From Rhodobium orientis (GTDB taxonomy: Bacteria; Pseudomonadota; Alphaproteobacteria; Rhizobiales; Rhodobiaceae), in the NCBI RefSeq assembly GCF_003258835.1, contig NZ_NPEV01000001.1:186001-250000 (forward strand): a DNA stretch of 64,000 nucleotides, given 5' to 3'. The position numbers were made by a program, and so were the translations under genes. Below the pieces are notes generated by a model that saw only the letters and a program-made list of their open reading frames with translations, was not told where the DNA came from and made no database searches. This document shows, in pieces, positions 1-64,000 of the stretch. How positions within the stretch are numbered: the stretch's first letter is position 1; each line of letters starts with the position of its first letter.

Positions 1-1
1 G

Positions 2-832
2 GGCGGCTACACCCACTATATCTGCATCCCGTTTTCCTCCCGCTTCGGCCTTTCCAATGGGCTGACGCTGGCGACCCGCGATCCCGGCGGCTTTTCCGAC
101 GACGATCTGATGGTCATCGCGATGCTGGCGCCGGCGGTCGCGGCGGCGGCGGAGATCCTGTCCCTCGACCGCATGCTCGACGATCTTTTGCGGATCTATC
201 TCGGCGACGAGCCGCACCGGCGGGTGCTGGAGGGCAATGTCCATCGCGGCGAGGTCACGCGCGTGCGCGCGGCGATCCTTTTCGCCGACATGCGCCATTT
301 CACGACCCTGTCGCTCGACATGTCGGCCGAGGCCGTCACCGGGCTCCTCAACCGCTATTACGACTGCGTGGTGCCCGCGGTGGAGGAGCGGGGCGGGGAG
401 ATCCTGAAATTCATCGGCGACGGGGTGCTGGCCATGTTCCCGGCCGAGGAAGGGGCGAGCGACGATGCCTGCCAGGCGGCCTATGCGGCGGCCAAGGACG
501 TGCAGAAGCGGGCGGCGCGGATCGGCGGCGAGGCCGAGCCCGGCTTTTCCGTCGGCGTGGCGCTGCATTTCGGCCGCGTCGCCTATGGCAATGTGGGCTC
601 CGGCCACCGGCTCGACTTCACCATGATCGGCCGCGACGTCAACGCGGCGAGCCGGATCGCCAGCCTGTGCGGCGAACTGCAGCGCAAGATCCTGATGTCG
701 AAGGATTTCGCCGGCCGCCTGAAAGACGATCCGACGCGCTATCTCGGCGCCTATCCCTTGCGCGGCATTCCGGGCCTGCAGGAGATCCACGAGGTCGCCT
801 GCGGCCCCGATCCGTGCGTCCCGCCGGCCTGA
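2..832 (+). CDS. Class III adenylate/guanylate cyclase, 5' end missing
   Basis: The frame is open from the left edge, so the N-terminus lies outside the window. About 275 residues are visible. The first 50 or so resemble the end of a sensory domain. The catalytic domain follows and should convert ATP to cyclic AMP. Visible catalytic features are a metal-binding Asp in LFADMRHF, a second Asp in KFIGDGVLAMF, the purine-selecting Lys in EILKF with Asp in LDFTMIG (the pair usual for adenylate cyclases), and the transition-state Asn and Arg in DVNAASRI. All key residues are present, so the enzyme is probably active. The signal it senses cannot be seen. A tRNA gene follows on the same strand. Confidence 0.88.
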   Translation, partial: GGYTHYICIPFSSRFGLSNGLTLATRDPGGFSDDDLMVIAMLAPAVAAAAEILSLDRMLDDLLRIYLGDEPHRRVLEGNVHRGEVTRVRAAILFADMRHFTTLSLDMSAEAVTGLLNRYYDCVVPAVEERGGEILKFIGDGVLAMFPAEEGASDDACQAAYAAAKDVQKRAARIGGEAEPGFSVGVALHFGRVAYGNVGSGHRLDFTMIGRDVNAASRIASLCGELQRKILMSKDFAGRLKDDPTRYLGAYPLRGIPGLQEIHEVACGPDPCVPPA

Positions 833-922
833 GCGGCGCGGTCGTCCGAACCTTCCCTAAAGCCCGAGACACGACGCACCGGCCCGAGGCAACCTGGCTC
901 AACCCGCCCCTTCGGCCCGGGC

Positions 923-950
923 TTGCGGCGCCGGGCTCACATGCTATAGG
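923..950 (+). promoter_or_regulatory. Possible promoter of the tRNA gene
   Basis: TTGCGG and TATAGG are separated by 16 bases and lie about 25 bases upstream of the tRNA 5' end, a fair sigma-70-like arrangement. It rests on base matches alone. Confidence 0.35.
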
Positions 951-974
951 GGACGGGCGCTCCAAGCGATGCGT

Positions 975-1051
975 GGGCCCGTAGCTCAATTGGTTAGAGC
1001 CGACCGCTCATAACGGTCTGGTTGCAGGTTCGAGTCCTGCCGGGCCTACCA
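975..1051 (+). tRNA. tRNA with CAT anticodon, probably tRNA-Ile2 (lysidine type)
   Basis: A full 77-base cloverleaf can be folded. It has a 7-bp acceptor stem (one G-U pair), D arm GCTC/GAGC, anticodon stem GACCG/CGGTC with loop CTCATAA, T arm GCAGG/CCTGC with TTCGAGT loop, and an encoded CCA end. The anticodon CAT is at 1009-1011. CAT is read either by methionine tRNAs or by the isoleucine tRNA whose C34 is modified to lysidine. The body differs from the elongator tRNA-Met I know from alphaproteobacteria (which has an AATCATA-type loop context and a different acceptor stem), so tRNA-Ile2 is preferred. Confidence 0.85.
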
Positions 1052-1144
1052 CAAAGTCCCTCGGATTTGCCGGATACGACTTGCCGTTCCCGCCGGCTTC
1101 AACCCGGCCGCCGGGAATTGCAGTTTCTGTTTTTGGGGCCCGCG

Positions 1145-2218
1145 CTAAGCGGCCCGCTCCCGGCCGGCGAGCGACAGGAAGACGTCCGCGGCCCGGTCGA
1201 TATCGTCCTCGCTGATATGGCGATGGGTGACGCAGCGGAGCAGGGCGGGATTGACGGTGCGTGTCAGAACGCCGTTGGCGGTCAGGGCGTCGACCCATTC
1301 AAAGCTCGTGCGGCCGGTTTTCGAAACGTCGACCTGGACGATGTTGGTTTCAGGCGCGCTCGCCCTCAGCGTGGTCCCTGCCGCGTTGAGGGCCTTGCTG
1401 AAGCGGGCGGCGCGGGCATGGTCCTCGCCGAGCCGGTGTCGCATGACCTCGATGGCCTCGATGCCCGCCGCCGCAAGGACGCCGATCTGCCGCTGCGTGC
1501 CGCCTAGCAGCTTGCGCATCTGTCGCGCCTGCCGGATCGTCTCGGCAGGGCCGGCCAGGACGGCTCCGGCCGGCGCGCTCAGTCCCTTGGACAGGCAGAT
1601 GGCGACGGTGTCGGCATGGGACGCAATCCGGTCGGGGGCGATATCGAGCGCGACCGCGGCATTGAAGATCCGGGCGCCGTCGACATGGACCCTGATGCCG
1701 TCCTCGTTCGCCAGCTCGCGGATCGCCTGCATGTGCGCCAACGGCAGGACGGTGCCGCCGGCGGCGTTGTGCGAGGTTTCCAGGCAGATCAGCGCGGTCG
1801 CGATGCGGCCGCGGTCGACGGTCAGGATCTCCGCGACCGCGTTGCGGTCCATGGCCCCGGCCGTCCCGGGGACGGCCCTGACGCAAACGCCGGTGAAGAC
1901 CGAGGTGCCCCGCTCCATCCGGAGCATGTGGGCGTTGTCCCCGACCAGGATCTGGTCGGCGCGCTGCGCCTGGACCAGTACCGCGATCAGGTTGGCCATG
2001 GTGCAGGTGGGCACGAAGACGCCGGCTTCCTTGCCGAGGAGGTCGGCCGTGCGCCGTTCCAGATCGAGCGCCGTCGGGTCCCCGTCGAGCCCGTCGTCGC
2101 CGAGGGGCGCGCTGCGCATGCGCTCATACATGGCCTCGGTGGGTTTGGTGACGGTGTCGCTGCGCAGGTCGATGACCTGGTTGCCGGCCTGCGTCCCGGC
2201 GGGGGGGTGAACGACCAT
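1145..2218 (-). CDS. ltaE: Low-specificity L-threonine aldolase / beta-eliminating lyase
   Basis: A PLP-dependent fold type I enzyme of 357 residues that should cleave threonine or allo-threonine to glycine and acetaldehyde in the cytoplasm. The N-terminal family signature IDLRSDTVTKPT (about residue 16), the HVDGAR motif with the PLP-contacting Asp, and the Schiff-base Lys in LSKGLSAPAG are all present. Length is normal for the family. The ATG at 2218 was chosen because GGAGA lies 9 bases upstream; an upstream ATG at 2236 lacks a ribosome site. The gene is divergent from a LysR regulator with a 23-bp dyad between them, so it is probably that regulator's target. Confidence 0.87.
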   Translation of the reverse strand: MVVHPPAGTQAGNQVIDLRSDTVTKPTEAMYERMRSAPLGDDGLDGDPTALDLERRTADLLGKEAGVFVPTCTMANLIAVLVQAQRADQILVGDNAHMLRMERGTSVFTGVCVRAVPGTAGAMDRNAVAEILTVDRGRIATALICLETSHNAAGGTVLPLAHMQAIRELANEDGIRVHVDGARIFNAAVALDIAPDRIASHADTVAICLSKGLSAPAGAVLAGPAETIRQARQMRKLLGGTQRQIGVLAAAGIEAIEVMRHRLGEDHARAARFSKALNAAGTTLRASAPETNIVQVDVSKTGRTSFEWVDALTANGVLTRTVNPALLRCVTHRHISEDDIDRAADVFLSLAGRERAA

Positions 2219-2378
2219 CTCGACTGATCTCCGCATGCGGTTGCCGGGTCCTTGCGGGCGCCCGGAGGATTCGCTTCGGGCACCGCGGCAGCTCCCGCAG
2301 CCGTCGCGCTCGTGCCGTCCTTCGACGCGGCAAGGATCGCATGGCGGATTACATATCGGAAATGCGAATGTTGGTCAG

Positions 2379-2401
2379 TATCATACATATTTGATATGAT
2401 A
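2379..2401. promoter_or_regulatory. Dyad operator between ltaE and its LysR regulator
   Basis: TATCATA, nine bases, then TATGATA form a perfect 7-bp inverted repeat in an AT-rich patch of the divergent intergenic region. LysR-family proteins typically bind such interrupted dyads between their own gene and the target, so this is the likely recognition site. Confidence 0.55.
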
Positions 2402-2486
2402 GATCGCGCGCCAGGGCGGGCGGGCGCCGGCTGCAGGGGCAGAGGACGGGCATTCGCGCGCATGTCGCCAACTCCGCGGGGTGTTG

Positions 2487-3431
2487 ATGATCGCCAGACG
2501 CATGGGACTGCAGCATATCGAGACCTTTCGGGCCGTGGTCATGACAGGTTCCATGACCCGGGCCGCGGAGGAGTTGCATACCTCGCAGCCGCAGATCAGC
2601 CGGCTGATCGGCCAACTGGAAGAGATCGCCGGTTTTTCCCTGTTCGTCCGGAACGGCACGCGCATCGCCACGTCGGCGGAGGGCGCGAAGTTCTTCGAGG
2701 AGGTGGAAAAGGCCTTCGTCGGACTGAAAAACCTCGAAACCGCGGCCGACGATATCCGCTCGTTCCGGGCTGAGAGCCTTCGGGTCGCCGCCATGCCGCG
2801 CCTTGCCGGAGGCCTGCTCACGCAGTCGGTCGCGGCCCTCAAGACCGACTATCCCGACGTCATGGTGTCCATTCATTCGGGCACGGCGAGCGCCGTCGAT
2901 ACCTGGGTGGGCTCCGGCATCTGCGACGTCGGTCTCGTCATGCTCTACGGAAGCGGTGGAACGGGCCTCGACATGGTGCCCGTGTCGACGTCCAATTGCG
3001 TGTGCGTCCTGCCGGTCGGACATCCGCTGGCGGAGCGGGAGGCCATCGGCGCCGCGGACCTCGCCGGGGAGCGGTTCATCGCCTTTTCCAGCGGCAGTTC
3101 CCTGCGCCGCCAGGTGGATGCGTTTTTTCGCGACGACGGGGTGGAGCCGGCCATCGCGGTGGAGACGGATCTCGGCGCCTCGGCCTGCGCGCTGGTGCGT
3201 GCCGGGCTGGGGGTGAGCATCATCAACCCGATGGCCGCGCTGGAAGAGGCCGGCCGGATGGACATCGCGATCCGCCCCGTCTGGCCCCGGCTGCCGGTGA
3301 CGCTGGGGCTGATCTTTCCGCCCTACCGGCAGCGCAGCAGGCTGATCGACCTGTTCGAGGACTATGCGCGCGCGACCATCGGGGACGCATTGCGCGGCGC
3401 CTTCGCCGAAGCGGATGGGCCCGCGCGTTGA
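2487..3431 (+). CDS. LysR-family transcriptional regulator
   Basis: A DNA-binding regulator of about 314 residues. The N-terminal winged helix-turn-helix reads FRAVVMTGSMTRAAEEL then SQPQISRLIGQLE, the usual LysR signature. A periplasmic-binding-protein-like effector domain follows (from about residue 95). In-frame starts exist at GTG 2481, ATG 2487 and ATG 2502, and none has a strong ribosome site; 2487 is a compromise and the end is certain. It faces away from the threonine aldolase gene and most likely controls it. The effector cannot be deduced; an amino acid such as threonine or glycine would be natural. Confidence 0.85.
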   Translation: MIARRMGLQHIETFRAVVMTGSMTRAAEELHTSQPQISRLIGQLEEIAGFSLFVRNGTRIATSAEGAKFFEEVEKAFVGLKNLETAADDIRSFRAESLRVAAMPRLAGGLLTQSVAALKTDYPDVMVSIHSGTASAVDTWVGSGICDVGLVMLYGSGGTGLDMVPVSTSNCVCVLPVGHPLAEREAIGAADLAGERFIAFSSGSSLRRQVDAFFRDDGVEPAIAVETDLGASACALVRAGLGVSIINPMAALEEAGRMDIAIRPVWPRLPVTLGLIFPPYRQRSRLIDLFEDYARATIGDALRGAFAEADGPAR

Positions 3432-3487
3432 GGCACCGGCACGGAGGCATCGCGCGGTTGACAAGCCGTCCGCCGAATGCCAGATTT

Positions 3488-3505
3488 CAATTGACTATGC
3501 AATTG
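3488..3505. promoter_or_regulatory. Probable operator in front of the GntR gene
   Basis: CAATTG, six bases, CAATTG form an 18-bp inverted repeat ending 7 bases before the GntR start. It contains TTGACTA at 3491-3497. Both CAATTG and TTGACTA recur at 4486-4515 in front of hyuA, which suggests autoregulation by the adjacent GntR protein. Confidence 0.5.
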
Positions 3506-3512
3506 TCTGGAA

Positions 3513-4289
3513 ATGACTGGTAAACGGGGGTCTCCCTTGGCAGAGACGAACCAAGCCGCCGGTTCCGGCGCCGGGCGCGCCGTGCCGCTCTACCAGCAGA
3601 TCCGCAATCACCTGCTGGAGCTGATGGAGTCGGGCGAGCTCCAGCCCGGCGACAAGCTACCGTCGGAAAACACGCTCGCCAAGCAATTCAAGACGACACG
3701 CGCGACCGTCGTCAGCGGGTTCCAGCAACTGGTCCATGAGGGACGGGTGGTGCGCAAGGCCGGCCGTGGCTCGTTCGTCGCCGAACGCATGGTCGATGCC
3801 GCGCTGGTCTCCTCCGGCGTGCAGTCGATCGAGGAACAGCTTGCGCGCCAGGGCGCCGTCGTTTCCTACAAGTTCCTGCGGTTCGACCTGACGCGGCCGA
3901 ACGAAAAGGTGCGCACGGCGCTCGCTCTGGACGACGACGAAGACGTCTACCGGCTTGAGCGGGTGCGGCTCTCGGACGGACGCCCGATCAGCCTGGAAAT
4001 CCGCCATATCCGGCGCGACCTCGGCCGGGGCATCACGGTCCGCGCCCTGGAGGAGACGGCCTTCATCGATATCCTGCGCCGCGAACTGGGCCTGAAGCCG
4101 GACAAGATCGTCGGCACGCTGACGGCGACGGCCGCATCGGAAAAGCAGGCAAGCCTTCTCGCCATCCGTCCAGGCACGCCGCTCGTCCTGCGCGAGTACA
4201 CATTCTACGACGGCGACGGCCAACCGCTGACGCACGGCGAGTCCTGCTACCGCAACGACGTCCGGTTCCAGTACACCAGCGGCGCCTGA
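3513..4289 (+). CDS. GntR-family regulator, HutC subfamily (UTRA domain)
   Basis: A 258-residue repressor-type protein. Residues about 25-90 form the GntR winged helix (PLYQQIRNHL, LQPGDKLPSENTLA, TRATVVSGFQQLVHEG, GRGSFVA). Residues about 95-255 are a UTRA ligand-binding domain of HutC type (YRLERVRLSDGRPISLE; GTPLVLREYTFYDGDGQPL). HutC relatives bind small carboxylates or sugar phosphates and release DNA on binding. It sits just upstream of the hyuAB-tctCBA cluster, with matching operator-like sequences before its own start and before hyuA, so it is the likely controller of that cluster. The ligand may be the transported or hydrolysed substrate. Confidence 0.87.
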   Translation: MTGKRGSPLAETNQAAGSGAGRAVPLYQQIRNHLLELMESGELQPGDKLPSENTLAKQFKTTRATVVSGFQQLVHEGRVVRKAGRGSFVAERMVDAALVSSGVQSIEEQLARQGAVVSYKFLRFDLTRPNEKVRTALALDDDEDVYRLERVRLSDGRPISLEIRHIRRDLGRGITVRALEETAFIDILRRELGLKPDKIVGTLTATAASEKQASLLAIRPGTPLVLREYTFYDGDGQPLTHGESCYRNDVRFQYTSGA

Positions 4290-4485
4290 CGGGGCGATTG
4301 TTTTCGCCGCGGTGCCGAGCATTGCGGTGCGTCGCACGCGGGCGGTCGACCCCGGAATGATGGTCCGCCCGGCTCCGATCCGTCCCAACTTTTCACGCTT
4401 TTCCGGCTCGGGCAGAACGGCGGTCGCATCCGGTCGGCGGCGACCGCCGTTCCGGGCATTTCCACCGTTTGTCGCCGTCGCCGCT

Positions 4486-4527
4486 CAATTGCATGATCAA
4501 GATTATTATTGACTAGTCAATCTTGAT
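4486..4527. promoter_or_regulatory. Nested palindromic operator in front of hyuA
   Basis: The 12-bp perfect palindrome TTGACTAGTCAA (4509-4520) lies within a larger dyad ATCAAGAT (4496-4503) / ATCTTGAT (4520-4527), with CAATTG at 4486-4491. The central TA and spacing resemble GntR-family operators. The start of hyuA is about 45 bases downstream. Confidence 0.6.
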
Positions 4528-4571
4528 ATGCCTTGCTTGCCGCGTCCCTGGGCGAAGAAAAGGAAGCGGGC

Positions 4572-6608
4572 GTGCTCGTTGGTATCGACATCGGCGGAAC
4601 ATTCACGGACGTTGTGGCGCTCGACCCCCGCAATGGTCGTGTCTTTCTTCACAAGCTCCCCTCGACCAACGACAATCCCGCCCTTGCGGCCTTGCTGGGC
4701 CTGCACGAAATCCTGGCCCAGAGCGGCACCTCACCCGAACGGCTGGAAGGCGTTTCCCACGGCACCACCGTGGCGACCAATGCGGTGCTGCAGAGCCGCT
4801 ACGCCCGGACCGCCCTGGTCACCACGAAGGGCTTTCGCGACGTTCTCGACATCGGCCGCCAGCGGCGGCCGGATCTGTGGGACATCGACAGGGACAAGCC
4901 CGATCCCATCGCCGCACGCGGCGACCGTTTCGAGGTCGACGAGCGGCTGGACCGCAACGGCGATGTCCTGAAGGCGCCGCCGGCGGCCGAAATCGAGGCG
5001 CTCATTCCGTGGATCCAGACGGCCGGCGTCGAGGCGGTGGCGGTCTGTTTCCTGCATGCCTACGCAAGCAACCGGCACGAGGAGCGGATCGCGGACGAGG
5101 TGCGGCGCCGGCTGCCGGGCGTCTATGTCTGCACGTCGGCCGAAGTGGTGAACGAGTTCCGCGAGTACGAGCGGTTCTGCTCCACGGTGGTCAATGCCAG
5201 CCTGCTGCCGGTCATGGACCGCTATCTGGCCGAGCTCGAAGGGGGCGTGCACGACATTTCCGGCAAGGCCTTCCTCCGGGTCATGCAGTCGAGCGGCGGC
5301 ACCATGTCGGCGACGGCGGCGCGGGAAAAGCCGATCAACACCTTCCTGTCGGGGCCGTCCGCCGGCGTCATCGGCGCGGTCGCCGTTGCCGCGGCCGCAA
5401 AGCAGGACGATTTCATCACCCTCGATGTCGGCGGAACCAGCGCCGACGTCTGCCTGGTCGAGGACGGGCAGTCGCAGTTGCGCCTCGACCAGCGTATCGC
5501 CGGACTGCCGGTGAAGACCCCGACCGTCGACGTGCATACGGTCGGAACCGGCGGTGGCAGCATCGCCTGGATCGATGCATCCGGCCTGTTGAAGGTCGGC
5601 CCGCAGAGCGCCGGCGCGACGCCCGGGCCGGCCTGCTACGGCCGCGGCGGCACGATGCCGACCGTCTCGGACGCCAACGAGGTGCTCGGCCGGCTCAATC
5701 CGGATACCCTGCTCGGTGGCCGGCTGAAGGTCGACTGGGACGCCGCCGATGGCGTCATTTCCGACCTTGCCGGGAAGTTGGGCCTCAGCAGGACGGAAGC
5801 GGCATTCGGCGTCATCCGGATCGCCAATGCCCAGATCGTCCAGGCCATTCGCGTCATCTCGGTCGAACGGGGCCACGACCCGCGCGACTTCGCGCTGCTG
5901 GCGGCCGGCGGCGGCGGGCCGGCCCAGGCCGCCGAAGTCGCCCGCGAACTCGGCATCAAGACGGTGCTCGTTCCGGCCAATCCCGGCCTGCTGTGCGCCT
6001 ACGGCCTTTTGCATTCGCGGCAGCGGGCGGACTTCAGCAGGACGCGGCTGATCCCGGTCGCCGACGGGGCTTCCGGCGCGATCTCCGACCTGCGCGACGA
6101 TGTGCTGGCCGAGGTCGAGGAGTGGCGGCAACGCGAGGGCAAGGCACCCGACGACTTCGAACTCGCCTGCCTGGGGGATTTCCGCTATGGCGGCCAGGAT
6201 TCCGAGCTGCAGGTCGACATCGGCCTCGGCGCCATCGACGAAGTGGTCGCGGCGGCCCTGAGGAAAGCCTTCCACGACGCCCATGAGGCGAATTACGGCT
6301 ATGCCGCGCGGGCGCAGCGGGTCGAACTGGTCGCCATCCGGATCGTCGCGACCGGCCGGCAGCCCCGCTATCCGGCGGAAGATCTCTCTGCTGCCGGCGA
6401 CGGGCGCCCGTCCGCCACAAGGTCGGTGTGGTTCGAGCACGACGGCCGGGTCGACACACCGATCTACCAGCGCAGCAGCCTGATCCCGGGAACGGCGATG
6501 CAAGGCCCGGCGATCGTCGAGCAGATGGACACCAGCACGCTCGTGCTGCCCGGCATGTCGTTCACGCTGCTGCCCAGCGGTGTGCTGGTTCTGGAGGAGG
6601 CCGAATGA
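4572..6608 (+). CDS. hyuA: Hydantoinase/5-oxoprolinase family protein, A subunit
   Basis: A 678-residue ATP-dependent amidohydrolase subunit. The N-terminus has the actin-like ATPase phosphate loop VGIDIGGTFTDVV, followed by the SHGTTVATNAVLQ motif typical of HyuA/oxoprolinase. The core has the conserved SGPSAGVIGA and LDVGGTSADVCLVEDG, and GTGGGSIAWID. Length matches the family. The GTG at 4572 was chosen over a TTG at 4533 because AAAGGAAG lies just upstream and the protein then begins directly at the phosphate loop. Its stop overlaps the next start as ATGA, so A and B subunits should be made together. The true substrate (hydantoin, 5-oxoproline, N-methylhydantoin or another cyclic imide) cannot be read from sequence. 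Confidence 0.9.
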   Translation: MLVGIDIGGTFTDVVALDPRNGRVFLHKLPSTNDNPALAALLGLHEILAQSGTSPERLEGVSHGTTVATNAVLQSRYARTALVTTKGFRDVLDIGRQRRPDLWDIDRDKPDPIAARGDRFEVDERLDRNGDVLKAPPAAEIEALIPWIQTAGVEAVAVCFLHAYASNRHEERIADEVRRRLPGVYVCTSAEVVNEFREYERFCSTVVNASLLPVMDRYLAELEGGVHDISGKAFLRVMQSSGGTMSATAAREKPINTFLSGPSAGVIGAVAVAAAAKQDDFITLDVGGTSADVCLVEDGQSQLRLDQRIAGLPVKTPTVDVHTVGTGGGSIAWIDASGLLKVGPQSAGATPGPACYGRGGTMPTVSDANEVLGRLNPDTLLGGRLKVDWDAADGVISDLAGKLGLSRTEAAFGVIRIANAQIVQAIRVISVERGHDPRDFALLAAGGGGPAQAAEVARELGIKTVLVPANPGLLCAYGLLHSRQRADFSRTRLIPVADGASGAISDLRDDVLAEVEEWRQREGKAPDDFELACLGDFRYGGQDSELQVDIGLGAIDEVVAAALRKAFHDAHEANYGYAARAQRVELVAIRIVATGRQPRYPAEDLSAAGDGRPSATRSVWFEHDGRVDTPIYQRSSLIPGTAMQGPAIVEQMDTSTLVLPGMSFTLLPSGVLVLEEAE

Positions 6609-8269
6609 GCGCGGCAGAGACCACGGCGGCGACACCGCCGGCAACCATCGACCCCATCATGACGGAGGTCATCTACAACCAGGTCCTCGGCGCCGCCGAG
6701 GAGATGGGGACCGCGCTGGCGCGCACCGCCTATTCGCCCAACATCAAGCAGCGTTTCGATTTCTCCACCGCCGTCCTCGGGCTCGACGGCGAAGTGCTCG
6801 CCCAGGCGCCGCGCATTCCGATCCACCTCGGCTCGATGATCGGATCGGTCCGCGAACTCGTCAGGACCCGGCCGCTGGAGACGCTTCGGGCCGGCGACAT
6901 GTTCCTGGCCAACGACCCCTACAATGGCGGCGGCCAGCATCTCCCCGACATCAACGTCATGGCGCCGGTGTTCTTTGAGGACACGCCCGTCGCCTTCGTT
7001 GCGAACATCGCGCACCACGCCGACGTTGGCGGCATGCTGGCCGGCAGCGAGGCGATCGCCTGCAAGACCATCTTCCAGGAAGGCATCCGGTTTCCGACCG
7101 TCCAACTGATGCGGCAGGGCGAACTCGTCGAGGACATTCTGTCGATCGTCGCGCTGAATTCGCGCACGCCCGACGAACGCCGCGGCGATCTCCTTGCCCA
7201 GATCGCGGCCAATCAGGTCGGGTCGCGGCGCGTCACGGAGTGCGTTGCCAAGTTCGGCGCGGCGGCGACGCTGGGCGCCCTGACCAGTTACATGAACGCC
7301 ACCGAGACGCGGTTTCGTGCGGTCCTCGCCGGCATTCCCGACGGTACCGCGACGGTGGAGGATTTCCTCGACCCGGATGTCTACGCGCCGGACCGGCCGG
7401 TGCCGATCCGCCTGACGCTGGAAAAGCGCGGCACCGACATCTTTCTCGATTTCTCCGGGTCCGCTGCGCAGTTGCAGAGCGCGCGCAACGTGCCCCTCGG
7501 GGCGCTCCATTCCACCATCTACTCGGTTCTCAAGATGCTGCTCGATCCCGGCCTTGCGGCCAATTCGGGCTATTTCCGCGCCATTCACATTACGTCGCCC
7601 GAAGGCAGCGTCCTCAACCCCAATGTCGGGGCGGCCGTCGGTGCGCGGGCCCTGCCATGTGCCGTCATCGGCGACGTCGTCGCCCGGACCATCTCGGAGC
7701 TCGTGCCGGAGCGCGCGCTCGCCGGCTGCGGCCCGCACCACCAGATCATCTTTTCCGGCGACCGGGATCAGCCGGGCCAGTTCTGGGTCAATTACGAGAC
7801 CTATGCCGGTGCGCTCGGCGCGCGGCCCTACAAGGACGGCGTCGACGCGATCCGCGTCCATGCGTCGGGCTCCTCCAACCTGCCCGTTGAGGCGTTGGAG
7901 CAGTCCTATCCGCTGTTGATCGAAGAATATGCGCTCAACCCGGCATCGGCCGGCGAGGGCCAGTATCGCGGCGGCGCGGGGATCGTTCGCAGTTATCGCG
8001 CGCTCGCCGACATGCGCGTCACCCTGGCGGCGGAGCGGCAGACCGTGCCCGCCAGGGGGCTTGCCGGCGGCGCGGACGGACAACCCGGAACCTTCATCCT
8101 CAATCCGGGAACGACAGGCGAGGAAATCCTCTACAGCGCCCTTGGAGAGCGGGAAATTCGAGCCGGCGAAGTGATCAGCGTGCACACTCCGGGCGCTGGC
8201 GGATACGGCCCGAAAACCGCGCGCGTCAGCGCCACGAAGGCCGGCGGGCGGCCCGGACGAGACACCTGA
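6605..8269 (+). CDS. hyuB: Hydantoinase/5-oxoprolinase family protein, B subunit
   Basis: A 554-residue partner of HyuA. Family hallmarks are the start PIMTEVIYNQVLGAAEEMG, the block LANDPYNGGGQHLPDI, IAHHADVGGM, and glycine-rich C-terminal GEGQYRGGAGIVR and GAGGYGP. It has no signal peptide and should act in the cytoplasm as a complex with the A subunit. The ATG overlaps the hyuA stop and is preceded by GGAGG. The gene is followed after 76 bases by tctC on the same strand, linking hydrolysis of a cyclic amide to uptake by the Tct importer. Confidence 0.9.
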   Translation: MSAAETTAATPPATIDPIMTEVIYNQVLGAAEEMGTALARTAYSPNIKQRFDFSTAVLGLDGEVLAQAPRIPIHLGSMIGSVRELVRTRPLETLRAGDMFLANDPYNGGGQHLPDINVMAPVFFEDTPVAFVANIAHHADVGGMLAGSEAIACKTIFQEGIRFPTVQLMRQGELVEDILSIVALNSRTPDERRGDLLAQIAANQVGSRRVTECVAKFGAAATLGALTSYMNATETRFRAVLAGIPDGTATVEDFLDPDVYAPDRPVPIRLTLEKRGTDIFLDFSGSAAQLQSARNVPLGALHSTIYSVLKMLLDPGLAANSGYFRAIHITSPEGSVLNPNVGAAVGARALPCAVIGDVVARTISELVPERALAGCGPHHQIIFSGDRDQPGQFWVNYETYAGALGARPYKDGVDAIRVHASGSSNLPVEALEQSYPLLIEEYALNPASAGEGQYRGGAGIVRSYRALADMRVTLAAERQTVPARGLAGGADGQPGTFILNPGTTGEEILYSALGEREIRAGEVISVHTPGAGGYGPKTARVSATKAGGRPGRDT

Positions 8270-8345
8270 CGACCCTTTGCGGCCGTCGCGGGAACACCGG
8301 AGAAAAACAACCACCTGAAGCAAAGACTTCACAGAGGAGAAGACC

Positions 8346-9365
8346 ATGAGTTTCGTTGATCGCATAGCCCATGGCACCAGGTGCCTGGTGTCGGCCGCGC
8401 TGTTGGCCATGCCGCTTGCTGCAGCCCCGGTGTTCGCGACGTCGTCCGCCCAGGCCGCCGACGACTTTCCCTCCCGGCCGGTCAACCTGGTCGTCAGCTA
8501 CGGCGCCGGCGGCGGCACCGACCGCCAGGCCCGCATGATGGCCGGGTTCCTGGAAAAGAAGCTCGGCTCGTCCGTCGTCGTCCAGAACATGCCGGGTGCC
8601 GGCGGCCAGGTCGCGATCACCGCGATGCTGCGCGATGAGGCCGACGGTTACACCATCGTCGCCACCAACGAACCGGACATCTCCATGACCGTGGCGCTGC
8701 GCAACGCGCCCTACGCCCGCGAGGACGTGGAGGTGCTGGCGGTGGACATCGTCGATCCGCGTCTCCTCCTGGTGCTCAAGGATGCTCCCTACGAGAGCTT
8801 CGACGACTTCATCAAGGCAGCCAAGGAAAACCCGGGCGAATTGTCGGTCGCGGTCAATTCCGGCGCCGTCCAGGAGCAGTTCGCCAAGTGGCTGTTCAAG
8901 GCGCTCGACGTCGACATCAACTTCGTCGGCTACAAGTCCGGCGGGGAGACCACGGCGGCCCTGCTCGGCGGCCACGTCACCTCGCTGGTCGGCGACGATT
9001 TCGCCCGTTTCGACGTGCGCGACCAGACCAAGGCGCTGATGATTGGCTCCGCCACGGCCAGCCCGCGCTGGCCCGAGGCCGAGGTCATGGTCGATGCGCT
9101 CAAGCCCTATGGCGTGACGCCGCCGACGCCGGATTTCCTCGCCCGGCACATGGTCTATATGGTTCCCTCAGCGCTGCATGAGAACTATCCCGAGCGGTTC
9201 CAGAAGCTGCAGGATGCCATCACCTCGCTGGCGACCGATCCGGAGTACCAGAAGCTGATCAAGGACCAGGGCGCCGGCGACCTGACCAAGATGGCGCCGG
9301 GCAGCGAGTACCGCGACGCGTTCCAGAAATCGCTGGAGGCCTTGAAGGCGACGACCGCAAACTGA
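8346..9365 (+). CDS. tctC: Tripartite tricarboxylate transporter substrate-binding protein (TctC/Bug family)
   Basis: A 339-residue periplasmic receptor for a TTT-family secondary importer. A long signal peptide (hydrophobic LVSAALLAMPLAAAPVF, cleavage near SAQAADD) is followed by the Bug-family motif FPSRPVNLVVSYGAGGGTD and the PGAGGQVA loop that contacts a carboxylate of the ligand. AGAGGAGAA lies just before the ATG. Bug proteins bind diverse carboxylates, so the neighbouring hydantoinase genes are the best clue to the ligand. A strong hairpin follows the stop. Confidence 0.9.
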   Translation: MSFVDRIAHGTRCLVSAALLAMPLAAAPVFATSSAQAADDFPSRPVNLVVSYGAGGGTDRQARMMAGFLEKKLGSSVVVQNMPGAGGQVAITAMLRDEADGYTIVATNEPDISMTVALRNAPYAREDVEVLAVDIVDPRLLLVLKDAPYESFDDFIKAAKENPGELSVAVNSGAVQEQFAKWLFKALDVDINFVGYKSGGETTAALLGGHVTSLVGDDFARFDVRDQTKALMIGSATASPRWPEAEVMVDALKPYGVTPPTPDFLARHMVYMVPSALHENYPERFQKLQDAITSLATDPEYQKLIKDQGAGDLTKMAPGSEYRDAFQKSLEALKATTAN

Positions 9366-9382
9366 TCCGACGATCCGGCCTG

Positions 9383-9410
9383 CCGCCGGCCCGCGCCTTG
9401 GGGCCGGCGG
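9383..9410 (+). terminator. Intercistronic hairpin after tctC
   Basis: A perfect 10-bp stem, CCGCCGGCCC paired with GGGCCGGCGG around an 8-base loop, lies between tctC and tctB. No T-run follows, so it more likely stabilises upstream mRNA or attenuates than stops transcription fully. Confidence 0.5.
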
Positions 9411-9432
9411 TCTGCACCGCAGGGAGCTCGCC

Positions 9433-9936
9433 ATGCCAAAGACGTCTCGGGGCATCGAACGGCTTGCCGGGGAACTTGTCGTGCCGGCGATCGGCCTGGC
9501 ATTCCTTGCGGCCTATTGGTGGCAGGCCGCGTCGCTGTCGTTCCAGGCAAAGGTGTTTCCCGGCCTGGTGTCGGTCAGCATGCTCGTGCTGATCGTCATT
9601 CGCTGCGTGGCGATCGGCCGGGAGTTTTTCGCGCAAAGGCAGGCCGCGCCGGTGCTTGCGGCCGGCGAGGCGACAGCGACGCCGGACGGTGCCTGGCGCG
9701 GCGCGGTGCGCCGGGCCGCGCTTCTGGTGCTGGCAACGCTGATGATGGTGCTGTGGCGCGACCTCGGCGCCATGATCTGCATTTTCCTGTTTCTTCTCGG
9801 GGCCCTGCTGGTGCTTGGCGAGCGCCGGATCGTCCTCCTCGTGCTGTTGCCGGGCATCATGACCGTGACGCTGGTCTATCTGTTCAAGACCGTGCTGGCG
9901 GCGGTGTTTCCCGCAGGCATCTTTTCCCTGTTCTGA
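9433..9936 (+). CDS. tctB: TctB family small membrane subunit
   Basis: A 167-residue integral membrane protein with four predicted hydrophobic segments (starting near LVVPAIGLAFLAAYWW, VSVSMLVLIVIRC, AALLVLATLMMVLW and IVLLVLLPGIMTVTLVYLF). Size, topology and position between tctC and tctA identify it as the small subunit of the tripartite tricarboxylate transporter. Its sequence is poorly conserved in the family, as usual. It should sit in the inner membrane with TctA. Confidence 0.82.
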   Translation: MPKTSRGIERLAGELVVPAIGLAFLAAYWWQAASLSFQAKVFPGLVSVSMLVLIVIRCVAIGREFFAQRQAAPVLAAGEATATPDGAWRGAVRRAALLVLATLMMVLWRDLGAMICIFLFLLGALLVLGERRIVLLVLLPGIMTVTLVYLFKTVLAAVFPAGIFSLF

Positions 9937-9977
9937 ACCTCTGGACCCCCGTTCGCACAGAAGGTGACGCCAACCCC

Positions 9978-11486
9978 ATGGACGCTCTTCAGCAGATCGC
10001 TACCGGCGCTCTCTCGATTCTGTCGTTCGAGACGATCTTCTGGATCATCCTCGGCAGTTTCCTCGGCATGATCGTCGGCGCCATCCCGGGCCTGTCGTCG
10101 GGCATGGCCGTGGCGCTGCTGCTGCCGCTGACCTATACGCTGACGCCGCTCAACGCGCTCATCTTCCTGACCTGCGTCTATGTCGCCGTCACCTATGGCG
10201 GCTCGCTCTCGGCGATCCTGCTGAACACGCCCGGCGCCCCGGAAAACGCGGCGACCGCCTTCGACGGCTATCCGATGGCCCGCGAGGGCAAGGCCGGCGA
10301 GGCGCTGGGCCTGGCCATTGCGGCCTCCGCGCTCGGCGGTTCGATCTCCTACCTGTTCCTGATGGGCGGCATCGGCTACGTCGCCGACATCGCCCTCAGC
10401 TTCGGCCCGGCCGAACTCTTCCTGCTCGCCCTGCTCGGTGTCCTGATTCTCAGTGCGGTCGGCACCGCCGATCCGGTCAAGGCGCTCATCTCGGGGGCCA
10501 TCGGCCTGCTCATCGGAACCATCGGGCTGGTGCCGACCGGCGAATCCCGGGCGATCTTCGGCAGCCTCTATCTCGTCGAAGGCGTCCAGATCGTCCCGGT
10601 TCTGATCGGCATGCTGGTGATTACGGAACTCTTGCTGATGATCGACCAGGACTACATCGTCGATCAGGACAAGATGGCCGGGAACCGGGGAGTGGCGGGC
10701 ATCTTCCGGGGATTCCGGCGCGCGCTGGACTATCCCGTCAATCTGTGCCGGTCGACCGTCATCGGCATCGTCATCGGCCTGATCCCGGCGACCGGCGCGA
10801 CCCTTGCGGCCCTTGCCTCCTACACCATCGCGCGCCGGACATCGAAAAATCCGGAAAGCTTCGGCAAGGGCAACCCGCAGGGCATCGTGGCCGCGGAATC
10901 CGCCAACAATGCCTGCTCGGGCGGCGCGTTGATGACGACGCTCACCCTCGGTGTGCCGGGTAGCGTCGCGACGGCGGTGCTGCTCGGGGCGCTCACGATC
11001 CACGGCCTGCGGCCCGGACCGGCGCTGGTGCAGCAGCAGGGTCCGCTCGTCTACGGCCTGATCTCGGCGGCGATCCTTTCGCAAGTCTTCATGGTGACGA
11101 TTGCCGGCGGTCTGGGGCACGCCTTTTCCGGCTCGCTGGCGATCCACACGCGGATCCTCGTCCCGCTGTTGATGATCTTTTCCCTTCTGGGCAGCTATGC
11201 CGGGCGCAATGTGAGCTTCGATGCCTATCTGATGATCGGCTTCGGCCTTCTCGGCTATCTGATGAAGAAATACGGCTATCTGCCGGTCGCCGTGGTGATG
11301 GGCGTCATGCTGGGCTCGATCGCCGACAACGAACTGGTCCGCGTGCTGCAATTGTTCCGGTCGCACTGGTATCGCGCCTTTTTCGAACGGCCCATCGCCT
11401 TCGTCCTGATGGTCGTGCTGGTCTCCATTCTGGCAAGGGCGCTCTATCAGGGCCTGTTCGGACGGCGCAAAAAGCCGGCCGAGTGA
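9978..11486 (+). CDS. tctA: Tripartite tricarboxylate transporter large permease
   Basis: A 502-residue polytopic inner membrane protein, the translocating subunit. Family marks include the N-terminal GSFLGMIVGAIPGLSSGMA, the repeated PATGAT motif in the second half, and TYGGSLSAILLNTPGAPENAATAFDGYPMA. About 10-12 hydrophobic segments are visible. The ATG at 9978 gives the normal family length; the frame is open further upstream but overlaps tctB. TctCBA is therefore complete and uses the ion gradient to bring in a carboxylate captured by TctC. Confidence 0.92.
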   Translation: MDALQQIATGALSILSFETIFWIILGSFLGMIVGAIPGLSSGMAVALLLPLTYTLTPLNALIFLTCVYVAVTYGGSLSAILLNTPGAPENAATAFDGYPMAREGKAGEALGLAIAASALGGSISYLFLMGGIGYVADIALSFGPAELFLLALLGVLILSAVGTADPVKALISGAIGLLIGTIGLVPTGESRAIFGSLYLVEGVQIVPVLIGMLVITELLLMIDQDYIVDQDKMAGNRGVAGIFRGFRRALDYPVNLCRSTVIGIVIGLIPATGATLAALASYTIARRTSKNPESFGKGNPQGIVAAESANNACSGGALMTTLTLGVPGSVATAVLLGALTIHGLRPGPALVQQQGPLVYGLISAAILSQVFMVTIAGGLGHAFSGSLAIHTRILVPLLMIFSLLGSYAGRNVSFDAYLMIGFGLLGYLMKKYGYLPVAVVMGVMLGSIADNELVRVLQLFRSHWYRAFFERPIAFVLMVVLVSILARALYQGLFGRRKKPAE

Positions 11487-11487
11487 G

Positions 11488-11512
11488 GGCGCCGCTTCGT
11501 CGGTTCGGCGCC
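11488..11512 (+). terminator. Possible hairpin after tctA
   Basis: GGCGCCG and CGGCGCC can pair around an 11-base loop immediately after the tctA stop. There is no T-run, so its role as terminator is uncertain. Confidence 0.3.
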
Positions 11513-11629
11513 GGGCGTCGGCAGCCTTGCGCGCAGGCAGTGCCGGAAATACTCTTCGGACACGGAACATCCGACAGTCCCGGTGCCGATGCCGGCGCGG
11601 GCGTCTATGGATCAGCCAAAGGCACACCG

Positions 11630-12574
11630 ATGGACATCCGCACCTATGCCGGCTTCGTCACCGCGGCCGAGCTCCTCAACATCACCTCGGCCGCGCAGCG
11701 GCTCAACATCACGCAGTCGGCCCTGTCGCGGCAGATCCGCAGCCTGGAGGATTCCCTCGGCCTGCGCCTCTTTGAGCGGACGAAGCGCAACATCCGCCTG
11801 ACGGCGGCCGGCGAGGCGCTGTTGTCGCGCATCAACGGGGTGCTCGCCGCCGACCGGGACTTGCGCGCCTTCGCCGGCGACCTTGCCCGCGACCAGAGCG
11901 GGCTCTTGAAGATCGGCGCCTGCTCGCAGCTCATCGAGCGCTACCTGCCGGCGTTCCTCGGCGACTGGCGCGCGGCCAATGCCGGCATCGACGTGCGGCT
12001 GGAGGACGGCGGCGGGCCGGAACTGGTGGAAAAGCTGCAGGCGGGCGCGGTGCACCTGATCATCAGCTCGATGCCGTCGGCGCCGATCGACCCGTTCGAC
12101 ATGGTGCGGCTGGGAGACCTCGCCTTCGTCGCGGTGGCGACGCCTGACCTGTTGCCCGACGCCGGTGCGCCGATCGAGATCTGCGATCTCCTGGAAAGCC
12201 CGATCCTGACGCTCAACCGCCGCCATGCCTCGCGCGAGGTGTTCGATGCCGCCTGCCGGCTGTCGCGGGCGGTGCCGCGCATCGTGCTGGAAGCGACCTC
12301 GCCGCACACGCTGTTTGCGCTCGCGGAAGGTGGCAACGGGATCGCCGTCGTGCCATCCTCGGCGCGGCTGGCCGGGCGGTCGCTCGTCAGCCGGCCGATC
12401 ACGTTGCGCGGCGAGTTGGTGCGCTTCGATATCTGCGCCATGTGGGACAGCCGGGTGCCGCTGCCGGCCTATGGGCGGCGCTTCGTGGAGGCGCTGCGCG
12501 CCCATATCATGGCCGAAGAGGGGACGGGCGAGACGCCGGCCGGGACGGCCCACGGGCACCTGCGCATCGTCTGA
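11630..12574 (+). CDS. LysR-family transcriptional regulator
   Basis: A 314-residue regulator. The HTH reads TAAELLNITSAAQRLNITQSALSRQIRSLEDSLG, followed by GLRLFERTKRNIRLTAAG, then an effector domain. The ATG at 11630 was chosen because it lies directly before the HTH and is preceded by AAAGG; the frame is open upstream but lacks LysR-like residues there. It lies co-directionally after tctA, 143 bases away, and could control the Tct operon or the sugar ABC operon that starts 124 bases downstream. Unlike most LysR genes here it is not divergent from a target. Confidence 0.86.
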   Translation: MDIRTYAGFVTAAELLNITSAAQRLNITQSALSRQIRSLEDSLGLRLFERTKRNIRLTAAGEALLSRINGVLAADRDLRAFAGDLARDQSGLLKIGACSQLIERYLPAFLGDWRAANAGIDVRLEDGGGPELVEKLQAGAVHLIISSMPSAPIDPFDMVRLGDLAFVAVATPDLLPDAGAPIEICDLLESPILTLNRRHASREVFDAACRLSRAVPRIVLEATSPHTLFALAEGGNGIAVVPSSARLAGRSLVSRPITLRGELVRFDICAMWDSRVPLPAYGRRFVEALRAHIMAEEGTGETPAGTAHGHLRIV

Positions 12575-12697
12575 ACTCATTCCCGATCGGCATAGGTATT
12601 AAGCCGAATCTTTCATTGGACGGCAGCTTTTGCCGCTCGCTAAGCTTTTCTCAAAGGGCTCCGCGTGGGCCGCGAACAATCGAGAAAAGAGGCGTGC

Positions 12698-13684
12698 ATG
12701 GGCGGCAGTGCGGGAGTTTTCCTGCGGAATCTGAACCAGGAACGCATCGTCCTAGTCGTCGCCCTTGCTGTCTTCGTCGCGGCCATGGTCGGTCTTCCGG
12801 GCTTCCTGACGGCCGGCAACCTGATCGCCATCGTGCGCTCCATCGCCGTCCTCGGCATCCTGGCATTCGGCATGTCGGTGGTCATCATCGGCCGCGGCAT
12901 CGACCTTTCCATGGTCGCGGTGATGGCCATGTCGGTCGCCTGGTACCTGCAGCTCCTTGGCGACGGAATGCCCGACTACCAGGCGTTCGCGCTGGTCTTG
13001 GGCGGTGTGCTGGCGATCGGGCTGGTCAACGGTTTCCTCGTCGCCTATGCGGACGTGCCGGCGATCTTCGTGACGCTGGCGAGCGGCTCCTTCGTCTTCG
13101 GCTATGTGCGCTCGCAGCTCATCTCCTCCGATGCGGTTCCGGTCCCCGACGGCCACTGGGTCGAGCTTCTCGGCGGCCTGCGCTTCCTCGGCGTGCCGGT
13201 GGAGGTCTATCTGTTCCTGGCGCTCGCCGCCCTCGTCTTCGTCTTCCTGCGGTTCACGGTCTGGGGCCGCTACGTCTACTATGCCGGCGACAATCCGGTC
13301 GCGGCGCGCAATATCGGCATTCCGGTGCGGCCGATGCTGTTGCTGCGCTACGCCCTGTCGGCCGTGACCGCCTTCCTGGCCGGGCTTTTGACGGCGGCGA
13401 GCCTGCATTCCATCAACACCCGCGTCGTCAACTCCACCCTGCTCTATGACATCGTGCTGGTCGCGGTGATCGGCGGCATCGGCCTGTCGGGTGGCAAGGG
13501 GGGCGTGCGTAACGTGCTGGTGGGTGCGGCGCTGATCGGCATTCTGCTCAATGCGATGACGATCATCGACATCCCGCTGCTCTACCAGAACCTCATCAAA
13601 TCGACCATCCTGCTCGCCGCAATCATCGTCGACGGACTGCTCAATCCGCGCGACGAACAAACCGCGCAACAGGGGGACATCTGA
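12698..13684 (+). CDS. CUT2-family sugar ABC transporter permease (RbsC-like)
   Basis: A 328-residue polytopic membrane protein. The family core RGIDLSMVAVMAM (cf. GGIDLSVG in ribose permeases) and a C-terminal VAVIGGIGLSGGKGG are visible, with about 8-10 transmembrane segments. ATG 12698 was chosen for the AAAGAGG ribosome site; a GTG at 12665 is less likely. It is the first gene of a five-gene importer: permease, binding protein, permease-propeller fusion, propeller, ATPase. A second, different permease is encoded downstream, so the channel is probably a heterodimer. Confidence 0.88.
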   Translation: MGGSAGVFLRNLNQERIVLVVALAVFVAAMVGLPGFLTAGNLIAIVRSIAVLGILAFGMSVVIIGRGIDLSMVAVMAMSVAWYLQLLGDGMPDYQAFALVLGGVLAIGLVNGFLVAYADVPAIFVTLASGSFVFGYVRSQLISSDAVPVPDGHWVELLGGLRFLGVPVEVYLFLALAALVFVFLRFTVWGRYVYYAGDNPVAARNIGIPVRPMLLLRYALSAVTAFLAGLLTAASLHSINTRVVNSTLLYDIVLVAVIGGIGLSGGKGGVRNVLVGAALIGILLNAMTIIDIPLLYQNLIKSTILLAAIIVDGLLNPRDEQTAQQGDI

Positions 13685-13734
13685 CCCCGGCGCGGCACAA
13701 CAACAAACCTTCCAACTGGGCAAAGGACACAAGC

Positions 13735-14754
13735 ATGAAACCGATCAAGACCTTTCTGGCCGCGGCCGTCGTGGCTGCCACGGCGCTCGCCGCGCTGCCC
13801 GCCAACGCCGCGGATCCGGCGCCCGCCGCCTACGCCGCAGCGCTGAAGGATAAGCGCGTGCTCCTGGTGCCGATGGCCATGGGCTTCGACCTGGCGCAGG
13901 GCTGGGCCGCGATCCTCAAGCATGAAGTGGAAGCCTTCGGCGGCGTCTTTGAGACCCGCGATCCGAACTGGAGCGTCGAAGCCGGCGCCCAGGCGATCAC
14001 CGAGGCGATTGCGTCGGATCCCAAGCCCGACGTCCTGGTCGTCATGTCGCCGGACCTCAACTCCTACTCCAAGCTGATGAAGCGCGCCCAGAAGGCCGGC
14101 ATCTATGTGCTGCTGGTCGACAACCCGGCCAACTTCAAGGCCGATGCCTATCTCGGCAGCGACTGGACCGAACTCGGCCGGCTCGAGGCGGAAGCCGTCG
14201 TCAAGGGATGTGGTCCGGACTCCTCCAAGAAGATCGGTCTGGTGCAGGGCGACCAGGTTAATGCGACCAGCCTCTTCCAGTATGCCGGCATCATGGAGGT
14301 GCTGGAGAAGTATCCCGACTTCGAGGTCGTCGCCAAGCCGGACTCCAACTGGGACGCGACCACCTCGCGCAACGTGACGACGACCATGTTGCAGCAGCAT
14401 CCGGAGATCTGCGGCGTCATCGACTTCTGGGACGGCGATGCGACCGGTGCGGCGGCCGCCATCCGCGATGCCGGCAAGCAGGAGCAGGTGTTCCTGGTGA
14501 CCACCGGCGGCGGCGAGAAGACGGCCGATTGCGACCGCATTGCCGACGGCACCTACGGCGCCGTGGTGATGACCGAGCTGAAGCAGGAGAGCTACAACAT
14601 GGTCACCATGATCAAGTACCTGCTGCAGAGCGGCCAGCCGGCCGGAACCTCGTCGGCCTACATCTACACGCTGCTTCATGCGACGACGAAGGACAACATG
14701 ATGCCGGATAGCTGCTGGGACCTGAAGGCCCTGCAGGAAATGGCCGGCAACTGA
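13735..14754 (+). CDS. Periplasmic sugar-binding protein (type I, ribose-like)
   Basis: A 339-residue receptor with a Sec signal (FLAAAVVAATALAALPANAAD). The two-lobed type I fold is suggested by repeated AEAITEAIASDPKPDVLVVMSPD, IYVLLVDNPANF, and the second-lobe CGVIDFWDGDATGAAAAI. It should deliver a sugar or sugar-like compound to the two CUT2 permeases on either side. Ligand identity is not readable. A strong hairpin follows the stop codon. Confidence 0.87.
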   Translation: MKPIKTFLAAAVVAATALAALPANAADPAPAAYAAALKDKRVLLVPMAMGFDLAQGWAAILKHEVEAFGGVFETRDPNWSVEAGAQAITEAIASDPKPDVLVVMSPDLNSYSKLMKRAQKAGIYVLLVDNPANFKADAYLGSDWTELGRLEAEAVVKGCGPDSSKKIGLVQGDQVNATSLFQYAGIMEVLEKYPDFEVVAKPDSNWDATTSRNVTTTMLQQHPEICGVIDFWDGDATGAAAAIRDAGKQEQVFLVTTGGGEKTADCDRIADGTYGAVVMTELKQESYNMVTMIKYLLQSGQPAGTSSAYIYTLLHATTKDNMMPDSCWDLKALQEMAGN

Positions 14755-14778
14755 CACCGGGTGCATTCGCCCAAGACC

Positions 14779-14808
14779 GGGGCGGTCGGACTTTCCGACC
14801 GTCCCTTT
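14779..14808 (+). terminator. Intercistronic hairpin with pyrimidine tail after the binding-protein gene
   Basis: CGGTCGGA (14783-14790) pairs perfectly with TCCGACCG (14794-14801) over a three-base loop, extended by one G-U and three G-C pairs to a 12-bp stem, then CCCTTTCCTCT. It looks like a partial terminator or mRNA stabiliser between binding protein and permease. Confidence 0.6.
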
Positions 14809-14833
14809 CCTCTCCTGGTTTTGTGAATCGTCG

Positions 14834-16957
14834 ATGAAACTTCGCGAGCGGCTGCAAGCCTGGCGCTACAATCTCGTCCCCGACCATCTGATCGGCGAGA
14901 TCCTGACCAAGCGCTGGACCGACAACGCCATCCCCTTCCTGGCCCTGATCATTACGGTGGCGACGTTCGGGAGCATCATTCCGGGCTTCTTCCAGCTCTA
15001 TTCGCTGCAGGAATCGACGCGCCAGCTCGGCGAGTTCAGCCTCGTCGTGATCGGCCTCACCGTCGTCATGCTCGGTGGCGGCATCGACCTTGCCGTCGGC
15101 TCTATCTTCGCCCTGTCCGCGTTTTCGGCGGTGGCCACTTTCTTCATCCTGGAACAGCCCGTCTGGGTCGCGCTGCTGGCGTCGCTGGCGACCGGGCTCG
15201 CCTTCGGCGCCGTCAACGGCTACCTGATCGGCTTCCTGCGCCTTCGCGCCTTCATCACCACGCTCGTCACCTTCATCATCGGCCGGGCGCTCTACGACAT
15301 CCTCATCGTCGCCCATGGCTCCAAGATCCAGATGTCGTTCGTTTCCTCCGACACCTGGGACTTCATCGGCGACGGCACGTTCCTCGGCATCTCGGTGCCG
15401 ATCTGGTCGGCCATCGTGCTCGCCGTCGTCACCCATGTGGCGCTGACCCGCTCGCGCCCCGGCTGGCACGTGCTTGCCGTCGGCGGCTCGCGGCGCTCGG
15501 CCCACAATGCCGGCATCCAGGTCCGGCTGACGGTGTTCTTCACCTACGTCTTTTCGGGCCTTTGCTCGGCGCTCGCCGGGTTCCTGATCGCCACGCGGCT
15601 CTCCGGCGCCGGACCGGGCACCGGCGGCGGGCTTGAAATCCTCGCCCTGACGGCGGCGGTCGTTGGCGGCAACAGCCTCGGCGGCGGACGCGGCTCGGTG
15701 GTCAAGGGCCTGATGGGCGCGATCATCGTGCTCGTCCTGACCAACGGGCTGATCCGCCTCGGCTACGGCACCGGCACCAACCAGATGGTGCTCGGCATCC
15801 TGCTCGCCGTCGCCGTGACCATCGACATCCGCTGGCTGAAGAACCGCCACAAGGTGCTGAACGAGGTCTATGTGGCGCCGGTCTATCTGCGCATGGGCGA
15901 GCCGCAATCGGCGGTGCCGGGGTCCGGAACGCCCTATGCGCTGAACAACAAGCTGTCGGAGGCCGAGCATATCGGGCTCGGCGAGCTGGAAGGACCCGAG
16001 GACGTCATCCTCGACCGCAACGACAACCTTTATTGCGGCACCAGGCACGGCGAGATCATCCGCTTCTTTGCCCCGGACTACACACGCTCGGAGGTCTTTG
16101 CCCATATCGGCGGCTTCCCGCTCGGCCTTGCCTTCGATGCCGACGGCAACCTCATCACCTGCGTCGGCGCGATGGGGCTCTACGCGATCTCGCCGGACGG
16201 AAAGGTGACGCGGCTTTCGGCGGAAACGGCGCGGTCCTGGACCTCGGTCAACGACGATGCGCGGCTGCGCGATCCGAACGACCTCGACATCGCGCAGGAC
16301 GGCAAGATCTATTTCACGGATTCCACCAAGCGCTACGACGCCCATGACTGGGCGCTCGATTCCATCGAGAACCGGGGCACCGGCCGGCTGCTGGTCTACG
16401 ACCCGGCGGACGGTTCGACCAAGACGCTGCTCGACGGCTACCGCTACACCAATGGCGTCTGCATGGCGCACGACAACAAGTCGCTGTTCTTTTCCGAAAG
16501 CTGGCGCTGCCGCATCCACCGCTACTGGCTGGAAGGCCCGAAGGCGGGGACGGCGGAATGCGTCATCAAGGACATGCCGGGCTATACCGACAACATCAAC
16601 CGCGCCTCGGACGGCACCTATTGGATGGCCTGGCTCGGCATGCGCACGCCGTCCTTCGACCTGTCGCTGCGCCATCCGTCGATGCGCAAGCGCATGACGC
16701 GGCGGCTGCCGCAGGACGAGTGGCTGTTCCCCAACATCAATACCGGCGGCGTCGTCAAGTTCGACGAGAATTTCAACATCGTGCGCACCATGGCCGACCT
16801 CTCCGGCGTCTCGCACCCGATGGTCACCTCCATGCGCGAGCACAAGGGCGAACTGTTCATCGGCGGCATCCTCAACAACCGCATCGGCCGGTTCAGGATC
16901 GAGGGTGCCGATCCGACCTGGGACGCCAACACCGCCTATTGGGGGACGCGGACATGA
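14834..16957 (+). CDS. Fusion: CUT2 sugar permease plus SMP-30/strictosidine-synthase-like beta-propeller
   Basis: One uninterrupted frame of 707 residues. Residues about 1-340 are a ribose-type permease (GGGIDLAVGSIFALSAF; GGNSLGGGRGSVVKGLMGA; roughly 8-10 membrane segments). Residues about 375-705 are a soluble six-bladed-propeller-type domain of the SMP-30/gluconolactonase/strictosidine-synthase group (EGPEDVILDRNDNLYCGTR, RDPNDLDIAQDGKIYFTDS, YRYTNGVCMAHDN, LFFSESWRCRIHRYWLEG, PGYTDNINRASDGTYWMAW). With the usual permease topology both termini are cytoplasmic, which would place the propeller inside the cell at the exit of the channel. It may hydrolyse a lactone or related ester as the substrate enters. 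The stop overlaps the next start (ATGA), and the next gene encodes another propeller. Confidence 0.88.
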   Translation: MKLRERLQAWRYNLVPDHLIGEILTKRWTDNAIPFLALIITVATFGSIIPGFFQLYSLQESTRQLGEFSLVVIGLTVVMLGGGIDLAVGSIFALSAFSAVATFFILEQPVWVALLASLATGLAFGAVNGYLIGFLRLRAFITTLVTFIIGRALYDILIVAHGSKIQMSFVSSDTWDFIGDGTFLGISVPIWSAIVLAVVTHVALTRSRPGWHVLAVGGSRRSAHNAGIQVRLTVFFTYVFSGLCSALAGFLIATRLSGAGPGTGGGLEILALTAAVVGGNSLGGGRGSVVKGLMGAIIVLVLTNGLIRLGYGTGTNQMVLGILLAVAVTIDIRWLKNRHKVLNEVYVAPVYLRMGEPQSAVPGSGTPYALNNKLSEAEHIGLGELEGPEDVILDRNDNLYCGTRHGEIIRFFAPDYTRSEVFAHIGGFPLGLAFDADGNLITCVGAMGLYAISPDGKVTRLSAETARSWTSVNDDARLRDPNDLDIAQDGKIYFTDSTKRYDAHDWALDSIENRGTGRLLVYDPADGSTKTLLDGYRYTNGVCMAHDNKSLFFSESWRCRIHRYWLEGPKAGTAECVIKDMPGYTDNINRASDGTYWMAWLGMRTPSFDLSLRHPSMRKRMTRRLPQDEWLFPNINTGGVVKFDENFNIVRTMADLSGVSHPMVTSMREHKGELFIGGILNNRIGRFRIEGADPTWDANTAYWGTRT

Positions 16958-17991
16958 TCTTCGATCCGATCCTCGACCTCTTCCGCGGCAAGGCGATCAC
17001 CATCCCGCCGCTCGACGGTGCGTTCTGCGCCAATGCCGGCCTCGACGAGGCGCCCGTCCTTGCCGAATTGCCCGTCGCCGACAATCTGTGCCAGGCCGCC
17101 GGTACCGTCTATGCCTCGAGCGGCCCGGGCCTCTACCGGCTGGGCGAGGGCGGGGAGCGGGAGCGGGTGGAGGGTTTCGCCGTCCCGATCACCGCGCTGG
17201 CCGCCGATGCAGACGGTACGCTCGCCGTCGCGCTCGATGACGGCACGCTGATCGAAGGCGGGACGCCGTTGCCTTTGCCGAAAGGGATTTCCTGCATCAC
17301 GGCGCTCGCCTATGGCGAAGACGGCTCGCTGTGGCTGGCCAACGGCTCCGAGCAGCACCCGCCCTCGGCCTGGGTCGCCGACCTGATGGAAAAGAACGCC
17401 TCCGGCTCGGTCTGGCGGCGCAAGGCCGGCGGTGCCTTCGAGCGCATGGCGCGCGGCCTCGCCTGGCCCTACGGCGTCCTGCCGCGCAGCGGAGACATGG
17501 CGATCGTCTCGGAAAGCTGGCGCCATCGCCTGGTGCGCGTCGATGCCGGCGGGTCGGACCCGGTCGTGAAGCACCTGCCGGGCTATCCGGCGCGACTGTC
17601 GCCCGCCGCGGACGGCGGCGTCCTGTTGTCGATCTTCGCGCCGCGCAACCGGCTTATCGAACTGGTGCTGCAGGAAAAGCACTATCGCTACGACATGATG
17701 ATCGAGGTGCCGCGCGAATACTGGATCGCGCCGACCCTCTCCTCGGGCCGCAGTTTTCTGGAGCCGCTGCAATGCGGCGGCATCCGCACCATGGGTGTCC
17801 ACAAGGCCTGGGCGCCGAGCCGGTCCTACGGCATGGTCGTGCGGCTCGACGAGCATCTGGCGCCTGTCGCGAGCCTGCACAGCCGCGCCAACGGGCGCCG
17901 TCACGGCACGACCAGCGCCATCGAGGCGGACGGCCGACTGCTCGTCGCCTCCAAGGGCGGCAACTGCATCCTCGCACCGGAGGGCTTGTGA
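16954..17991 (+). CDS. SMP-30/strictosidine-synthase-like beta-propeller protein
   Basis: A 345-residue soluble protein without a signal peptide. It resembles the propeller half of the preceding fusion: FAVPITALAADADGTLAVALDDG, ITALAYGEDGSLWLANGS, GLAWPYGVLPRSGDMAIVSESWRHRLVRV, LPGYPARLSPAADGG. The repeated SESWR..RVRV-type blade is shared with the fusion protein, so the two probably arose from one ancestor. The ATG overlaps the fusion stop, and its own stop overlaps the ATPase start (TGATG), so all three should be translated together. A lactonase or esterase role on the imported compound is inferred; metal ligands were not assigned. Confidence 0.8.
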   Translation: MIFDPILDLFRGKAITIPPLDGAFCANAGLDEAPVLAELPVADNLCQAAGTVYASSGPGLYRLGEGGERERVEGFAVPITALAADADGTLAVALDDGTLIEGGTPLPLPKGISCITALAYGEDGSLWLANGSEQHPPSAWVADLMEKNASGSVWRRKAGGAFERMARGLAWPYGVLPRSGDMAIVSESWRHRLVRVDAGGSDPVVKHLPGYPARLSPAADGGVLLSIFAPRNRLIELVLQEKHYRYDMMIEVPREYWIAPTLSSGRSFLEPLQCGGIRTMGVHKAWAPSRSYGMVVRLDEHLAPVASLHSRANGRRHGTTSAIEADGRLLVASKGGNCILAPEGL

Positions 17992-19487
17992 TGGACCCGA
18001 TCGTGCGCATGGACAAGATCACCAAGGCCTATCGCAGCGTGCCGGCGGTCAAGGACGTCGACTTTGAGCTGCGCGAGGGCGAGATCCACGCGCTCCTCGG
18101 CGAGAACGGCGCCGGCAAGTCGACGCTGACCAAGGTCATGGCCGGCGTCGTGGAAGCGACCTCGGGGCGCATGTTCTACCGCGGCGAGGAAGCCCGTTTC
18201 GCCAACCCGCACGAGGCCCTGAACGCCGGCATCGCCATGGTCTTCCAGGAAACCAGCCTGGTGCCGTCGATGACGGTGGCGCAGAACCTTTATCTCGGCT
18301 CGGAGAGCTTCCTCAACCGGCTGCGCGGGGTCTACATCTCCGCCCAGCAATTCCTGCAGTCGCTGAACTTTGCCGTCGATCCGACGGCGATGGTCGAAAC
18401 GCTCGGCGCCGCCAAGCGGCAGATGGTGGAGATCGCCCGCGCGGTCCACCACCAGGCCCGCGTGATCATCTTCGACGAGCCGACCGCCTCGCTGACGCCG
18501 GAGGAAAAGCGCCACTTCTTTGCGCTCCTCCGCCGGCTGAAGGCGCAAGGGGTCTCCATCGTCTTCATCAGCCATGCGCTGGAAGAGGCGCTGCTGATCT
18601 CCGACCGCATCACCATCCTGCGCGACGGCGTTCTGGTGGCGAGCGGGCCGACGGCGGAGTTCGACCGCGACAAGATCATCGCCGCCATGGTCGGCCGCTC
18701 CCTGTCTGGCCAGCTCTACAACAAGCGCGACGTTAGCCATCTGCGCAAGCCGGGCCGCAAGGTGCTCTCCGTGCAGGACATCTCCATGGGCGCGGCGGTC
18801 CGTAACACGTCGTTCTCGATCTTCGAGGGCCAAATCACCGGCGTCTTCGGCCTGATCGGCTCGGGCCGCACGGAGACCTTCAAGATCCTCTCCGGCGTCT
18901 ACAAGCGGGATTTCCTGCGCGGCGGCGCCATCGCCCTCGACGACCGTCCGGTGCGCTACTACACGCCCGCCGAGGCGGTGCGCGACGGCATCGCCTACAT
19001 CACCGAGGACCGCAAGTCCGAAGGCTTCTTCGAGACCATGGGGATCGGCGAGAACCTCTATAGCGGCCTTCTGGCGGCGGGCCGCGAGGCGAGCCTGGTC
19101 GTGCGCATGCGCGCCATCCGCGACCTCGCCGAGGAGTGGACCGGGCGGCTCAACATCAAGACGATCAACGCCAATGCCCGCGTCGTGGAACTTTCCGGCG
19201 GCAATCAGCAGAAGGTGGTGATCGGCAAGGGGCTGGTGCAGAAGCCGCGCGTCGTCATCTTCGACGAACCGACCCGCGGCGTCGACGTCGCCGCGATCGC
19301 GGAGATCCACCAGCTCATCAAGGAGCTCGCCGACCGCGGCCTCGCGGTGGTGATGATTTCGTCCTACCTGCCGGAGGTCATGAACCTGTCCGACCGCATC
19401 CTGGTCTGCCGGCAGGGGCGCATCGTGGAAGAATTGTCGCCGGTCGAGGCGACGGAAGAAAAGATCATGTACGCGGCCGTCCACTAG
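17991..19487 (+). CDS. CUT2 sugar ABC transporter ATPase (two nucleotide-binding domains)
   Basis: A 498-residue duplicated ATPase of RbsA/MglA type. The first domain has Walker [10 protein letters not shown], a Q-loop [11 protein letters not shown] and Walker [15 protein letters not shown]. The second has the degenerate Walker [10 protein letters not shown] usual for this family, a good signature [15 protein letters not shown] and [10 protein letters not shown]. It should power the importer formed by the two permeases upstream. It starts on the last base of the preceding stop codon. Confidence 0.92.
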
Positions 19488-19524
19488 AGCCGAAAGGGCT
19501 CCGGGCGGCGCAAAGGAGGCACTA

Positions 19525-20373
19525 GTGGCTAAGACAATCTGGACTTACTGGCGCGGCGACTGGCACGAGGGCGATTTGCGCATCCTCGGCGCGACCTCGC
19601 ACGGAACCTGGCTCGGCAGCCTCGTCTTCGACGGCGCCCGCCTGTTCGACGGCGTTTCTCCTGACCTCGACCGCCATTCGCAGCGCGTCAACGCCAGCGC
19701 CGAGGCCCTCGGCCTTGCGCCGACGCTGACAGGCGAGGAGATCGAGGCGCTGACCTTCGAGGGCCTGAAGAAGTTCGCGCCGGGCACCGACGTCTACATC
19801 CGGCCGATGTACTGGGCCGAGGAGAACGATGTCGGCATCCTGCCGCCGAAACCCGACACCACCGATTTCGCGCTCTGCCTGGAAGAGATGCCGATGGTCG
19901 AGCCGACCGGCTTCACCATCACCACCACCCGGTTCCGCCGGCCGACCATGGAAGTGATGCCGGTCAACGCCAAGGCCGCCTGCCTTTACGCCAACAATGC
20001 GCGCATGGTCCGCGACGCGCAGGCCAAGGGCTACCAGAACGCCCTTTGCTGCGATGCCAACGGCAATGTGGCGGAGCTGGCGACCTCCAACGTCTTCATG
20101 GTGCGCGGCGGCGAGGTGTTCACGCCGATGCCGAACGGCACCTTCCTCAACGGCATCACCCGCCAGCGCGTCCTCGGCCTTTTGCGCGAGGCCGGCGTTG
20201 CCGTGCACGAGGTGACACTGAGCGTCGACGACTTCCGCGAGGCGGAGGAGATCTTTTCGACCGGCAACATTTCCAAGGTCGTGCCGGTGATCGGCTTCGA
20301 CGACGCCCAATTGCAGTTCGGACCGATCGCGCGCAAGGCGCGCCAGCTTTATTGGGACTGGGCGAAAGCCTGA
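19525..20373 (+). CDS. Class IV aminotransferase (branched-chain/D-amino acid aminotransferase-like)
   Basis: A 282-residue PLP fold type IV enzyme. SHGTWLGSLVFDGARLFDG and RHSQRVNASAEALGL match the N-terminal domain; the PLP Lys is probably in MPVNAKAACLYANN; DANGNVAELATSNVFMV and NGITRQRVLGLLREAG carry the phosphate-binding region. GTG 19525 is preceded by a perfect AAAGGAGG. Substrate (branched-chain amino acid, D-alanine, 4-amino-4-deoxychorismate or another amine) cannot be decided. It follows the ATPase gene after 37 bases and may belong to the same transcript, implying an amine or keto compound in the pathway. Confidence 0.84.
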   Translation: MAKTIWTYWRGDWHEGDLRILGATSHGTWLGSLVFDGARLFDGVSPDLDRHSQRVNASAEALGLAPTLTGEEIEALTFEGLKKFAPGTDVYIRPMYWAEENDVGILPPKPDTTDFALCLEEMPMVEPTGFTITTTRFRRPTMEVMPVNAKAACLYANNARMVRDAQAKGYQNALCCDANGNVAELATSNVFMVRGGEVFTPMPNGTFLNGITRQRVLGLLREAGVAVHEVTLSVDDFREAEEIFSTGNISKVVPVIGFDDAQLQFGPIARKARQLYWDWAKA

Positions 20374-20390
20374 AAGATAAGGAGGAAACC

Positions 20391-20801
20391 ATGGCAACCG
20401 TGAAGATCTTGAGCGATGCCGACGCCGAGGCGAACCCCGCCGTCAAGGCTGTGTTCGACGACATTCGGGCGACCCGCAAGACCGATTTCATCAACAATTT
20501 CTGGCGTGGCCTCGCCAACGATCCGGTGACGCTGAAGCGTACCTGGGAAGGCCTGAAGGCGGTCATGACGGGCGACACCGCGCTCTCGCCGGTCATGCAG
20601 GAGATGATCTATATCGCCGTTTCCACCGCCAATGGCTGCAACTACTGCATCCATTCGCACACCGCTTCGGCGCGCGCCAAGGGCATGACCGACGCGGAAT
20701 ATTCCGAGCTGCTGGCGCTGATCGGGCTGGCCGCTCAGACCAACCATCTGGTCACCGCCATGCAGTTGCCGGTCGACCCGGCCTTCCTGGTGGAAGGCTG
20801 A
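20391..20801 (+). CDS. Carboxymuconolactone decarboxylase/AhpD-like protein
   Basis: A 136-residue all-helical protein. The redox pair and proton relay of the AhpD-like family are intact in STANGCNYCIHSHTASARAKG (cut here at its core: CNYCIHSH), around residue 82. Such proteins act as peroxidase partners or decarboxylases. AAGGAGG sits 5-6 bases before the ATG. It lies 17 bases after the aminotransferase gene and 4 bases before the quinone oxidoreductase gene, so the three are one operon. Confidence 0.85.
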   Translation: MATVKILSDADAEANPAVKAVFDDIRATRKTDFINNFWRGLANDPVTLKRTWEGLKAVMTGDTALSPVMQEMIYIAVSTANGCNYCIHSHTASARAKGMTDAEYSELLALIGLAAQTNHLVTAMQLPVDPAFLVEG

Positions 20802-20805
20802 GGCG

Positions 20806-21780
20806 ATGGGCGGCGGATTGGTGGCCCGGGAACCCGGCGGCCCGGAGGCGATGGTCTGGACGGACCTGCCGCTGGAGAAGCCGGGGCCGGGCGAAGTCGT
20901 CGTGGCCCATACGGCCGTCGGCGTCAATTTCATCGACGTCTATTTCCGCAGCGGCCTCTACCCCTGGCCCGAGACGCCGATGATCCCCGGCGCGGAGGCC
21001 TCGGGGGTGGTGGAAGCGGTCGGCCCGGACGTTGCCGACCTCAAGGTCGGTGACCGGGTCGCCTATGTGCTGCCGCGCGGTGCCTATCGCGAGCAGCGGG
21101 TGCTGCCGGCCGAACGGCTGGTGCCGCTGCCGGACGGCATCGATGCCACCGCGATCGCCGGTGCCATGCTGAAGGGACTGACGGCGCACTATCTCGTCAC
21201 CGCGTCCTATGCGGTGAAGCCGGGCGACACGGTCCTCGTCCATGCCGCGGCCGGCGGCGTCGGCCTGATCCTCGGCCAGTGGCTGAAGGCCCTCGGCGTC
21301 ACGGCCATCGGCACCGCCGGCGGGCCGCAGAAGGTCGCGCTCGCCAGGGAGCACGGCTACGACCACGTCATCGACTACAAGTCGGAGGACTTCGTTGCCG
21401 AGGTCGAGCGTCTGACCGATGGCGCGGGCTGCGAGGCGGTCTATGACAGCGTCGGCGCCGACACCTGGCGCGGCTCGCTGAAATGCCTGAAGCGGCGCGG
21501 CATGTTCGTCAATTTCGGGCAGTCGTCGGGGATGCTCCGCGACTTCCAGATGTCGGACCTCGCCAAGGGCGGATCGCTTTCGGCGAACCGGCCGATGCTA
21601 TTCGACTACATCGTCGACCGCAGCGAGCTGCTCGATCGTTCCTCGGCCCTGTTCGATCGCATCCTCGACGGCACCATCCGCCTCGACGTCGCGGCGACGC
21701 GCCGCCTGAAGGAGGCCGCTGCCGCCCACGCGGACCTTGAGGCGCGCAAGACCGTCGGCTCGACCATCCTGGTGGTCTGA
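20806..21780 (+). CDS. qor: Zinc-independent quinone oxidoreductase (MDR superfamily)
   Basis: A 324-residue NADPH-dependent medium-chain reductase. GVNFIDVYFRSGLYPWP and IPGAEASGVVEAVG are the quinone oxidoreductase hallmarks. VLVHAAAGGVGLILGQWLKALG is the Rossmann nucleotide loop. The structural-zinc cysteines of alcohol dehydrogenases are absent, as expected for this branch. It is the last gene of the aminotransferase/AhpD-like/Qor set and would reduce an alpha,beta-unsaturated carbonyl or quinone. Confidence 0.88.
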   Translation: MGGGLVAREPGGPEAMVWTDLPLEKPGPGEVVVAHTAVGVNFIDVYFRSGLYPWPETPMIPGAEASGVVEAVGPDVADLKVGDRVAYVLPRGAYREQRVLPAERLVPLPDGIDATAIAGAMLKGLTAHYLVTASYAVKPGDTVLVHAAAGGVGLILGQWLKALGVTAIGTAGGPQKVALAREHGYDHVIDYKSEDFVAEVERLTDGAGCEAVYDSVGADTWRGSLKCLKRRGMFVNFGQSSGMLRDFQMSDLAKGGSLSANRPMLFDYIVDRSELLDRSSALFDRILDGTIRLDVAATRRLKEAAAAHADLEARKTVGSTILVV

Positions 21781-21868
21781 GGGACGGCGCTGCCGCGGAA
21801 CGCGCTTTCTGCCCCGTTGTCACCGCCAACGCGACGATGGGGCAGGAGCCGCGCGGCCGGGCGCCTTT

Positions 21869-22642
21869 TCACTCGATCGGCCCGTCATAGCCGAATTCGA
21901 CGACATGGAGCGTCAGGCCGGTCGCGGTCTCGACGATCACGCTGTAGGCCGGCGGAAGGCCGGGGGCGCTGATGAAGCGGTCGTCGGCAAGGTTGGGTAT
22001 GGCCTGGTAGATCAGCGACCTCAGCCCGAAGGCCGGGATGCCGGCGACGAGGCCCGAAACACTCATGTGGCAATGGCCGAAGAAGACGGCTTCGACCTTC
22101 TCGGAGTGTCGTGACAGGCAGGCGTCGACCGCCTCGATATCGTCGAGGGCGATGGTGGCAAAGGCCGGCAGTGCGGTGTCGATCGGCGGATGGTGCAGGA
22201 AGACGAGGCACTTGCGGTCGCTTGCGGCGAGCGTTTCCTCCAGCCATTCCAGGCGCCCGCCGTCGAGCCGCCCACCGCCGTAGTCCGGCACGTTGGTATC
22301 GAGCAGCACACAGCGCCGCGAACCGACATCGGTGACCGATTGGACGAAGCCGTTGCCGTCGCGCGGGACACCGGCGAACTGGTTCAGGAAATTGCCCCGG
22401 TCGTCGTGGTTGCCGAGGGTGTAGGCGATCGGCATCGGCAGGGCAGAGAGGAGGCTGGCGAGGTCTTTGTATTCCGCCGGCAACCCCTCGTCGGCGAGGT
22501 CGCCGAGGAGCACGCAAAGGTCGGCGTCGCCGTGGTGCACCGCGATATGGCCGATGGCCCGGCGCAGGAACATTTGGGGCGAGCGGCCGCAGATGTCGCC
22601 TGCCGCCTTGATGTGGATGTCGCTCATGACGACGATTTTCAT
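21869..22642 (-). CDS. Calcineurin-like metallophosphoesterase (GpdQ/CpdA-like)
   Basis: A 257-residue dinuclear-metal phosphodiesterase. All family motifs are in place: D8-x-H10 (SDIHI), GD at 47-48, GNHD at 77-80, HH at 150-151 (FLHHPPI) and GHCH at 189-192. The pattern GNHDD, WLEETL and HHPP resembles the glycerophosphodiesterase GpdQ and cAMP phosphodiesterase CpdA. Its ATG overlaps the stop of the LacI-type regulator gene (ATGA), and the operon is divergent from a CUT1 importer of the type that takes up glycerol-3-phosphate or its diesters. A role in splitting an imported phosphodiester is therefore plausible; cAMP breakdown is the alternative. Confidence 0.86.
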   Translation of the reverse strand: MKIVVMSDIHIKAAGDICGRSPQMFLRRAIGHIAVHHGDADLCVLLGDLADEGLPAEYKDLASLLSALPMPIAYTLGNHDDRGNFLNQFAGVPRDGNGFVQSVTDVGSRRCVLLDTNVPDYGGGRLDGGRLEWLEETLAASDRKCLVFLHHPPIDTALPAFATIALDDIEAVDACLSRHSEKVEAVFFGHCHMSVSGLVAGIPAFGLRSLIYQAIPNLADDRFISAPGLPPAYSVIVETATGLTLHVVEFGYDGPIE

Positions 22643-23658
22643 GGGCAGCCTCTCCTATGCGGATGCTTTTCGCGGGTGGTGGCGCGCACGACCAGCCCTG
22701 TAGGAATGCGCCGGACTTCGCGCGCGCGGTCCGGGTCGGCGAGCCGGCTGTCGAGCAGGTCGAGGATACCGGAAACGACGCCTGCGATGGGATAGTCGAC
22801 GGTGGTGAGCTGGTTGCTGCGCCAGGCGGCGGCCGGCACGTTGTTGAAGCCGACGATGGACAGGTCGTCCGGCACCGAAAGGCCGACGGCGCGGGCGGCC
22901 TCGATCGCCGCAATCGCCATGCTGTCGGTGGAGGCGAACAGGCCGTCCGGCGGCGCCGGGCCGGCGAACAGGTCCGTTGCGGCCTGAAAGACGGTGCCGT
23001 GATCGCGGTCTGCGACGGCTGTCGTCGCAACCTCGATACCGGCTCTTGATGCGGCCCCCGCAAATCCTTTCAGGCGCTCGCGGTCGGAAAAGGTGGCGCC
23101 GCCGCGGCCGAGATAGGCGAGCCGGCGGCAGCCGGTGCGCACGAGAAGCTCCGCCGCCTGACGTCCGCCGCCGACATTGTCGGCAAGAACGCTGTCGACG
23201 CCGGGCGCGTCGAGCACCCGGCCGGAGAGGATTACCGGCAGGCCGGCGCGCACGCACAGATCCGCATGTTCCGGCGACATGGTGCCGGCGGCAACGATCA
23301 CCGCATCGGACTTGTAGTCGAGCGCCTGCAGGAGGCCGCTGTCGCCCGCTGCGTCGCGCCCCGCCGAGGCGAGCATCAGCCGGGTGCCGCGGGCGGCCAG
23401 CGCTTCGGCGAGTTCGTCGAGGAAGAGGGCGTCGAAAGGGTCGTGCATCCGCCCCATCACCAGGGTGACGAGGTTGGTCCTGGTGCCGACGAGGCCGCGC
23501 GCCAGCAATGACGGCCGGTAGCCGAGGTCCCGGGCCACCGTCAGCACCTTTTCGCGCGTTGCCTCAGAGGCGCTGGCGCCGTCGGTGAAGACGCGCGAGA
23601 CGGCGGAGGGCGAGACCCCCGCGATCCTGGCGACGTCCTTGATGGTGACCCGAGTCAT
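22639..23658 (-). CDS. LacI-family transcriptional regulator
   Basis: A 339-residue repressor. The HTH and hinge TIKDVARIAGVSPSAVSRVF, then AREKVLTVARDLGYRPSLLARGL, are typical LacI. A periplasmic-binding-like effector domain follows. The ATG at 23658 precedes the HTH by the normal three residues; the open frame extends to 23715 but has no ribosome site. Two CAAACGTTT-centred sequences lie in the divergent region (23691 and 23792), fitting its likely operators, so it should control both itself with the phosphoesterase and the CUT1 importer genes. Confidence 0.9.
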   Translation of the reverse strand: MTRVTIKDVARIAGVSPSAVSRVFTDGASASEATREKVLTVARDLGYRPSLLARGLVGTRTNLVTLVMGRMHDPFDALFLDELAEALAARGTRLMLASAGRDAAGDSGLLQALDYKSDAVIVAAGTMSPEHADLCVRAGLPVILSGRVLDAPGVDSVLADNVGGGRQAAELLVRTGCRRLAYLGRGGATFSDRERLKGFAGAASRAGIEVATTAVADRDHGTVFQAATDLFAGPAPPDGLFASTDSMAIAAIEAARAVGLSVPDDLSIVGFNNVPAAAWRSNQLTTVDYPIAGVVSGILDLLDSRLADPDRAREVRRIPTGLVVRATTREKHPHRRGCP

Positions 23659-23690
23659 GGCGGAGATTATTGGGAGAGCAGCGTCGTTTT

Positions 23691-23704
23691 TGCAAACGTT
23701 TTTG
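23691..23704. promoter_or_regulatory. LacI-type operator (imperfect copy)
   Basis: TGCAAACGTTTTTG has the same TGCAAACGTTT half as the perfect palindrome 101 bases away and lies 33 bases upstream of the LacI start, a good position for autorepression. Confidence 0.6.
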
Positions 23705-23791
23705 ATGACTCGCATCCGCAGTTTTTAGCCGTAAAACCTCCTGTCCGGCTTCACAAAAGCGTCACCTCGACTGGTTAGGCTATGGCCATCG

Positions 23792-23805
23792 TGCAAACGT
23801 TTGCA
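23792..23805. promoter_or_regulatory. LacI-type operator (perfect palindrome)
   Basis: TGCAAACGTTTGCA is a perfect 14-bp palindrome with the central CG step typical of LacI-family sites. It lies about 115 bases upstream of the CUT1 binding-protein gene. The two sites are close enough for a looped repressor. Confidence 0.75.
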
Positions 23806-23921
23806 ATCGATGCGCACGATCGTTGGGAAGCTGCATTCGCCCGACAGACGGGCGTCGAATTTTCCGGAGCGTCGGGGTGGCGGTCCGCTGACAGGAACCA
23901 AGCAATCACGGGAGATGCAAC

Positions 23922-25157
23922 ATGAAGGTGCTGACTTCGGCCCTCCTGGCCGGTGCCCTGGCGCTGACGGCGGTCGCCGCCAAGGCCGAGACGCTGGTCA
24001 TCGCCGGCCGCGACGGCGGCTATGGCAAGGCGCTCAGCCTTGCCGTCGATGCCTACAAGGAAAAGAACCCGGATCTTGAGATCGAACGGCTGGAACTGAC
24101 TGGCGGCGGCCTCTTCGAGAAGGTCACCATCGCCATGCGCGAAAAGTCCGCCGCCTATGACGTCATCATGCTCGATGACCCGTGGGCGGTGGAGTTCATG
24201 GCCAAGGGCTGGCTCGCCGACCTTGATGCGCTCGGCGGCGGCGTCGACGAGGATTTCGTCGCCCCGGCCCGGGCCGTCTCGCGCTATCCGGTGGGGACGG
24301 GCCCCTATTACGCCGTGCCCTTCGTCGGCAATGTGGAGCTGTTTGCCTATCGCAAGGACCTGTTCGAGAAGTTCGGCCTCGGCGCACCGGAGAGCTGGAC
24401 CGACGTGGTCAAGGCCGCAAAGGTGATCTCGGAGAAGGAAGACGGCGTTTCCGGCGTCGTCTATCGCGGCCAGAAGGCGAACCCGATCGTCACCGGTTTC
24501 CTGCCGATCCTGTGGGCTCATGGTGCCCGCATCGTCGATGCCGACGGCAACGCCTCGCTCGACAGCGAGGCTGCGCTTGAGGCCATGAACCTGTGGCTGG
24601 AGCTGAAGTCCTACGCGCCGAAGGGCGTTGAGACCTACAACGCGACGGAAGTCCGCGACGCGCTGATGCAGGGCACGACCGCGATGACCATCGAGCTGTG
24701 GCCGGCCTGGGCGCCGTCCCTCGACGACCCGAGTGCCTCCAAGGTGCCGGGCAAGATCGAGATCATGGCCGCTCCCGGCCAGGTCCAGGGTCCGGCGCCG
24801 ATGCTCGGCTCCTGGCTGGTCGCCGTGCCGGCGGACTCGGAGAATAAGGATCGCGCCCGCGACTTCATCGACTTTCTGACCTCGCCTGAGATGCAGAAGA
24901 AACTGGCGCTGGAAGTCGGCACGCCGCCGACCCGTGCCAGCGTCTACAAGGACGCCGACGTCGTCGCCAAGTACCGCTGGTATCCGAACCAGGTCGCGGC
25001 CCTGATGAACGCCCAGCCGCGCCCGCGCATCACCCAGTGGTCGAAGGTCGAGACCATCCTCGGCGACTACCTGCAGCTCGCCCTGATCGGCCAGATGGCG
25101 CCGAAAGATGCGCTCGCCGAGGCCAACGGCAAGATCGCCCGCGCCCTGTCGCACTAG
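23922..25157 (+). CDS. CUT1-type extracellular solute-binding protein (family 1)
   Basis: A 411-residue periplasmic receptor with a Sec signal (LLAGALALTAVAAKAE). It shows the family 1 layout: DVIMLDDPWAVEFMAKGWL in the first lobe, IVTGFLPILWAHGARIVDADG and AMTIELWPAWAPSL at the cleft, and DFIDFLTSPEMQKKLA near the end. Two permease genes follow. A strong terminator-like hairpin lies after the stop. The ligand is not readable; the divergent phosphodiesterase gene suggests a phosphodiester, but other sugars are possible. Confidence 0.88.
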   Translation: MKVLTSALLAGALALTAVAAKAETLVIAGRDGGYGKALSLAVDAYKEKNPDLEIERLELTGGGLFEKVTIAMREKSAAYDVIMLDDPWAVEFMAKGWLADLDALGGGVDEDFVAPARAVSRYPVGTGPYYAVPFVGNVELFAYRKDLFEKFGLGAPESWTDVVKAAKVISEKEDGVSGVVYRGQKANPIVTGFLPILWAHGARIVDADGNASLDSEAALEAMNLWLELKSYAPKGVETYNATEVRDALMQGTTAMTIELWPAWAPSLDDPSASKVPGKIEIMAAPGQVQGPAPMLGSWLVAVPADSENKDRARDFIDFLTSPEMQKKLALEVGTPPTRASVYKDADVVAKYRWYPNQVAALMNAQPRPRITQWSKVETILGDYLQLALIGQMAPKDALAEANGKIARALSH

Positions 25158-25189
25158 GGAGCCGCACAGGCTCCGGGCGCCGCAAGATC

Positions 25190-25225
25190 GGGGGAGCGGG
25201 ACCGCCCGCTTCCCCTCGCGTTTTT
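25190..25225 (+). terminator. Terminator-like hairpin with T-run after the binding-protein gene
   Basis: GGGGGAGCGGG (25190-25200) pairs with CCCGCTTCCCC (25205-25215) over the loop ACCG, with one G-U pair, and is followed by TCGCGTTTTT. It is the most terminator-like of the intercistronic hairpins here and should lower permease expression relative to the receptor. Confidence 0.7.
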
Positions 25226-25258
25226 GATTTGACGGCGAATGACCCCACAGGAATTGGA

Positions 25259-26131
25259 ATGAAATCCGGGCGCCTCGTCCCTCTGCTGTTTCTCGCGCCG
25301 GCGCTCTTTCTCTTCGGCCTGTTGACGATCTATCCGCTCGTCCGGGTTTTCTTGTTATCGTTCTTCTACACCGAGTATGGCTTTTCCGGCGCCAGCTTCG
25401 TCGGGCTGGAGAACTACGCCGCCCTCCTCGGCGATTCCTTCTTTCGCATCGCCACCTGGAACACGATCTTCTTCACGGTGACGGCGACCGCGAGCGAGGT
25501 CGGCCTCGGGCTCTTGCTGGCGCTCCTCGTCAGCAAACGCTTTCCCGGCCGCTTCATCGTCATCCCGACGCTGGTCGCGCCCTTCGTGCTCTCCACGATG
25601 GTCGTCACCGCCATCTGGCGGGCCTGGTTCCACTATGATTTCGGGTTCTTGAACAACGTCCTGCGCGCCGGCGGGCTGCCGCCGGTGGCGTGGCTGTTCG
25701 ATCCCGACATCGCCATCTTTTCGCTGGTCCTCGTCGACGTCTGGCAGACCGTGCCGCTGACCTTCCTGATCCTTCTCGCCGGCCTGCAGTCGATCCAGCC
25801 GGAGATCTACGAGGCGGCGCGGATGGATGGTGCCGGGCCTCGGCAGATCCTGTTGCGGATCACCATCCCGCTTCTCATACCGCACATCCTGCTGGCCTCC
25901 CTGCTGCGCTCCATCGACAGCTTCAAGATTTTTGACAAGGTCTATGCGCTGACCGGCGGCGGGCCGGGCCAGGCGACCGAGACGCTCTCCATGTATGTCT
26001 ACCGGCTCGGCTTCCAGTTCTTCGACGTCGGCATGGCCTCGGCCGCCGCCGTTATCATGATCGTTATTGCCGGCGCGCTCGCCGCGCTCTACGCGGTCCG
26101 GATCATGAAGGGGGAGTCCCATGCGGGGTAA
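25259..26131 (+). CDS. CUT1 sugar ABC permease (UgpA/MalF-like)
   Basis: A 290-residue six-helix permease. It begins with a hydrophobic helix (LLFLAPALFLFGLLTIYPL) and carries the EAA loop EIYEAARMDGAGPRQILLRITIPLL that docks on the ATPase. GGGPGQATETLSMYVYR near the end is typical of this subunit. ATG 25259 gives the normal family length. Its last 11 bases overlap the next permease gene. No ATPase gene follows this pair. Confidence 0.9.
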   Translation: MKSGRLVPLLFLAPALFLFGLLTIYPLVRVFLLSFFYTEYGFSGASFVGLENYAALLGDSFFRIATWNTIFFTVTATASEVGLGLLLALLVSKRFPGRFIVIPTLVAPFVLSTMVVTAIWRAWFHYDFGFLNNVLRAGGLPPVAWLFDPDIAIFSLVLVDVWQTVPLTFLILLAGLQSIQPEIYEAARMDGAGPRQILLRITIPLLIPHILLASLLRSIDSFKIFDKVYALTGGGPGQATETLSMYVYRLGFQFFDVGMASAAAVIMIVIAGALAALYAVRIMKGESHAG

Positions 26132-26936
26132 GGTCCTTCGCCCGGCGCTCGCCTATCTGGTCACCGCCCTCGTGCTCCTGCCGATCGTCTGGATGGTCGG
26201 CACATCGGTGAAGCCGCCGATTGAGTACGTGTCGCCGGTCGTCGACCTGTTGCCCAACGCGCCGACGGGCGAGCACTACCGGCAGCTTATAGACGACGGC
26301 ATCCTCGGCAAGATGCTGAACAGCCTCATCGTTTCCTTCGGAGCGACGTTTCTGGCGCTCTTTGCCGGCTTCCTCGCCGCCTATGCGCTCGTGCGCCTGA
26401 AGCTGCCGAAGAACGCCGACATGGCCTTCCTGCTCTTCGTGCTTTTGATCAAGCTGTCGCCGCCGATCGTCCTTGCCATCCCGCTCTACCAGGTGCTGCG
26501 GACCCTTGGCCTGCTCGATACGCTCGCCGGGCTGGTGCTGGTCTACCAGGTCTATGCGCTGCCGTTCGCCATCTGGATGCTGCTCGGCTTCGTGCGCGAC
26601 GTCCCTGTCGCCTATGAGGAGGCGGCGCTGATGGACGGTGCCTCGCTCTTCCAGCGCATGGTCCATGTCGTCGTGCCGCTGATGACACCGGGGCTGATCG
26701 CCACCGCCGTCTTCGTTCTGATCCTGTGCTGGAACGAGTTCGTCTACGCGCTGCTCTTCATCCAGACGCCATCGAAATTCACCTTGCCGACCTTCATCGC
26801 GACGCTGATCACCGAGGACGAGACGTTCTGGGGCCGGCTGTCGGCCATCGGCTTCATCGCCTCGCTGCCGATCCTCGCCCTCGTCGGCGTGGTCCAGAAG
26901 GGCCTGACGCGGGGCTTTTCCGGCGGGCTGAAGTGA
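26121..26936 (+). CDS. CUT1 sugar ABC permease (UgpE/MalG-like)
   Basis: A 271-residue inner membrane protein with about six helices. The EAA motif is YEEAALMDGASLFQRMVHVVVPLM. LCWNEFVYALLF in the penultimate helix is characteristic of MalG-type subunits. The ATG lies within the end of the upstream permease gene, so the two are translationally linked. The operon ends here, facing the convergent GH94-like gene; the required ATPase must come from elsewhere, possibly the CUT1 ATPase at 42606. Confidence 0.9.
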   Translation: MRGKVLRPALAYLVTALVLLPIVWMVGTSVKPPIEYVSPVVDLLPNAPTGEHYRQLIDDGILGKMLNSLIVSFGATFLALFAGFLAAYALVRLKLPKNADMAFLLFVLLIKLSPPIVLAIPLYQVLRTLGLLDTLAGLVLVYQVYALPFAIWMLLGFVRDVPVAYEEAALMDGASLFQRMVHVVVPLMTPGLIATAVFVLILCWNEFVYALLFIQTPSKFTLPTFIATLITEDETFWGRLSAIGFIASLPILALVGVVQKGLTRGFSGGLK

Positions 26937-26951
26937 CCGCCGGGAGGCGGT
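26936..26951. terminator. Possible bidirectional hairpin between convergent genes
   Basis: ACCGCC and GGCGGT pair over a GGGA loop in the 45-base gap between the converging permease and GH94-like genes. The stem is short and lacks a long T-run. Confidence 0.3.
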
Positions 26952-26981
26952 TGCTATTCGGGTCGAGAAGCAGGTGCCGAC

Positions 26982-29900
26982 CTATCGTAGCGATGAGGTC
27001 CGGTCGATGTGTAGTCCTGCAAGGTCTGGCGGCAGGCAAGGGGCCACGATCTCGCTCCCGAATTCGCGGCGGCTGCCGAGGGCGTGGCGGATCAGCATGT
27101 TGACGAAGAGCCCCGGTCCGCTGGAATAGATGCGCCAGCCGCCGTCGACCGGGATCGTTCCGTCCCGGACCCGCTGCCATTCCTCACGGGCCTGATAGCG
27201 ATCGGCAAAGGCGGCATCGCTGCTGGAGAAATAGGCGTTCCTCTGGCGGAGTGTGGCGTTTGGTACCTCGTCCGTCACCGCGATCGGATTGACGACCGCA
27301 AGGGCGTTCCAGAGGCCGGTACTATCGCCGAGCCCGGCCAGCATCTCCGCATAGCGCAGGTGGGCGTGGACATACATGAGCCCGATCTCGCGGCCGAAAT
27401 AGGACGCAGATTCCGCCCGCCGGAACACCGTCTCGACACCGCCGCGATAGGGAACCGGCCGGTCCATGAGGCGGACGCCGTCGGGGAAGGACAGGCGCTC
27501 GTGCAGCAGGCGCAGGTGTTCACTGACCTCGTCCGGCGTTAGCAGGCCGGCGACCACCGCCTCGGTGATGGAAATGAGGGAGAGGGAGACGCCCGTTGTT
27601 TCATCCGTTGGGTGGAGCAGCAGTTCCGGCGCCGCGCCGCCGGCATCGAAGACCGCGTAGCCGGCGACGATGCCGTCGCGCAGGAGAAATTTGCGGAAGT
27701 CGTCGCGCATCGCCGCGGCCATGGTCTTGCAGTGCTTTGCGGCCTCGGCCTTTCCTGCCTGATGCATGAGTTCTGCATAGCGGCTGAGTTGGCGGGTGAG
27801 CAGGGCGACGGTCCAACTGCTGACCATCCAGTCGCGCTTTGCCGGGTCGACGGGTTGCAGCGAGTCGTTCCAGTCGCCGTTGCCGTATCGGATGAGGTGC
27901 GTGCCGGCAAGGAAACGGCTCTCGACGGTGGCGATCAATCGCGCGGCGTGGTCTTCGACCGTGCTGTGCGCATCGCTCGCCGCGCCGCCGCCCTCGCGGC
28001 GCCAGCCAATGCGTTCGTTAAGGAACGCCAGGTCGCCGGTCTCTTCCAGATAGTCTGAGAGCGCCTTCAGCGGCCAGACGATGACGTCGCCGTGGGCGCC
28101 GGCGTCGCGGATGAAGGAATAGGGCTCCAGCATGAACCATTGCGGCCAGTCGCCCCTGACCTCGTCCTGCTGGGAAAAAACGGTCTTCAGGATCTCTTTA
28201 GCCGGCGCGTCCTGGCGGAGCGTCAGGAGCAGTTCCAGCGGGCCCTGGCAGACGTCGCGTGTCCCCCAGGCGGCGCCGGTATATTGCTCAAGCCCGTGCG
28301 GCGCGGCGACGTGGATGCGGGCGTTGTGGACGAGCCAGGGAAGGGCGGTGTTCATCGCCTCGACGGTGGCGTCGCGGCTGCCGTCGTCGAGGGCGAGATG
28401 CGGTGAGACCGCATCCCAGAAGGCGGTCGTCTCGGCCAGTATCGCTGCATCGTCGACGCCGCTTGCATAGCGCTCGGCGAGCGCCGCGGCCGTGTCTTGC
28501 GACGTCATCGCGCCGACAATGGCGAGGCTGAAGGCGTTGGTGGCACGGGTCTGGACGACGACGGCTTCGCCGGTCCGGCTTCCTTCGCCGTCAAAGAGAA
28601 GTTCGTCGCAGCCGATGGCCTCGACTTCTTCCGGCGTGCTGCTGACGAGGTGGACAACGGCCTCGGGGTAGCGCTCGTCCCAGATCCGGCCCACGGCCGG
28701 CCGGAAGGCGGCGCGCTTTTTCGATCCATCGATCGCGATGCGTCCGCCGCCGTCGAGCTCGCGCTCGCCGAGGACGAGGTGGCCGACGACGAGGAAACGG
28801 CAGGGAGCGCCATCCGAAACCACGCGCAATTGCGCGGCGGCATCGCCGGCGACGGTCATGGAGACGGCGATCGTCCGGTCTCCCAGCCGGTAGATCCAGC
28901 GGCAGTCCTGAAGGCCCATCTCGAACGCTGAGGGCACGGCGAGGTGGCGCCAGCCGTCGCCGGTGTCGACGAGGATCCTGAGGCCATTGGAGCGGATAAT
29001 GTTGTAGGGGTCGCGCGAGACGGAAAAGAGCTTGTGCAGCGAGGTGTTGCCGATGGTGAGCTGGGCGCCGAAGACGCCGTGCATCCAGGCGGTCAGCGAC
29101 AGGGCGTCGTCCTCCGGCATCCAGCTCGTCCCGCTGAGGAGGATGGTGCCGTGCCGGCGGGCCACGAGCCGTTCCTTGTCGCCAAGGACGACATGCCGGT
29201 TCTGATGCCCTTCGGGGACGAAGAACGACAGCATCGTTCCGCCGTCCCGTTCCTCAAGGAAGCGATCCGGATAGCGCTCGGCGATCTCCGCATCGCTCAA
29301 GGGGTCGACCGCAAGGGGCGGGGCTTCCTCGATGACGCTGCGGCGGATTTCCTGGAGGCGGACGTCCTGCGGCTCGAACGCTGCGCTGGCGCGCCGGGCT
29401 TCCTCCACCACGCTGAGGTCGGCGTCGCCGGAGGCTGCCGGATGGTCGGGGCGATAGACGCCGAAGAAGGTCCGGGATGCGGTGGCGCCGGGGGCGATCT
29501 CAAGGGGGGCGGACTGCAGCATCGCGCCGGCGCATTCGCCTTGCAGGCGCACCGACGGCAGGTCCGTTCCGAAAGGGAGGTCGAAGCCGGCGCGGTCGCG
29601 GTGGTCCGGGCCGAGGACCTGCCGGAAGTCGGTGGCAAAGCCGGCGGTGCCGTCGAGGCAGCCATGGGCGAGCCACGGGTGGGCGTCCCATTGGGCTAGG
29701 TTCTGCCGGGTCATGATCACCGGGCCGATGTCCGGGGCTTCCGCGATGTGATGGTCGAGATACTGGCAGGCGAAGGCCTCGTTGTTGGTGAGGAAGCCGC
29801 GGTCGGCGAGGCCCAAATCCTGCATCAGCACGGCATCGCAGCGGATCGGGTTCTTGCCCCCGTTGGTGACGTCGATCCGCCAGAGCCACACCAGGCTTTC

Positions 29901-30236
29901 AGGATGCAGCCAGAGGGTCGTGCGGCACAGGACGCCGTTTTCCTCGCATTGCCAGACGATGCGGTCGCCCTCGCTGCCGACGAGGCCGCGTGCGCCCGAT
30001 CCGGCGATGGGGATGACGGCACCGTCGCCGAGCCTCAGAACGATGCGGCCGAGACCGCCGCCGAGGGGTGAGCCCAGCACCTGGTTGACCATGGTGCGGT
30101 GGTCGCCCGCATCGTGCTCGATGGCAAAGAGCGCGCCGTTCGGGAGCACGGCGGCGCCGAGCCCGGACGGGCTCGTGGCATGCCGCAGCGCAAGGTCCGC
30201 GTCCGAGGGAGTGGTCCGTCTTTCTGTGCCCGTCAT
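26982..30236 (-). CDS. GH94-like glycoside phosphorylase family protein (cellobiose-phosphorylase type)
   Basis: A 1084-residue cytoplasmic protein without a signal peptide. The second half shows the alpha/alpha-barrel of GH94/NdvB-C-terminal enzymes: GTRDVCQGPLELLLTLRQDAP, the general-acid motif YGNGDWNDSLQ (Asp near residue 785), YAEMLAGLGD and YFSSSDAAFADRYQA. The first half has beta-sandwich-like repeats and substrate-shaping segments. Such enzymes split a beta-glucoside with phosphate to give alpha-glucose-1-phosphate. ATG 30236 is preceded by AAGGA. It is the last gene of the DeoR-led operon, 101 bases after the ATPase gene, so it probably acts on the imported glycoside. Specificity cannot be read; hydrolysis rather than phosphorolysis is possible. 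Confidence 0.75.
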   Translation of the reverse strand: MTGTERRTTPSDADLALRHATSPSGLGAAVLPNGALFAIEHDAGDHRTMVNQVLGSPLGGGLGRIVLRLGDGAVIPIAGSGARGLVGSEGDRIVWQCEENGVLCRTTLWLHPESLVWLWRIDVTNGGKNPIRCDAVLMQDLGLADRGFLTNNEAFACQYLDHHIAEAPDIGPVIMTRQNLAQWDAHPWLAHGCLDGTAGFATDFRQVLGPDHRDRAGFDLPFGTDLPSVRLQGECAGAMLQSAPLEIAPGATASRTFFGVYRPDHPAASGDADLSVVEEARRASAAFEPQDVRLQEIRRSVIEEAPPLAVDPLSDAEIAERYPDRFLEERDGGTMLSFFVPEGHQNRHVVLGDKERLVARRHGTILLSGTSWMPEDDALSLTAWMHGVFGAQLTIGNTSLHKLFSVSRDPYNIIRSNGLRILVDTGDGWRHLAVPSAFEMGLQDCRWIYRLGDRTIAVSMTVAGDAAAQLRVVSDGAPCRFLVVGHLVLGERELDGGGRIAIDGSKKRAAFRPAVGRIWDERYPEAVVHLVSSTPEEVEAIGCDELLFDGEGSRTGEAVVVQTRATNAFSLAIVGAMTSQDTAAALAERYASGVDDAAILAETTAFWDAVSPHLALDDGSRDATVEAMNTALPWLVHNARIHVAAPHGLEQYTGAAWGTRDVCQGPLELLLTLRQDAPAKEILKTVFSQQDEVRGDWPQWFMLEPYSFIRDAGAHGDVIVWPLKALSDYLEETGDLAFLNERIGWRREGGGAASDAHSTVEDHAARLIATVESRFLAGTHLIRYGNGDWNDSLQPVDPAKRDWMVSSWTVALLTRQLSRYAELMHQAGKAEAAKHCKTMAAAMRDDFRKFLLRDGIVAGYAVFDAGGAAPELLLHPTDETTGVSLSLISITEAVVAGLLTPDEVSEHLRLLHERLSFPDGVRLMDRPVPYRGGVETVFRRAESASYFGREIGLMYVHAHLRYAEMLAGLGDSTGLWNALAVVNPIAVTDEVPNATLRQRNAYFSSSDAAFADRYQAREEWQRVRDGTIPVDGGWRIYSSGPGLFVNMLIRHALGSRREFGSEIVAPCLPPDLAGLHIDRTSSLR

Positions 30237-30337
30237 TGCCGCCTGTCCTTGGTTGGATCCGGTGAACCTAGGGCGCATTGTTGTCAGATTGAAGGAGCCC
30301 TGCTGCGCGAGGTTACCCAAAGCGAAAGGCCGGAGCC

Positions 30338-31093
30338 TCACGCCTCCTCGATGTCGTCCGCGCCGTCCATGATCATCTTGGCCAGCGCATCGGCCGAGAC
30401 GCCGTCCAGAGACAGGGACGTCACCGCCCGGCCGCCCTTCAGGATCGTCGCGCGGTCGGCGACGGCGATCACGTCGGCCATGTTGTGGCTGATGAGGAGC
30501 ACGGTGGCGCCGCGGTTGCGCAGTTCGTTGATGAGCCGCACCACCTCTTTGGTCTCGCGCACGCCGAGGGCCGCCGTCGGCTCGTCCATGATGATGATCT
30601 CGGCGTTCCAGCGCAGGGCGCGGGCGATGGCGACCGCCTGCCGCTGGCCGCCGGACAGGGCCTCCACGGGCTTGGTCATGTCAGTCATCACCGAGTTCAT
30701 CTTGGCAAGAATCTCCCGCGCGCCGCGCATCATCGCCCGCTTCTGCAGGACCCGGATGCCGGCCAAGCGCACGCTCAGTTCGGAGCCCAGATAGATGTTC
30801 TGGTAGATGGCCATGGCGGGCGCGAGGCCGAGATCCTGGTGGATCGTGGCGATGCCCGCGGCGAGCGCATCCTGGGGGTCGCCGAAGGACACAGGCGTGC
30901 CGCGCACCTCGATGGTTCCGGCGTCCGGCGTCTCGACGCCGGCGATCAGCTTGATGAGCGTCGACTTGCCGGCGCCGTTGTCGCCGCAAATCGCATGCAC
31001 TTCGCCGGCATTGACGGAGAGGTTGGCGCCGCGCAGCGCGGTCACTGCGCCGTACTTCTTGAATGCGCCCGTGACGGAGAGGATCTGGTTCAT
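30338..31093 (-). CDS. CUT2 sugar ABC ATPase, single domain (FrcA-like)
   Basis: A 251-residue ATPase with one nucleotide-binding domain. Walker A GDNGAGKST (37-45), Q-loop IHQDLGLAPAM, signature LSGGQRQAVAIARAL, Walker B IIMDEPTAALG and H-loop ISHNM are complete. Most CUT2 ATPases are duplicated (like the one at 17991); single-domain forms occur in fructose FrcBCA-type systems. It works with the permease and binding protein encoded just upstream. Confidence 0.92.
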   Translation of the reverse strand: MNQILSVTGAFKKYGAVTALRGANLSVNAGEVHAICGDNGAGKSTLIKLIAGVETPDAGTIEVRGTPVSFGDPQDALAAGIATIHQDLGLAPAMAIYQNIYLGSELSVRLAGIRVLQKRAMMRGAREILAKMNSVMTDMTKPVEALSGGQRQAVAIARALRWNAEIIIMDEPTAALGVRETKEVVRLINELRNRGATVLLISHNMADVIAVADRATILKGGRAVTSLSLDGVSADALAKMIMDGADDIEEA

Positions 31094-31102
31094 GGGAATG
31101 AC

Positions 31103-31124
31103 GCGGGCGACCGGGGCCGCCCGC
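31103..31124 (-). terminator. Intercistronic hairpin after the binding-protein gene
   Basis: GCGGGCG and CGCCCGC pair over an 8-base loop in the 42-base gap between the binding-protein stop and ATPase start. It is short and has no T-run. Confidence 0.35.
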
Positions 31125-31135
31125 CTGTCCGTTGT

Positions 31136-32077
31136 CTAGTCGAGGTACTTGTCGACGTTGGCCGCATCGACCAGTTCGGCGTCCATGAAGAGGTAGGGGC
31201 CGGAGGTGATGCTCGCCTTGTCGGCGCCGTCGATGGCGATCTTCTGCATGGCATCGACCGCGGCCGCGCCCATCTTCTCGAACGGAATGGCGACGGTCGC
31301 CATCAGCATGGAGTCCGGGTCCTTGATGCGCCGGTAGGTCTCCGCGCCGCCGTCGATGGAGACGAGGACCACGTCGCCCTTGTTCATGCCCTGCTCCTTC
31401 AGGAGGTCGTCGATGATGAAAGCCTGGCCGTCGAAGGAGGCCCAGATGCCTTTGAAGTTGCCGGCGTTCTGCAGGATGAGCGCGCTCATGCCGCTGCGCA
31501 CGTCCTCGCGCCAGCTCTTGGTGCGGGCCATGGAGTGGGTGCCGACGACCTCGACGCCGGTGTTCTCCGACAGCACGACGTCGAGCATCTTGCCGCGCAC
31601 GCGGGTGCCGACATTGGACTCAAAGCGCTGGGTGAGGATCGGACCCTGGTAGCCGATCTGGCCGAGCAGGTAGAGCGCGGCCGAGGCGCCGACGGCGTAT
31701 TCGTTGACCTGCACGTCCATCAGGGCGTGGGGGCTGGCGCCGCTCATGACGGTGATCAGCGGAATGCCGGCTTCCTTGACGGCGGCCATCTGGGCGTCGA
31801 ACTCCACGGGCTTGGACATCGCCAGGATGATGCCGTCGACGCCGCGCTGGACGAGGTTCTCGATCTGCTCGGCGTGGGTCGGCAAGGTGCCGTTGGAGTT
31901 GAGGACGGTGACGTCCCAGCCCTTTTCCTTAGCGGCGGCCTCAACGGCGTTCGCGACCCGGGCGTGGGTCTCCGACGACATCTGGAAGGCGACGACGCCG
32001 ATCTCGAAGGCGTTGGCGGCGGCGGAATGGGCGAGCAGCGCCGCTGCGGCGGCAAGCCCGATGAGGGTTTTCTTCAT
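31136..32077 (-). CDS. Periplasmic sugar-binding protein (type I, ribose/fructose-like)
   Basis: A 313-residue receptor with a Sec signal (LIGLAAAAALLAHSAAANA). Features of the type I sugar-binding fold are IGVVAFQMSSETHARVANAV, VDGIILAMSKPVEFDAQMA, IPLITVMSGA and GDVVLVSIDGGAETYRRI. It lies between permease and ATPase genes in an frc-like importer. The ligand may be the substrate of the two kinases or of the GH94-like enzyme in the same operon. Confidence 0.88.
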   Translation of the reverse strand: MKKTLIGLAAAAALLAHSAAANAFEIGVVAFQMSSETHARVANAVEAAAKEKGWDVTVLNSNGTLPTHAEQIENLVQRGVDGIILAMSKPVEFDAQMAAVKEAGIPLITVMSGASPHALMDVQVNEYAVGASAALYLLGQIGYQGPILTQRFESNVGTRVRGKMLDVVLSENTGVEVVGTHSMARTKSWREDVRSGMSALILQNAGNFKGIWASFDGQAFIIDDLLKEQGMNKGDVVLVSIDGGAETYRRIKDPDSMLMATVAIPFEKMGAAAVDAMQKIAIDGADKASITSGPYLFMDAELVDAANVDKYLD

Positions 32078-32100
32078 CTGGTTTCTCCTTCTGGAATTTA

Positions 32101-33048
32101 TCAGACCGAGAACGCGGCCTTTTTGAGCACGCTGGCCGACACGCCGACCGAGCCGATGACGATGACACCGAGCATGATGTCCTGCAGGTAATAGGGGGCG
32201 CCGAACAGCACGAGGCCGTTGGCGAGGATGGCGAGGATCAGGGCGCCGACGAAGCTGCCGGCGATGTTCGGCCGGCCGGGGTCGAACATGGTCATGCCGA
32301 GGAGAACGGCGGCGATGGCGTTGAGGAGGAAATCCCCGGCCATCTGCGGCGCCGCCGAGCTCAGGTTTGCGACCAGAAGCACGGCGGCGGCGCCGGCGGC
32401 CGCGCCGGAAAGGGTGAGCCCGAGGAGCTTCATGCGCTTGGTCGCGATGCCGGCGCGGTGGGCCGCGCCTTCCGCCTCGCCGGTCGCCTGCATGTGGACG
32501 CCGAGGGGCGTCAGGCGGGTGACGAACCAGGAGATGGCGACAATCGCGAACATGATGATGATGAGGAACGGAATGCCGAGGACCTTGCCGCGGGCGAGCG
32601 CGAGGAAACTCGCATCCCAGCGGCCGACGAAGGCGACGCCGCCGGTGACCATGAAGGCGGTGCCGGTGGCGATCGATGCCGTGCCGAGGGTGGCGATCAG
32701 CGAGGGCACCTTGATCGCGGTCACGAGAAGCCCGTTCAGGAGGCCGCCGATGGTGCCGACGGCAAGGCCGGCGGCGACGGCGATCAGCCAGGACGTGTCG
32801 GAATGCAGGAGCCAGCCGACCATCACGGCGGCAAGACTGGCGATACTGGCAAAGGACAGGTCGAGCTCCGACGTCAGCAGCGCGAAGGTGAAGCCGCAGG
32901 CGAAGATCGCCAGAAAGCTCGCCTGCTTCAGCACGGTCAGAAGGTTGGCCGGCGAGGCGAAATTGCGCGCGAAGAGGAGGAAGACGACGAACAGGGCGAG
33001 GCCGGAAAGGGCGGTGCCGTATTTGGCGACGAGCTGCTTCATCGGCAC
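32101..33048 (-). CDS. CUT2 sugar ABC permease
   Basis: A 315-residue membrane protein with about nine hydrophobic segments. TSELDLSFASIASLAAVMVG corresponds to the GGIDLSVG block of ribose permeases, and AIAAVLLGMTMFDPGRPNIAGSFVGALI to the conserved loop near the end. It precedes the binding-protein gene by 23 bases. Only one permease is encoded in this importer, so a homodimer is expected. Confidence 0.9.
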   Translation of the reverse strand: MPMKQLVAKYGTALSGLALFVVFLLFARNFASPANLLTVLKQASFLAIFACGFTFALLTSELDLSFASIASLAAVMVGWLLHSDTSWLIAVAAGLAVGTIGGLLNGLLVTAIKVPSLIATLGTASIATGTAFMVTGGVAFVGRWDASFLALARGKVLGIPFLIIIMFAIVAISWFVTRLTPLGVHMQATGEAEGAAHRAGIATKRMKLLGLTLSGAAAGAAAVLLVANLSSAAPQMAGDFLLNAIAAVLLGMTMFDPGRPNIAGSFVGALILAILANGLVLFGAPYYLQDIMLGVIVIGSVGVSASVLKKAAFSV

Positions 33049-33096
33049 GGCCTCTTGCTCATGAAGGCGACGGGGGAGGGTATCATCGGGTGGATA

Positions 33097-34584
33097 TCAC
33101 GTGGGCTGGCTGCGCGCGAGGGCGGCGAGCTTGCGGGAGATGGTCGATACCGTGTCGAAGCTCTCAAGGAAGAGTTCGTATAGCAAATTCATGCGCTCGC
33201 GACGATCGGGCCGGGGTTCGATGCGGACGGTCTTGTGGGCAAGGGACGTCGCGGCGTCGGCGAGACTGACCGCTTGGCCGCTCGCGACCCGCGCAAGGGC
33301 AAGGCAGCCCATCAGGCCGGCCTCGGGGTCCTCTGAGACGATGACCACCGGACGGTCCAGCATGTCGGCCCGGATCTGCGGCCATTCCGGCACCCTGGCG
33401 CCGCCGCCGGCGAGGAACACCTGTTCCGCCTGGATTCCAGCCGCGCTTTCCGCGAGGTCGAGGGTCCGCCTGTTCACCATCGCAATGCCTTCCATGGCCG
33501 CGCGCACCATATCGCCGCGCCCGTGTTCCGAGGATAGGCCATAAAACGCCGCGGAGAGGTTTTCGTCCCAGAACGGTACCCGCTCGCCGAACAGGAAGGG
33601 GTGGAAGAGGAGAGGGCGGGGAGCGGGCGGTTCGGCCAGGAGGGTCGCAATGGCGTCATCCGTATTTCCGTTCTTGGGCCCGAAGCGGTCGAGCAGCCAG
33701 TCAAGCACGTTGGCGCCGTTGAGGCCGGGCCCGCCGATGTGCCAGATGTCGCCCCAGTCGAGGGTGATGAGGCCCTCGGCGCTTGCCGGGCGGTCGGTCA
33801 TCAGGCCGAAGACCTCGCTCGAGCCGGAGATGCAATAGGCGCTGCCGGGGCGCATGGCGCCGATGCCGGCGACCGCCGACCAGGTGTCGTGCGACCCGCA
33901 ATAGACGTCGGCGCCGGCAAGGCGGCCGAGGGCGCCGGGCAATCCCTCCCGAACGGTGCCGACCCGATCCCAGGGCTGGCCGATGGGGGGCAGCATGTCC
34001 GGCAGACCGAGTGCTGCAGCGAGCGAGGCGGGGCCGCCCTGAAAGGATGCGATCAGCCGGGCCTCGGAGATGTGGTCGGTCATCGTCTTTCCGGTGAGGC
34101 GGAAGTTGAGATAGTCCTTGGGTTCCAGGACGACCTTCAGCCGCGCGGCGGCCTGCGGTTCGTGCTCTTTCAGCCAGGCGAGCCTTGCAGCTGGGTGATA
34201 GGCGTTGAGGTTTTTCGCCTCTGGGATGCGGGAGGAGTCGAGCTTTGCTTTGGCTTCGAGGGCCACCCGCTCGGCGCGCCGGTCGCGAAAGCCGATGGCT
34301 GGCCGGATCGCGTTTCCGGCTTCGTCCAGAAAGACCTGGGTGCGGGTCATGCCGCAGATGGCGATGGCGCCAGTGTCGGCAAGTGCCGTTCCGGCGGTAG
34401 CGGCTATCTCGGTAACGGCCGCTTGCAGCAGGCACCACCATTCCTCCGCGTCCTGCTCCGACGACGCATCGTCGGGCTGGGAAAACGCCGCCGGGAGGCG
34501 CGCGCTCGCCAGAATGCGGTCCGTTCCATCATAGAGCCGCGCCTTCAGGGCCGATCCGCCGAGATCGATTGCCAGTACGTTCAA
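33097..34584 (-). CDS. FGGY-family carbohydrate kinase (second of two)
   Basis: A sugar kinase of about 495 residues that should phosphorylate a sugar or polyol with ATP. The phosphate 1 loop VLAIDLGGSALKARLYDG lies at the N-terminus; AICGMTRTQVFLDEAGNAIRPAIGFRDRRA and the C-terminal VFLAGGGARVPEWPQIRADML are FGGY features. The start is uncertain: TTG 34584 puts the family start where expected, while GTGs at 34638 and 34689 would add an arginine-rich extension. It follows the HAD phosphatase gene and precedes the permease gene. Confidence 0.85.
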   Translation of the reverse strand: MNVLAIDLGGSALKARLYDGTDRILASARLPAAFSQPDDASSEQDAEEWWCLLQAAVTEIAATAGTALADTGAIAICGMTRTQVFLDEAGNAIRPAIGFRDRRAERVALEAKAKLDSSRIPEAKNLNAYHPAARLAWLKEHEPQAAARLKVVLEPKDYLNFRLTGKTMTDHISEARLIASFQGGPASLAAALGLPDMLPPIGQPWDRVGTVREGLPGALGRLAGADVYCGSHDTWSAVAGIGAMRPGSAYCISGSSEVFGLMTDRPASAEGLITLDWGDIWHIGGPGLNGANVLDWLLDRFGPKNGNTDDAIATLLAEPPAPRPLLFHPFLFGERVPFWDENLSAAFYGLSSEHGRGDMVRAAMEGIAMVNRRTLDLAESAAGIQAEQVFLAGGGARVPEWPQIRADMLDRPVVIVSEDPEAGLMGCLALARVASGQAVSLADAATSLAHKTVRIEPRPDRRERMNLLYELFLESFDTVSTISRKLAALARSQPT

Positions 34585-34710
34585 TGGACTTGCGCTTTCG
34601 AAACCTTGCCGGCGGTGCCGCCGAGCGTGAGGTCTCACATATCCCCAACGGATGCGCGTGTTCAACAAGTCAGACGTTGCTGAGGACACTCCGGCTGCGA
34701 GGCGGAAATG

Positions 34711-35346
34711 TCAGCTCGCGGTAACAAGGCCGATGACTTCGTCCAGCGTCTTGATCGTGCGGTCGGCAGCGCCGACATCGACCGGGGAGGCGGCAAAGCC
34801 GACGGAGACGACGCCGGCCGCGCGCGCCGAAGCGATGCCCGACGGGCTGTCCTCGATGGAGAGCACTTCGCCAGGGGCAAGGCCGAGGCGCTCCGCCACC
34901 ATGCGATAGGGGGCGGGATCGGGCTTGCCGGCGGGCACGTCGTCGAGCGACAGGGAGAACCGCATCAGGTCGGCGACGCCGAGGGTTTTCAGGTTGGTGT
35001 CGACGACGACGCGGTTGGAGTTGGAGACGGCGACCTGCGGAATGTCACGCTCGGCGAGCGCGCGCACCGTCTCGGCCGCGCCGGGGATCGGCTTGAGGCT
35101 GTCGGCGTTGCGCTGGTAGTGCTCGTTGAGGACGATGATCCAGCGCTCCCGGGAAAGGCTCCAGGGATAGCGATCCTTCAGCGCCTCCCAGACGCCGTAG
35201 AGATCGACGCCGACGAAGCGGTCGTCGGGCAGGTCGGAGATGTCGACGCCGTAGTCCGCGCAGGTGGCGAGCAGCGCGCGAAGGTGCAGCGGTTCGCTGT
35301 CGACGAGGGTCCCGTCGACGTCCCAGGCAACGGCGCGGATGGTCAT
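34711..35346 (-). CDS. HAD-superfamily hydrolase (beta-phosphoglucomutase/sugar phosphatase-like)
   Basis: A 211-residue subfamily IA HAD enzyme with a helical cap. Motif I is WDVDGTLVDSEPLH (nucleophile Asp and +2 Asp), motif II is VAVSNSNR, motif III Lys is in VPAGKPDPAPY and motif IV is SIEDSPSGIASARAAG. Members dephosphorylate sugar phosphates or interconvert hexose-1- and 6-phosphates. Its ATG overlaps the kinase stop (ATGA). In an operon with a putative glycoside phosphorylase, a mutase-like role is attractive; a 2-deoxyhexose-6-phosphatase role is equally possible. Confidence 0.87.
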   Translation of the reverse strand: MTIRAVAWDVDGTLVDSEPLHLRALLATCADYGVDISDLPDDRFVGVDLYGVWEALKDRYPWSLSRERWIIVLNEHYQRNADSLKPIPGAAETVRALAERDIPQVAVSNSNRVVVDTNLKTLGVADLMRFSLSLDDVPAGKPDPAPYRMVAERLGLAPGEVLSIEDSPSGIASARAAGVVSVGFAASPVDVGAADRTIKTLDEVIGLVTAS

Positions 35347-36854
35347 TGGGCAAGCGTCCGGCAGGCGCTAGCGAGGGCCTCGTAGTTGGCCCGGAAGCGC
35401 GCATAGCCGGCGTCGTAGAGATTGGCGTTGGCAGGGTCGGGTTCCACGCGCTCGCCGTAGGAGACGAATTTCGAGACGCCGTCCCAGTCGTCGGTCAGGC
35501 CGGCGCCGATGGCGGCCATCCAGGCCGCGCCGAGGCACGAACCGGGATGGCCGACAAGCAACTGCACCGGATGCTGGAGGACGTCGGCGCAGATCTGCAT
35601 CCACAGGCGCGAGCCCGACCCGCCGTCGGAGGCGAGGTAGCTGAGGGTCGGGTGGCCGATATCGTTGAAGACCTCGATGTGGTGGCGCAGAGCATAGGCG
35701 TAGCTCTCAAGCAGCGCGCGCCAGACATGGCGGAGGTCGTGGTTGAGGCTGAGGCCGTTGATGACGCCGCGGGCATCCGGATCGTGCAGCGGCGTCTTTT
35801 CGCCGAGGAAATAGGGGATGACCTCGACGCCGTCGGCGCCGGGGGGCGTCTCTGAAGCGATCGCATCGAGGTGCTGGTGGAGGGTGAGGTCGGCGCTTGC
35901 GGCCGCTTCCGCCTCGCCGCGGGCGAATTTTTCCGCGAACCAGTTCAGCGCCGAGCCGCCCGTCGCCATGCAGCCATTGGGCATGAAGAGGCCGGGGATC
36001 AGGTGGCGGTCTAGGAACATGCGCGGATCGGGCATAGCCTTTTCCGAGGCCAGCATGATGTCGATGGCGCCGCCGAACTTCAAAAGGACGTCGCCGGGCT
36101 TGGTGATGCCGGCGGCATAGGCCGAGGCGATGTGATCGGCCGCGCCACCGACGACGGGAATGCCTTCCGGCAGGCCGGTCGCCTTGGCCGCAGAGGCGCT
36201 GACGGGGCCGAGGACCTCGTGGCAGCCGATCTGGCGCGGCACGGCAGTGCGCGGGATATGGCCGAGGGCGATGAGGTCGTCGGAAAGGTCGCCGGTGGCG
36301 AGATCGACGAAGCCGGCCTCCAAGGCCCAATTCTGCTCCACCGCCTTTTCGGCGGTCAGCCGCCAGTTGATGTAGTCGTAGGAGCCGAAGACGGTGTCGA
36401 TGCCGGCAAAGACGTCCGGCTCGTGCTTTTCGATCCAGCGCAGCTTGGCGGCGACGAGCTGCTGGTTGATGCCGTTGCCGGCCTTTTGGACAAATTCGGC
36501 CTCGGGGATCTCGGCGGCGAGTTCGGTCACTTCCTTACCGCAGCGGCCGTCGCTCTGCTGGATCGAGGGACGCAGGAGATTGTCCTCACGGTCGAGCAGA
36601 ACGACGGCTGGCAGCATTCCGGTAACGCCCACGGCAACAATGTCCGAGGCCGCAATGCCGGCCTCGGCGATCAGCGTCGGCACGATCGCGGCAACGTTCT
36701 CCCACCATTCCTCCGGGTTCTCCTCCGCCCAGCCCTGTTTGGGCGAGGAGAAGGTGACCGGGCGGGAGGTCTTTGCCAGCACCTTGTCCGGCAGGGAGAT
36801 CAGGATGCCGATCGTCGAGGTGGTGCCGATGTCGAGGCCGAGGACGCAAGGCAT
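35343..36854 (-). CDS. FGGY-family carbohydrate kinase (xylulokinase-like, first of two)
   Basis: A 503-residue kinase. The N-terminal GLDIGTTSTIGILI phosphate loop, QGWAEENPEEWWENV, GVTGMLPAVVLLD and the C-terminal ASDGGSGSRLWMQICADVLQHPV are classic xylulokinase-group features. ATP-dependent phosphorylation of a pentulose or polyol is expected. It begins 12 bases after the BtpA-like gene and overlaps the HAD gene. Two unequal FGGY kinases in one operon suggest two sugars or a sugar and a derived polyol. Confidence 0.9.
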   Translation of the reverse strand: MPCVLGLDIGTTSTIGILISLPDKVLAKTSRPVTFSSPKQGWAEENPEEWWENVAAIVPTLIAEAGIAASDIVAVGVTGMLPAVVLLDREDNLLRPSIQQSDGRCGKEVTELAAEIPEAEFVQKAGNGINQQLVAAKLRWIEKHEPDVFAGIDTVFGSYDYINWRLTAEKAVEQNWALEAGFVDLATGDLSDDLIALGHIPRTAVPRQIGCHEVLGPVSASAAKATGLPEGIPVVGGAADHIASAYAAGITKPGDVLLKFGGAIDIMLASEKAMPDPRMFLDRHLIPGLFMPNGCMATGGSALNWFAEKFARGEAEAAASADLTLHQHLDAIASETPPGADGVEVIPYFLGEKTPLHDPDARGVINGLSLNHDLRHVWRALLESYAYALRHHIEVFNDIGHPTLSYLASDGGSGSRLWMQICADVLQHPVQLLVGHPGSCLGAAWMAAIGAGLTDDWDGVSKFVSYGERVEPDPANANLYDAGYARFRANYEALASACRTLAQ

Positions 36855-36866
36855 GGCGCGGGGGCC

Positions 36867-37670
36867 CTATCTGACGGAGTTGACGACGTCCATGAAGCGC
36901 TTGACCCGGTCGCCATCGACCGAGTTCCAGGTGTCGCCATCGATCTTGAAATGGGTGCCGATGACGCAGCCGGAGGCGACCGACATGACGTCGCGGACGT
37001 TGTCGATGTTGACGCCGGTGTTGGCAAAGACCGGCACCATGCCCTCGACCGCCTCGGCGGCGGTGCGCAGGTCCGAGGCATCGGCCGGCTGGCCGGTGAT
37101 CGGACCGGAGACGAGGATGGCGTCGGCGAGGGACGAGAACACCGCCGATTTGGCGCGCAGGCTGATCGGCCGCTGGTCCAGCGAATGGGCGAACTCGGCG
37201 TTGATGTTGAAGAGCATCTTCATGTCGGTGCGGCCGAGATTGCGGCGCAGGCGCGACGGCGTCGCGCAGTCGGGCGCCCACACGCCCATGTCGGAAGCAA
37301 AGACGCCGGTGAAGATCTCGCGCACGAAGGAGGCGCCGGTGGCGACCCCGATGGAGACGGTGGCGGTCGGATCCCACAGATAGTTGACGCCGAACGGTAC
37401 CTTGAGCACCTGTTTGGCGGCGGCGACCACCGCGGTCATGGCGGCGATGCTCTCCGGCGTTGCCTTGAGCAGATAGGGCCGGTCGTTCTCGTTGCCGAAC
37501 ATGATGGCATCGACGCCGCCGGCCTGCAGTTTCTCGATGTCGCTGACGACATCCTCGACGAGCTTGTCCATGCCGCCATCGGCATCGTAGAGCGGCGAGC
37601 CGGGCAGCGCGCCGATATGTGCCATGGCGACCACGGCCTTCTTCTTGTCGCCGAAAAAGTCGAAAATCAT
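36867..37670 (-). CDS. BtpA/SgcQ family TIM-barrel protein
   Basis: A 267-residue protein of the BtpA family. It starts with VAMAHIGALPGSPLYD, continues with DIEKLQAGGVDAIMFGNENDRPY, VPFGVNYLWDPTATVSIGVATGASFVRE and ends with VFANTGVNIDNVRDVMSVASGCVIGTHFK, all family marks. The fold should be a TIM barrel. The family is named for a cyanobacterial photosystem I factor, but in heterotrophs it is mostly found with sugar kinases and transporters (as SgcQ) and its reaction is unknown. It is the second gene of the DeoR-led operon. Confidence 0.88.
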   Translation of the reverse strand: MIFDFFGDKKKAVVAMAHIGALPGSPLYDADGGMDKLVEDVVSDIEKLQAGGVDAIMFGNENDRPYLLKATPESIAAMTAVVAAAKQVLKVPFGVNYLWDPTATVSIGVATGASFVREIFTGVFASDMGVWAPDCATPSRLRRNLGRTDMKMLFNINAEFAHSLDQRPISLRAKSAVFSSLADAILVSGPITGQPADASDLRTAAEAVEGMVPVFANTGVNIDNVRDVMSVASGCVIGTHFKIDGDTWNSVDGDRVKRFMDVVNSVR

Positions 37671-37705
37671 CTGGTTTTCCTTCGTTCTTGGTCTTTTCTT
37701 GATCG

Positions 37706-38494
37706 TCAGCCGGCGACCTCGACGCGGACGCCGGCATCGGCCAGCGCAGCGGCGAGCTGTTCGGGTGGGCGGGCGTCGGTGACGAGGACGTCGATCTCGT
37801 CCATGCTGGCAACGAGGGCGACGGACATGCGCTCGAACTTGGAGCTGTCGAGGAGGACGACGGATTGCTCGGACCGGGCGATCAGGGTTCGCTTGATCTC
37901 CGCATCGGCGAGCGAATAGTCGAAAAACCCCTCGGTGGAGAGGCTGGAGACGCCGATGAAGGCGATGTCGAAATAGTAGCCGTTGAGGTGCTGGGCCGCG
38001 CGGGCGCCGATCAGGGAGGGCTCGGTGCCGGAAACCTGTCCGCCGGGCATGTAGACGTCCGGCGTTGCGGCGCTCAGGTGACCGGCGATCTTCAGGCTGT
38101 TGGTGAAGATGTTGACGGCGACGTCATGCAGCAGGTCGGCGAGCTCGAAGGTCGAGGTGCCGATGTCGAGGGCGATGCTGGTGCCCGGATCGATCATCTG
38201 AAGCGCGCGCCGGGCGATTGCCTGCTTGGCGGCCTTGTTGCGGGTGGCGCGGGCATCGAGGCTCGGCTCCACCAGGTCGACATTGAGGCCGCCCGAGCGC
38301 TCCAGGGAGACGGCGCCGCCATGGGTGCGCACCAGGATGTTCTGCTCGGCGAGCTGGTCGAGGTCGCGGCGCAGCGTCATTTCCGAGACGCGGCAGATGT
38401 CGGCCATGCCGGGTACGGTGACGAAACCCTGTTCCTGGACGGTCTCCAGGATGAGCTTGCGCCTTTGCACCGCTGGCATTTTGACGTCCGGCAT
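37706..38494 (-). CDS. DeoR/GlpR-family transcriptional regulator
   Basis: A 262-residue repressor. The HTH is RRKLILETVQEQGFVTVPGMADICRVSEMTLRRDLDQL (only its core SEMTLRRDLDQL is needed to recognise the family), and the sugar-phosphate sensor domain has LDIGTSTFELADLL, YFDIAFIGVSSL, and LIARSEQSVVLLDSSKF. It is the first gene of the nine-gene operon and divergent from the SDR gene. The intervening 168 bases carry phased repeats that are likely its binding sites. No clear ribosome site precedes the ATG at 38494. Confidence 0.9.
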   Translation of the reverse strand: MPDVKMPAVQRRKLILETVQEQGFVTVPGMADICRVSEMTLRRDLDQLAEQNILVRTHGGAVSLERSGGLNVDLVEPSLDARATRNKAAKQAIARRALQMIDPGTSIALDIGTSTFELADLLHDVAVNIFTNSLKIAGHLSAATPDVYMPGGQVSGTEPSLIGARAAQHLNGYYFDIAFIGVSSLSTEGFFDYSLADAEIKRTLIARSEQSVVLLDSSKFERMSVALVASMDEIDVLVTDARPPEQLAAALADAGVRVEVAG

Positions 38495-38513
38495 GAAGGA
38501 GCACCAATCCCGG

Positions 38514-38635
38514 TTTGTGTTCGGCCCGATTTGTATACGGTTTGTGCAATTTTGTTTGTTTGGTCAATCTAAAACAGAAAAAGCACATTTTCAAACGAAA
38601 TGTGATTGAAATGTGTTCGTTTATGTGAGAATGTG
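38514..38635. promoter_or_regulatory. Phased repeat array, probable DeoR operators, between divergent operons
   Basis: On the left, TTTGT starts at 38514, 38530, 38541, 38551 and 38555. On the right, ATGTG starts at 38600, 38611, 38623 and 38631, with AAACGAA (38593-38599) and TTCGTTT (38616-38622) forming a 7-bp inverted repeat. Many spacings are 10-12 bases, one helical turn. The region is far more AT-rich than its surroundings and should hold the promoters of both operons. Confidence 0.65.
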
Positions 38636-38662
38636 ACGCTATAACGACCGTATGGGAACGAA

Positions 38663-39424
38663 ATGAACAAAACCGTCCTCATCACCGGGGCCGCCAACGG
38701 GATCGGCCTCGCAGCGGCCAGGGCATTCGCCAGGCAAGGCTGCCGGCTCGCCCTCACGGACATCGATACCGAGCGGCTCAAAGGTGTCGCGGCCGAGTTC
38801 GACGACGGAACGGTCACCGCAAAAGTCGACGTGCGCGACAAAGCCTCGATCGAGGCGGCGTTCGCCAAGGCCGGCGAGGCCTTCGGACAGATCGACATCG
38901 TCGTTGCCAATGCCGGCGTTTCCAGCATGAAGCGGGCGATCGACCTCACGGAAGAAGACTGGGACTTCAATGTCGACGTCAACGCCAAGGGCATCTTCCT
39001 GACCAACCAGGCGGCGGTCCGGCATTTCCTCGACAAGAAACAGCCCGGCGTCATCGTCAACACCGCCTCGCTGGCGGCCAAGGTCGGCGCGCCGTTCCTC
39101 GCCCATTATTCGGCGAGCAAGTTCGCCGTCGTCGGCTGGACACAGGCGCTCGCCCGCGAACACGCCAGGGACGGCATTCGCGTCAACGCGGTCTGTCCCG
39201 GCTTCGTGCGCACACCGATGCAGGACCGCGAGGTGATCTGGGAAGCAGAGCTCGCCGGCTCGACGCCGGAGGCGGTGCGCCAGTCCTATATCGACCAGAC
39301 GCCGCTCGGCCGGCTTGAGGAACCCGAGGACGTCGCCGACGTCATCGTTTTCCTCGCGTCCGATGCGGCGCGGTTCATGACCGGTCAGGCGGTCAACGTG
39401 ACCGGCGGCGTCTACACGACTTGA
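38663..39424 (+). CDS. Short-chain dehydrogenase/reductase
   Basis: A 253-residue classical SDR. The cofactor loop TGAANGIGLAAARAF, NAG in VANAGVSSMKR, the catalytic Ser region (NTASLAAKVG), YSASKFAVVGWTQ with Tyr and Lys, and PGFVRTPMQ are all present. It should oxidise a sugar alcohol or sugar to the ketone or lactone with NAD(P). GGGAA lies 5 bases before the ATG. It opens the operon that continues with a CUT1 importer and is divergent from the DeoR gene, so both operons probably share control. Confidence 0.9.
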   Translation: MNKTVLITGAANGIGLAAARAFARQGCRLALTDIDTERLKGVAAEFDDGTVTAKVDVRDKASIEAAFAKAGEAFGQIDIVVANAGVSSMKRAIDLTEEDWDFNVDVNAKGIFLTNQAAVRHFLDKKQPGVIVNTASLAAKVGAPFLAHYSASKFAVVGWTQALAREHARDGIRVNAVCPGFVRTPMQDREVIWEAELAGSTPEAVRQSYIDQTPLGRLEEPEDVADVIVFLASDAARFMTGQAVNVTGGVYTT

Positions 39425-39430
39425 GGAGGC

Positions 39431-39478
39431 CTCAAGACACCTCAAGACAATAAGAGTGCCGCATGCGACGGACGGCAC
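39431..39478 (+). repeat. Short tandem repeat and hairpin between SDR and binding-protein genes
   Basis: CTCAAGACA occurs at 39431-39439 and again at 39441-39449. A 6-bp inverted repeat GTGCCG (39456-39461) / CGGCAC (39473-39478) follows. The 177-base gap holds no gene; these may act as an RNA processing or regulatory element. Confidence 0.35.
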
Positions 39479-39601
39479 CGGGGAGAAGGCGGAGAGAAAG
39501 GCACCATCGAGAGCCCGACGGGCGCATCCGAAGCGTCTTTTGGAGGAGCGCGGCCCGCAAGACGGCCGCCGGAACAGACGCTGTCAGCGAAAGGAAAAGC
39601 G

Positions 39602-40843
39602 ATGAACAGACTTTGCAAATGGTCCCTGACCACACTCATGACCGGGACTGCGGCCGTGATGATCTCCGGGGCGAGCCTTGCGGCGGAACTGAACATCATC
39701 ATCGAGGAAGTGCCGGACTACGACATCGTCAAGAAGCTGACGGAGAAGTTCGAGGCGGCAAACCCCGACATCAAGGTCAATTTCGATGCCATGCCGTTCG
39801 ATGCCATGCGCGACAAGATCCTGACCTCGAGCCTGGCGCCGAGCGCCACCTATGACGTCATCATCGTCGACAATCCGTGGATGGAGGAATTCTCGCGCGC
39901 CGGCTACCTGACCCCGCTCGACGATTTCATCAAGGCCGACGAGGGCTACAAATACGACGACTTCATCAAGGCCGTCGCGGACGTCGGCGTCGTCGACGGC
40001 AAGACCTATGGCGTTCCCTACTACAACTACGCCCTCGGCCTGATCGTCCGCCAGGACATCTTCGACGACAAGGGCATCGAGGTCCCGACGACGCTGGAAG
40101 ACTACGTCTCCGTCGTCAAGGAGCTGACCACCGACGACTTCTACGGCGCCGCCATGCAGCCCCAGAAGGGCTACAAGATCATGGAGGAGTGGAAGAACTG
40201 GCTCTATGCCGAGGGTGGCGAGCTGTTCGACGAGAACGGCGAGGTGATCATCAACAACGACGCCGCCGTCAAGGCGCTCGACATGTATATCGACACCTAC
40301 AACACCGCCGCCCCGAAGAACTCGCTCAACTGGGGCTTCGACGAGGCGCTGCGGGCCGTCTCTTCCGGCAAGGCCGCGACCATGCTGAGCTACAACTGGA
40401 TGCTGCCGACGCTGAACGCCAAGGGCGGCATGTCCGGCGACCTCGCCGGCAAGTTCAAGCTCTACGAAGTGCCCGGCGGCAAGGCGGCGCTCGGCGCCTG
40501 GTTCTGGGGCATCCCGGCCAATGCCGAGGACAAGGACGCGGCCTGGAAGTTCGTCTCCTGGATCACCAGCCCGGAGGTTGCCAAGGAACGCGTGATCGCC
40601 GGCGGCGCCCCGGTGCGCACCAGCGTCATAAACGACAAGGACGTCTGGGAAAAGGGCTTCGGCAAGGACTACTACACGACGCTGCAGGGCATTCTTGAGG
40701 ATGCCGCGCCGCTCGCCACCGGACCCCATGCCGAAGAGCTTATCGAGATCGTCGGAACGGAGCTGAGCGCGGCCGTTTCGGGACAGAAGACCGTAAAAGA
40801 AGCGCTCGACGCCGCAGCAAACGGCGTGAAACGGACCCAATAG
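39602..40843 (+). CDS. CUT1-type extracellular solute-binding protein (family 1)
   Basis: A 413-residue periplasmic receptor. A Sec signal (LTTLMTGTAAVMISGASLAAE) is followed by the family layout YDVIIVDNPWMEEFSRAGYL, GVPYYNYALGLIVRQDIFDD, AMQPQKGYKIMEEWKNWLYAEGGELF and WKFVSWITSPEVAKERV. AAAGGAAAAGCG precedes the ATG. Two permeases and an ATPase follow, so this importer is complete. The SDR and DeoR context suggests a sugar alcohol or monosaccharide. Confidence 0.9.
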   Translation: MNRLCKWSLTTLMTGTAAVMISGASLAAELNIIIEEVPDYDIVKKLTEKFEAANPDIKVNFDAMPFDAMRDKILTSSLAPSATYDVIIVDNPWMEEFSRAGYLTPLDDFIKADEGYKYDDFIKAVADVGVVDGKTYGVPYYNYALGLIVRQDIFDDKGIEVPTTLEDYVSVVKELTTDDFYGAAMQPQKGYKIMEEWKNWLYAEGGELFDENGEVIINNDAAVKALDMYIDTYNTAAPKNSLNWGFDEALRAVSSGKAATMLSYNWMLPTLNAKGGMSGDLAGKFKLYEVPGGKAALGAWFWGIPANAEDKDAAWKFVSWITSPEVAKERVIAGGAPVRTSVINDKDVWEKGFGKDYYTTLQGILEDAAPLATGPHAEELIEIVGTELSAAVSGQKTVKEALDAAANGVKRTQ

Positions 40844-40859
40844 GTCCTCCGGCAAGCAA

Positions 40860-40897
40860 CCGCGACCGGCGCCTATTCTGCCGGTCGCGGCCCTTTT
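40860..40897 (+). terminator. Terminator-like hairpin after the binding-protein gene
   Basis: CCGCGACCGGC (40860-40870) pairs perfectly with GCCGGTCGCGG (40880-40890) over a 9-base loop, then CCCTTTTCG. An 11-bp GC-rich stem with a short T-run between receptor and permease genes fits partial termination or mRNA stabilisation. Confidence 0.65.
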
Positions 40898-40922
40898 CGC
40901 CTCTGACGGGAAGTTCGGCATC

Positions 40923-41765
40923 GTGTCGCTGCGCTATCGACTGATCCTGCCCCTGACGCTGCTCCTGGCAGCGGTGATGGCCTACCCGCTTGTCTTTTCG
41001 GCCTGGATCTCGCTGCACGATTACCGGCTGACCCGGCTCTACGACGTCCGCTTCCGCGGCCTCGACAACTATCTCTACATCTTCGGCGACGCGCCGTTCC
41101 TCAAGGCGATGACGAACACGCTGATGTTCGTTGCCGGCGCCGTCAGCCTGGAGTTGGTGCTCGGCCTCGGCCTTGCGCTGCTGCTGCAGCGGCTGGTGCG
41201 GTTCCAGAACTTTGCCCGCGCCGTGCTATTGGCGCCGATGTTCATCACGCCGATCGCCGTCGGCCTGATGTTCCGCTTCATGCTCAGTTCCGAACTCGGC
41301 GTCATCCCCCACTATCTGCGCCTGATGGGGCTCGGGGTCGACTGGTTCAGCGCCGATCTCGCCCTCTTCAGCCTGATGCTGATCGATGCCTGGCAGTGGA
41401 CGCCGTTCATGCTGTTGATGTTCCTTGCCGGGCTGGAAGCGCTGCCGCGCTCGCCCTTCGAGGCGGCCAAGGTCGACGGCGCCTCGCCCTGGATGACGTT
41501 CTGGCACGTCACCCTGCCGATGCTCAGGCCCGTCATCCTCGTTGCGCTGATCATCCGCGCGCTCGATGCCTTCAAGGTGTTCGAATATGTCTACGCCATC
41601 ACCCGCGGCGGACCGGGCGATGCGACGGAAGTCATCCTCTTTCACATCTACAAGACCGGGTTCCGGTTCTTCCGCATGGGCGAGGCCGCGGCCATGGCCT
41701 TTATCCTGATCGCCATCACCCTGGTGCTGGTCGTCATCCTCTATTCCGCGATGCAGAGGAAGTAG
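40923..41765 (+). CDS. CUT1 sugar ABC permease (UgpA/MalF-like)
   Basis: A 280-residue membrane protein with about six helices. The EAA loop FEAAKVDGASPWMTFWHVTLPML and the following TRGGPGDATEVILFHIYKTGF are the MalF-type hallmarks. It starts with GTG at 40923 and ends four bases before the partner permease. Confidence 0.9.
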   Translation: MSLRYRLILPLTLLLAAVMAYPLVFSAWISLHDYRLTRLYDVRFRGLDNYLYIFGDAPFLKAMTNTLMFVAGAVSLELVLGLGLALLLQRLVRFQNFARAVLLAPMFITPIAVGLMFRFMLSSELGVIPHYLRLMGLGVDWFSADLALFSLMLIDAWQWTPFMLLMFLAGLEALPRSPFEAAKVDGASPWMTFWHVTLPMLRPVILVALIIRALDAFKVFEYVYAITRGGPGDATEVILFHIYKTGFRFFRMGEAAAMAFILIAITLVLVVILYSAMQRK

Positions 41766-41769
41766 GGCC

Positions 41770-42597
41770 ATGACCAACACCGTCGGACAAAGCCGCCTTG
41801 CCAGCCTTGTGGTCGCGCTCGTCGTCGCGCTGGCCATCGTCGTCGTCCTCTTCCCGTTCCTGTGGATCTTCCTTGCCTCGATCAAGCCGGCGAGCGTCGT
41901 CGCCCTGCCGGATGTGTGGACGTTCTCGCCGACGGCGAGGAACTGGAACGACGTGCTGCTCGGCTCGGACGTGCCGAAGAACATCCTCAACAGCCTGATC
42001 GTCTCGGTCGTCACCGTCAGCGTCGCGCTCTTCACAGGCGCGCCGGCGGCCTATTCCTTCTCGCGCTACAAGACCGGGGCCGGGTTCCGCTTCACGATCC
42101 TTGCCGCGGAGATGATGCCGCCGGCGATCCTGATCCTGCCGCTGTTCCTGATCCTCTACCAACTCGGCCTCATCGACTCGCTGATGGGCGTCATCCTTGC
42201 GCACCTGACCTTCGTCGTGCCGGTCATCACCTGGTTCCTGATCGGCTTTTTCGACGACGTGCCGCGCGAGCTTGAGGACCAGGCGATGATCGACGGCTAC
42301 ACGCGCTTCCAGGCCTTCTACAAGGTGATCCTGCCGGCGATCCGTCCGGGCATCGCGGCGGCGGCCGTGTTCGGCTTCGTCCTGTCGTGGAACGACATGT
42401 TCTACGCCCTCATCCTCACCGGCGGCGAGAGCAAGACCCTGCCGGTGGCGATCGCCGGCTTCTGGACCTTCCGCGGCATCGACATGGGCAAGATGGCGGT
42501 CGCCATCCTGATTGCCGTGGTGCCGATCCTGATCGTTTCCTTCTTCATCCAGAAACACCTGGTGCGCGGCCTCGGCGGCGGCGCCGTCAAGTTCTAG
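41770..42597 (+). CDS. CUT1 sugar ABC permease (UgpE/MalG-like)
   Basis: A 275-residue six-helix permease. The EAA-type loop is ELEDQAMIDGYTRFQAFYKVILPAI; FVLSWNDMFYALILTGGE and a C-terminal KHLVRGLGGGAVK are typical of MalG-type subunits. In the loop, the usual EAA reads EDQAMIDG, a common variant. It precedes the ATPase gene by eight bases. Confidence 0.9.
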   Translation: MTNTVGQSRLASLVVALVVALAIVVVLFPFLWIFLASIKPASVVALPDVWTFSPTARNWNDVLLGSDVPKNILNSLIVSVVTVSVALFTGAPAAYSFSRYKTGAGFRFTILAAEMMPPAILILPLFLILYQLGLIDSLMGVILAHLTFVVPVITWFLIGFFDDVPRELEDQAMIDGYTRFQAFYKVILPAIRPGIAAAAVFGFVLSWNDMFYALILTGGESKTLPVAIAGFWTFRGIDMGKMAVAILIAVVPILIVSFFIQKHLVRGLGGGAVKF

Positions 42598-42605
42598 GAC
42601 CGTCT

Positions 42606-43694
42606 ATGGCTGGCGTTCGACTGAAAGACCTATCGAAGAGTTTCGGCGCCGTGGAGGTGCTGAAGGGCATCGACCTGACCGTCGAGCCGCACGAGTTCGC
42701 CGTCCTTCTCGGCCCCTCCGGCTGCGGCAAGTCGACGACGCTGAGGATGCTCGCGGGCCTCGAACCGGCCACTGCGGGCGAGATCTGGATCGGCGAGCGC
42801 AACGTCACCAACCTGGAACCGCGCGAGCGCGACATCGCCATGGTGTTCCAGAACTATGCGCTCTACCCGCATATGACGATCGCCCAGAACATGGGCTTCG
42901 GGCTGAAGGCGCGCAAACTGCCGGCAGCCGAGATCGCCGAGCGGGTGAAAACGGCCGCCGAGATGCTCGGCATCACCGACCTCCTCGGCCGCCGGCCGCG
43001 CGAGCTTTCCGGCGGCCAGCAGCAGCGGGTCGCCATCGGCCGGGCGATCGTGCGCGAGCCGAGCCTGTTCCTGTTCGACGAGCCGCTCTCCAATCTCGAC
43101 GCCAAGCTGCGCGTTGAAATGCGCACCGAGCTGTTGCAGCTCCACCGCAGCCTCGATGCGACGACCGTCTACGTCACCCACGACCAGGAAGAGGCCATGA
43201 CCATGGCCGACCGGATCGTCGTCATGAACAAGGGGCGGATCGAGCAGATCGGCTCGCCCTCGGAAATCTATTTCCGTCCGGCCTCGCTGATGGTCGCCGG
43301 CTTCATCGGCAGCCCGGCGATGAATTTCGTCGACGGCACGGTTTCGGACGGCAAGGTCGGGACGCCGATCGGAGCCATTTCGGCGCCGTCGCTCCCCGGG
43401 GACGGCACAAAGGTCACCATCGGCTTCCGGCCGGACGATTTCTATTTTCCAGACGATCTGCCGGAAGAGGAGACCGCTGCGACGCTCTCGTTTTCGGTAC
43501 GGTTCGTGGAACTCCTCGGCGCCCGCGGCATCGTCACGATGCGGGCCGGCGACACCGACTTCAAGGCGATCTTCGAGGAGCGCTTCCTCCATCGCTTCGA
43601 GGAGGGCGCCACCGTGCCGTTGTCTCTTGCCCGCGACCGGCTGCACCTGTTCCTGAAAGAGACCGGCGAGCGGGTCGCCCCTGACGCAGCCTGA
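42606..43694 (+). CDS. CUT1 sugar ABC transporter ATPase (UgpC/MalK-like)
   Basis: A 362-residue ATPase with a C-terminal regulatory domain. Walker A GPSGCGKST (36-44), Q-loop FQNYALYPHMT, signature LSGGQQQRVAIGRAI, Walker B FLFDEPLSNLDAKLR and the H-loop VTHDQ are complete. Residues from about 240 form a TOBE/MalK-type domain (GFIGSPAMNFVDG, IGFRPDDF). It energises the adjacent permeases and could also serve the ATPase-less CUT1 permeases at 25259-26936, since CUT1 ATPases can be shared. Confidence 0.92.
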   Translation: MAGVRLKDLSKSFGAVEVLKGIDLTVEPHEFAVLLGPSGCGKSTTLRMLAGLEPATAGEIWIGERNVTNLEPRERDIAMVFQNYALYPHMTIAQNMGFGLKARKLPAAEIAERVKTAAEMLGITDLLGRRPRELSGGQQQRVAIGRAIVREPSLFLFDEPLSNLDAKLRVEMRTELLQLHRSLDATTVYVTHDQEEAMTMADRIVVMNKGRIEQIGSPSEIYFRPASLMVAGFIGSPAMNFVDGTVSDGKVGTPIGAISAPSLPGDGTKVTIGFRPDDFYFPDDLPEEETAATLSFSVRFVELLGARGIVTMRAGDTDFKAIFEERFLHRFEEGATVPLSLARDRLHLFLKETGERVAPDAA

Positions 43695-43754
43695 GGCCGG
43701 TCGTCCTTTCGGCGTTTTCCGCCGGACCCGGAGCGGGGCGGCGACGCCCGTTTC

Positions 43755-44687
43755 CTATTGCGCGTTGAGGAATGACAGCCAGAGGAACAGGCTGACGACG
43801 GACAGCAGCGTTGCCAGGATGATCGTCGCCGAGACTTCCATCTCCGCCGCGCCGTAACGCTTGGCGACCAGGTAGCTGTTGATGCCCGACGGCAGGGCGG
43901 CATAGATGACGGCGACGCCGCCGACCACGGGCGGCAGGCCGAACAGCTTGAAGGCCAGCACCCAGACCGCGAGCGGATGGACGACGAGCTTGACGAGGCT
44001 CAGCATCAGCCCGCTGGTCAATCCCCGCACCAGATTGTAGCGCGCGAGCGACATGCCCATGGCAAGGAGCGCGCAGGTCGCGGTGGTCTTGCCGATGCCC
44101 TCCAGCAGGGTCGCCAGGATGCCGCCGGGCGTCAGGCCGGTCAGCTTCAGGAAAAGCCCGATGATCATGGCGACGACGATCGGATTGCGGATCAGCGAGG
44201 TGCCGATCTTGGCGAATTGGGTCTTGAGGCCGGTGCCGGAGGTTGGCCCTTCGACCATCAGCGTAACCGCCGTCATCATGATCGGCAGGTGGACGGCGAG
44301 CAGCAGAAACATCGGCATCGCCGCGGCATCGCCGTAGACCCGGATGATCAGCGGAATGCCGAGGAGGACCGTGTTGGACTGGGCCGAGACGAAGCCGAAG
44401 AGGACGCTTTCCTTCCAGGTGCCGTTGCCGCGCCGGGTGGCAATCAGCATCCCGGCGAGCCAGGCGACCGCCACGCCGGAGAAATAGGCGATCAGGTAGG
44501 CCCAGGAGAAATCCTTGCCGTCGAAGTCCTTGGTCAGGGTGAGGACGATCAGGGCCGGCACGGCGATCGAAAAGACGTACTCGGTCAGGCCTTCTTCGGC
44601 CGCGCGCGACACGAGACGCGTCTTCTGCGCCAGCCAGCCGACGGCGATCAGACCGATCACCGGGATGATGATGGCAAGAATGGACAT
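43755..44687 (-). CDS. AEC-family (auxin efflux carrier-like) transporter
   Basis: A 310-residue protein with about ten hydrophobic segments in two inverted halves. FGFVSAQSNTVLLGIPLIIRVYG and PSGINSYLVAKRYG match the conserved cores of the AEC family (also malonate and malate carriers). It is the last gene of a minus-strand series and ends facing the CUT1 ATPase gene. Export or import of an organic acid or keto acid produced by the neighbouring aminotransferase is an inference. Confidence 0.87.
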   Translation of the reverse strand: MSILAIIIPVIGLIAVGWLAQKTRLVSRAAEEGLTEYVFSIAVPALIVLTLTKDFDGKDFSWAYLIAYFSGVAVAWLAGMLIATRRGNGTWKESVLFGFVSAQSNTVLLGIPLIIRVYGDAAAMPMFLLLAVHLPIMMTAVTLMVEGPTSGTGLKTQFAKIGTSLIRNPIVVAMIIGLFLKLTGLTPGGILATLLEGIGKTTATCALLAMGMSLARYNLVRGLTSGLMLSLVKLVVHPLAVWVLAFKLFGLPPVVGGVAVIYAALPSGINSYLVAKRYGAAEMEVSATIILATLLSVVSLFLWLSFLNAQ

Positions 44688-44703
44688 GGGAAATCCGCCG
44701 GGG

Positions 44704-45702
44704 TCAGGACTGGGCCGGGTTCGGGAACGGCGCGATGCCGAGCGTTTCCGCCCGGGCGCGGGTCAGGGCCAGCAGCGTGTCGATGGTCGGCACGGGGACC
44801 CCTTTCAGCCGGCCGAGATCGCTGACGCCGCCGAGCAGGGTTTCGATCTCCGGCTTCCGGCGCAGTTCGAAGTCCTGCAGCATGGACGACTTGTGGTTGC
44901 CGACCCTGGCGACCGTCTCTTTCAGCGGGGCGAGGATGTCGGTCATCCCGAAGGCGGCGGCGACGGCACCGACTTCCAGCCAGGCGTCGCGGGTCAGGTC
45001 AGCGAGCGGCGGGAAGATGAGGAGGTTGCGCGAGGTCATGCCGGTGAGCGCGCCGATCCCGCCGGTGACGCAGTTGAGGCTCAGCTTCTTCCAGATCTCG
45101 CGCTCGAAGGTCTCGCTGTGGACCGCATCGAGGGTGTCGCTGGAAAGCGCCTCGACAAGGGCCGCGCAGAGCGGTCGCACGCGCTCGTCCGCTTCGCCGA
45201 ACACGAACCTGTTGGCCGTCGGGCTGGAATTCATGATAAGGCCCGGCGCCTCGACGTGGTTGGCCGAAAAGGCGATGCCGCCGATGGTGCGCGAGATGCC
45301 GACCTTCTCGGTCAGGGCTCCGATCATGGCGGCGATCGCCGGCGACCAGGCGTCCTGGGGCACGTCAAGGCTTGCCAGGTACCACCAGGGCAGGCCGTTG
45401 ACGCAGAAGGCGACGGCCGTCTCGGGTCCGCATAGGGCCGCGATACCGTCGGCGATGCCCATCAGGGCCGGCGTCTTCACCGTGACGAGGACGATATCCT
45501 GCGTCGGCAGGCTGGAAGGGTCGTCGGTCGCCTGCGGGTGGACGGTGACCGTCTTGCCGTCGCTCTGCAGCGACAGGCCGGCCTCGCGGATCGCCGCCAG
45601 GTGCGGGCCGCGGGCGACGACGGAAACGTCATGGCCGGCCTCGGCTAGGCGCACGGCGAGATGGCCGCCGATGGCACCGGCGCCGTAGACACAGATCTTC
45701 AT
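44704..45702 (-). CDS. panE: Ketopantoate reductase-like protein (ApbA/PanE family)
   Basis: A 332-residue NADP-dependent reductase. The N-terminal Rossmann loop ICVYGAGAIGGHLAVRLAEAG and ILVTVKTPAL-type segment (VLVTVKT) are diagnostic, and KLSLNCVTGGIGALTGM contains the conserved catalytic Lys and Asn. ATG 45702 is preceded by AGGAG with 6-base spacing; the ATG at 45708 is too close to that site. Many paralogues of PanE reduce other 2-keto acids, and its place between aminotransferase and carrier genes suggests such a role rather than pantothenate synthesis. Confidence 0.82.
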   Translation of the reverse strand: MKICVYGAGAIGGHLAVRLAEAGHDVSVVARGPHLAAIREAGLSLQSDGKTVTVHPQATDDPSSLPTQDIVLVTVKTPALMGIADGIAALCGPETAVAFCVNGLPWWYLASLDVPQDAWSPAIAAMIGALTEKVGISRTIGGIAFSANHVEAPGLIMNSSPTANRFVFGEADERVRPLCAALVEALSSDTLDAVHSETFEREIWKKLSLNCVTGGIGALTGMTSRNLLIFPPLADLTRDAWLEVGAVAAAFGMTDILAPLKETVARVGNHKSSMLQDFELRRKPEIETLLGGVSDLGRLKGVPVPTIDTLLALTRARAETLGIAPFPNPAQS

Positions 45703-45788
45703 TGTCATCTCCTGAACGATGGAGGCAGGGGGTCGTGTCCCGGAAAGGGCGTTTCCGGGTCTCGGCTCATGCCGGATGTGGATGGGGC

Positions 45789-46991
45789 TCAGCTAAGCCG
45801 GTTACAGAACTTGCGCAGCCGTTCCAGCGCGCCGCGCAGGTCCTCAAGGTCGACGGAGTAGGACATCCGCAGGAAGGGCGATAGGCCGAACCCGCTGCCC
45901 GGCACCACCAGAACGCCGGCCTCGTCGATGGCCAGCCGCGAGAAATCCTCGTCGCTGTTAATCGTCTCGCCGGCCGGCGTCTTGCGGCCGAGGGTTCCCG
46001 CACAATTGGCGAAGACGAAGAACGAGCCGGAGGTGCGCACCGCCTCAAGGCCTGGCATCTGGTTGACCATGGACAGGGCCAGGTCGCGCCGGTCGACATA
46101 GGAGTCCCGGTTCGATGCCTGGTAGCTGTTGTCGCCGCGAAGGGCCTCGACGGCCGCCGCCTGGGAGATCGAGTTCGGCGAGCCGGCGAGATGGCTGAGG
46201 ACGCTCGACATGCCCTTGATGAGGTTCGCGGGGCCGGCGGCGAAGCCGAGCCGCCAGCCCATCATGACGTAGCCCTTGGAAAAGCCGTTGATGACGATGG
46301 TGCGTGCCTTGGCATCCTCGCCGACGGAGGCCGGCGACGGCGCGGTCAGGCCGTCATAGGTCAGGTGCTCGTAGATCTCGTCGGTGACGACCGTCACGGC
46401 CGGGTGCCGCTGCAGCACGTCATGGAGTTTGCGCAGCAGCTCGGCGTCGTAGACCGCGCCGGTCGGATTGTTCGGCGTGTTGATGAGGACCGCGCGGGTG
46501 CGCTCGGTGATCGCCGCTTCCAGGTCCTCCGGCTGCAACAGGAAACCGTTCTCCTGGGTGCAGACGACCGGCACGGGGACGGCGCCGCACAGGCGCACGA
46601 TGTCCGGATAGGAGACCCAGTAGGGTGCCGGGACGATGACCTCGTCGCCCGGATCGGCAAGCGCGAGGAAGGCGGCCTGCAAGAGCGGCTTGGTGCCGTT
46701 GGCGGCGACGACTTCCGACGACGCGTATTCCAGGCCGTTTTCCCTGCGCAGCTTGTCGACGAGGGCGGCGCGCAGCTCGTTGGTGCCGTCGCCGGCGGTG
46801 TAGCGGGTATCGCCCCGCTTGATGGCTTCGATGCCGGCGGCGCGGATGTGTTCCGGCGTGTTGAAGTCCGGCTCGCCGGCGATCAGGGACGTCACTTGCT
46901 TGCCCTCGGCACGCAGTTCCGCGGCGCGCCGTATCAGGGCCATGGTGACGGAGGGGCGGGTGTTGCTTACGCGACTGGCCAGTTCAGGCAT
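45789..46991 (-). CDS. Class I/II aminotransferase (aspartate aminotransferase-like)
   Basis: A 400-residue PLP enzyme. IAGEPDFNTPEHIRAA, the pyridine-binding Asp in VVTDEIYEHLTYDG, NTPNNPTGAVY, the Schiff-base Lys in NGFSKGYVMMGWRLG and the substrate Arg near the end (PFLRMSYSV) are all present. ATG 46991 has GAGGGAA upstream; the open frame extends to 47051. It follows the amino acid permease genes in the place where the ATPase gene of Aap systems is normally found, so it probably deaminates the imported amino acid. Confidence 0.9.
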   Translation of the reverse strand: MPELASRVSNTRPSVTMALIRRAAELRAEGKQVTSLIAGEPDFNTPEHIRAAGIEAIKRGDTRYTAGDGTNELRAALVDKLRRENGLEYASSEVVAANGTKPLLQAAFLALADPGDEVIVPAPYWVSYPDIVRLCGAVPVPVVCTQENGFLLQPEDLEAAITERTRAVLINTPNNPTGAVYDAELLRKLHDVLQRHPAVTVVTDEIYEHLTYDGLTAPSPASVGEDAKARTIVINGFSKGYVMMGWRLGFAAGPANLIKGMSSVLSHLAGSPNSISQAAAVEALRGDNSYQASNRDSYVDRRDLALSMVNQMPGLEAVRTSGSFFVFANCAGTLGRKTPAGETINSDEDFSRLAIDEAGVLVVPGSGFGLSPFLRMSYSVDLEDLRGALERLRKFCNRLS

Positions 46992-47013
46992 GGTGGAGTT
47001 TCCCTCTAGAAGG

Positions 47014-48105
47014 TCAATGGTTTTGGCGCCGGCGCTCCAGCCGCAGGGCATAAAGGCTCAGCACGTAGCAGAAGGTGAAGTAGAAGGCGGCGGCGAAGAC
47101 GTAGCCTTCGACGGTGAAGCCGATCCAGGCGGGGTCCCGGGAGGCGAGCTGGATCGCGGCCAGGAAATCGGACATGCCGATGACGATGATCAGCGAGGTG
47201 TCCTTGAAGAACAGGACGACGATGGTGACGAGGCCGGGAATGGAGTGGCGGATGACCTGCGGCAGCGTGATCAGGAACAGGATCTGCCAGCGTTTCATGC
47301 CGATGGAGAACGCCGCCTCGGCCTGGCCTTCGGGCACGACCTGGAAGCCGCCGCGCAGGGCCTCGGCGATATAGGCCGCGGCGACGATCAGGAACGCCGC
47401 CAGCGCGCGCATCAGCTTCGGCAGGGTCATGCCCTCGGGCAGGAAGAAGGGCAGCATGACCGAGGCGATGAACAGGGTGGCGACGAGCGGCGAGCCGCGG
47501 AACGCCTCGATGATGGCGATCGAAATCCAGCGGAACAGGCGGAACTCGGAGCGCCGGCCGAGGGCCAGCAGAAGGCCGACGGGAAAGCCGAGCGGCAGCA
47601 CCGTCAGGCTGAGCAACAGGGTGAGCGGCAGGCCGCCGATCATTTCGGTGCGCACCGGAGGAAGCCCGAAGCCGCCGAGCAGCAGCCAGAACACACCGAC
47701 GATGGCGGCGAGCCACGTCAAGACCAGCCCCTTGCCCCAGAAGCGCGGGACCATGGCGATGCCGGTGATGCCGAACAGGATGACGATGGCAAGGGTCGCC
47801 CGCCAGCGTTCGTCCAGCGGATACATGCCGTAGATGAAGAAGCGGAATTTTTCCTGGATGAACGGCCAGCAGGCGCCGGCCGCCTGGCGGCATTCCTCGG
47901 GCGTGCCCGCCCATACCGCCTCGCTGAAGAGCCAGCGGAACAGGGGCGGCACGACCAGCCACAGAATGACGACGCAGCCGACGGTGATGAAGACGTTGGT
48001 GGGCGTGCCGAGAAGCATCTTGCCGTAGCGGCGCGGCAGCGAGAGCTCTTCCTTTTTCGGGTTCGGCTGCGCCGGGATGGGCTGCGTTTGTATGAAGGTG
48101 GTCAT
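47014..48105 (-). CDS. aapM: Amino acid ABC permease (AapM-like)
   Basis: A 363-residue membrane protein of the general L-amino acid importer type. The long N-terminal region with GVFWLLLGGFGLPPV and GFPVGLLLALGRRSEF is AapM-like; IEAFRGSPLVATLF and AEALRGGFQVVPEGQAEAAFSIG match the conserved EAA loop of polar amino acid permeases. Its ATG overlaps the aapQ stop. No ATPase gene follows; the next gene is the aminotransferase. Confidence 0.88.
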   Translation of the reverse strand: MTTFIQTQPIPAQPNPKKEELSLPRRYGKMLLGTPTNVFITVGCVVILWLVVPPLFRWLFSEAVWAGTPEECRQAAGACWPFIQEKFRFFIYGMYPLDERWRATLAIVILFGITGIAMVPRFWGKGLVLTWLAAIVGVFWLLLGGFGLPPVRTEMIGGLPLTLLLSLTVLPLGFPVGLLLALGRRSEFRLFRWISIAIIEAFRGSPLVATLFIASVMLPFFLPEGMTLPKLMRALAAFLIVAAAYIAEALRGGFQVVPEGQAEAAFSIGMKRWQILFLITLPQVIRHSIPGLVTIVVLFFKDTSLIIVIGMSDFLAAIQLASRDPAWIGFTVEGYVFAAAFYFTFCYVLSLYALRLERRRQNH

Positions 48106-49343
48106 CGCTGCCCCCGTTCCACCAGCTTCTTGTTGAAGCGGTTCATGAGCGTGGCCGCCAAGAGCGTCGGCAGGAGGTAGCCGCCGACCATGATGGCGAC
48201 GCCCTCGATGCTGTGGCCGGAAAAGTTGATGGTGGTCGACAGTGCCCAGAAGAAGTCCGGAAAGCCGATGGCGATGGCGAGACTGCTGTTCTTGATGACG
48301 CTGATATATTGCGTCGTCACCGAGGGCACGATCGCCAGCAGCGCCTGCGGCACGACGACGAGGCGCAGCATCTGGAGATTGGACAGGCCAAGGCTGCCGG
48401 CGGCCTCGCGCTGGCCCTGGTGGACGCCCTCGATGCCGCCGCGCACCAGTTCGGCGATGAAGGCGCCGGCATAGAGCGACTGGGCGACGGTCAGCGCCAC
48501 GAATTCCGGCGTCAGCGTCATGCCGCCGGTAAAGTTGAAGGTGCCGCGCACGGGCGGCGACAGGGAGAAGGCGCCGGCCGCGATGGCAACGGCGATGAAG
48601 GCGATGAGCGCCAGGACGAGCCGCGTCACCAGATGCGGCGAGCGGCCAAAGACGGTCCGCCATAGCGGCGCAAGAATGAGGAACAGCGCGGTCGCGGCGG
48701 CGCCTGCAGCGGCAAGGCCGGTGCCGTCGCCGGAGAATTCCAGGGCCGGCACCTGCAATCCGCGCTGGCTGAGGAAGATGGTGTCGCCCAGCGACAGGGC
48801 GTTGCGGACGACGGGAAGCTGCAGGAGCAGCGTGTACCAGAACAGGATCTGCAGGAGCTGCGGCGTGTTGCGGGCAAGGTTCACATAGGCGCCCGTCACC
48901 AGCTTCAGGAGCGGGTTTTCGGAAACGCGCATGACGCCGACGACGACGCCGATGACGGTCGACAGGATGCAGGCGATGATGGCGACGCGCAGCGTGTTGG
49001 CCGCGCCGACGAGGATCATCCAGCCGAGGCTGTCTTCCGGCGCGTAGGGAATGATGCTCTCGGCGATGTCGATGCCGGCTTCGCGGTTGAGGAAGTCGAG
49101 GCCGAGATTGAGGTTCTGGCGGACCAGGTTGCCGTACATGATGCGGGTGAAGACCAGCAGCACCACGAACAGGACGACGGCCCCGAACACCTGCCAGAGA
49201 ACCGCGCGGCCGCGCCTTGTGCGCCAGAGCGCGGGGCCGAGAAGGCTCGGCGGCGGCGGCGGCAGGAGGCCGGCCGCGGTCGTCGCAGGGGGCGTCGAAG
49301 GCGCCTCATCGAGGTCGCCCTTGCGCCAGGAAACGTCCAACAT
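48102..49343 (-). CDS. aapQ: Amino acid ABC permease (AapQ-like)
   Basis: A 413-residue permease, longer than typical HisM-like proteins because of an insertion between helices, as in AapQ. Marks are YVNLARNTPQLLQILFWY, AELVRGGIEGVHQGQREAAGSLG and VVVPQALLAIVPSVTTQYIS. ATG 49343 is chosen since GGAGAG lies 8 bases upstream; a GTG at 49352 is the alternative. It forms the heterodimeric channel with AapM. Confidence 0.88.
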   Translation of the reverse strand: MLDVSWRKGDLDEAPSTPPATTAAGLLPPPPPSLLGPALWRTRRGRAVLWQVFGAVVLFVVLLVFTRIMYGNLVRQNLNLGLDFLNREAGIDIAESIIPYAPEDSLGWMILVGAANTLRVAIIACILSTVIGVVVGVMRVSENPLLKLVTGAYVNLARNTPQLLQILFWYTLLLQLPVVRNALSLGDTIFLSQRGLQVPALEFSGDGTGLAAAGAAATALFLILAPLWRTVFGRSPHLVTRLVLALIAFIAVAIAAGAFSLSPPVRGTFNFTGGMTLTPEFVALTVAQSLYAGAFIAELVRGGIEGVHQGQREAAGSLGLSNLQMLRLVVVPQALLAIVPSVTTQYISVIKNSSLAIAIGFPDFFWALSTTINFSGHSIEGVAIMVGGYLLPTLLAATLMNRFNKKLVERGQR

Positions 49344-49371
49344 GGTATCCACTCTCCGTCTGAGCCCGGTC

Positions 49372-49401
49372 CGGTTTCCCGCCGCAAGGGGCGGGAAACC
49401 G
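49372..49401 (-). terminator. Intercistronic hairpin between aapJ and aapQ
   Basis: CGGTTTCCCGCC and GGCGGGAAACCG form a 12-bp perfect stem over a 6-base loop. There is no T-run on the minus strand, so mRNA protection of the aapJ segment is more likely than termination. Confidence 0.5.
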
Positions 49402-49439
49402 TTTCGATAGGTCCGGATGCCGCCGGGGGGCGGCAGGGC

Positions 49440-50489
49440 TCAAAGGAACGGGGGCGGGTAGAGCAGGCCACCGTTGAGGTAGAGGTTGTTGGCGCCGCGA
49501 TCGAGCTTGATCGCCGACTTCATGCCGAGGTTCTGGTCATAGAGCTCGGCGTAGTTGCCCACCATCTTGACGATGTTGTAGGCCCAGTCGTCGGACAGCC
49601 CGAGGCCCTTGGCCAGGCCCTCCTGCTTGCCGAGCAGGCGCTGCACCCGCGGCGACGAACTGGATGCCAGCATTTCGTCGACGTTTTCGCTGGTGACGCC
49701 GACTTCCTCGGCGATCATCGGCGCGTAAACCACCCAGCGGATGATGTTGTACCACTCGTCGTCGCCCTGGCGCACGACCGGGGCCAGCGGAGACTTGGCG
49801 ATGACGTCGTTGAGGACGACGAAATCGTCGGGGTTCTTGGACAGGACGCGGATCGAGCCGAGATAGGTACGGTCCGAGGTGAAGACGTCGCACCGGCCGG
49901 AGAAGAAGGCGCGGCGCATGTCGTCGAAGCTGTCCATGGCGATGGAGGTGAATTCCATGTTGTGGGCACGGAAGAAGTCGCCAATGTTGAGCTCGGAGTT
50001 GGAGCCCGGCGTGACGCAGACGGTGGCGCCGTTCAGCTCGGTCGCCTTGGTGACGCCGAGGGACTTCGGCACCATCATGCCCTGGCCGTCGATGACGGTG
50101 TAGGGACCCGACAGGAAGCCGAGCGAGGTGTCGCGGGTGAAGGTGGTCGTCACCTGGCGGAACAGGACGTCGACCTCGCCCGACTGCAGGGCCGGGAAGC
50201 GGGTCTGGGTCGTCAGCGGGATGAAGTCGACCTTGGTGGCGTCGCCGAGGACGGCCGCGGCGACCGCCTTGCAGTAGTCGACGTCCATGCCGTGCAGGAC
50301 GCCGTCGGAATCGGGATAGCCGAAGCCGGGAACGTCGATCGAGGTGCCGCATTTGAGAACGCCGCGTTCCTTGACCGCGTCGAGCGTCGTGCCGGCGTTG
50401 GCGATGCTGGAGGCTGCGAGGCAGCTACCGACGGCGACCGTCAGAAGCAGAGCCGCACGCCTGGAAGCGCTTTGGAGTGTAGACAACAT
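49440..50489 (-). CDS. aapJ: Periplasmic amino acid-binding protein (AapJ-like)
   Basis: A 349-residue receptor with a Sec signal (LLLTVAVGSCLAASSIANAG). It shows the family 3 pattern: VKERGVLKCGTSIDVPGFG, MDVDYCKAVAAAVLGDATKVDFIPLTTQTRFPALQSGEVDVLF and the second-lobe RCDVFTSDRTYLGSIRVL. AapJ-type proteins bind many L-amino acids. It is the first gene of the minus-strand amino acid operon, divergent from a LysR gene. Confidence 0.9.
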   Translation of the reverse strand: MLSTLQSASRRAALLLTVAVGSCLAASSIANAGTTLDAVKERGVLKCGTSIDVPGFGYPDSDGVLHGMDVDYCKAVAAAVLGDATKVDFIPLTTQTRFPALQSGEVDVLFRQVTTTFTRDTSLGFLSGPYTVIDGQGMMVPKSLGVTKATELNGATVCVTPGSNSELNIGDFFRAHNMEFTSIAMDSFDDMRRAFFSGRCDVFTSDRTYLGSIRVLSKNPDDFVVLNDVIAKSPLAPVVRQGDDEWYNIIRWVVYAPMIAEEVGVTSENVDEMLASSSSPRVQRLLGKQEGLAKGLGLSDDWAYNIVKMVGNYAELYDQNLGMKSAIKLDRGANNLYLNGGLLYPPPFL

Positions 50490-50688
50490 TCAAAGTTCCC
50501 CAGTTTGGTGGCGATCCCCTCGTGATCGCGGGGCTTTGGCGTGTCCTCCACAGTATTCAGCGTTCTTGCGCGCTGGCCGGTAGCGGATGTTCTCTTACCG
50601 GATTTCTCCGCTCCGGATTTCTCCCGGCCGGCAGACATTGGATTTGCGACCGTTCGATAAGGTCAGGCTATGGCTCGGTTCTTGCTAC

Positions 50689-50720
50689 GGCAATTCCAGT
50701 AATTGCCATAACAGATATGG
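50689..50720. promoter_or_regulatory. Dyad and repeated element between aapJ and the LysR gene
   Basis: GGCAATT (50689-50695), five bases, AATTGCC (50701-50707) form a perfect 7-bp inverted repeat, directly followed by ATAACAGATATGG (50708-50720). A near copy of the latter, ATAACTGATATGA, stands before ridA at 51716-51728. These are probable binding sites of the adjacent LysR protein. Confidence 0.55.
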
Positions 50721-50742
50721 CGGAATCGCAATCCCGGGTCCC

Positions 50743-51678
50743 ATGAACGAAAAACACCTGCACTTTTTCTCGGCAATTGCCGAATTCGGCAGCTTCTCGG
50801 CCGCTGCGGCGGTGCTCGGTCTCGATCAACCCTCGCTCAGCCGCTACATCCGCCAGCTTGAGGACGATATCGGCGCCAAGCTGTTTCACAGGACCGGCCG
50901 CGGTGTCCGGCTGACGGAAACCGGAGAGGAGTTTCTCGGTATTGCGCAGCGCTACCTCAAGGATACGGACACGCTCCGGCACAAGGTGGACGACGGGCGA
51001 AACGACCTTCGCGGCTCGATCTCGCTCGGCGTCATCCAGTTTCTCGGTGAGGCGTTCGTGCCCGACTGCCTGCTGAAATACGCCGAGATGCGTCCGAACA
51101 TGACCGTCCAGGTGACCGGCGGCGGCAGCGGCATCATCCAGGAGATGCTGCTCTCCGGGCGCATCGACGTCGGCCTGCTCTACGATGCGGGGTTGTCCGG
51201 CGATCTCGTCGCCGAACAGGTCTTCATGGATCGGCTCGTGCTCTACGGCTCTGTCGAACTCGCCCGCCGCCGCGGCTTCGACGGGCAGAGCGAGCTGAGC
51301 CTTCCCCAGCTCAGCGGTGTGCCGATCATCGCCCAGACCCGCCAGCACGGTCTCAGGCGCGCCATCGAGCATGCGGCGCGGCGCGCCGGCGTCGGCCTCA
51401 ACGTGGTCTTCGAGGTCGACAGCCTGGTGACGGCGCGGGCGCTGGCCCGCCGGCAGGGCGGTTTCGCGGTGGTGCCGTTCGGGTCGGTGTGTGGCGACAT
51501 CGACCGGCCCGACGTCTTCATGCCGTGGATCGGCGAGCCGCGGATCGAGGTCACCTTCAGCATCGCCACGGCGCGCAACCGCAAGATCGAGCGCGGTGCG
51601 CTGGAGCTGGTGTCGCTGATCCGCAACGATATCCGCGACTTCGCCAAGTCCATCGACGCGCTGTCCGAGCGCCGGTGA
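50743..51678 (+). CDS. LysR-family transcriptional regulator
   Basis: A 311-residue regulator. FFSAIAEFGSFSAAAAVLGLDQPSLSRYIRQLE and KLFHRTGRGVRLTETG are the LysR HTH and wing; LGVIQFLGEAFVPDCLLKYAEMRPN starts the effector domain. ATG 50743 precedes the HTH by the usual distance. It is divergent from aapJ and lies 283 bases before ridA, with a shared sequence element in front of both, so it probably controls uptake and oxidation of an amino acid together. Confidence 0.88.
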   Translation: MNEKHLHFFSAIAEFGSFSAAAAVLGLDQPSLSRYIRQLEDDIGAKLFHRTGRGVRLTETGEEFLGIAQRYLKDTDTLRHKVDDGRNDLRGSISLGVIQFLGEAFVPDCLLKYAEMRPNMTVQVTGGGSGIIQEMLLSGRIDVGLLYDAGLSGDLVAEQVFMDRLVLYGSVELARRRGFDGQSELSLPQLSGVPIIAQTRQHGLRRAIEHAARRAGVGLNVVFEVDSLVTARALARRQGGFAVVPFGSVCGDIDRPDVFMPWIGEPRIEVTFSIATARNRKIERGALELVSLIRNDIRDFAKSIDALSERR

Positions 51679-51710
51679 GCCCCGCGCGAACGGCTCCTGC
51701 CATGGCGGAT

Positions 51711-51728
51711 ATGCGATAACTGATATGA
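51711..51728. promoter_or_regulatory. Copy of the aapJ-LysR element upstream of ridA
   Basis: ATAACTGATATGA (51716-51728) matches the element at 50708-50720 in 11 of 13 bases and is preceded by GATATG overlapping 51711. It lies in the 283-base gap before ridA, which contains no gene and probably holds the ridA-dadA promoter. Confidence 0.45.
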
Positions 51729-51961
51729 CCGATCGGCCGTATTCCCTTCTTCGCGCCTGCCGCCCAAAGTTCTGATCCTCAAAAGCGTGTCTTCCCAAGC
51801 GGCTCTCAGCATCGAGACCGAGACACGTGCAAAATCATAAAGCTAACGCATGGCGCGTGGGCCGGGGTGACCTGGGCATGCGCTGCGCACGGTCCGCCAG
51901 CATGATGCCGCCTGCCGACCCGGCAGGCGGCGACGGATCGGGAAAGGACAGGCCTTTTTCC

Positions 51962-52306
51962 ATGATCACCCATTACACGCCCGCCGGCCACAAGTCGGAC
52001 ATGGTCGCCTATAACGGCATGCTGTTCGTCTCCGGCATCGTCGCGTCCGACCTCAGCCTGCCGGTCGAGGGCCAGACCGCGGAGATCCTCGCCAAGTTCG
52101 ACACAATGCTGGCCGAGGCCGGCACCAGCAAGGAGCGGGTGCTGTCCGCCACCATCTGGCTCGCCGACATTGATGACCGGGCAAAGATTTCCGATGCCTG
52201 GAACGCCTGGGTCGTGCCCGGAAAGCAGCCTGCTAGGGTCTGCATCGGCGCCGCACTCGCCGCCCCCGACATCCGCATCGAGATCGCGCTCGTCGCAGCC
52301 GTCTGA
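51962..52306 (+). CDS. ridA: RidA family reactive imine/enamine deaminase
   Basis: A 114-residue trimer-forming protein. GMLFVSGIVASD, the NMLAEAG-like helix (TMLAEAGTSKERVLSATIWL), and QPARVCIGAALAAPDIRIEIALVA, with the conserved Arg that binds the carboxylate, are diagnostic. It hydrolyses reactive 2-aminoacrylate-type intermediates released by PLP or flavin enzymes. ATG 51962 was chosen for family length; the frame is open further upstream but without family residues. It precedes the amino acid oxidase gene by 49 bases, whose imine product would be its natural substrate. Confidence 0.88.
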   Translation: MITHYTPAGHKSDMVAYNGMLFVSGIVASDLSLPVEGQTAEILAKFDTMLAEAGTSKERVLSATIWLADIDDRAKISDAWNAWVVPGKQPARVCIGAALAAPDIRIEIALVAAV

Positions 52307-52355
52307 CGCCCCCCCCCCTGACGCCTCGTCGCGAAAAGCCATTGGAAGGCGAGCC

Positions 52356-53597
52356 ATGAAGAGACATTTCACCGTTCTGGGCGCGGGCACCGTCGGCACC
52401 TGCTGCGCCCTGCAACTCCTCAGGGACGGCCATGACGTCACCCTGATCGACCGGGACGCCCCCGGCATGGGCTGCTCCTTCGGCAATGCCGGCATCATCC
52501 AGGTCGGCGGCCTGGTGCCGCTGTCGACACCCGGTATCCTCAGCCAAGTTCCCGGCATGATGCTGGACCCGAACGGGCCGCTCGTGGTGCGCTGGCAGTA
52601 TCTGCCGCGGCTGGCGCCATACCTGATCCGCTTCATCGCCGCGGCGGCGCCGCACCGGGTCGAGGCGGCGGCAACGGCGCTTTCCAGCATCCTGGCGCTG
52701 GCCGTCGACAGCTTCAAGCCGCTGTTCGATGCGGCCAATGCCTGGTCGCTGATCCGCGAGACCGGCGAACTCTATCTCTACAAGACCGATGCGGCCTTCG
52801 AGGCCGCGCGCTCGGCCCACGACATGCGCCGTCGCCACGGCATTCGCATCGAGACGATTCCGGTCGAGGCGCTGGCGCAGCTTGAGCCGGCGGTCGCGCG
52901 CATCTACAAGCACGCGCTGCTCTTCAACGATTGCATCAGCACGCTCGATCCGGCCGTGCTGACGCAGACCCTTGCCGGGAAATTCCGCGCCGATGGCGGC
53001 GAGCTGTTGCAGGAGACGGTGAACGATCTTGAGATCGATGCCGACGGCAAGCGCACGCTGATCACCTCCACCGGACGACGCAAGGTCGACGAGATCGTCA
53101 TTGCCGCCGGCGCCTATTCCAAGCCGTGGGCCAAGAAGCTCGGCTCCTATGTGCCGCTCGATACCGAGCGCGGCTATCACCTGATGCTGCGCAATGCGGG
53201 CGTGGAACTCGGCCGGCCGGTTGTCTTCGGCGACCAGAAATTCGGCGCGGTGTCGATGTTGGACGGCGTGCGCATTGCCGGCACGGCGGAACTCGCCAAG
53301 CTCGATGCGGAGCCCAACTACCAGCGCGCCTTCCGGCTGCTCAACCTCGCCAAAGAGGCGCTGCCGGACCTTCGCACCGACGACGTCACCCCGTGGATGG
53401 GGCACCGGCCGTCGACGCCCGACAGCCTGCCCGTGATCTGCAAGGCGCCGAACGCGGACAAGACCTATTTCGCCTTCGGCCACGGCCATCTCGGCCTGAC
53501 CATGGGGGGCGTGACCGGACGCCTGATCGCGGACCTTGCCGCCGGCCGGACCCCGCCGATCGATATGAAGCCCTTCAGCATCTCCCGTTTCGGCTGA
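52356..53597 (+). CDS. dadA: FAD-dependent D-amino acid dehydrogenase-like oxidoreductase
   Basis: A 413-residue flavoprotein of the DadA group. The FAD loop FTVLGAGTVGTCCALQLLRDGHDVTLIDRD opens the protein, GCSFGNAGIIQVGGLVPLSTPG follows, and the C-terminus has WMGHRPSTPDSLPVICKAP and FAFGHGHLGLTMG, all typical of D-amino acid dehydrogenases. It should oxidise an amino acid to the imino and then keto acid, passing electrons to the respiratory chain. L-hydroxyproline-epimer or glycine-oxidase-type activity is possible. Its 3' end overlaps the convergent GH3 gene by 23 bases. Confidence 0.86.
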   Translation: MKRHFTVLGAGTVGTCCALQLLRDGHDVTLIDRDAPGMGCSFGNAGIIQVGGLVPLSTPGILSQVPGMMLDPNGPLVVRWQYLPRLAPYLIRFIAAAAPHRVEAAATALSSILALAVDSFKPLFDAANAWSLIRETGELYLYKTDAAFEAARSAHDMRRRHGIRIETIPVEALAQLEPAVARIYKHALLFNDCISTLDPAVLTQTLAGKFRADGGELLQETVNDLEIDADGKRTLITSTGRRKVDEIVIAAGAYSKPWAKKLGSYVPLDTERGYHLMLRNAGVELGRPVVFGDQKFGAVSMLDGVRIAGTAELAKLDAEPNYQRAFRLLNLAKEALPDLRTDDVTPWMGHRPSTPDSLPVICKAPNADKTYFAFGHGHLGLTMGGVTGRLIADLAAGRTPPIDMKPFSISRFG

Positions 53598-54621
53598 CGG
53601 CCCCGGGGCCGGCGGCGAACGCACGCACGCGGCGGGCGGCGTCGCGCAGCCGCTCCTGCGGCAGCGTGCCTGCCGCGACCGCGTCGAGAATGCCGTCGGC
53701 GACCTCGTGCAGGTGGGGGCCGCCGACGACCAGCAGCAGGTCGGCTCCGGCGGCGAGCGCCGTGACCGCCACCTCGGCGACGGGCCGGCCGCGCAGGGTC
53801 GCCGGGGCGTCGAGATCGTCGGTCACCACCAGCCCCTCAAATCCGAACTCCCCCTTCAGAAGATCGATGACGGCCCGGGACGTGCAGGCGGCATTGTCCG
53901 GATCGAGGGCGGCGACGGGGGCCGGGCCGGCCATGATGCCGGAGACACCGGCCGCGATCGCGGCACGGAAGGGCAGGGCGTCGGCGATCAGCGTCTCGCG
54001 CGGGGTTTCCAGGGAGACGTCATACATCGCCGGATCGCGTGCGAGCTCGTTGAAGCCCGGAAAATGCTTGGCGACGGCGGCGATGCCGGCGGCCCGGGCG
54101 CCCCGAATATAAGCCGCGCCGATGCGGCCGACGTCTTCCGGCGATGCGCCGAGTGTGCGGCCCGACAGCCAGGCATTGCGGCCGGTCACCACATCGAGGA
54201 TCGGCGCCAGGAACGCGGTTACCGCGAGCCGGCGCGCCGCACGCGCCATTTCGGCGGCGCGGTGTTCGATGGTGGCGCTGTCCAGCTCTCGGATATCCTC
54301 GCCCTCGGCAAGGAACGGCATGAGGCCCTGCAGGCGCCGGATGCCGATTGGCTCCTGGTCGACGGCGACGATGAGGTCCGGGCAGGCCTCGCGCAGGCGC
54401 GCGATAGCGCCGGAAAAAACCGCTTCGGTTTCCGCGGCGAGGCGCTCGACCGACATGCGCCTTGCAAGGTATTCCGCGCGGGTCTCACCGATGAGGATCG
54501 ACGTGCAGCCGCACTCCAGGAGCGGCAGGGCGACGGCGTGGCAGTCCAGGCTCGCGAACGCCGGCAGCAGAACCGCAAAGGCATCGCGTGCAAGGTCGTC
54601 GGAGGCGGCGTCCGGGCTCAT
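53575..54621 (-). CDS. Glycoside hydrolase family 3 protein (NagZ-like) with altered catalytic loop
   Basis: A 348-residue TIM-barrel protein like cytoplasmic beta-N-acetylhexosaminidases. VDQEPIGIRRLQGL, AAVAKHFPGF and the nucleophile region GLVVTDDLDAPAT are present. In NagZ the KHFPG motif is followed by GHG and an Asp-Ser-His acid/base loop; here it reads KHFPGFNELARDPAMYD, so the conserved His is missing. Activity may be altered, with another residue as the acid, or the substrate may differ. ATG 54621 has GGAGGG upstream; the frame opens at 54678. The 3' end overlaps the dadA-like gene. Confidence 0.82.
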   Translation of the reverse strand: MSPDAASDDLARDAFAVLLPAFASLDCHAVALPLLECGCTSILIGETRAEYLARRMSVERLAAETEAVFSGAIARLREACPDLIVAVDQEPIGIRRLQGLMPFLAEGEDIRELDSATIEHRAAEMARAARRLAVTAFLAPILDVVTGRNAWLSGRTLGASPEDVGRIGAAYIRGARAAGIAAVAKHFPGFNELARDPAMYDVSLETPRETLIADALPFRAAIAAGVSGIMAGPAPVAALDPDNAACTSRAVIDLLKGEFGFEGLVVTDDLDAPATLRGRPVAEVAVTALAAGADLLLVVGGPHLHEVADGILDAVAAGTLPQERLRDAARRVRAFAAGPGAVSRNGRC

Positions 54622-54720
54622 GGCCGAAGGCCCTCCCTGCAATGAACGCGTCCCGTCCGGCGACCCTGTCTGAGGCATCGCCGACGAACGATCATAGCGG
54701 TCTCGCCCGTCGCGTGTCGC

Positions 54721-56457
54721 CTATTCGCCGGTTGCGGACGATGCCGCCGCCCTGCGCCGCGCATAGGGCGCGCCGAGGGGCTGGCTGCCGGCGACATAGG
54801 GCGCGTTTTCCTCGTCGGCATCGGAGGCGTCGCGATAGACGTTCTTGGGCGGGGCGACGACGGCGTCGCGGCCCTTGGAAAAGCTCTGCTCGCGGACGAT
54901 CAGCCGGTAGGCCTTGTTGAGGGTCATTGCCCGCTCGGCCGAGGGATAGAGCAGCACGGCGACGTCGTCCTTCAGGGCGTCCAACATCTCCGGGCGCAGC
55001 GTGCCGTTGTCGTCGAAGAACTTTTCGATGATCTCGCTATTGTTGCGGAATTCGTCGCCGGCGCCGTTGTTCTTGAGGTAGTAGGCATATTCCGGCTCGC
55101 CGTCGGTGCGGATCGGGTCGGGCACGCCGCGAAGGCCCTTTTGCGTCCAGTGGTACCAGCCGCCGTTATGGGCGTTGGCGCCGAGCTTGCGGGAGAACGC
55201 AAAGACGTCGTCGTCGGTGACCCCGACGCCGCCATGGCAGCCCATGCAGAAGACGGTCTCCTCGAAGCTCTGCGGCCTGAGGCTGCCGTCAGCGGCCTCG
55301 ATGAAGGCCTGCAGGCGCCAGCCGGTGCCGTTGGAAATGCCGTGTTCGGTATCGCCGAAGAACATGGCGATGCGGTCGGGAAAGTCGGTCCGCTCCTTGG
55401 CCTCAGCGAGATGGCCTTCCTCGCGGTCGGCATAGGTCTGCCACCGCGTCTTGACCATGTAGCGGACCTCCTTCATGTGCGGCGCCATCTTCACCTCGCC
55501 GGTGGCGTCGTCGATGTCGATGTAGCGCACGGTGTGGAGGAACTCCGTGCCGAGCGGATAGAGCCCGGCGGCGAGCGGCGCCTCGCCGTTCTCCTGCAAA
55601 GCCTTGGCGGCGCCGACATAGGACATGTCGCGGCCGTCCAGCGGCGCCCAGTCATAGGTCACGTGCGTCGCCGTGCCGAGGCTGCCGTCGCGGTCGAGGT
55701 CGACGCCGTAGCGGGTCTCGTCGGTCGCCTCGATGGGCACGTTGCGCCGGGTGATGAGTGCCTCGACGATGGCAAGGTTTAGCTTGTAGACGGCAAGGTC
55801 GGTGCTGCCGGAGGCAGCCTGCCGGTAGGGCTCGGCAAGGCGGATGAGGACGTCGTCCGTGGAGCCGTTGGTCGGCCAGAAGCCGCCCGGCAGCGGCGCA
55901 TAGGCAAAGGCGCGCCAGCCGGTCGGCGTGCCGGCCGGATCGCGGTCGAAGCCTTCGGCGTCGAAGGAAAAACGGCAGTCAGGGACGAAGCCGCCCCATT
56001 TGCCGTCGCCGTCGGCGTCCCAGCCGGCCGGCAGATCGGCGAGTTTCTCGGAGAGGGCGAGGCCACCGTTAGCGCTGCGGTAGTTGTCGGTGCGGACATA
56101 GGCGAGGATATCGGCGTCGGTGGTCGCGGCGACCTCGGCCGAGCGGTCCCTGAAGAGGTTGGTCCAGGGATTTTTCAGGGCGGGGGCCGGCAGGGCGTAG
56201 CTCATCTGCAGGTCGTCATCGTGGATCCAGGTCGGCGGTCGCGAGCGCGCATGGCAGGTGAAGCAGGGATTGTGCACCCGGTGCGCGTCGTCGACGATCT
56301 TCGTGTAGCACTGGCTGGGGATGTATGCCGTCGGGTTGTGCAGTGTCCCGGAGGTGAGGTCCGCCGCCGCCGCGCCGGTCGCAAATCCCGTCGCAAGCGC
56401 AAGGGCGGCCGTTGCCGACAGGAGGGCCCTGGACTGCTTCTGGCGGTGGATTTTCAT
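54721..56457 (-). CDS. Exported diheme c-type cytochrome-like protein
   Basis: A 578-residue protein that I cannot assign to a named family. A Sec signal (LLSATAALALATGFATGAAAAD) directs it to the periplasm. Two CxxCH haem c motifs are present, CFTCH near residue 70 and CMGCH about two thirds along the protein. Two calcium-binding-like loops, DADGDGKWGG and DLDRDGSLG, lie between them. ATG 56457 is 9 bases after AGGAG; an ATG at 56466 touches that site. It follows the rubredoxin gene by 46 bases in an operon headed by a PhoX-family gene, so an electron-transfer role with them is plausible. Confidence 0.75.
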   Translation of the reverse strand: MKIHRQKQSRALLSATAALALATGFATGAAAADLTSGTLHNPTAYIPSQCYTKIVDDAHRVHNPCFTCHARSRPPTWIHDDDLQMSYALPAPALKNPWTNLFRDRSAEVAATTDADILAYVRTDNYRSANGGLALSEKLADLPAGWDADGDGKWGGFVPDCRFSFDAEGFDRDPAGTPTGWRAFAYAPLPGGFWPTNGSTDDVLIRLAEPYRQAASGSTDLAVYKLNLAIVEALITRRNVPIEATDETRYGVDLDRDGSLGTATHVTYDWAPLDGRDMSYVGAAKALQENGEAPLAAGLYPLGTEFLHTVRYIDIDDATGEVKMAPHMKEVRYMVKTRWQTYADREEGHLAEAKERTDFPDRIAMFFGDTEHGISNGTGWRLQAFIEAADGSLRPQSFEETVFCMGCHGGVGVTDDDVFAFSRKLGANAHNGGWYHWTQKGLRGVPDPIRTDGEPEYAYYLKNNGAGDEFRNNSEIIEKFFDDNGTLRPEMLDALKDDVAVLLYPSAERAMTLNKAYRLIVREQSFSKGRDAVVAPPKNVYRDASDADEENAPYVAGSQPLGAPYARRRAAASSATGE

Positions 56458-56503
56458 ATCGGTCATCTCCTGCCGGCGGCCGGCGCTTTCTCAAAAAACG
56501 GAC

Positions 56504-56854
56504 TCAGGCCTTCACCCAGACCTCGACCCATTCGCCCAAGGGTTCGAAATCGCGTTTCGGGTCGGCGCAGATCGGGCAGATCCAGTCGTCCGGCAGGTCC
56601 TCGAAGGCAACGCCCGGCGGAATCGGATTGTCGAGGTCCTGCACATTCAGGTCGCCGACCGAGGGGTCGTAGACATAGGGCTCGCACTCCTCGTTGGTGC
56701 ATTCCCATTTCTGCAGCCGTTTCAGTGCCATGCCGGGTGCTGGCGGAGTGGTGGGCGGCGAGCTTGCCGCGGCCGGCCGGGCAAGGAGGGGAGCGATAAA
56801 CAGCGCCGCCAGGGTTTTGAGGGCGCCGCGTCGCGGCAGCATTCGGTACATCAT
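56504..56854 (-). CDS. Rubredoxin with N-terminal export signal
   Basis: A 116-residue protein. The last 70 residues form a rubredoxin: [19 protein letters not shown] then [17 protein letters not shown] and FEPLGEW. The iron ligands are Cys pairs in CTNEEC and CPIC. The first pair is spaced C-x4-C instead of the usual C-x2-C. The N-terminus ([25 protein letters not shown]) has a twin-Arg-like RRGALK followed by a hydrophobic stretch and an Ala-rich end, so export or membrane anchoring is likely, which is unusual for rubredoxins. ATG 56854 is preceded by AGGAAG. It lies between the PhoX-like and diheme genes. Confidence 0.82.
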
Positions 56855-56967
56855 CACGCCATGCTTCCTACGCGGGACATCCGGTCCATCCGTCAGGCAT
56901 GCGGGCGGCCGGAAGTGTCTCCCGGCCGCAGGATGTGTCGTCCGGTCCATCGTGACCGGAAGGTCGC

Positions 56968-58725
56968 CTACTTCTCGGCGATCGCCGGGAACGGGCCGAC
57001 ATAGCCGATATAGGCGCGGGCATCGGCGGCGTCGGAGAGCTTGTCCTGGTCGGATTCGCCATAGGGGTGCTGGATGACGGCGATCAGGTAGCCGTGGCCG
57101 TTGATGTCGCCGTACCAGTAGGGCGAGGTGGTCTCAGAGCCGTACGGTGTCGTCATGATCCGCGTCAGCGCCTTGCTGTCCATGTTGTAGGCCCAGATGG
57201 CGTCGTTCTGGTGGCCGGAGCCGGTGTCCTCGCCGATGATCAGGGTCCGGGTGCCCTTGACGAAGGTGAGGTTGTCCGGGTTGGCGATGGCATCGACGTC
57301 GCACTTGTTGCCGGCATAGGGGCTGCCGTCCTCGTAGGAGGTCTCCTTGCCTTCGACCACGGAGCGGATGGCGCTGGCGACCATGTCGCCGTCGATGTCG
57401 AGTTCGTAGACGGCGCCGCACTTGTTGGAGCCGACCTTGATGTCGTTGCGGCCGCCCTTGTCGTATTTGTCGGTCGCCTTGCCGTTCTTGGCGTTGTCTT
57501 CCATGCCGCGCTCCACGGCGGAGATCGCCAGATAGAGCTTGGAGGTCGCCGGATCGAAGGTGATGCCTTCCATCTTGCGGAACTCGGTGGTGGCGCCCAT
57601 CATCGAGGCATAGCGCCGGGTCTCGAGCCGCGAGGCGGCCAGTTCCATGCCGTCCCTGACCTTCAGGCACTCGGCCGCGCCCTCGGCGTTGGAGCCCATG
57701 AAGCCCTCGCCGCAGGAGCCGTCCTCGGCCATCTCGCCGACCTCGAAGATGTCGGAGAATTTGGTGCCGGCCTCGATCAGCTTCTGCACAGAGGCATCGT
57801 CGGCATGGCCGAGGTCGACCCAGGAAAGGTCGGCGGCGCCGGCGCCCTCATTGGAGGTCTGGGTCCACTTGGCGGCATAGAGCGTGCCGGCGGAAAGATC
57901 GCCCGCCGTGTCGGCGACGAAGCGGAAGAGGCCGACATTGGTGCCGTCGTCGGAGATGTAGACGGTCTTTTCGTCGGGCATGACGTAGCCGAGCTCGACG
58001 GCGACGCGGCCGGTGGCAAAGTGCTTCTGCGGCGTTGCGGTGCCGTCCTCGGCAACGGTCACTTCGGTGACAAAGCCGTAGCGGTAGGCGTTGTAGGCGG
58101 CGCGGAAGTCATCGACCGTCATGTCGGACGGATTGACGCCAAAATAGCGGACCATCGGCTTGTTGTAGTCGTCGATGTCCTCGATCGTCTTGGCGTCCTC
58201 GATGGCGCGGGCATCGGCCGGGTATTCTTCCGAACCCAGATGCGTGCCCCAGGGGGTCACCGAGCCGGCGCACGGGACCCACAGGCCGCCGAAGGCGGAG
58301 AAGTCGACCGGCTTGGTGGAGACGGCGGTCAGCATGCCGTCGTCGCCCTGCTTCAGCTCGGTGACATACATGGCGCCCGGCCGGGATTCGAAATGGCTGA
58401 CGGAGAACAGCTTGTCGCCGACGGGCAGCAGCGAGGTGAAGTCGGCATCGACGGAGACGTGGGTCGAGCCGTCCTCGTTCTTGACCGGATTGCCGTCCTT
58501 GTCGGTGAGGATGCCGACGTCCATGTCGCCGGAGCGCATGAGGACGTGGTAGCCGATCTTGTGCTCGGCGCCGTCGACGGTGACGGCATCGGACGCGACC
58601 GCGGCACGCTTCTCGGCATCGGTTTCCGGGAACTTCACCGGCGAGAACGACATCTCGGCGGCCATGGCGGCCGTGGAAAGCCCCGTCAGCACCGTGGTGC
58701 ACAGGAGCAGAGAGCGAATGGTCAT
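56968..58725 (-). CDS. PhoX-family (PF05787) exported protein
   Basis: A 585-residue beta-propeller-type protein related to alkaline phosphatase PhoX. The Sec signal is [18 protein letters not shown]. The family block [21 protein letters not shown] contains the Cys and Glu residues that bind iron and calcium in PhoX, and the C-terminal block [26 protein letters not shown] is also typical. Classical PhoX uses a Tat signal, whereas this one looks Sec-dependent. It may be a phosphatase or a redox member of the family, since its operon partners are a rubredoxin and a diheme protein. ATG 58725 puts the signal at the start. Confidence 0.85.
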
Positions 58726-58827
58726 GAATGACACCCCGTGATTTTTTGAGACTGGTGGGAAAGGCATTTTTCCGGCCGGAGCGATGCTGCCGGCCGAAAG
58801 CTCTTTGTTTTCAACGATTACGAGACA

Positions 58828-58841
58828 TTCTTAATTAAGAA
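58828..58841. promoter_or_regulatory. Perfect AT palindrome upstream of the PhoX-like operon
   Basis: TTCTTAATTAAGAA is a perfect 14-bp palindrome about 100 bases before the PhoX-like start, inside the 320-base divergent gap to the histidine phosphatase gene, which holds no gene. It is the only strongly AT-rich patch there and is a good operator candidate. No convincing Pho box was found. Confidence 0.5.
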
Positions 58842-59045
58842 CATGACGCTGCTATGAAGGTGGCAGGCGGTTTCGGGTGCGGCAAAACCGTCGCGGCGCG
58901 GACCGGAGCGTTTCCGTGAAGGAAATCAAACGGTGCCGGGGTCGGGACACGGTCGGACTTTCAGCCGGCCAATTGGGGATTGCGGGGCGATCTTGTTCTC
59001 GTCCAAGATGCCGGCCCCGCATCACTGCAAGGAGAGTTCAGGCCC

Positions 59046-59723
59046 GTGCCGACCCGTATCTTTCTCGTGCGCCATGGCGCAACGACCCTGACCGCGGAGG
59101 ACCGGTTCGCAGGCTCGTCCGACGTGCATCTTTCAGACGAAGGACGGCAGCAGGTCGCCCGGCTCGCCGAGCGGCTGAGCGGCCACGATCTCGATGCGGT
59201 CTATGCCAGCCCGATGCACCGCACGATCGAGACCGCGACCATCCTCGCCGAACCGCACGGGCTGGCGCCAATCGTGGAACAGGGCCTGCGCGAGATCGAC
59301 TACGGGCACTGGGAGGAGAAAAGCCGGTCGGAGGTCGAGCGGAATTTTGCCGAGGAATACGCGATCTGGCAGGAGGATCCGTTCACGATCGCCCCGAAGG
59401 GCGGGGAATCCGGCGTCAACGTCCTCAACCGCGCGCTGCCGGTGGTCCGGCGGATCGTCGAGGCGCACCGGCACCGCAATGTCCTCGTGGTCTCCCACAA
59501 GGGCACCAACCGGCTCGTCATCAGCAGCCTGTTAGGCTTCGATGTGCGTGGCTACCGGGATCGGCTAGACCAGAGCCCGGCGGCGCTCTCGATCCTCGAT
59601 TTCATGACCGATTCCCGTGCCCGGCTGAGGCTCCTCAACGACGTCTCGCACTATGAGGGCATCCCGGATCGTATCCTGACGGATCGGCTGTCGAGCTGGT
59701 GGGACCGCTCGGGCAAGGGGTGA
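59046..59723 (+). CDS. Histidine phosphatase family protein (phosphoglycerate mutase-like)
   Basis: A 225-residue protein of the branch 1 histidine phosphatases. The nucleophile motif LVRHGATTLTAEDRFAG, the second Arg region DAVYASPMHRTIETA, EIDYGHWE and the second catalytic His in VVSHKGTNRL are complete. It should dephosphorylate a small phosphate ester (alpha-ribazole phosphate, 2-phosphoglycolate or sugar phosphates in relatives). The GTG at 59046 is 11 bases from AAGGAGAG; the open frame begins at 58980. It is divergent from the PhoX-like operon. Confidence 0.88.
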   Translation: MPTRIFLVRHGATTLTAEDRFAGSSDVHLSDEGRQQVARLAERLSGHDLDAVYASPMHRTIETATILAEPHGLAPIVEQGLREIDYGHWEEKSRSEVERNFAEEYAIWQEDPFTIAPKGGESGVNVLNRALPVVRRIVEAHRHRNVLVVSHKGTNRLVISSLLGFDVRGYRDRLDQSPAALSILDFMTDSRARLRLLNDVSHYEGIPDRILTDRLSSWWDRSGKG

Positions 59724-59740
59724 TGGCACGCCTTGCCGTT

Positions 59741-59757
59741 TGCCGCCGGCAGCGGCA
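59741..59757. terminator. Short hairpin between convergent genes
   Basis: TGCCGC and GCGGCA pair over a five-base loop in the 54-base gap between the convergent histidine phosphatase and DUF2778 genes. It is weak, with no T-run. Confidence 0.25.
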
Positions 59758-59777
59758 TTGACCGAGTGCGATAGCCC

Positions 59778-61139
59778 TTACAATGCCGCCATGTAGGTGG
59801 GCAGTTCGTCGAGGCTGCGGACGACGATCATGCGCTTGATCCGGCCGCGCTTGAAGGCGGTGAGGAAGCGGTCGTAATTCTTGAAGACGACGCAGCCATT
59901 GGACTGGGAGCTGTCGCCGCGGGCATACATGTAGGTATGGGCCAGCAGGCCGTCGCGGTTGAATTTCTTGCGGCCGTCGGCGGGCAGCAGGCGGATCGCC
60001 TCGACGCCGTGGAAGCGGCGCTCGCGCATCACCAGATTGTAGAGATTGGGCGGCGTCGGGCCGCGGTTCTTCTTGGTGACGTAGCGGGGATTGTCCTTCA
60101 TGTGGGCAAGGCCGGAATGGGCTTCCAGCTTTTCGCCGTTCGGCATGTGGACCGTCGCCGATTCAATGACATAGACCGCGACGCGGCTGCCCGGACCGGG
60201 CAGTTCGGAGCCGTCGGAACCGCGGAACAGCTTGCCGAAGATGCTGCTCGACGTCTCGCCGTCGACCTCGGTCTCGCGGGGTTCGGGCGAGGCGTAGGCA
60301 AGCGTTGCCGCCACATCGCTGCGCACGGCCCTTGCGGGACGTTCCGGACGGGGGCGCGGGCGGACATCGGCAATGACCGGCAAGTCGGGTGTTTCGACGT
60401 CGAGGCTGACGACCGTGCGGGTCCCGGCCTCGGCGGCAATCTGCGGCAGGGGCATCGGCATGGCGAAGTCGACCGGCAGGGATTCGGTGGCGATGCGGGT
60501 GCCGGCATCCGGGATGGCGCCGGTGACGATGCCGAAGGTGGCCGGGTTGTGGGCCCAGGCGAAGCGCTGGTCGAGGTCGATGGAAAGGGTAAGCGCTGCC
60601 ACCTCATCGCTTTCGACCATAGTGACGGCCGGGGTGAGGAGGCCGGCGACGTCGCCTTCAAGGCCGCCCGTCAACCAGACGGTCGAGGACTGCCGGGCGA
60701 TATCGGCCGGATCGTAGACGAGGGCGTATGAGACGGGCAGGCGGGCAACCGCCGGGGCGGCCTTGGCTTGCTGTTTTATCCCGTCGACCGGGCTTGGCAG
60801 GCGATCCCGGCGGTCGTTCCGCGCGACGGTCTCGGCTTTGCCGGGAGTTCCGGGCACGCCGGCCTTGGGAGTGCGGTTCTTGTGCCGGACGGTCACAACG
60901 CGTGCGGTCTTTGCCGGCGCGGACTTGCCGGCCGCCGGGTCGGCCTCATTGGCCGAGATGCGCCGGAAGTCGGGCCGGCCGACGAGGCCTTCCGACAATT
61001 GCGAAAAACCCTGGGCGAGCACGGCCAGCATCACCAGGGCCACGAGGACGCCAAGGCCTGCTGCGGCAAGGCCGGCATAGGGATACCGTCTCAGGCCGAC
61101 GCGCTTGGCCTGCGTTTGCGCTGCAAAGTCACCGCTCAT
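59778..61139 (-). CDS. DUF2778 (Tlde1-like) L,D-transpeptidase-type membrane protein
   Basis: A 453-residue protein with one membrane helix near the N-terminus (YAGLAAAGLGVLVALVMLAVL), a proline/alanine-rich linker region, and a C-terminal domain ending in the catalytic block GDSSQSNGCVVFKNYDRF. The Cys in NGC and upstream His of this block resemble L,D-transpeptidase-type enzymes that act on peptidoglycan; DUF2778 domains are common in Hyphomicrobiales. It should be anchored in the inner membrane with its domain in the periplasm. ATG 61139 is preferred because it precedes the helix by about 20 residues; GTG/ATG starts at 61247 or 61382 would add a basic extension. Confidence 0.7.
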   Translation of the reverse strand: MSGDFAAQTQAKRVGLRRYPYAGLAAAGLGVLVALVMLAVLAQGFSQLSEGLVGRPDFRRISANEADPAAGKSAPAKTARVVTVRHKNRTPKAGVPGTPGKAETVARNDRRDRLPSPVDGIKQQAKAAPAVARLPVSYALVYDPADIARQSSTVWLTGGLEGDVAGLLTPAVTMVESDEVAALTLSIDLDQRFAWAHNPATFGIVTGAIPDAGTRIATESLPVDFAMPMPLPQIAAEAGTRTVVSLDVETPDLPVIADVRPRPRPERPARAVRSDVAATLAYASPEPRETEVDGETSSSIFGKLFRGSDGSELPGPGSRVAVYVIESATVHMPNGEKLEAHSGLAHMKDNPRYVTKKNRGPTPPNLYNLVMRERRFHGVEAIRLLPADGRKKFNRDGLLAHTYMYARGDSSQSNGCVVFKNYDRFLTAFKRGRIKRMIVVRSLDELPTYMAAL

Positions 61140-61542
61140 GACCGGCCACCCACTGCACGCAACGACACGGTCTTCGGCGATCCGCACCGGTCGTCGCGCT
61201 GCGGCCAAACTCTCGTCACTTCGGAACTCATACGCTTGCCTTCCCATCCCGGAGCCCTTGGGCCTGTGGATGTCTTGTCCTGTTGCGATATCCCCATTCG
61301 CCCCTTCGGTCCGTCGACGGGCGCTTGCTGTCCGGCGCAAAGCGCGGAAAAAGCATAAAAAGCCGTCGACGGCGGCAAGCATTGAATAACCAAAATCTGC
61401 AAGATTCCGTTAACGCTGGTGGATGTGAAGCGGCGGCGGTTGCGATGGGCGAGCGTCCGCAAGCCGCGGCACCAAACCTGCAGAAAACGGTCATTTTGTG
61501 GTGGAGGGCCGCGGCGGATCGCGCGTCCGTGCCGGGGTTCGC
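61140..61542. other. Gap between DUF2778 and LacI genes
   Basis: About 400 bases without a convincing gene. The part up to 61382 is open in frame with the DUF2778 gene and could be its longer N-terminus. The rest contains an AT-rich stretch near 61381-61420 (TTGAATAACCAAAATCTGC) that may hold its promoter. No operator-like palindrome was seen. Confidence 0.5.
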
Positions 61543-62580
61543 TCAGGCGGTCTGGCGGGCGATGATCTCAAAGCCGACGTCGACGACGTTTTCCTCCACC
61601 GGTTCGTCGTCGAGGCGGGCGAGCAGTGCTTCGGCCGAGCGCTCGCCGATGGTGACGCGGTCGATCTTGACGGTGGTCAGCGCCGGATAGGTAAAGGCGG
61701 CGAAATTCTGGTCGCCGAAGCCGACGATGGCAACGTCTTCGGGACTGGCCAGGCCGCGGGCCTGGGCCTCGACCAGAACCCCCTGTGCCACCGTGTCGGA
61801 ACTGCAGAAGACGGCAATCGGCGTCAACGTTGCAGCAAGCAGGTCGGCCAGCGCGCGGCGTCCGAGTTCCAGGCTGCTGACCGGGGAGAGGTAGCTGGTC
61901 TCCACCTTGTCGATGCCGCGTTCGGCGAGCTCGGCGGTGAAGGCGCGGTTGCGCAGGCGCGCGCGCGGATCGTCGGCGGAGGCAACGCCGAAGGTGCGGT
62001 GGCCGCGGTCGTGGAGATAGGCGGCGACGGAATGGCCGACCCGGGAATGGGAGAAGCCGACGGCGATATCGAGCGGCGTCGGGGTGATATCCCAGGTCTC
62101 CACGATCGGGATGCCGGCGGCCAAGAGGCGCTGGCGGCAGGTGGCGGAGTGGTGGATGCCGGTCAGGAAGATGGCGTCCGGACGCCGGCTCAGCACCGTG
62201 ACGACCAGTTCCTCCTCCGCATCGGGATCGTAGCCGGTCTCGCCGAGGAACACCTGGTAGCCGCTTTCCCGCACCCGCCGGGTGAAGCTCTGGATGGTTT
62301 CCGCATAGACGAGGTTGGCGATGCTGGGAACGATGGCCGCGATCAGGCGGCTGCGGCTGGAGGCGAGCCCGCCGGCGAGCAGGTTCGGGACGTAGCCGGT
62401 GGAGGCGATGGCGTCCTGAATCCGGCTCAGCGTCTTTGCAGCGACCTTTTCCGGGTGGTTGAGGGCGCGCGAGACCGTGGTCGGGGCAACGCCGGCGAGC
62501 CGTGCGACGCTTTCCAGCGTGACGCTGCGCGCCGTGTGGCGCAGCCGGCCATCGCTATTCTCGATCTTCTTGGTCGGCAT
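61543..62580 (-). CDS. LacI-family transcriptional regulator (GntR gluconate-type)
   Basis: A 345-residue repressor. The HTH is TLESVARLAGVAPTTVSRALNHPEKVAAKTL (core VAPTTVSRALN), the hinge PNLLAGGLASSRSR, and the effector domain SRLIAAIVPSIANLVYAETIQSF resembles gluconate/aldonate-responsive LacI members. ATG 62580 is chosen; a GTG at 62589 is possible. It starts 44 bases after the dehydratase gene on the same strand and probably controls that hexarate or hexonate pathway. Confidence 0.87.
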   Translation of the reverse strand: MPTKKIENSDGRLRHTARSVTLESVARLAGVAPTTVSRALNHPEKVAAKTLSRIQDAIASTGYVPNLLAGGLASSRSRLIAAIVPSIANLVYAETIQSFTRRVRESGYQVFLGETGYDPDAEEELVVTVLSRRPDAIFLTGIHHSATCRQRLLAAGIPIVETWDITPTPLDIAVGFSHSRVGHSVAAYLHDRGHRTFGVASADDPRARLRNRAFTAELAERGIDKVETSYLSPVSSLELGRRALADLLAATLTPIAVFCSSDTVAQGVLVEAQARGLASPEDVAIVGFGDQNFAAFTYPALTTVKIDRVTIGERSAEALLARLDDEPVEENVVDVGFEIIARQTA

Positions 62581-62623
62581 TCCAGCCACGAAGTGTCATC
62601 CACCTGCGAAACGGCCGGAAGCG

Positions 62624-64000
62624 TCACGTCACCGGCGCCGGGTTAAATAGCGTAAGGTCGTTGAAAATGCCAAGCCGGTCGGCGGCGGTTTGTCGCCGGC
62701 CGCTCGCCGTCTCAAGGATGAGGTGGAAGAGCTCGCGGCCGCAGTCCTCAATTGTCGCGCCTGCGGTCGCCACCCGTCCGGCGTCGAGGTCCATCAGGTC
62801 GTGCCAGCGGCCGGCAAGGGCCGAATTGGTCGCCACCTTCAGCGTCGGGCATTCGGCAAGGTTGTAGGGCGTGCCGCGGCCGGTGGTGAAGACGTGGACG
62901 TTCATGCCGGCGGCAAGCTGCAGGGTGCCGCAGACGAAATCGCCGGCCGGGGTGGCCGCGAAATTGAGGCCCTTGCGGCGGACCCGCTCGCCCGGGCCGA
63001 GCACGTCGACGATGCGGCTGGTGCCGGATTTGATCACAGAGCCGAGGGCCTTTTCGACGATGCCGGAAAGCCCGCCGGCCTTGTTGCCGGGCGTCGTGTT
63101 GGCGCTGCGGTCGGCGCCGCCCCGGCCGAGATAGGCGTCGTACCAGGCCATTTCGCGGGCAAGGGCCGCGGCAACCGCCTCGTCGGCGGCCCGTGGCGTC
63201 AGCAGGTGCACGGCGTCGCGGACCTCGGTGACTTCGGAAAAGAGGACCGTGCCGCCGGCGGCGACGATGAGGTCCGCGGCATAGCCGACGACCGGGTTGG
63301 CGGTCAGTCCGGAAAAGGCGTCGCTGCCGCCGCATTGCACGCCGACGACGAGGTCGGAGGCGGGGCAGGGCTCGCGGCGGCGGCGGTCGAGGCGCTCCAG
63401 GTGGCCTTCGGCCTGGCGGAGGATGCCGTCGACCATGGCGGCGAAGCCGGTGAACTGGAGATCCTGGAGGAAGAGGGTGGTGGCATCGTCGCCGGCTGCG
63501 CCTTCGGGCAGCAGCCGCTCCGGCCGCAGTTTTTCGCAGCCGAGGCCGATGACCATGACCTCGCCGCCGAAATTGGGGTTGCGGGCAAGGTTCTGCAGCG
63601 TGCGGATCGGCACCTTCGCGTCCGGCGCGGCGATGGCGACGCCGCAGCCATAGGAATGGTTGAGGCCGACGACGCCGTCGACATTGGGGTAGCGGGGGAG
63701 CAGCTCTTCGCGGATCCGCCGCACCACGTGGTCGACGACGCCGGCGACGCATTGCACGCTGGTGGTGATGGCAAGGAGGTTCTTTGTGCCGACGCTGCCG
63801 TCCGCGTTGCGGTAGCCGTCGAAGGAATAGCCGTCGAGTGCCGGCAGGATGGGCGAGGCGGCAACCGGTGGCGGCAGGGCGTCGAGGGACGGCGGCTCGG
63901 GCAGGTGGATGCGGTGTTCGTTGACCCAGGCGCCGCGGGCGAGCGGCGCCCTGGCGATGCCGATCACCGTGCCGTAGCGCAGCACCGACCCGCCTTCCGG
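62624..64000 (-). CDS. uxaA: UxaA family altronate/galactarate dehydratase, 5' part beyond window
   Basis: At least 458 residues, open to the right edge, so the N-terminal SAF-type domain is cut off: the visible start [24 protein letters not shown] is the end of that domain. The main domain shows [62 protein letters not shown] and [13 protein letters not shown], the iron-dependent hydro-lyase signatures. It should dehydrate altronate, galactarate or a related sugar acid to a 2-keto-3-deoxy acid. The LacI gene downstream on the same strand is its likely regulator. Confidence 0.9.

Follow-up and report, generated by a model that had tools for sequence, protein, structure and literature searches.

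A gene in the 64,000-nucleotide stretch of Rhodobium orientis DNA analyzed here (the window) encodes a membrane permease of the CUT2 type joined in one frame to a beta propeller of the SSL type, and it sits in an importer cassette that also encodes a second, unfused propeller. Both halves of the fusion come from known families; what sets the system apart is that they are permanently joined and accompanied by an inactive twin propeller. In the part of the open literature that we searched, we found no description of this combination. The analysis establishes the fusion, the five-gene cassette, the predicted folds of both propellers, the retention of ligand positions in one propeller versus their loss in the other, and a predicted cytoplasmic side for the fused domain. 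We give about an even chance to the reading that this is an ABC importer with a tethered cytosolic SSL/N6P-superfamily hydrolase that would process the imported solute, its catalysis being putative.

The initial annotation described one uninterrupted 707-residue frame carrying a complete CUT2 permease and then a propeller, and this was borne out by the open reading frame (14834–16957, forward strand, without a stop), by Pfam and by AlphaFold2. Residues 64–327 match PF02653 (BPD_transp_2) at 109.9 bits against a cut-off of 26.8. Further along, residues 367–411 match SSL_N and residues 482–568 match Str_synth (76.3 bits), both above cut-off, and residues 407–602 match SGL/SMP-30 at 56.7 bits against a cut-off of 26.3. 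All four domains were present in each of the 39 homologues scanned. AlphaFold2, run with 39 homologues as input, predicted ten long membrane helices followed by a beta propeller from about residue 373 (mean pLDDT 81); the placement of channel and propeller relative to each other is uncertain in this model (pTM 0.57). In 90 of 93 homologues the distance from L335 to E389, which spans the linker, comes to 55 residues. Linker codons compared with those of one other locus (L012) gave a dN of 0.05 and a dS of 0.73, which indicates purifying selection for that pair.

Each of the 71 loci with sufficient flanking sequence has the gene order permease A, binding protein, fusion, second propeller, ATPase (Table 1). 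The fused permease shares with the CUT2 importers RbsC, AraH and AlsC its ten helices, a partner permease, a Peripla_BP_4 protein and a double-domain ATPase, and its assignment to CUT2 rests on the BPD_transp_2 domain together with the partner permease, binding protein and double-NBD ATPase encoded in one operon. Those importers end soon after the last helix, whereas the fused permease continues into the propeller, and the second propeller gene is part of the cassette only here. Permease A is presumed to be the heterodimer partner of the fused permease. A phmmer search with the permease part returned no solved relative at E 0.001. A GC-rich stem-loop folds within the 79-nt region between the binding protein and fusion genes, with TTTCCT directly after it, and is possibly an attenuator that raises the binding protein over the permease. 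In other loci the stability of the 75 nt before the fusion exceeds that of coding controls by only a small margin, which does not demonstrate conservation.

Table 1. Features of the cassette, the fusion protein and the adjoining genes, in window coordinates. Neighbor-gene counts over 59 loci are not independent, because the named loci are rich in Mesorhizobium.
Feature	Coordinates	Strand	Evidence and occurrence
LysR-type regulator, possible regulator	11633..12574	+	PF00126/PF03466; cluster in 15/36 representative loci
CUT2 permease A, unfused, 328 aa	12698..13684	+	PF02653, 88.1 bits; upstream of fusion in 75/75 loci with room
Periplasmic solute-binding protein, RbsB/D-allose-binding type, 339 aa	13735..14754	+	PF13407, 146.1 bits; 75/75 loci
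GC-rich stem-loop between binding protein and fusion genes	14779..14805	+	12-pair stem, 9 G-C, loop of 3
Permease::SSL-propeller fusion, 707 aa	14834..16957	+	ORF, Pfam, AlphaFold2, locus comparison
Membrane part, residues 1–345, 10 predicted transmembrane helices	14834..15868	+	PF02653, AlphaFold2, charge bias
TM6–TM7 loop, residues 207–229, presumed ATPase-coupling, cytoplasmic	15452..15520	+	Mean 3.83 K/R and 0.02 D/E, 93 homologues
Linker, residues 346–372	15869..15949	+	Near-constant length, codon selection
Six-bladed SSL propeller, residues 373–707	15950..16954	+	VIA-align, Str_synth/SSL_N/SGL
E389-D390, first N6P ligand position (= TGW6 E59) and following acid	15998..16003	+	93/93
N482-D483, second ligand position (= TGW6 N167)	16277..16282	+	N 84, D 9 of 93; D483 93/93
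N540, third ligand position (= TGW6 N226)	16451..16453	+	93/93
D586-N587, fourth ligand position (= TGW6 D271/N272)	16589..16594	+	93/93
Second propeller, unfused, 345 aa, ligand positions lost	16954..17991	+	hhalign, AlphaFold2, 91 homologues; 74/74 loci
Double-domain ABC ATPase, xylG/rbsA type, 498 aa	17991..19487	+	Profile matches; 74/74 loci
Class IV aminotransferase (PRK13356)	19525..20373	+	483 bits, cut-off 262; near cassette in 11/59 loci
Carboxymuconolactone-decarboxylase (CMD)/AhpD-like, most frequent neighbor	20391..20801	+	PF02627; within ~9 kb of fusion in 57/59 loci
Zinc-type quinone oxidoreductase	20806..21780	+	PF00107/PF08240; 14/59 loci

The fused propeller is closest to SSL proteins, above all to rice TGW6, rather than to SMP-30 proper. 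The SMP-30 type given in the initial annotation should therefore be replaced by SSL, since Str_synth outscores SGL and TGW6 is the best structural match. That match (8kg3, an IAA-glucose hydrolase and the closest solved structure) has a VIA-align Z of 33.5, at 2.5 Å over 278 residues. Strictosidine synthases are tied with it at the top (Z ~31–33, less than 1 below TGW6), and DFPase, Drp35 and RPA3624 reach about 28–31 (DFPase ~30.6, Drp35 ~28–29). With TGW6 and other SSL proteins the fused domain shares six blades, the Str_synth and SSL_N domains and the same residues at four ligand positions; it differs from them in being joined to a permease and in its predicted cytosolic location, and TGW6 has S and G where the fusion has the extra acids D390 and D483. 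The SGL group of SMP-30, gluconolactonase, DFPase and Drp35 has the same fold and a match above the curated cut-off, but the sequence match is weaker than that to SSL. Membrane-anchored bacterial SSL proteins from Pseudomonas and others are 35–38% identical to the fused propeller, but are unfused, have an N-terminal anchor and presumably lie on the opposite side of the membrane. Strictosidine synthase proper shares the fold and the Str_synth domain, but the catalytic Glu of its HFE motif, Glu309 of the Rauvolfia enzyme, aligns with T665 of the fusion. This threonine is invariant in all 93 fusions, and a true strictosidine synthase is ruled out.

In this superfamily the majority of SSL proteins retain four ligands and probably act as hydrolases, true strictosidine synthases being the exception (PMC4215206). 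In TGW6, residues E59, N167, N226 and N272 correspond to the calcium ligands of DFPase, of gluconolactonase XC5397 and of Drp35 (PMC10958001). In a profile alignment to 8kg3, these four align with E389, N482, N540 and N587 of the fusion, and a single offset of 28 in the index recovers each of the four TGW6 residue numbers. The fused propeller thus carries the four SSL ligand positions as E389, N482, N540 and D586/N587. Among the 93 fusions, E389, D390, D483, N540, D586 and N587 do not vary; position 482 is N in 84 and D in the other 9. The added acids D390 and D483 may resemble the paired ligands of paraoxonase PON1. A search for conserved metal ligands was among the checks that the initial annotation had proposed; it had held that a propeller lacking all of them and placed on the periplasmic side would overturn its reading. 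The four putative positions are kept in 93/93 fusions, bar the N482D change in 9, and the predicted side is cytoplasmic.

That annotation overlooked the adjoining gene, which encodes a paralogous propeller without these ligands and is common to every testable locus, directly after the fusion in 74 of 74. Its start overlaps the fusion stop (ATGA), and a four-base overlap of ATGA or GTGA occurs in 89 of 94 sequences, a tally that includes a few copies of the window locus. The second propeller matched no Pfam family above cut-off. It is 25% identical to the fused propeller over 191 residues, and a profile comparison (hhalign) gave 99.8%. AlphaFold2 predicted a propeller fold with a pLDDT of 87, and the best structural matches were again strictosidine synthase and TGW6. 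At the N6P ligand positions it has D43, T116, Y173 and A213/R214; over 91 second propellers these are D in 83, T in 80, Y in 61 (a variable position), and A followed by an R present in 91 of 91. The set has invariant residues of its own, such as R214 and E187, and the second propellers form a separate tree group (100/100) with longer branches than the fused ones. Judged by these aligned residues, the ligand site is kept in the fused propeller and lost in its paralogue. The lost positions rule out the second propeller as an independent N6P hydrolase.

The case for catalysis in the fused propeller rests mainly on this contrast with its paralogue. Under the hydrolase reading, the binding protein would deliver a sugar-like ester, glycosyl ester or lactone to the pair of permease A and the fused permease, and the double ATPase would drive import. 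The SSL/N6P hydrolase, welded on the cytosolic side to one of the two channel subunits of this CUT2 (ribose/allose) type importer, would sit about 50 residues below the channel and cleave the incoming compound, which would then be committed to metabolism and could not leave. The second propeller would be an inactive paralogue that shapes the complex, as a partner of either the fused propeller or the unfused permease. We infer catalysis, direct hand-over and trapping, as well as this role of the second propeller. A more specific version is rather doubtful: the channel-borne propeller would carry out transport-coupled catalysis alongside a dead regulatory or specificity twin, and hydrolysis would make import irreversible, by analogy with group translocation but with hydrolysis as the chemical step. 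ABC importers are normally thought to pass their cargo unchanged, and the conserved fusion cassette makes transport-coupled chemistry testable.

Several findings count against a hydrolase. TGW6 is an SSL hydrolase with the same four residues, and no calcium was bound in its crystal (PMC10958001). Neighboring genes vary by lineage, and the unfused relatives are apparently periplasmic, which implies a change of side. The calcium-free TGW6 crystal also favors a second reading, in which the propeller is no enzyme but has a regulatory or structural function in the cytosol, either sensing an intracellular ligand or serving as a docking site for the second propeller and the ATPase. Its role would then be comparable to that of the regulatory domains on MalK-type ATPases. 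We hold this to be a real, though minority, possibility, and a serious one because the cassette keeps one propeller that is unable to be an N6P metal enzyme. Retention of that propeller in 74/74 cassettes suggests that a non-catalytic propeller is useful, and its own invariant residues point the same way. The near-constant linker length is what mechanical coupling would be expected to produce. A purely structural role, however, leaves unexplained why the N6P site was kept in one propeller and lost in the other.

The fusion occurs in alpha-, beta- and gammaproteobacteria, and a family-wide search, which had also been proposed at the outset, found an in-frame fusion at each of the 80 named genome loci retrieved. 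In a plasmid collection, 15 records match the query over 80% or more of its length, the closest being 81% identical, with hosts in Rhizobium, Shinella, Pantoea, Paraburkholderia, Sulfitobacter, Salipiger, Celeribacter and Paracoccus. Most of these records already carry the annotation “SMP-30/gluconolactonase/LRE family protein”; the fusion is widespread, a point that the initial annotation had missed. Such database names are correctable, because family members are called lactonases, yet half of each is a permease. A phage origin was considered and rejected, as no phage record covers the fusion. In a phylum sample of 398 genomes, 17 propellers in 11 genomes scored above 500 bits, all within frames of 707–840 aa, and the next best scored 273 bits or below in frames of mostly ~350–440 aa. 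In a class sample of 385 genomes, 16 propellers in 10 genomes exceeded 440 bits, and of these 15 sit in frames of 710–755 aa and the other in a 559-aa frame; the remainder fell below 240 bits in frames of ~360–420 aa. Together the samples hold 33 propellers above 440 bits, a few genomes being common to both. No unfused close relative of the fused propeller was seen in either sample, and the score gap was clean. The fused propellers form one tree group (support 99/98), which is consistent with a single origin kept under selection. In one class-level relative (G702), five fusion copies lie on contigs C25, C26 and C41, three of them within ~17 kb (C25 37348–54503).

This distribution bears on a further explanation, that the fusion serves only to co-localize a catabolic hydrolase with the importer at a fixed ratio, with no coupling to the transport cycle. 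Transport and the first catabolic step are often encoded together, and several neighbors of the cassette are catabolic enzymes. We nevertheless regard this explanation as improbable, given that no split version was found in the 80 loci, that none was clearly present in the two genome samples, and that linker length is near-constant.

The fused propeller is most likely cytoplasmic, as predicted from the K/R bias, the even number (ten) of helices and the basic TM6–TM7 loop. Over 93 homologues, mean K/R counts in the predicted inner loops were 4.0 at the N-terminus, none in TM2–3, 2.0 in TM4–5, 3.8 in TM6–7, 1.0 in TM8–9 and 4.1 after TM10. In the predicted outer loops they were 0.7, 0.0, 0.05, 0.01 and 0.03, with acids in TM5–6. 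RbsC systems have been classed as having a type II importer fold with 20 helices per complex (PMC11466899), which ten helices and a long basic TM6–TM7 loop fit. The cytoplasmic C-terminus that the initial annotation had supposed therefore stands, as a prediction.

Placement of the propeller in the periplasm, where it would hydrolyze or capture a compound before import, would agree with the nearest unfused SSL proteins, in which a short basic N-terminal stretch and one hydrophobic segment precede the propeller. From this pattern those relatives are probably signal-anchored and periplasmic, and if both assignments hold, the domain changed sides on fusion. We consider a periplasmic fused propeller very improbable, because ten helices and a strong positive-inside bias place both permease ends in the cytoplasm. 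No extra helix was found in the fusion linker either, and by eye the second propeller has no signal peptide and so would be cytosolic. An assembly or sequencing artefact joining two genes, which the initial annotation had named as a way for the frame to fail and for which we found no supporting point, has a negligible chance of being correct, because all 80 independent loci carry the in-frame fusion, the L335–E389 distance is near-constant and purifying selection acts on the linker codons in the pair compared.

No single pathway in the gene neighborhoods points to the cargo, because the neighbors differ between lineages and only the CMD-family gene is nearly constant. Matches of the binding protein to ribose-, allose- and other sugar-binding proteins are weak (51 bits or less) and not specific. 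Neither the permease nor the ATPase comes anywhere near an NCBIfam equivalog cut-off, which precludes assignment to any of the named sugars. Several solutes, related to each other, are probably handled by the cassette. Among 36 representative loci, isochorismatase-like genes are near 9, glutamine-synthetase-like genes near 8 and N-formylglutamate-amidohydrolase-like genes near 8. A block of these three gene types recurs upstream of the cassette, for example in L057, L060, L013 and L001, and suggests that some members of the family import a solute with an amine or amide group. Pantoea has dihydroxyacetone-kinase- and triose-isomerase-like neighbors, Sulfitobacter and Paraburkholderia have CoA enzymes, and Salipiger has an aldehyde dehydrogenase. 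In Shinella sp. HZN7 (L006, 6613–7938), a gene for a degradative HMG-CoA reductase immediately precedes the cassette, which may point to mevalonate or mevalonolactone as the solute at that locus.

Elsewhere in the window, hydantoinase/oxoprolinase-like A and B subunits, a TctC/TctB/TctA-like tripartite transporter and a LysR regulator were recognized by eye, in that order, at 4533–11486. On the reverse strand, a 1119-aa frame (26982–30341) resembles, also by eye, a glycoside phosphorylase of the cellobiose/cellodextrin-phosphorylase type. A second CUT2-like binding protein and permease, again recognized by eye on the reverse strand (31136–36854), lie beside two FGGY-type carbohydrate kinases, without a propeller.
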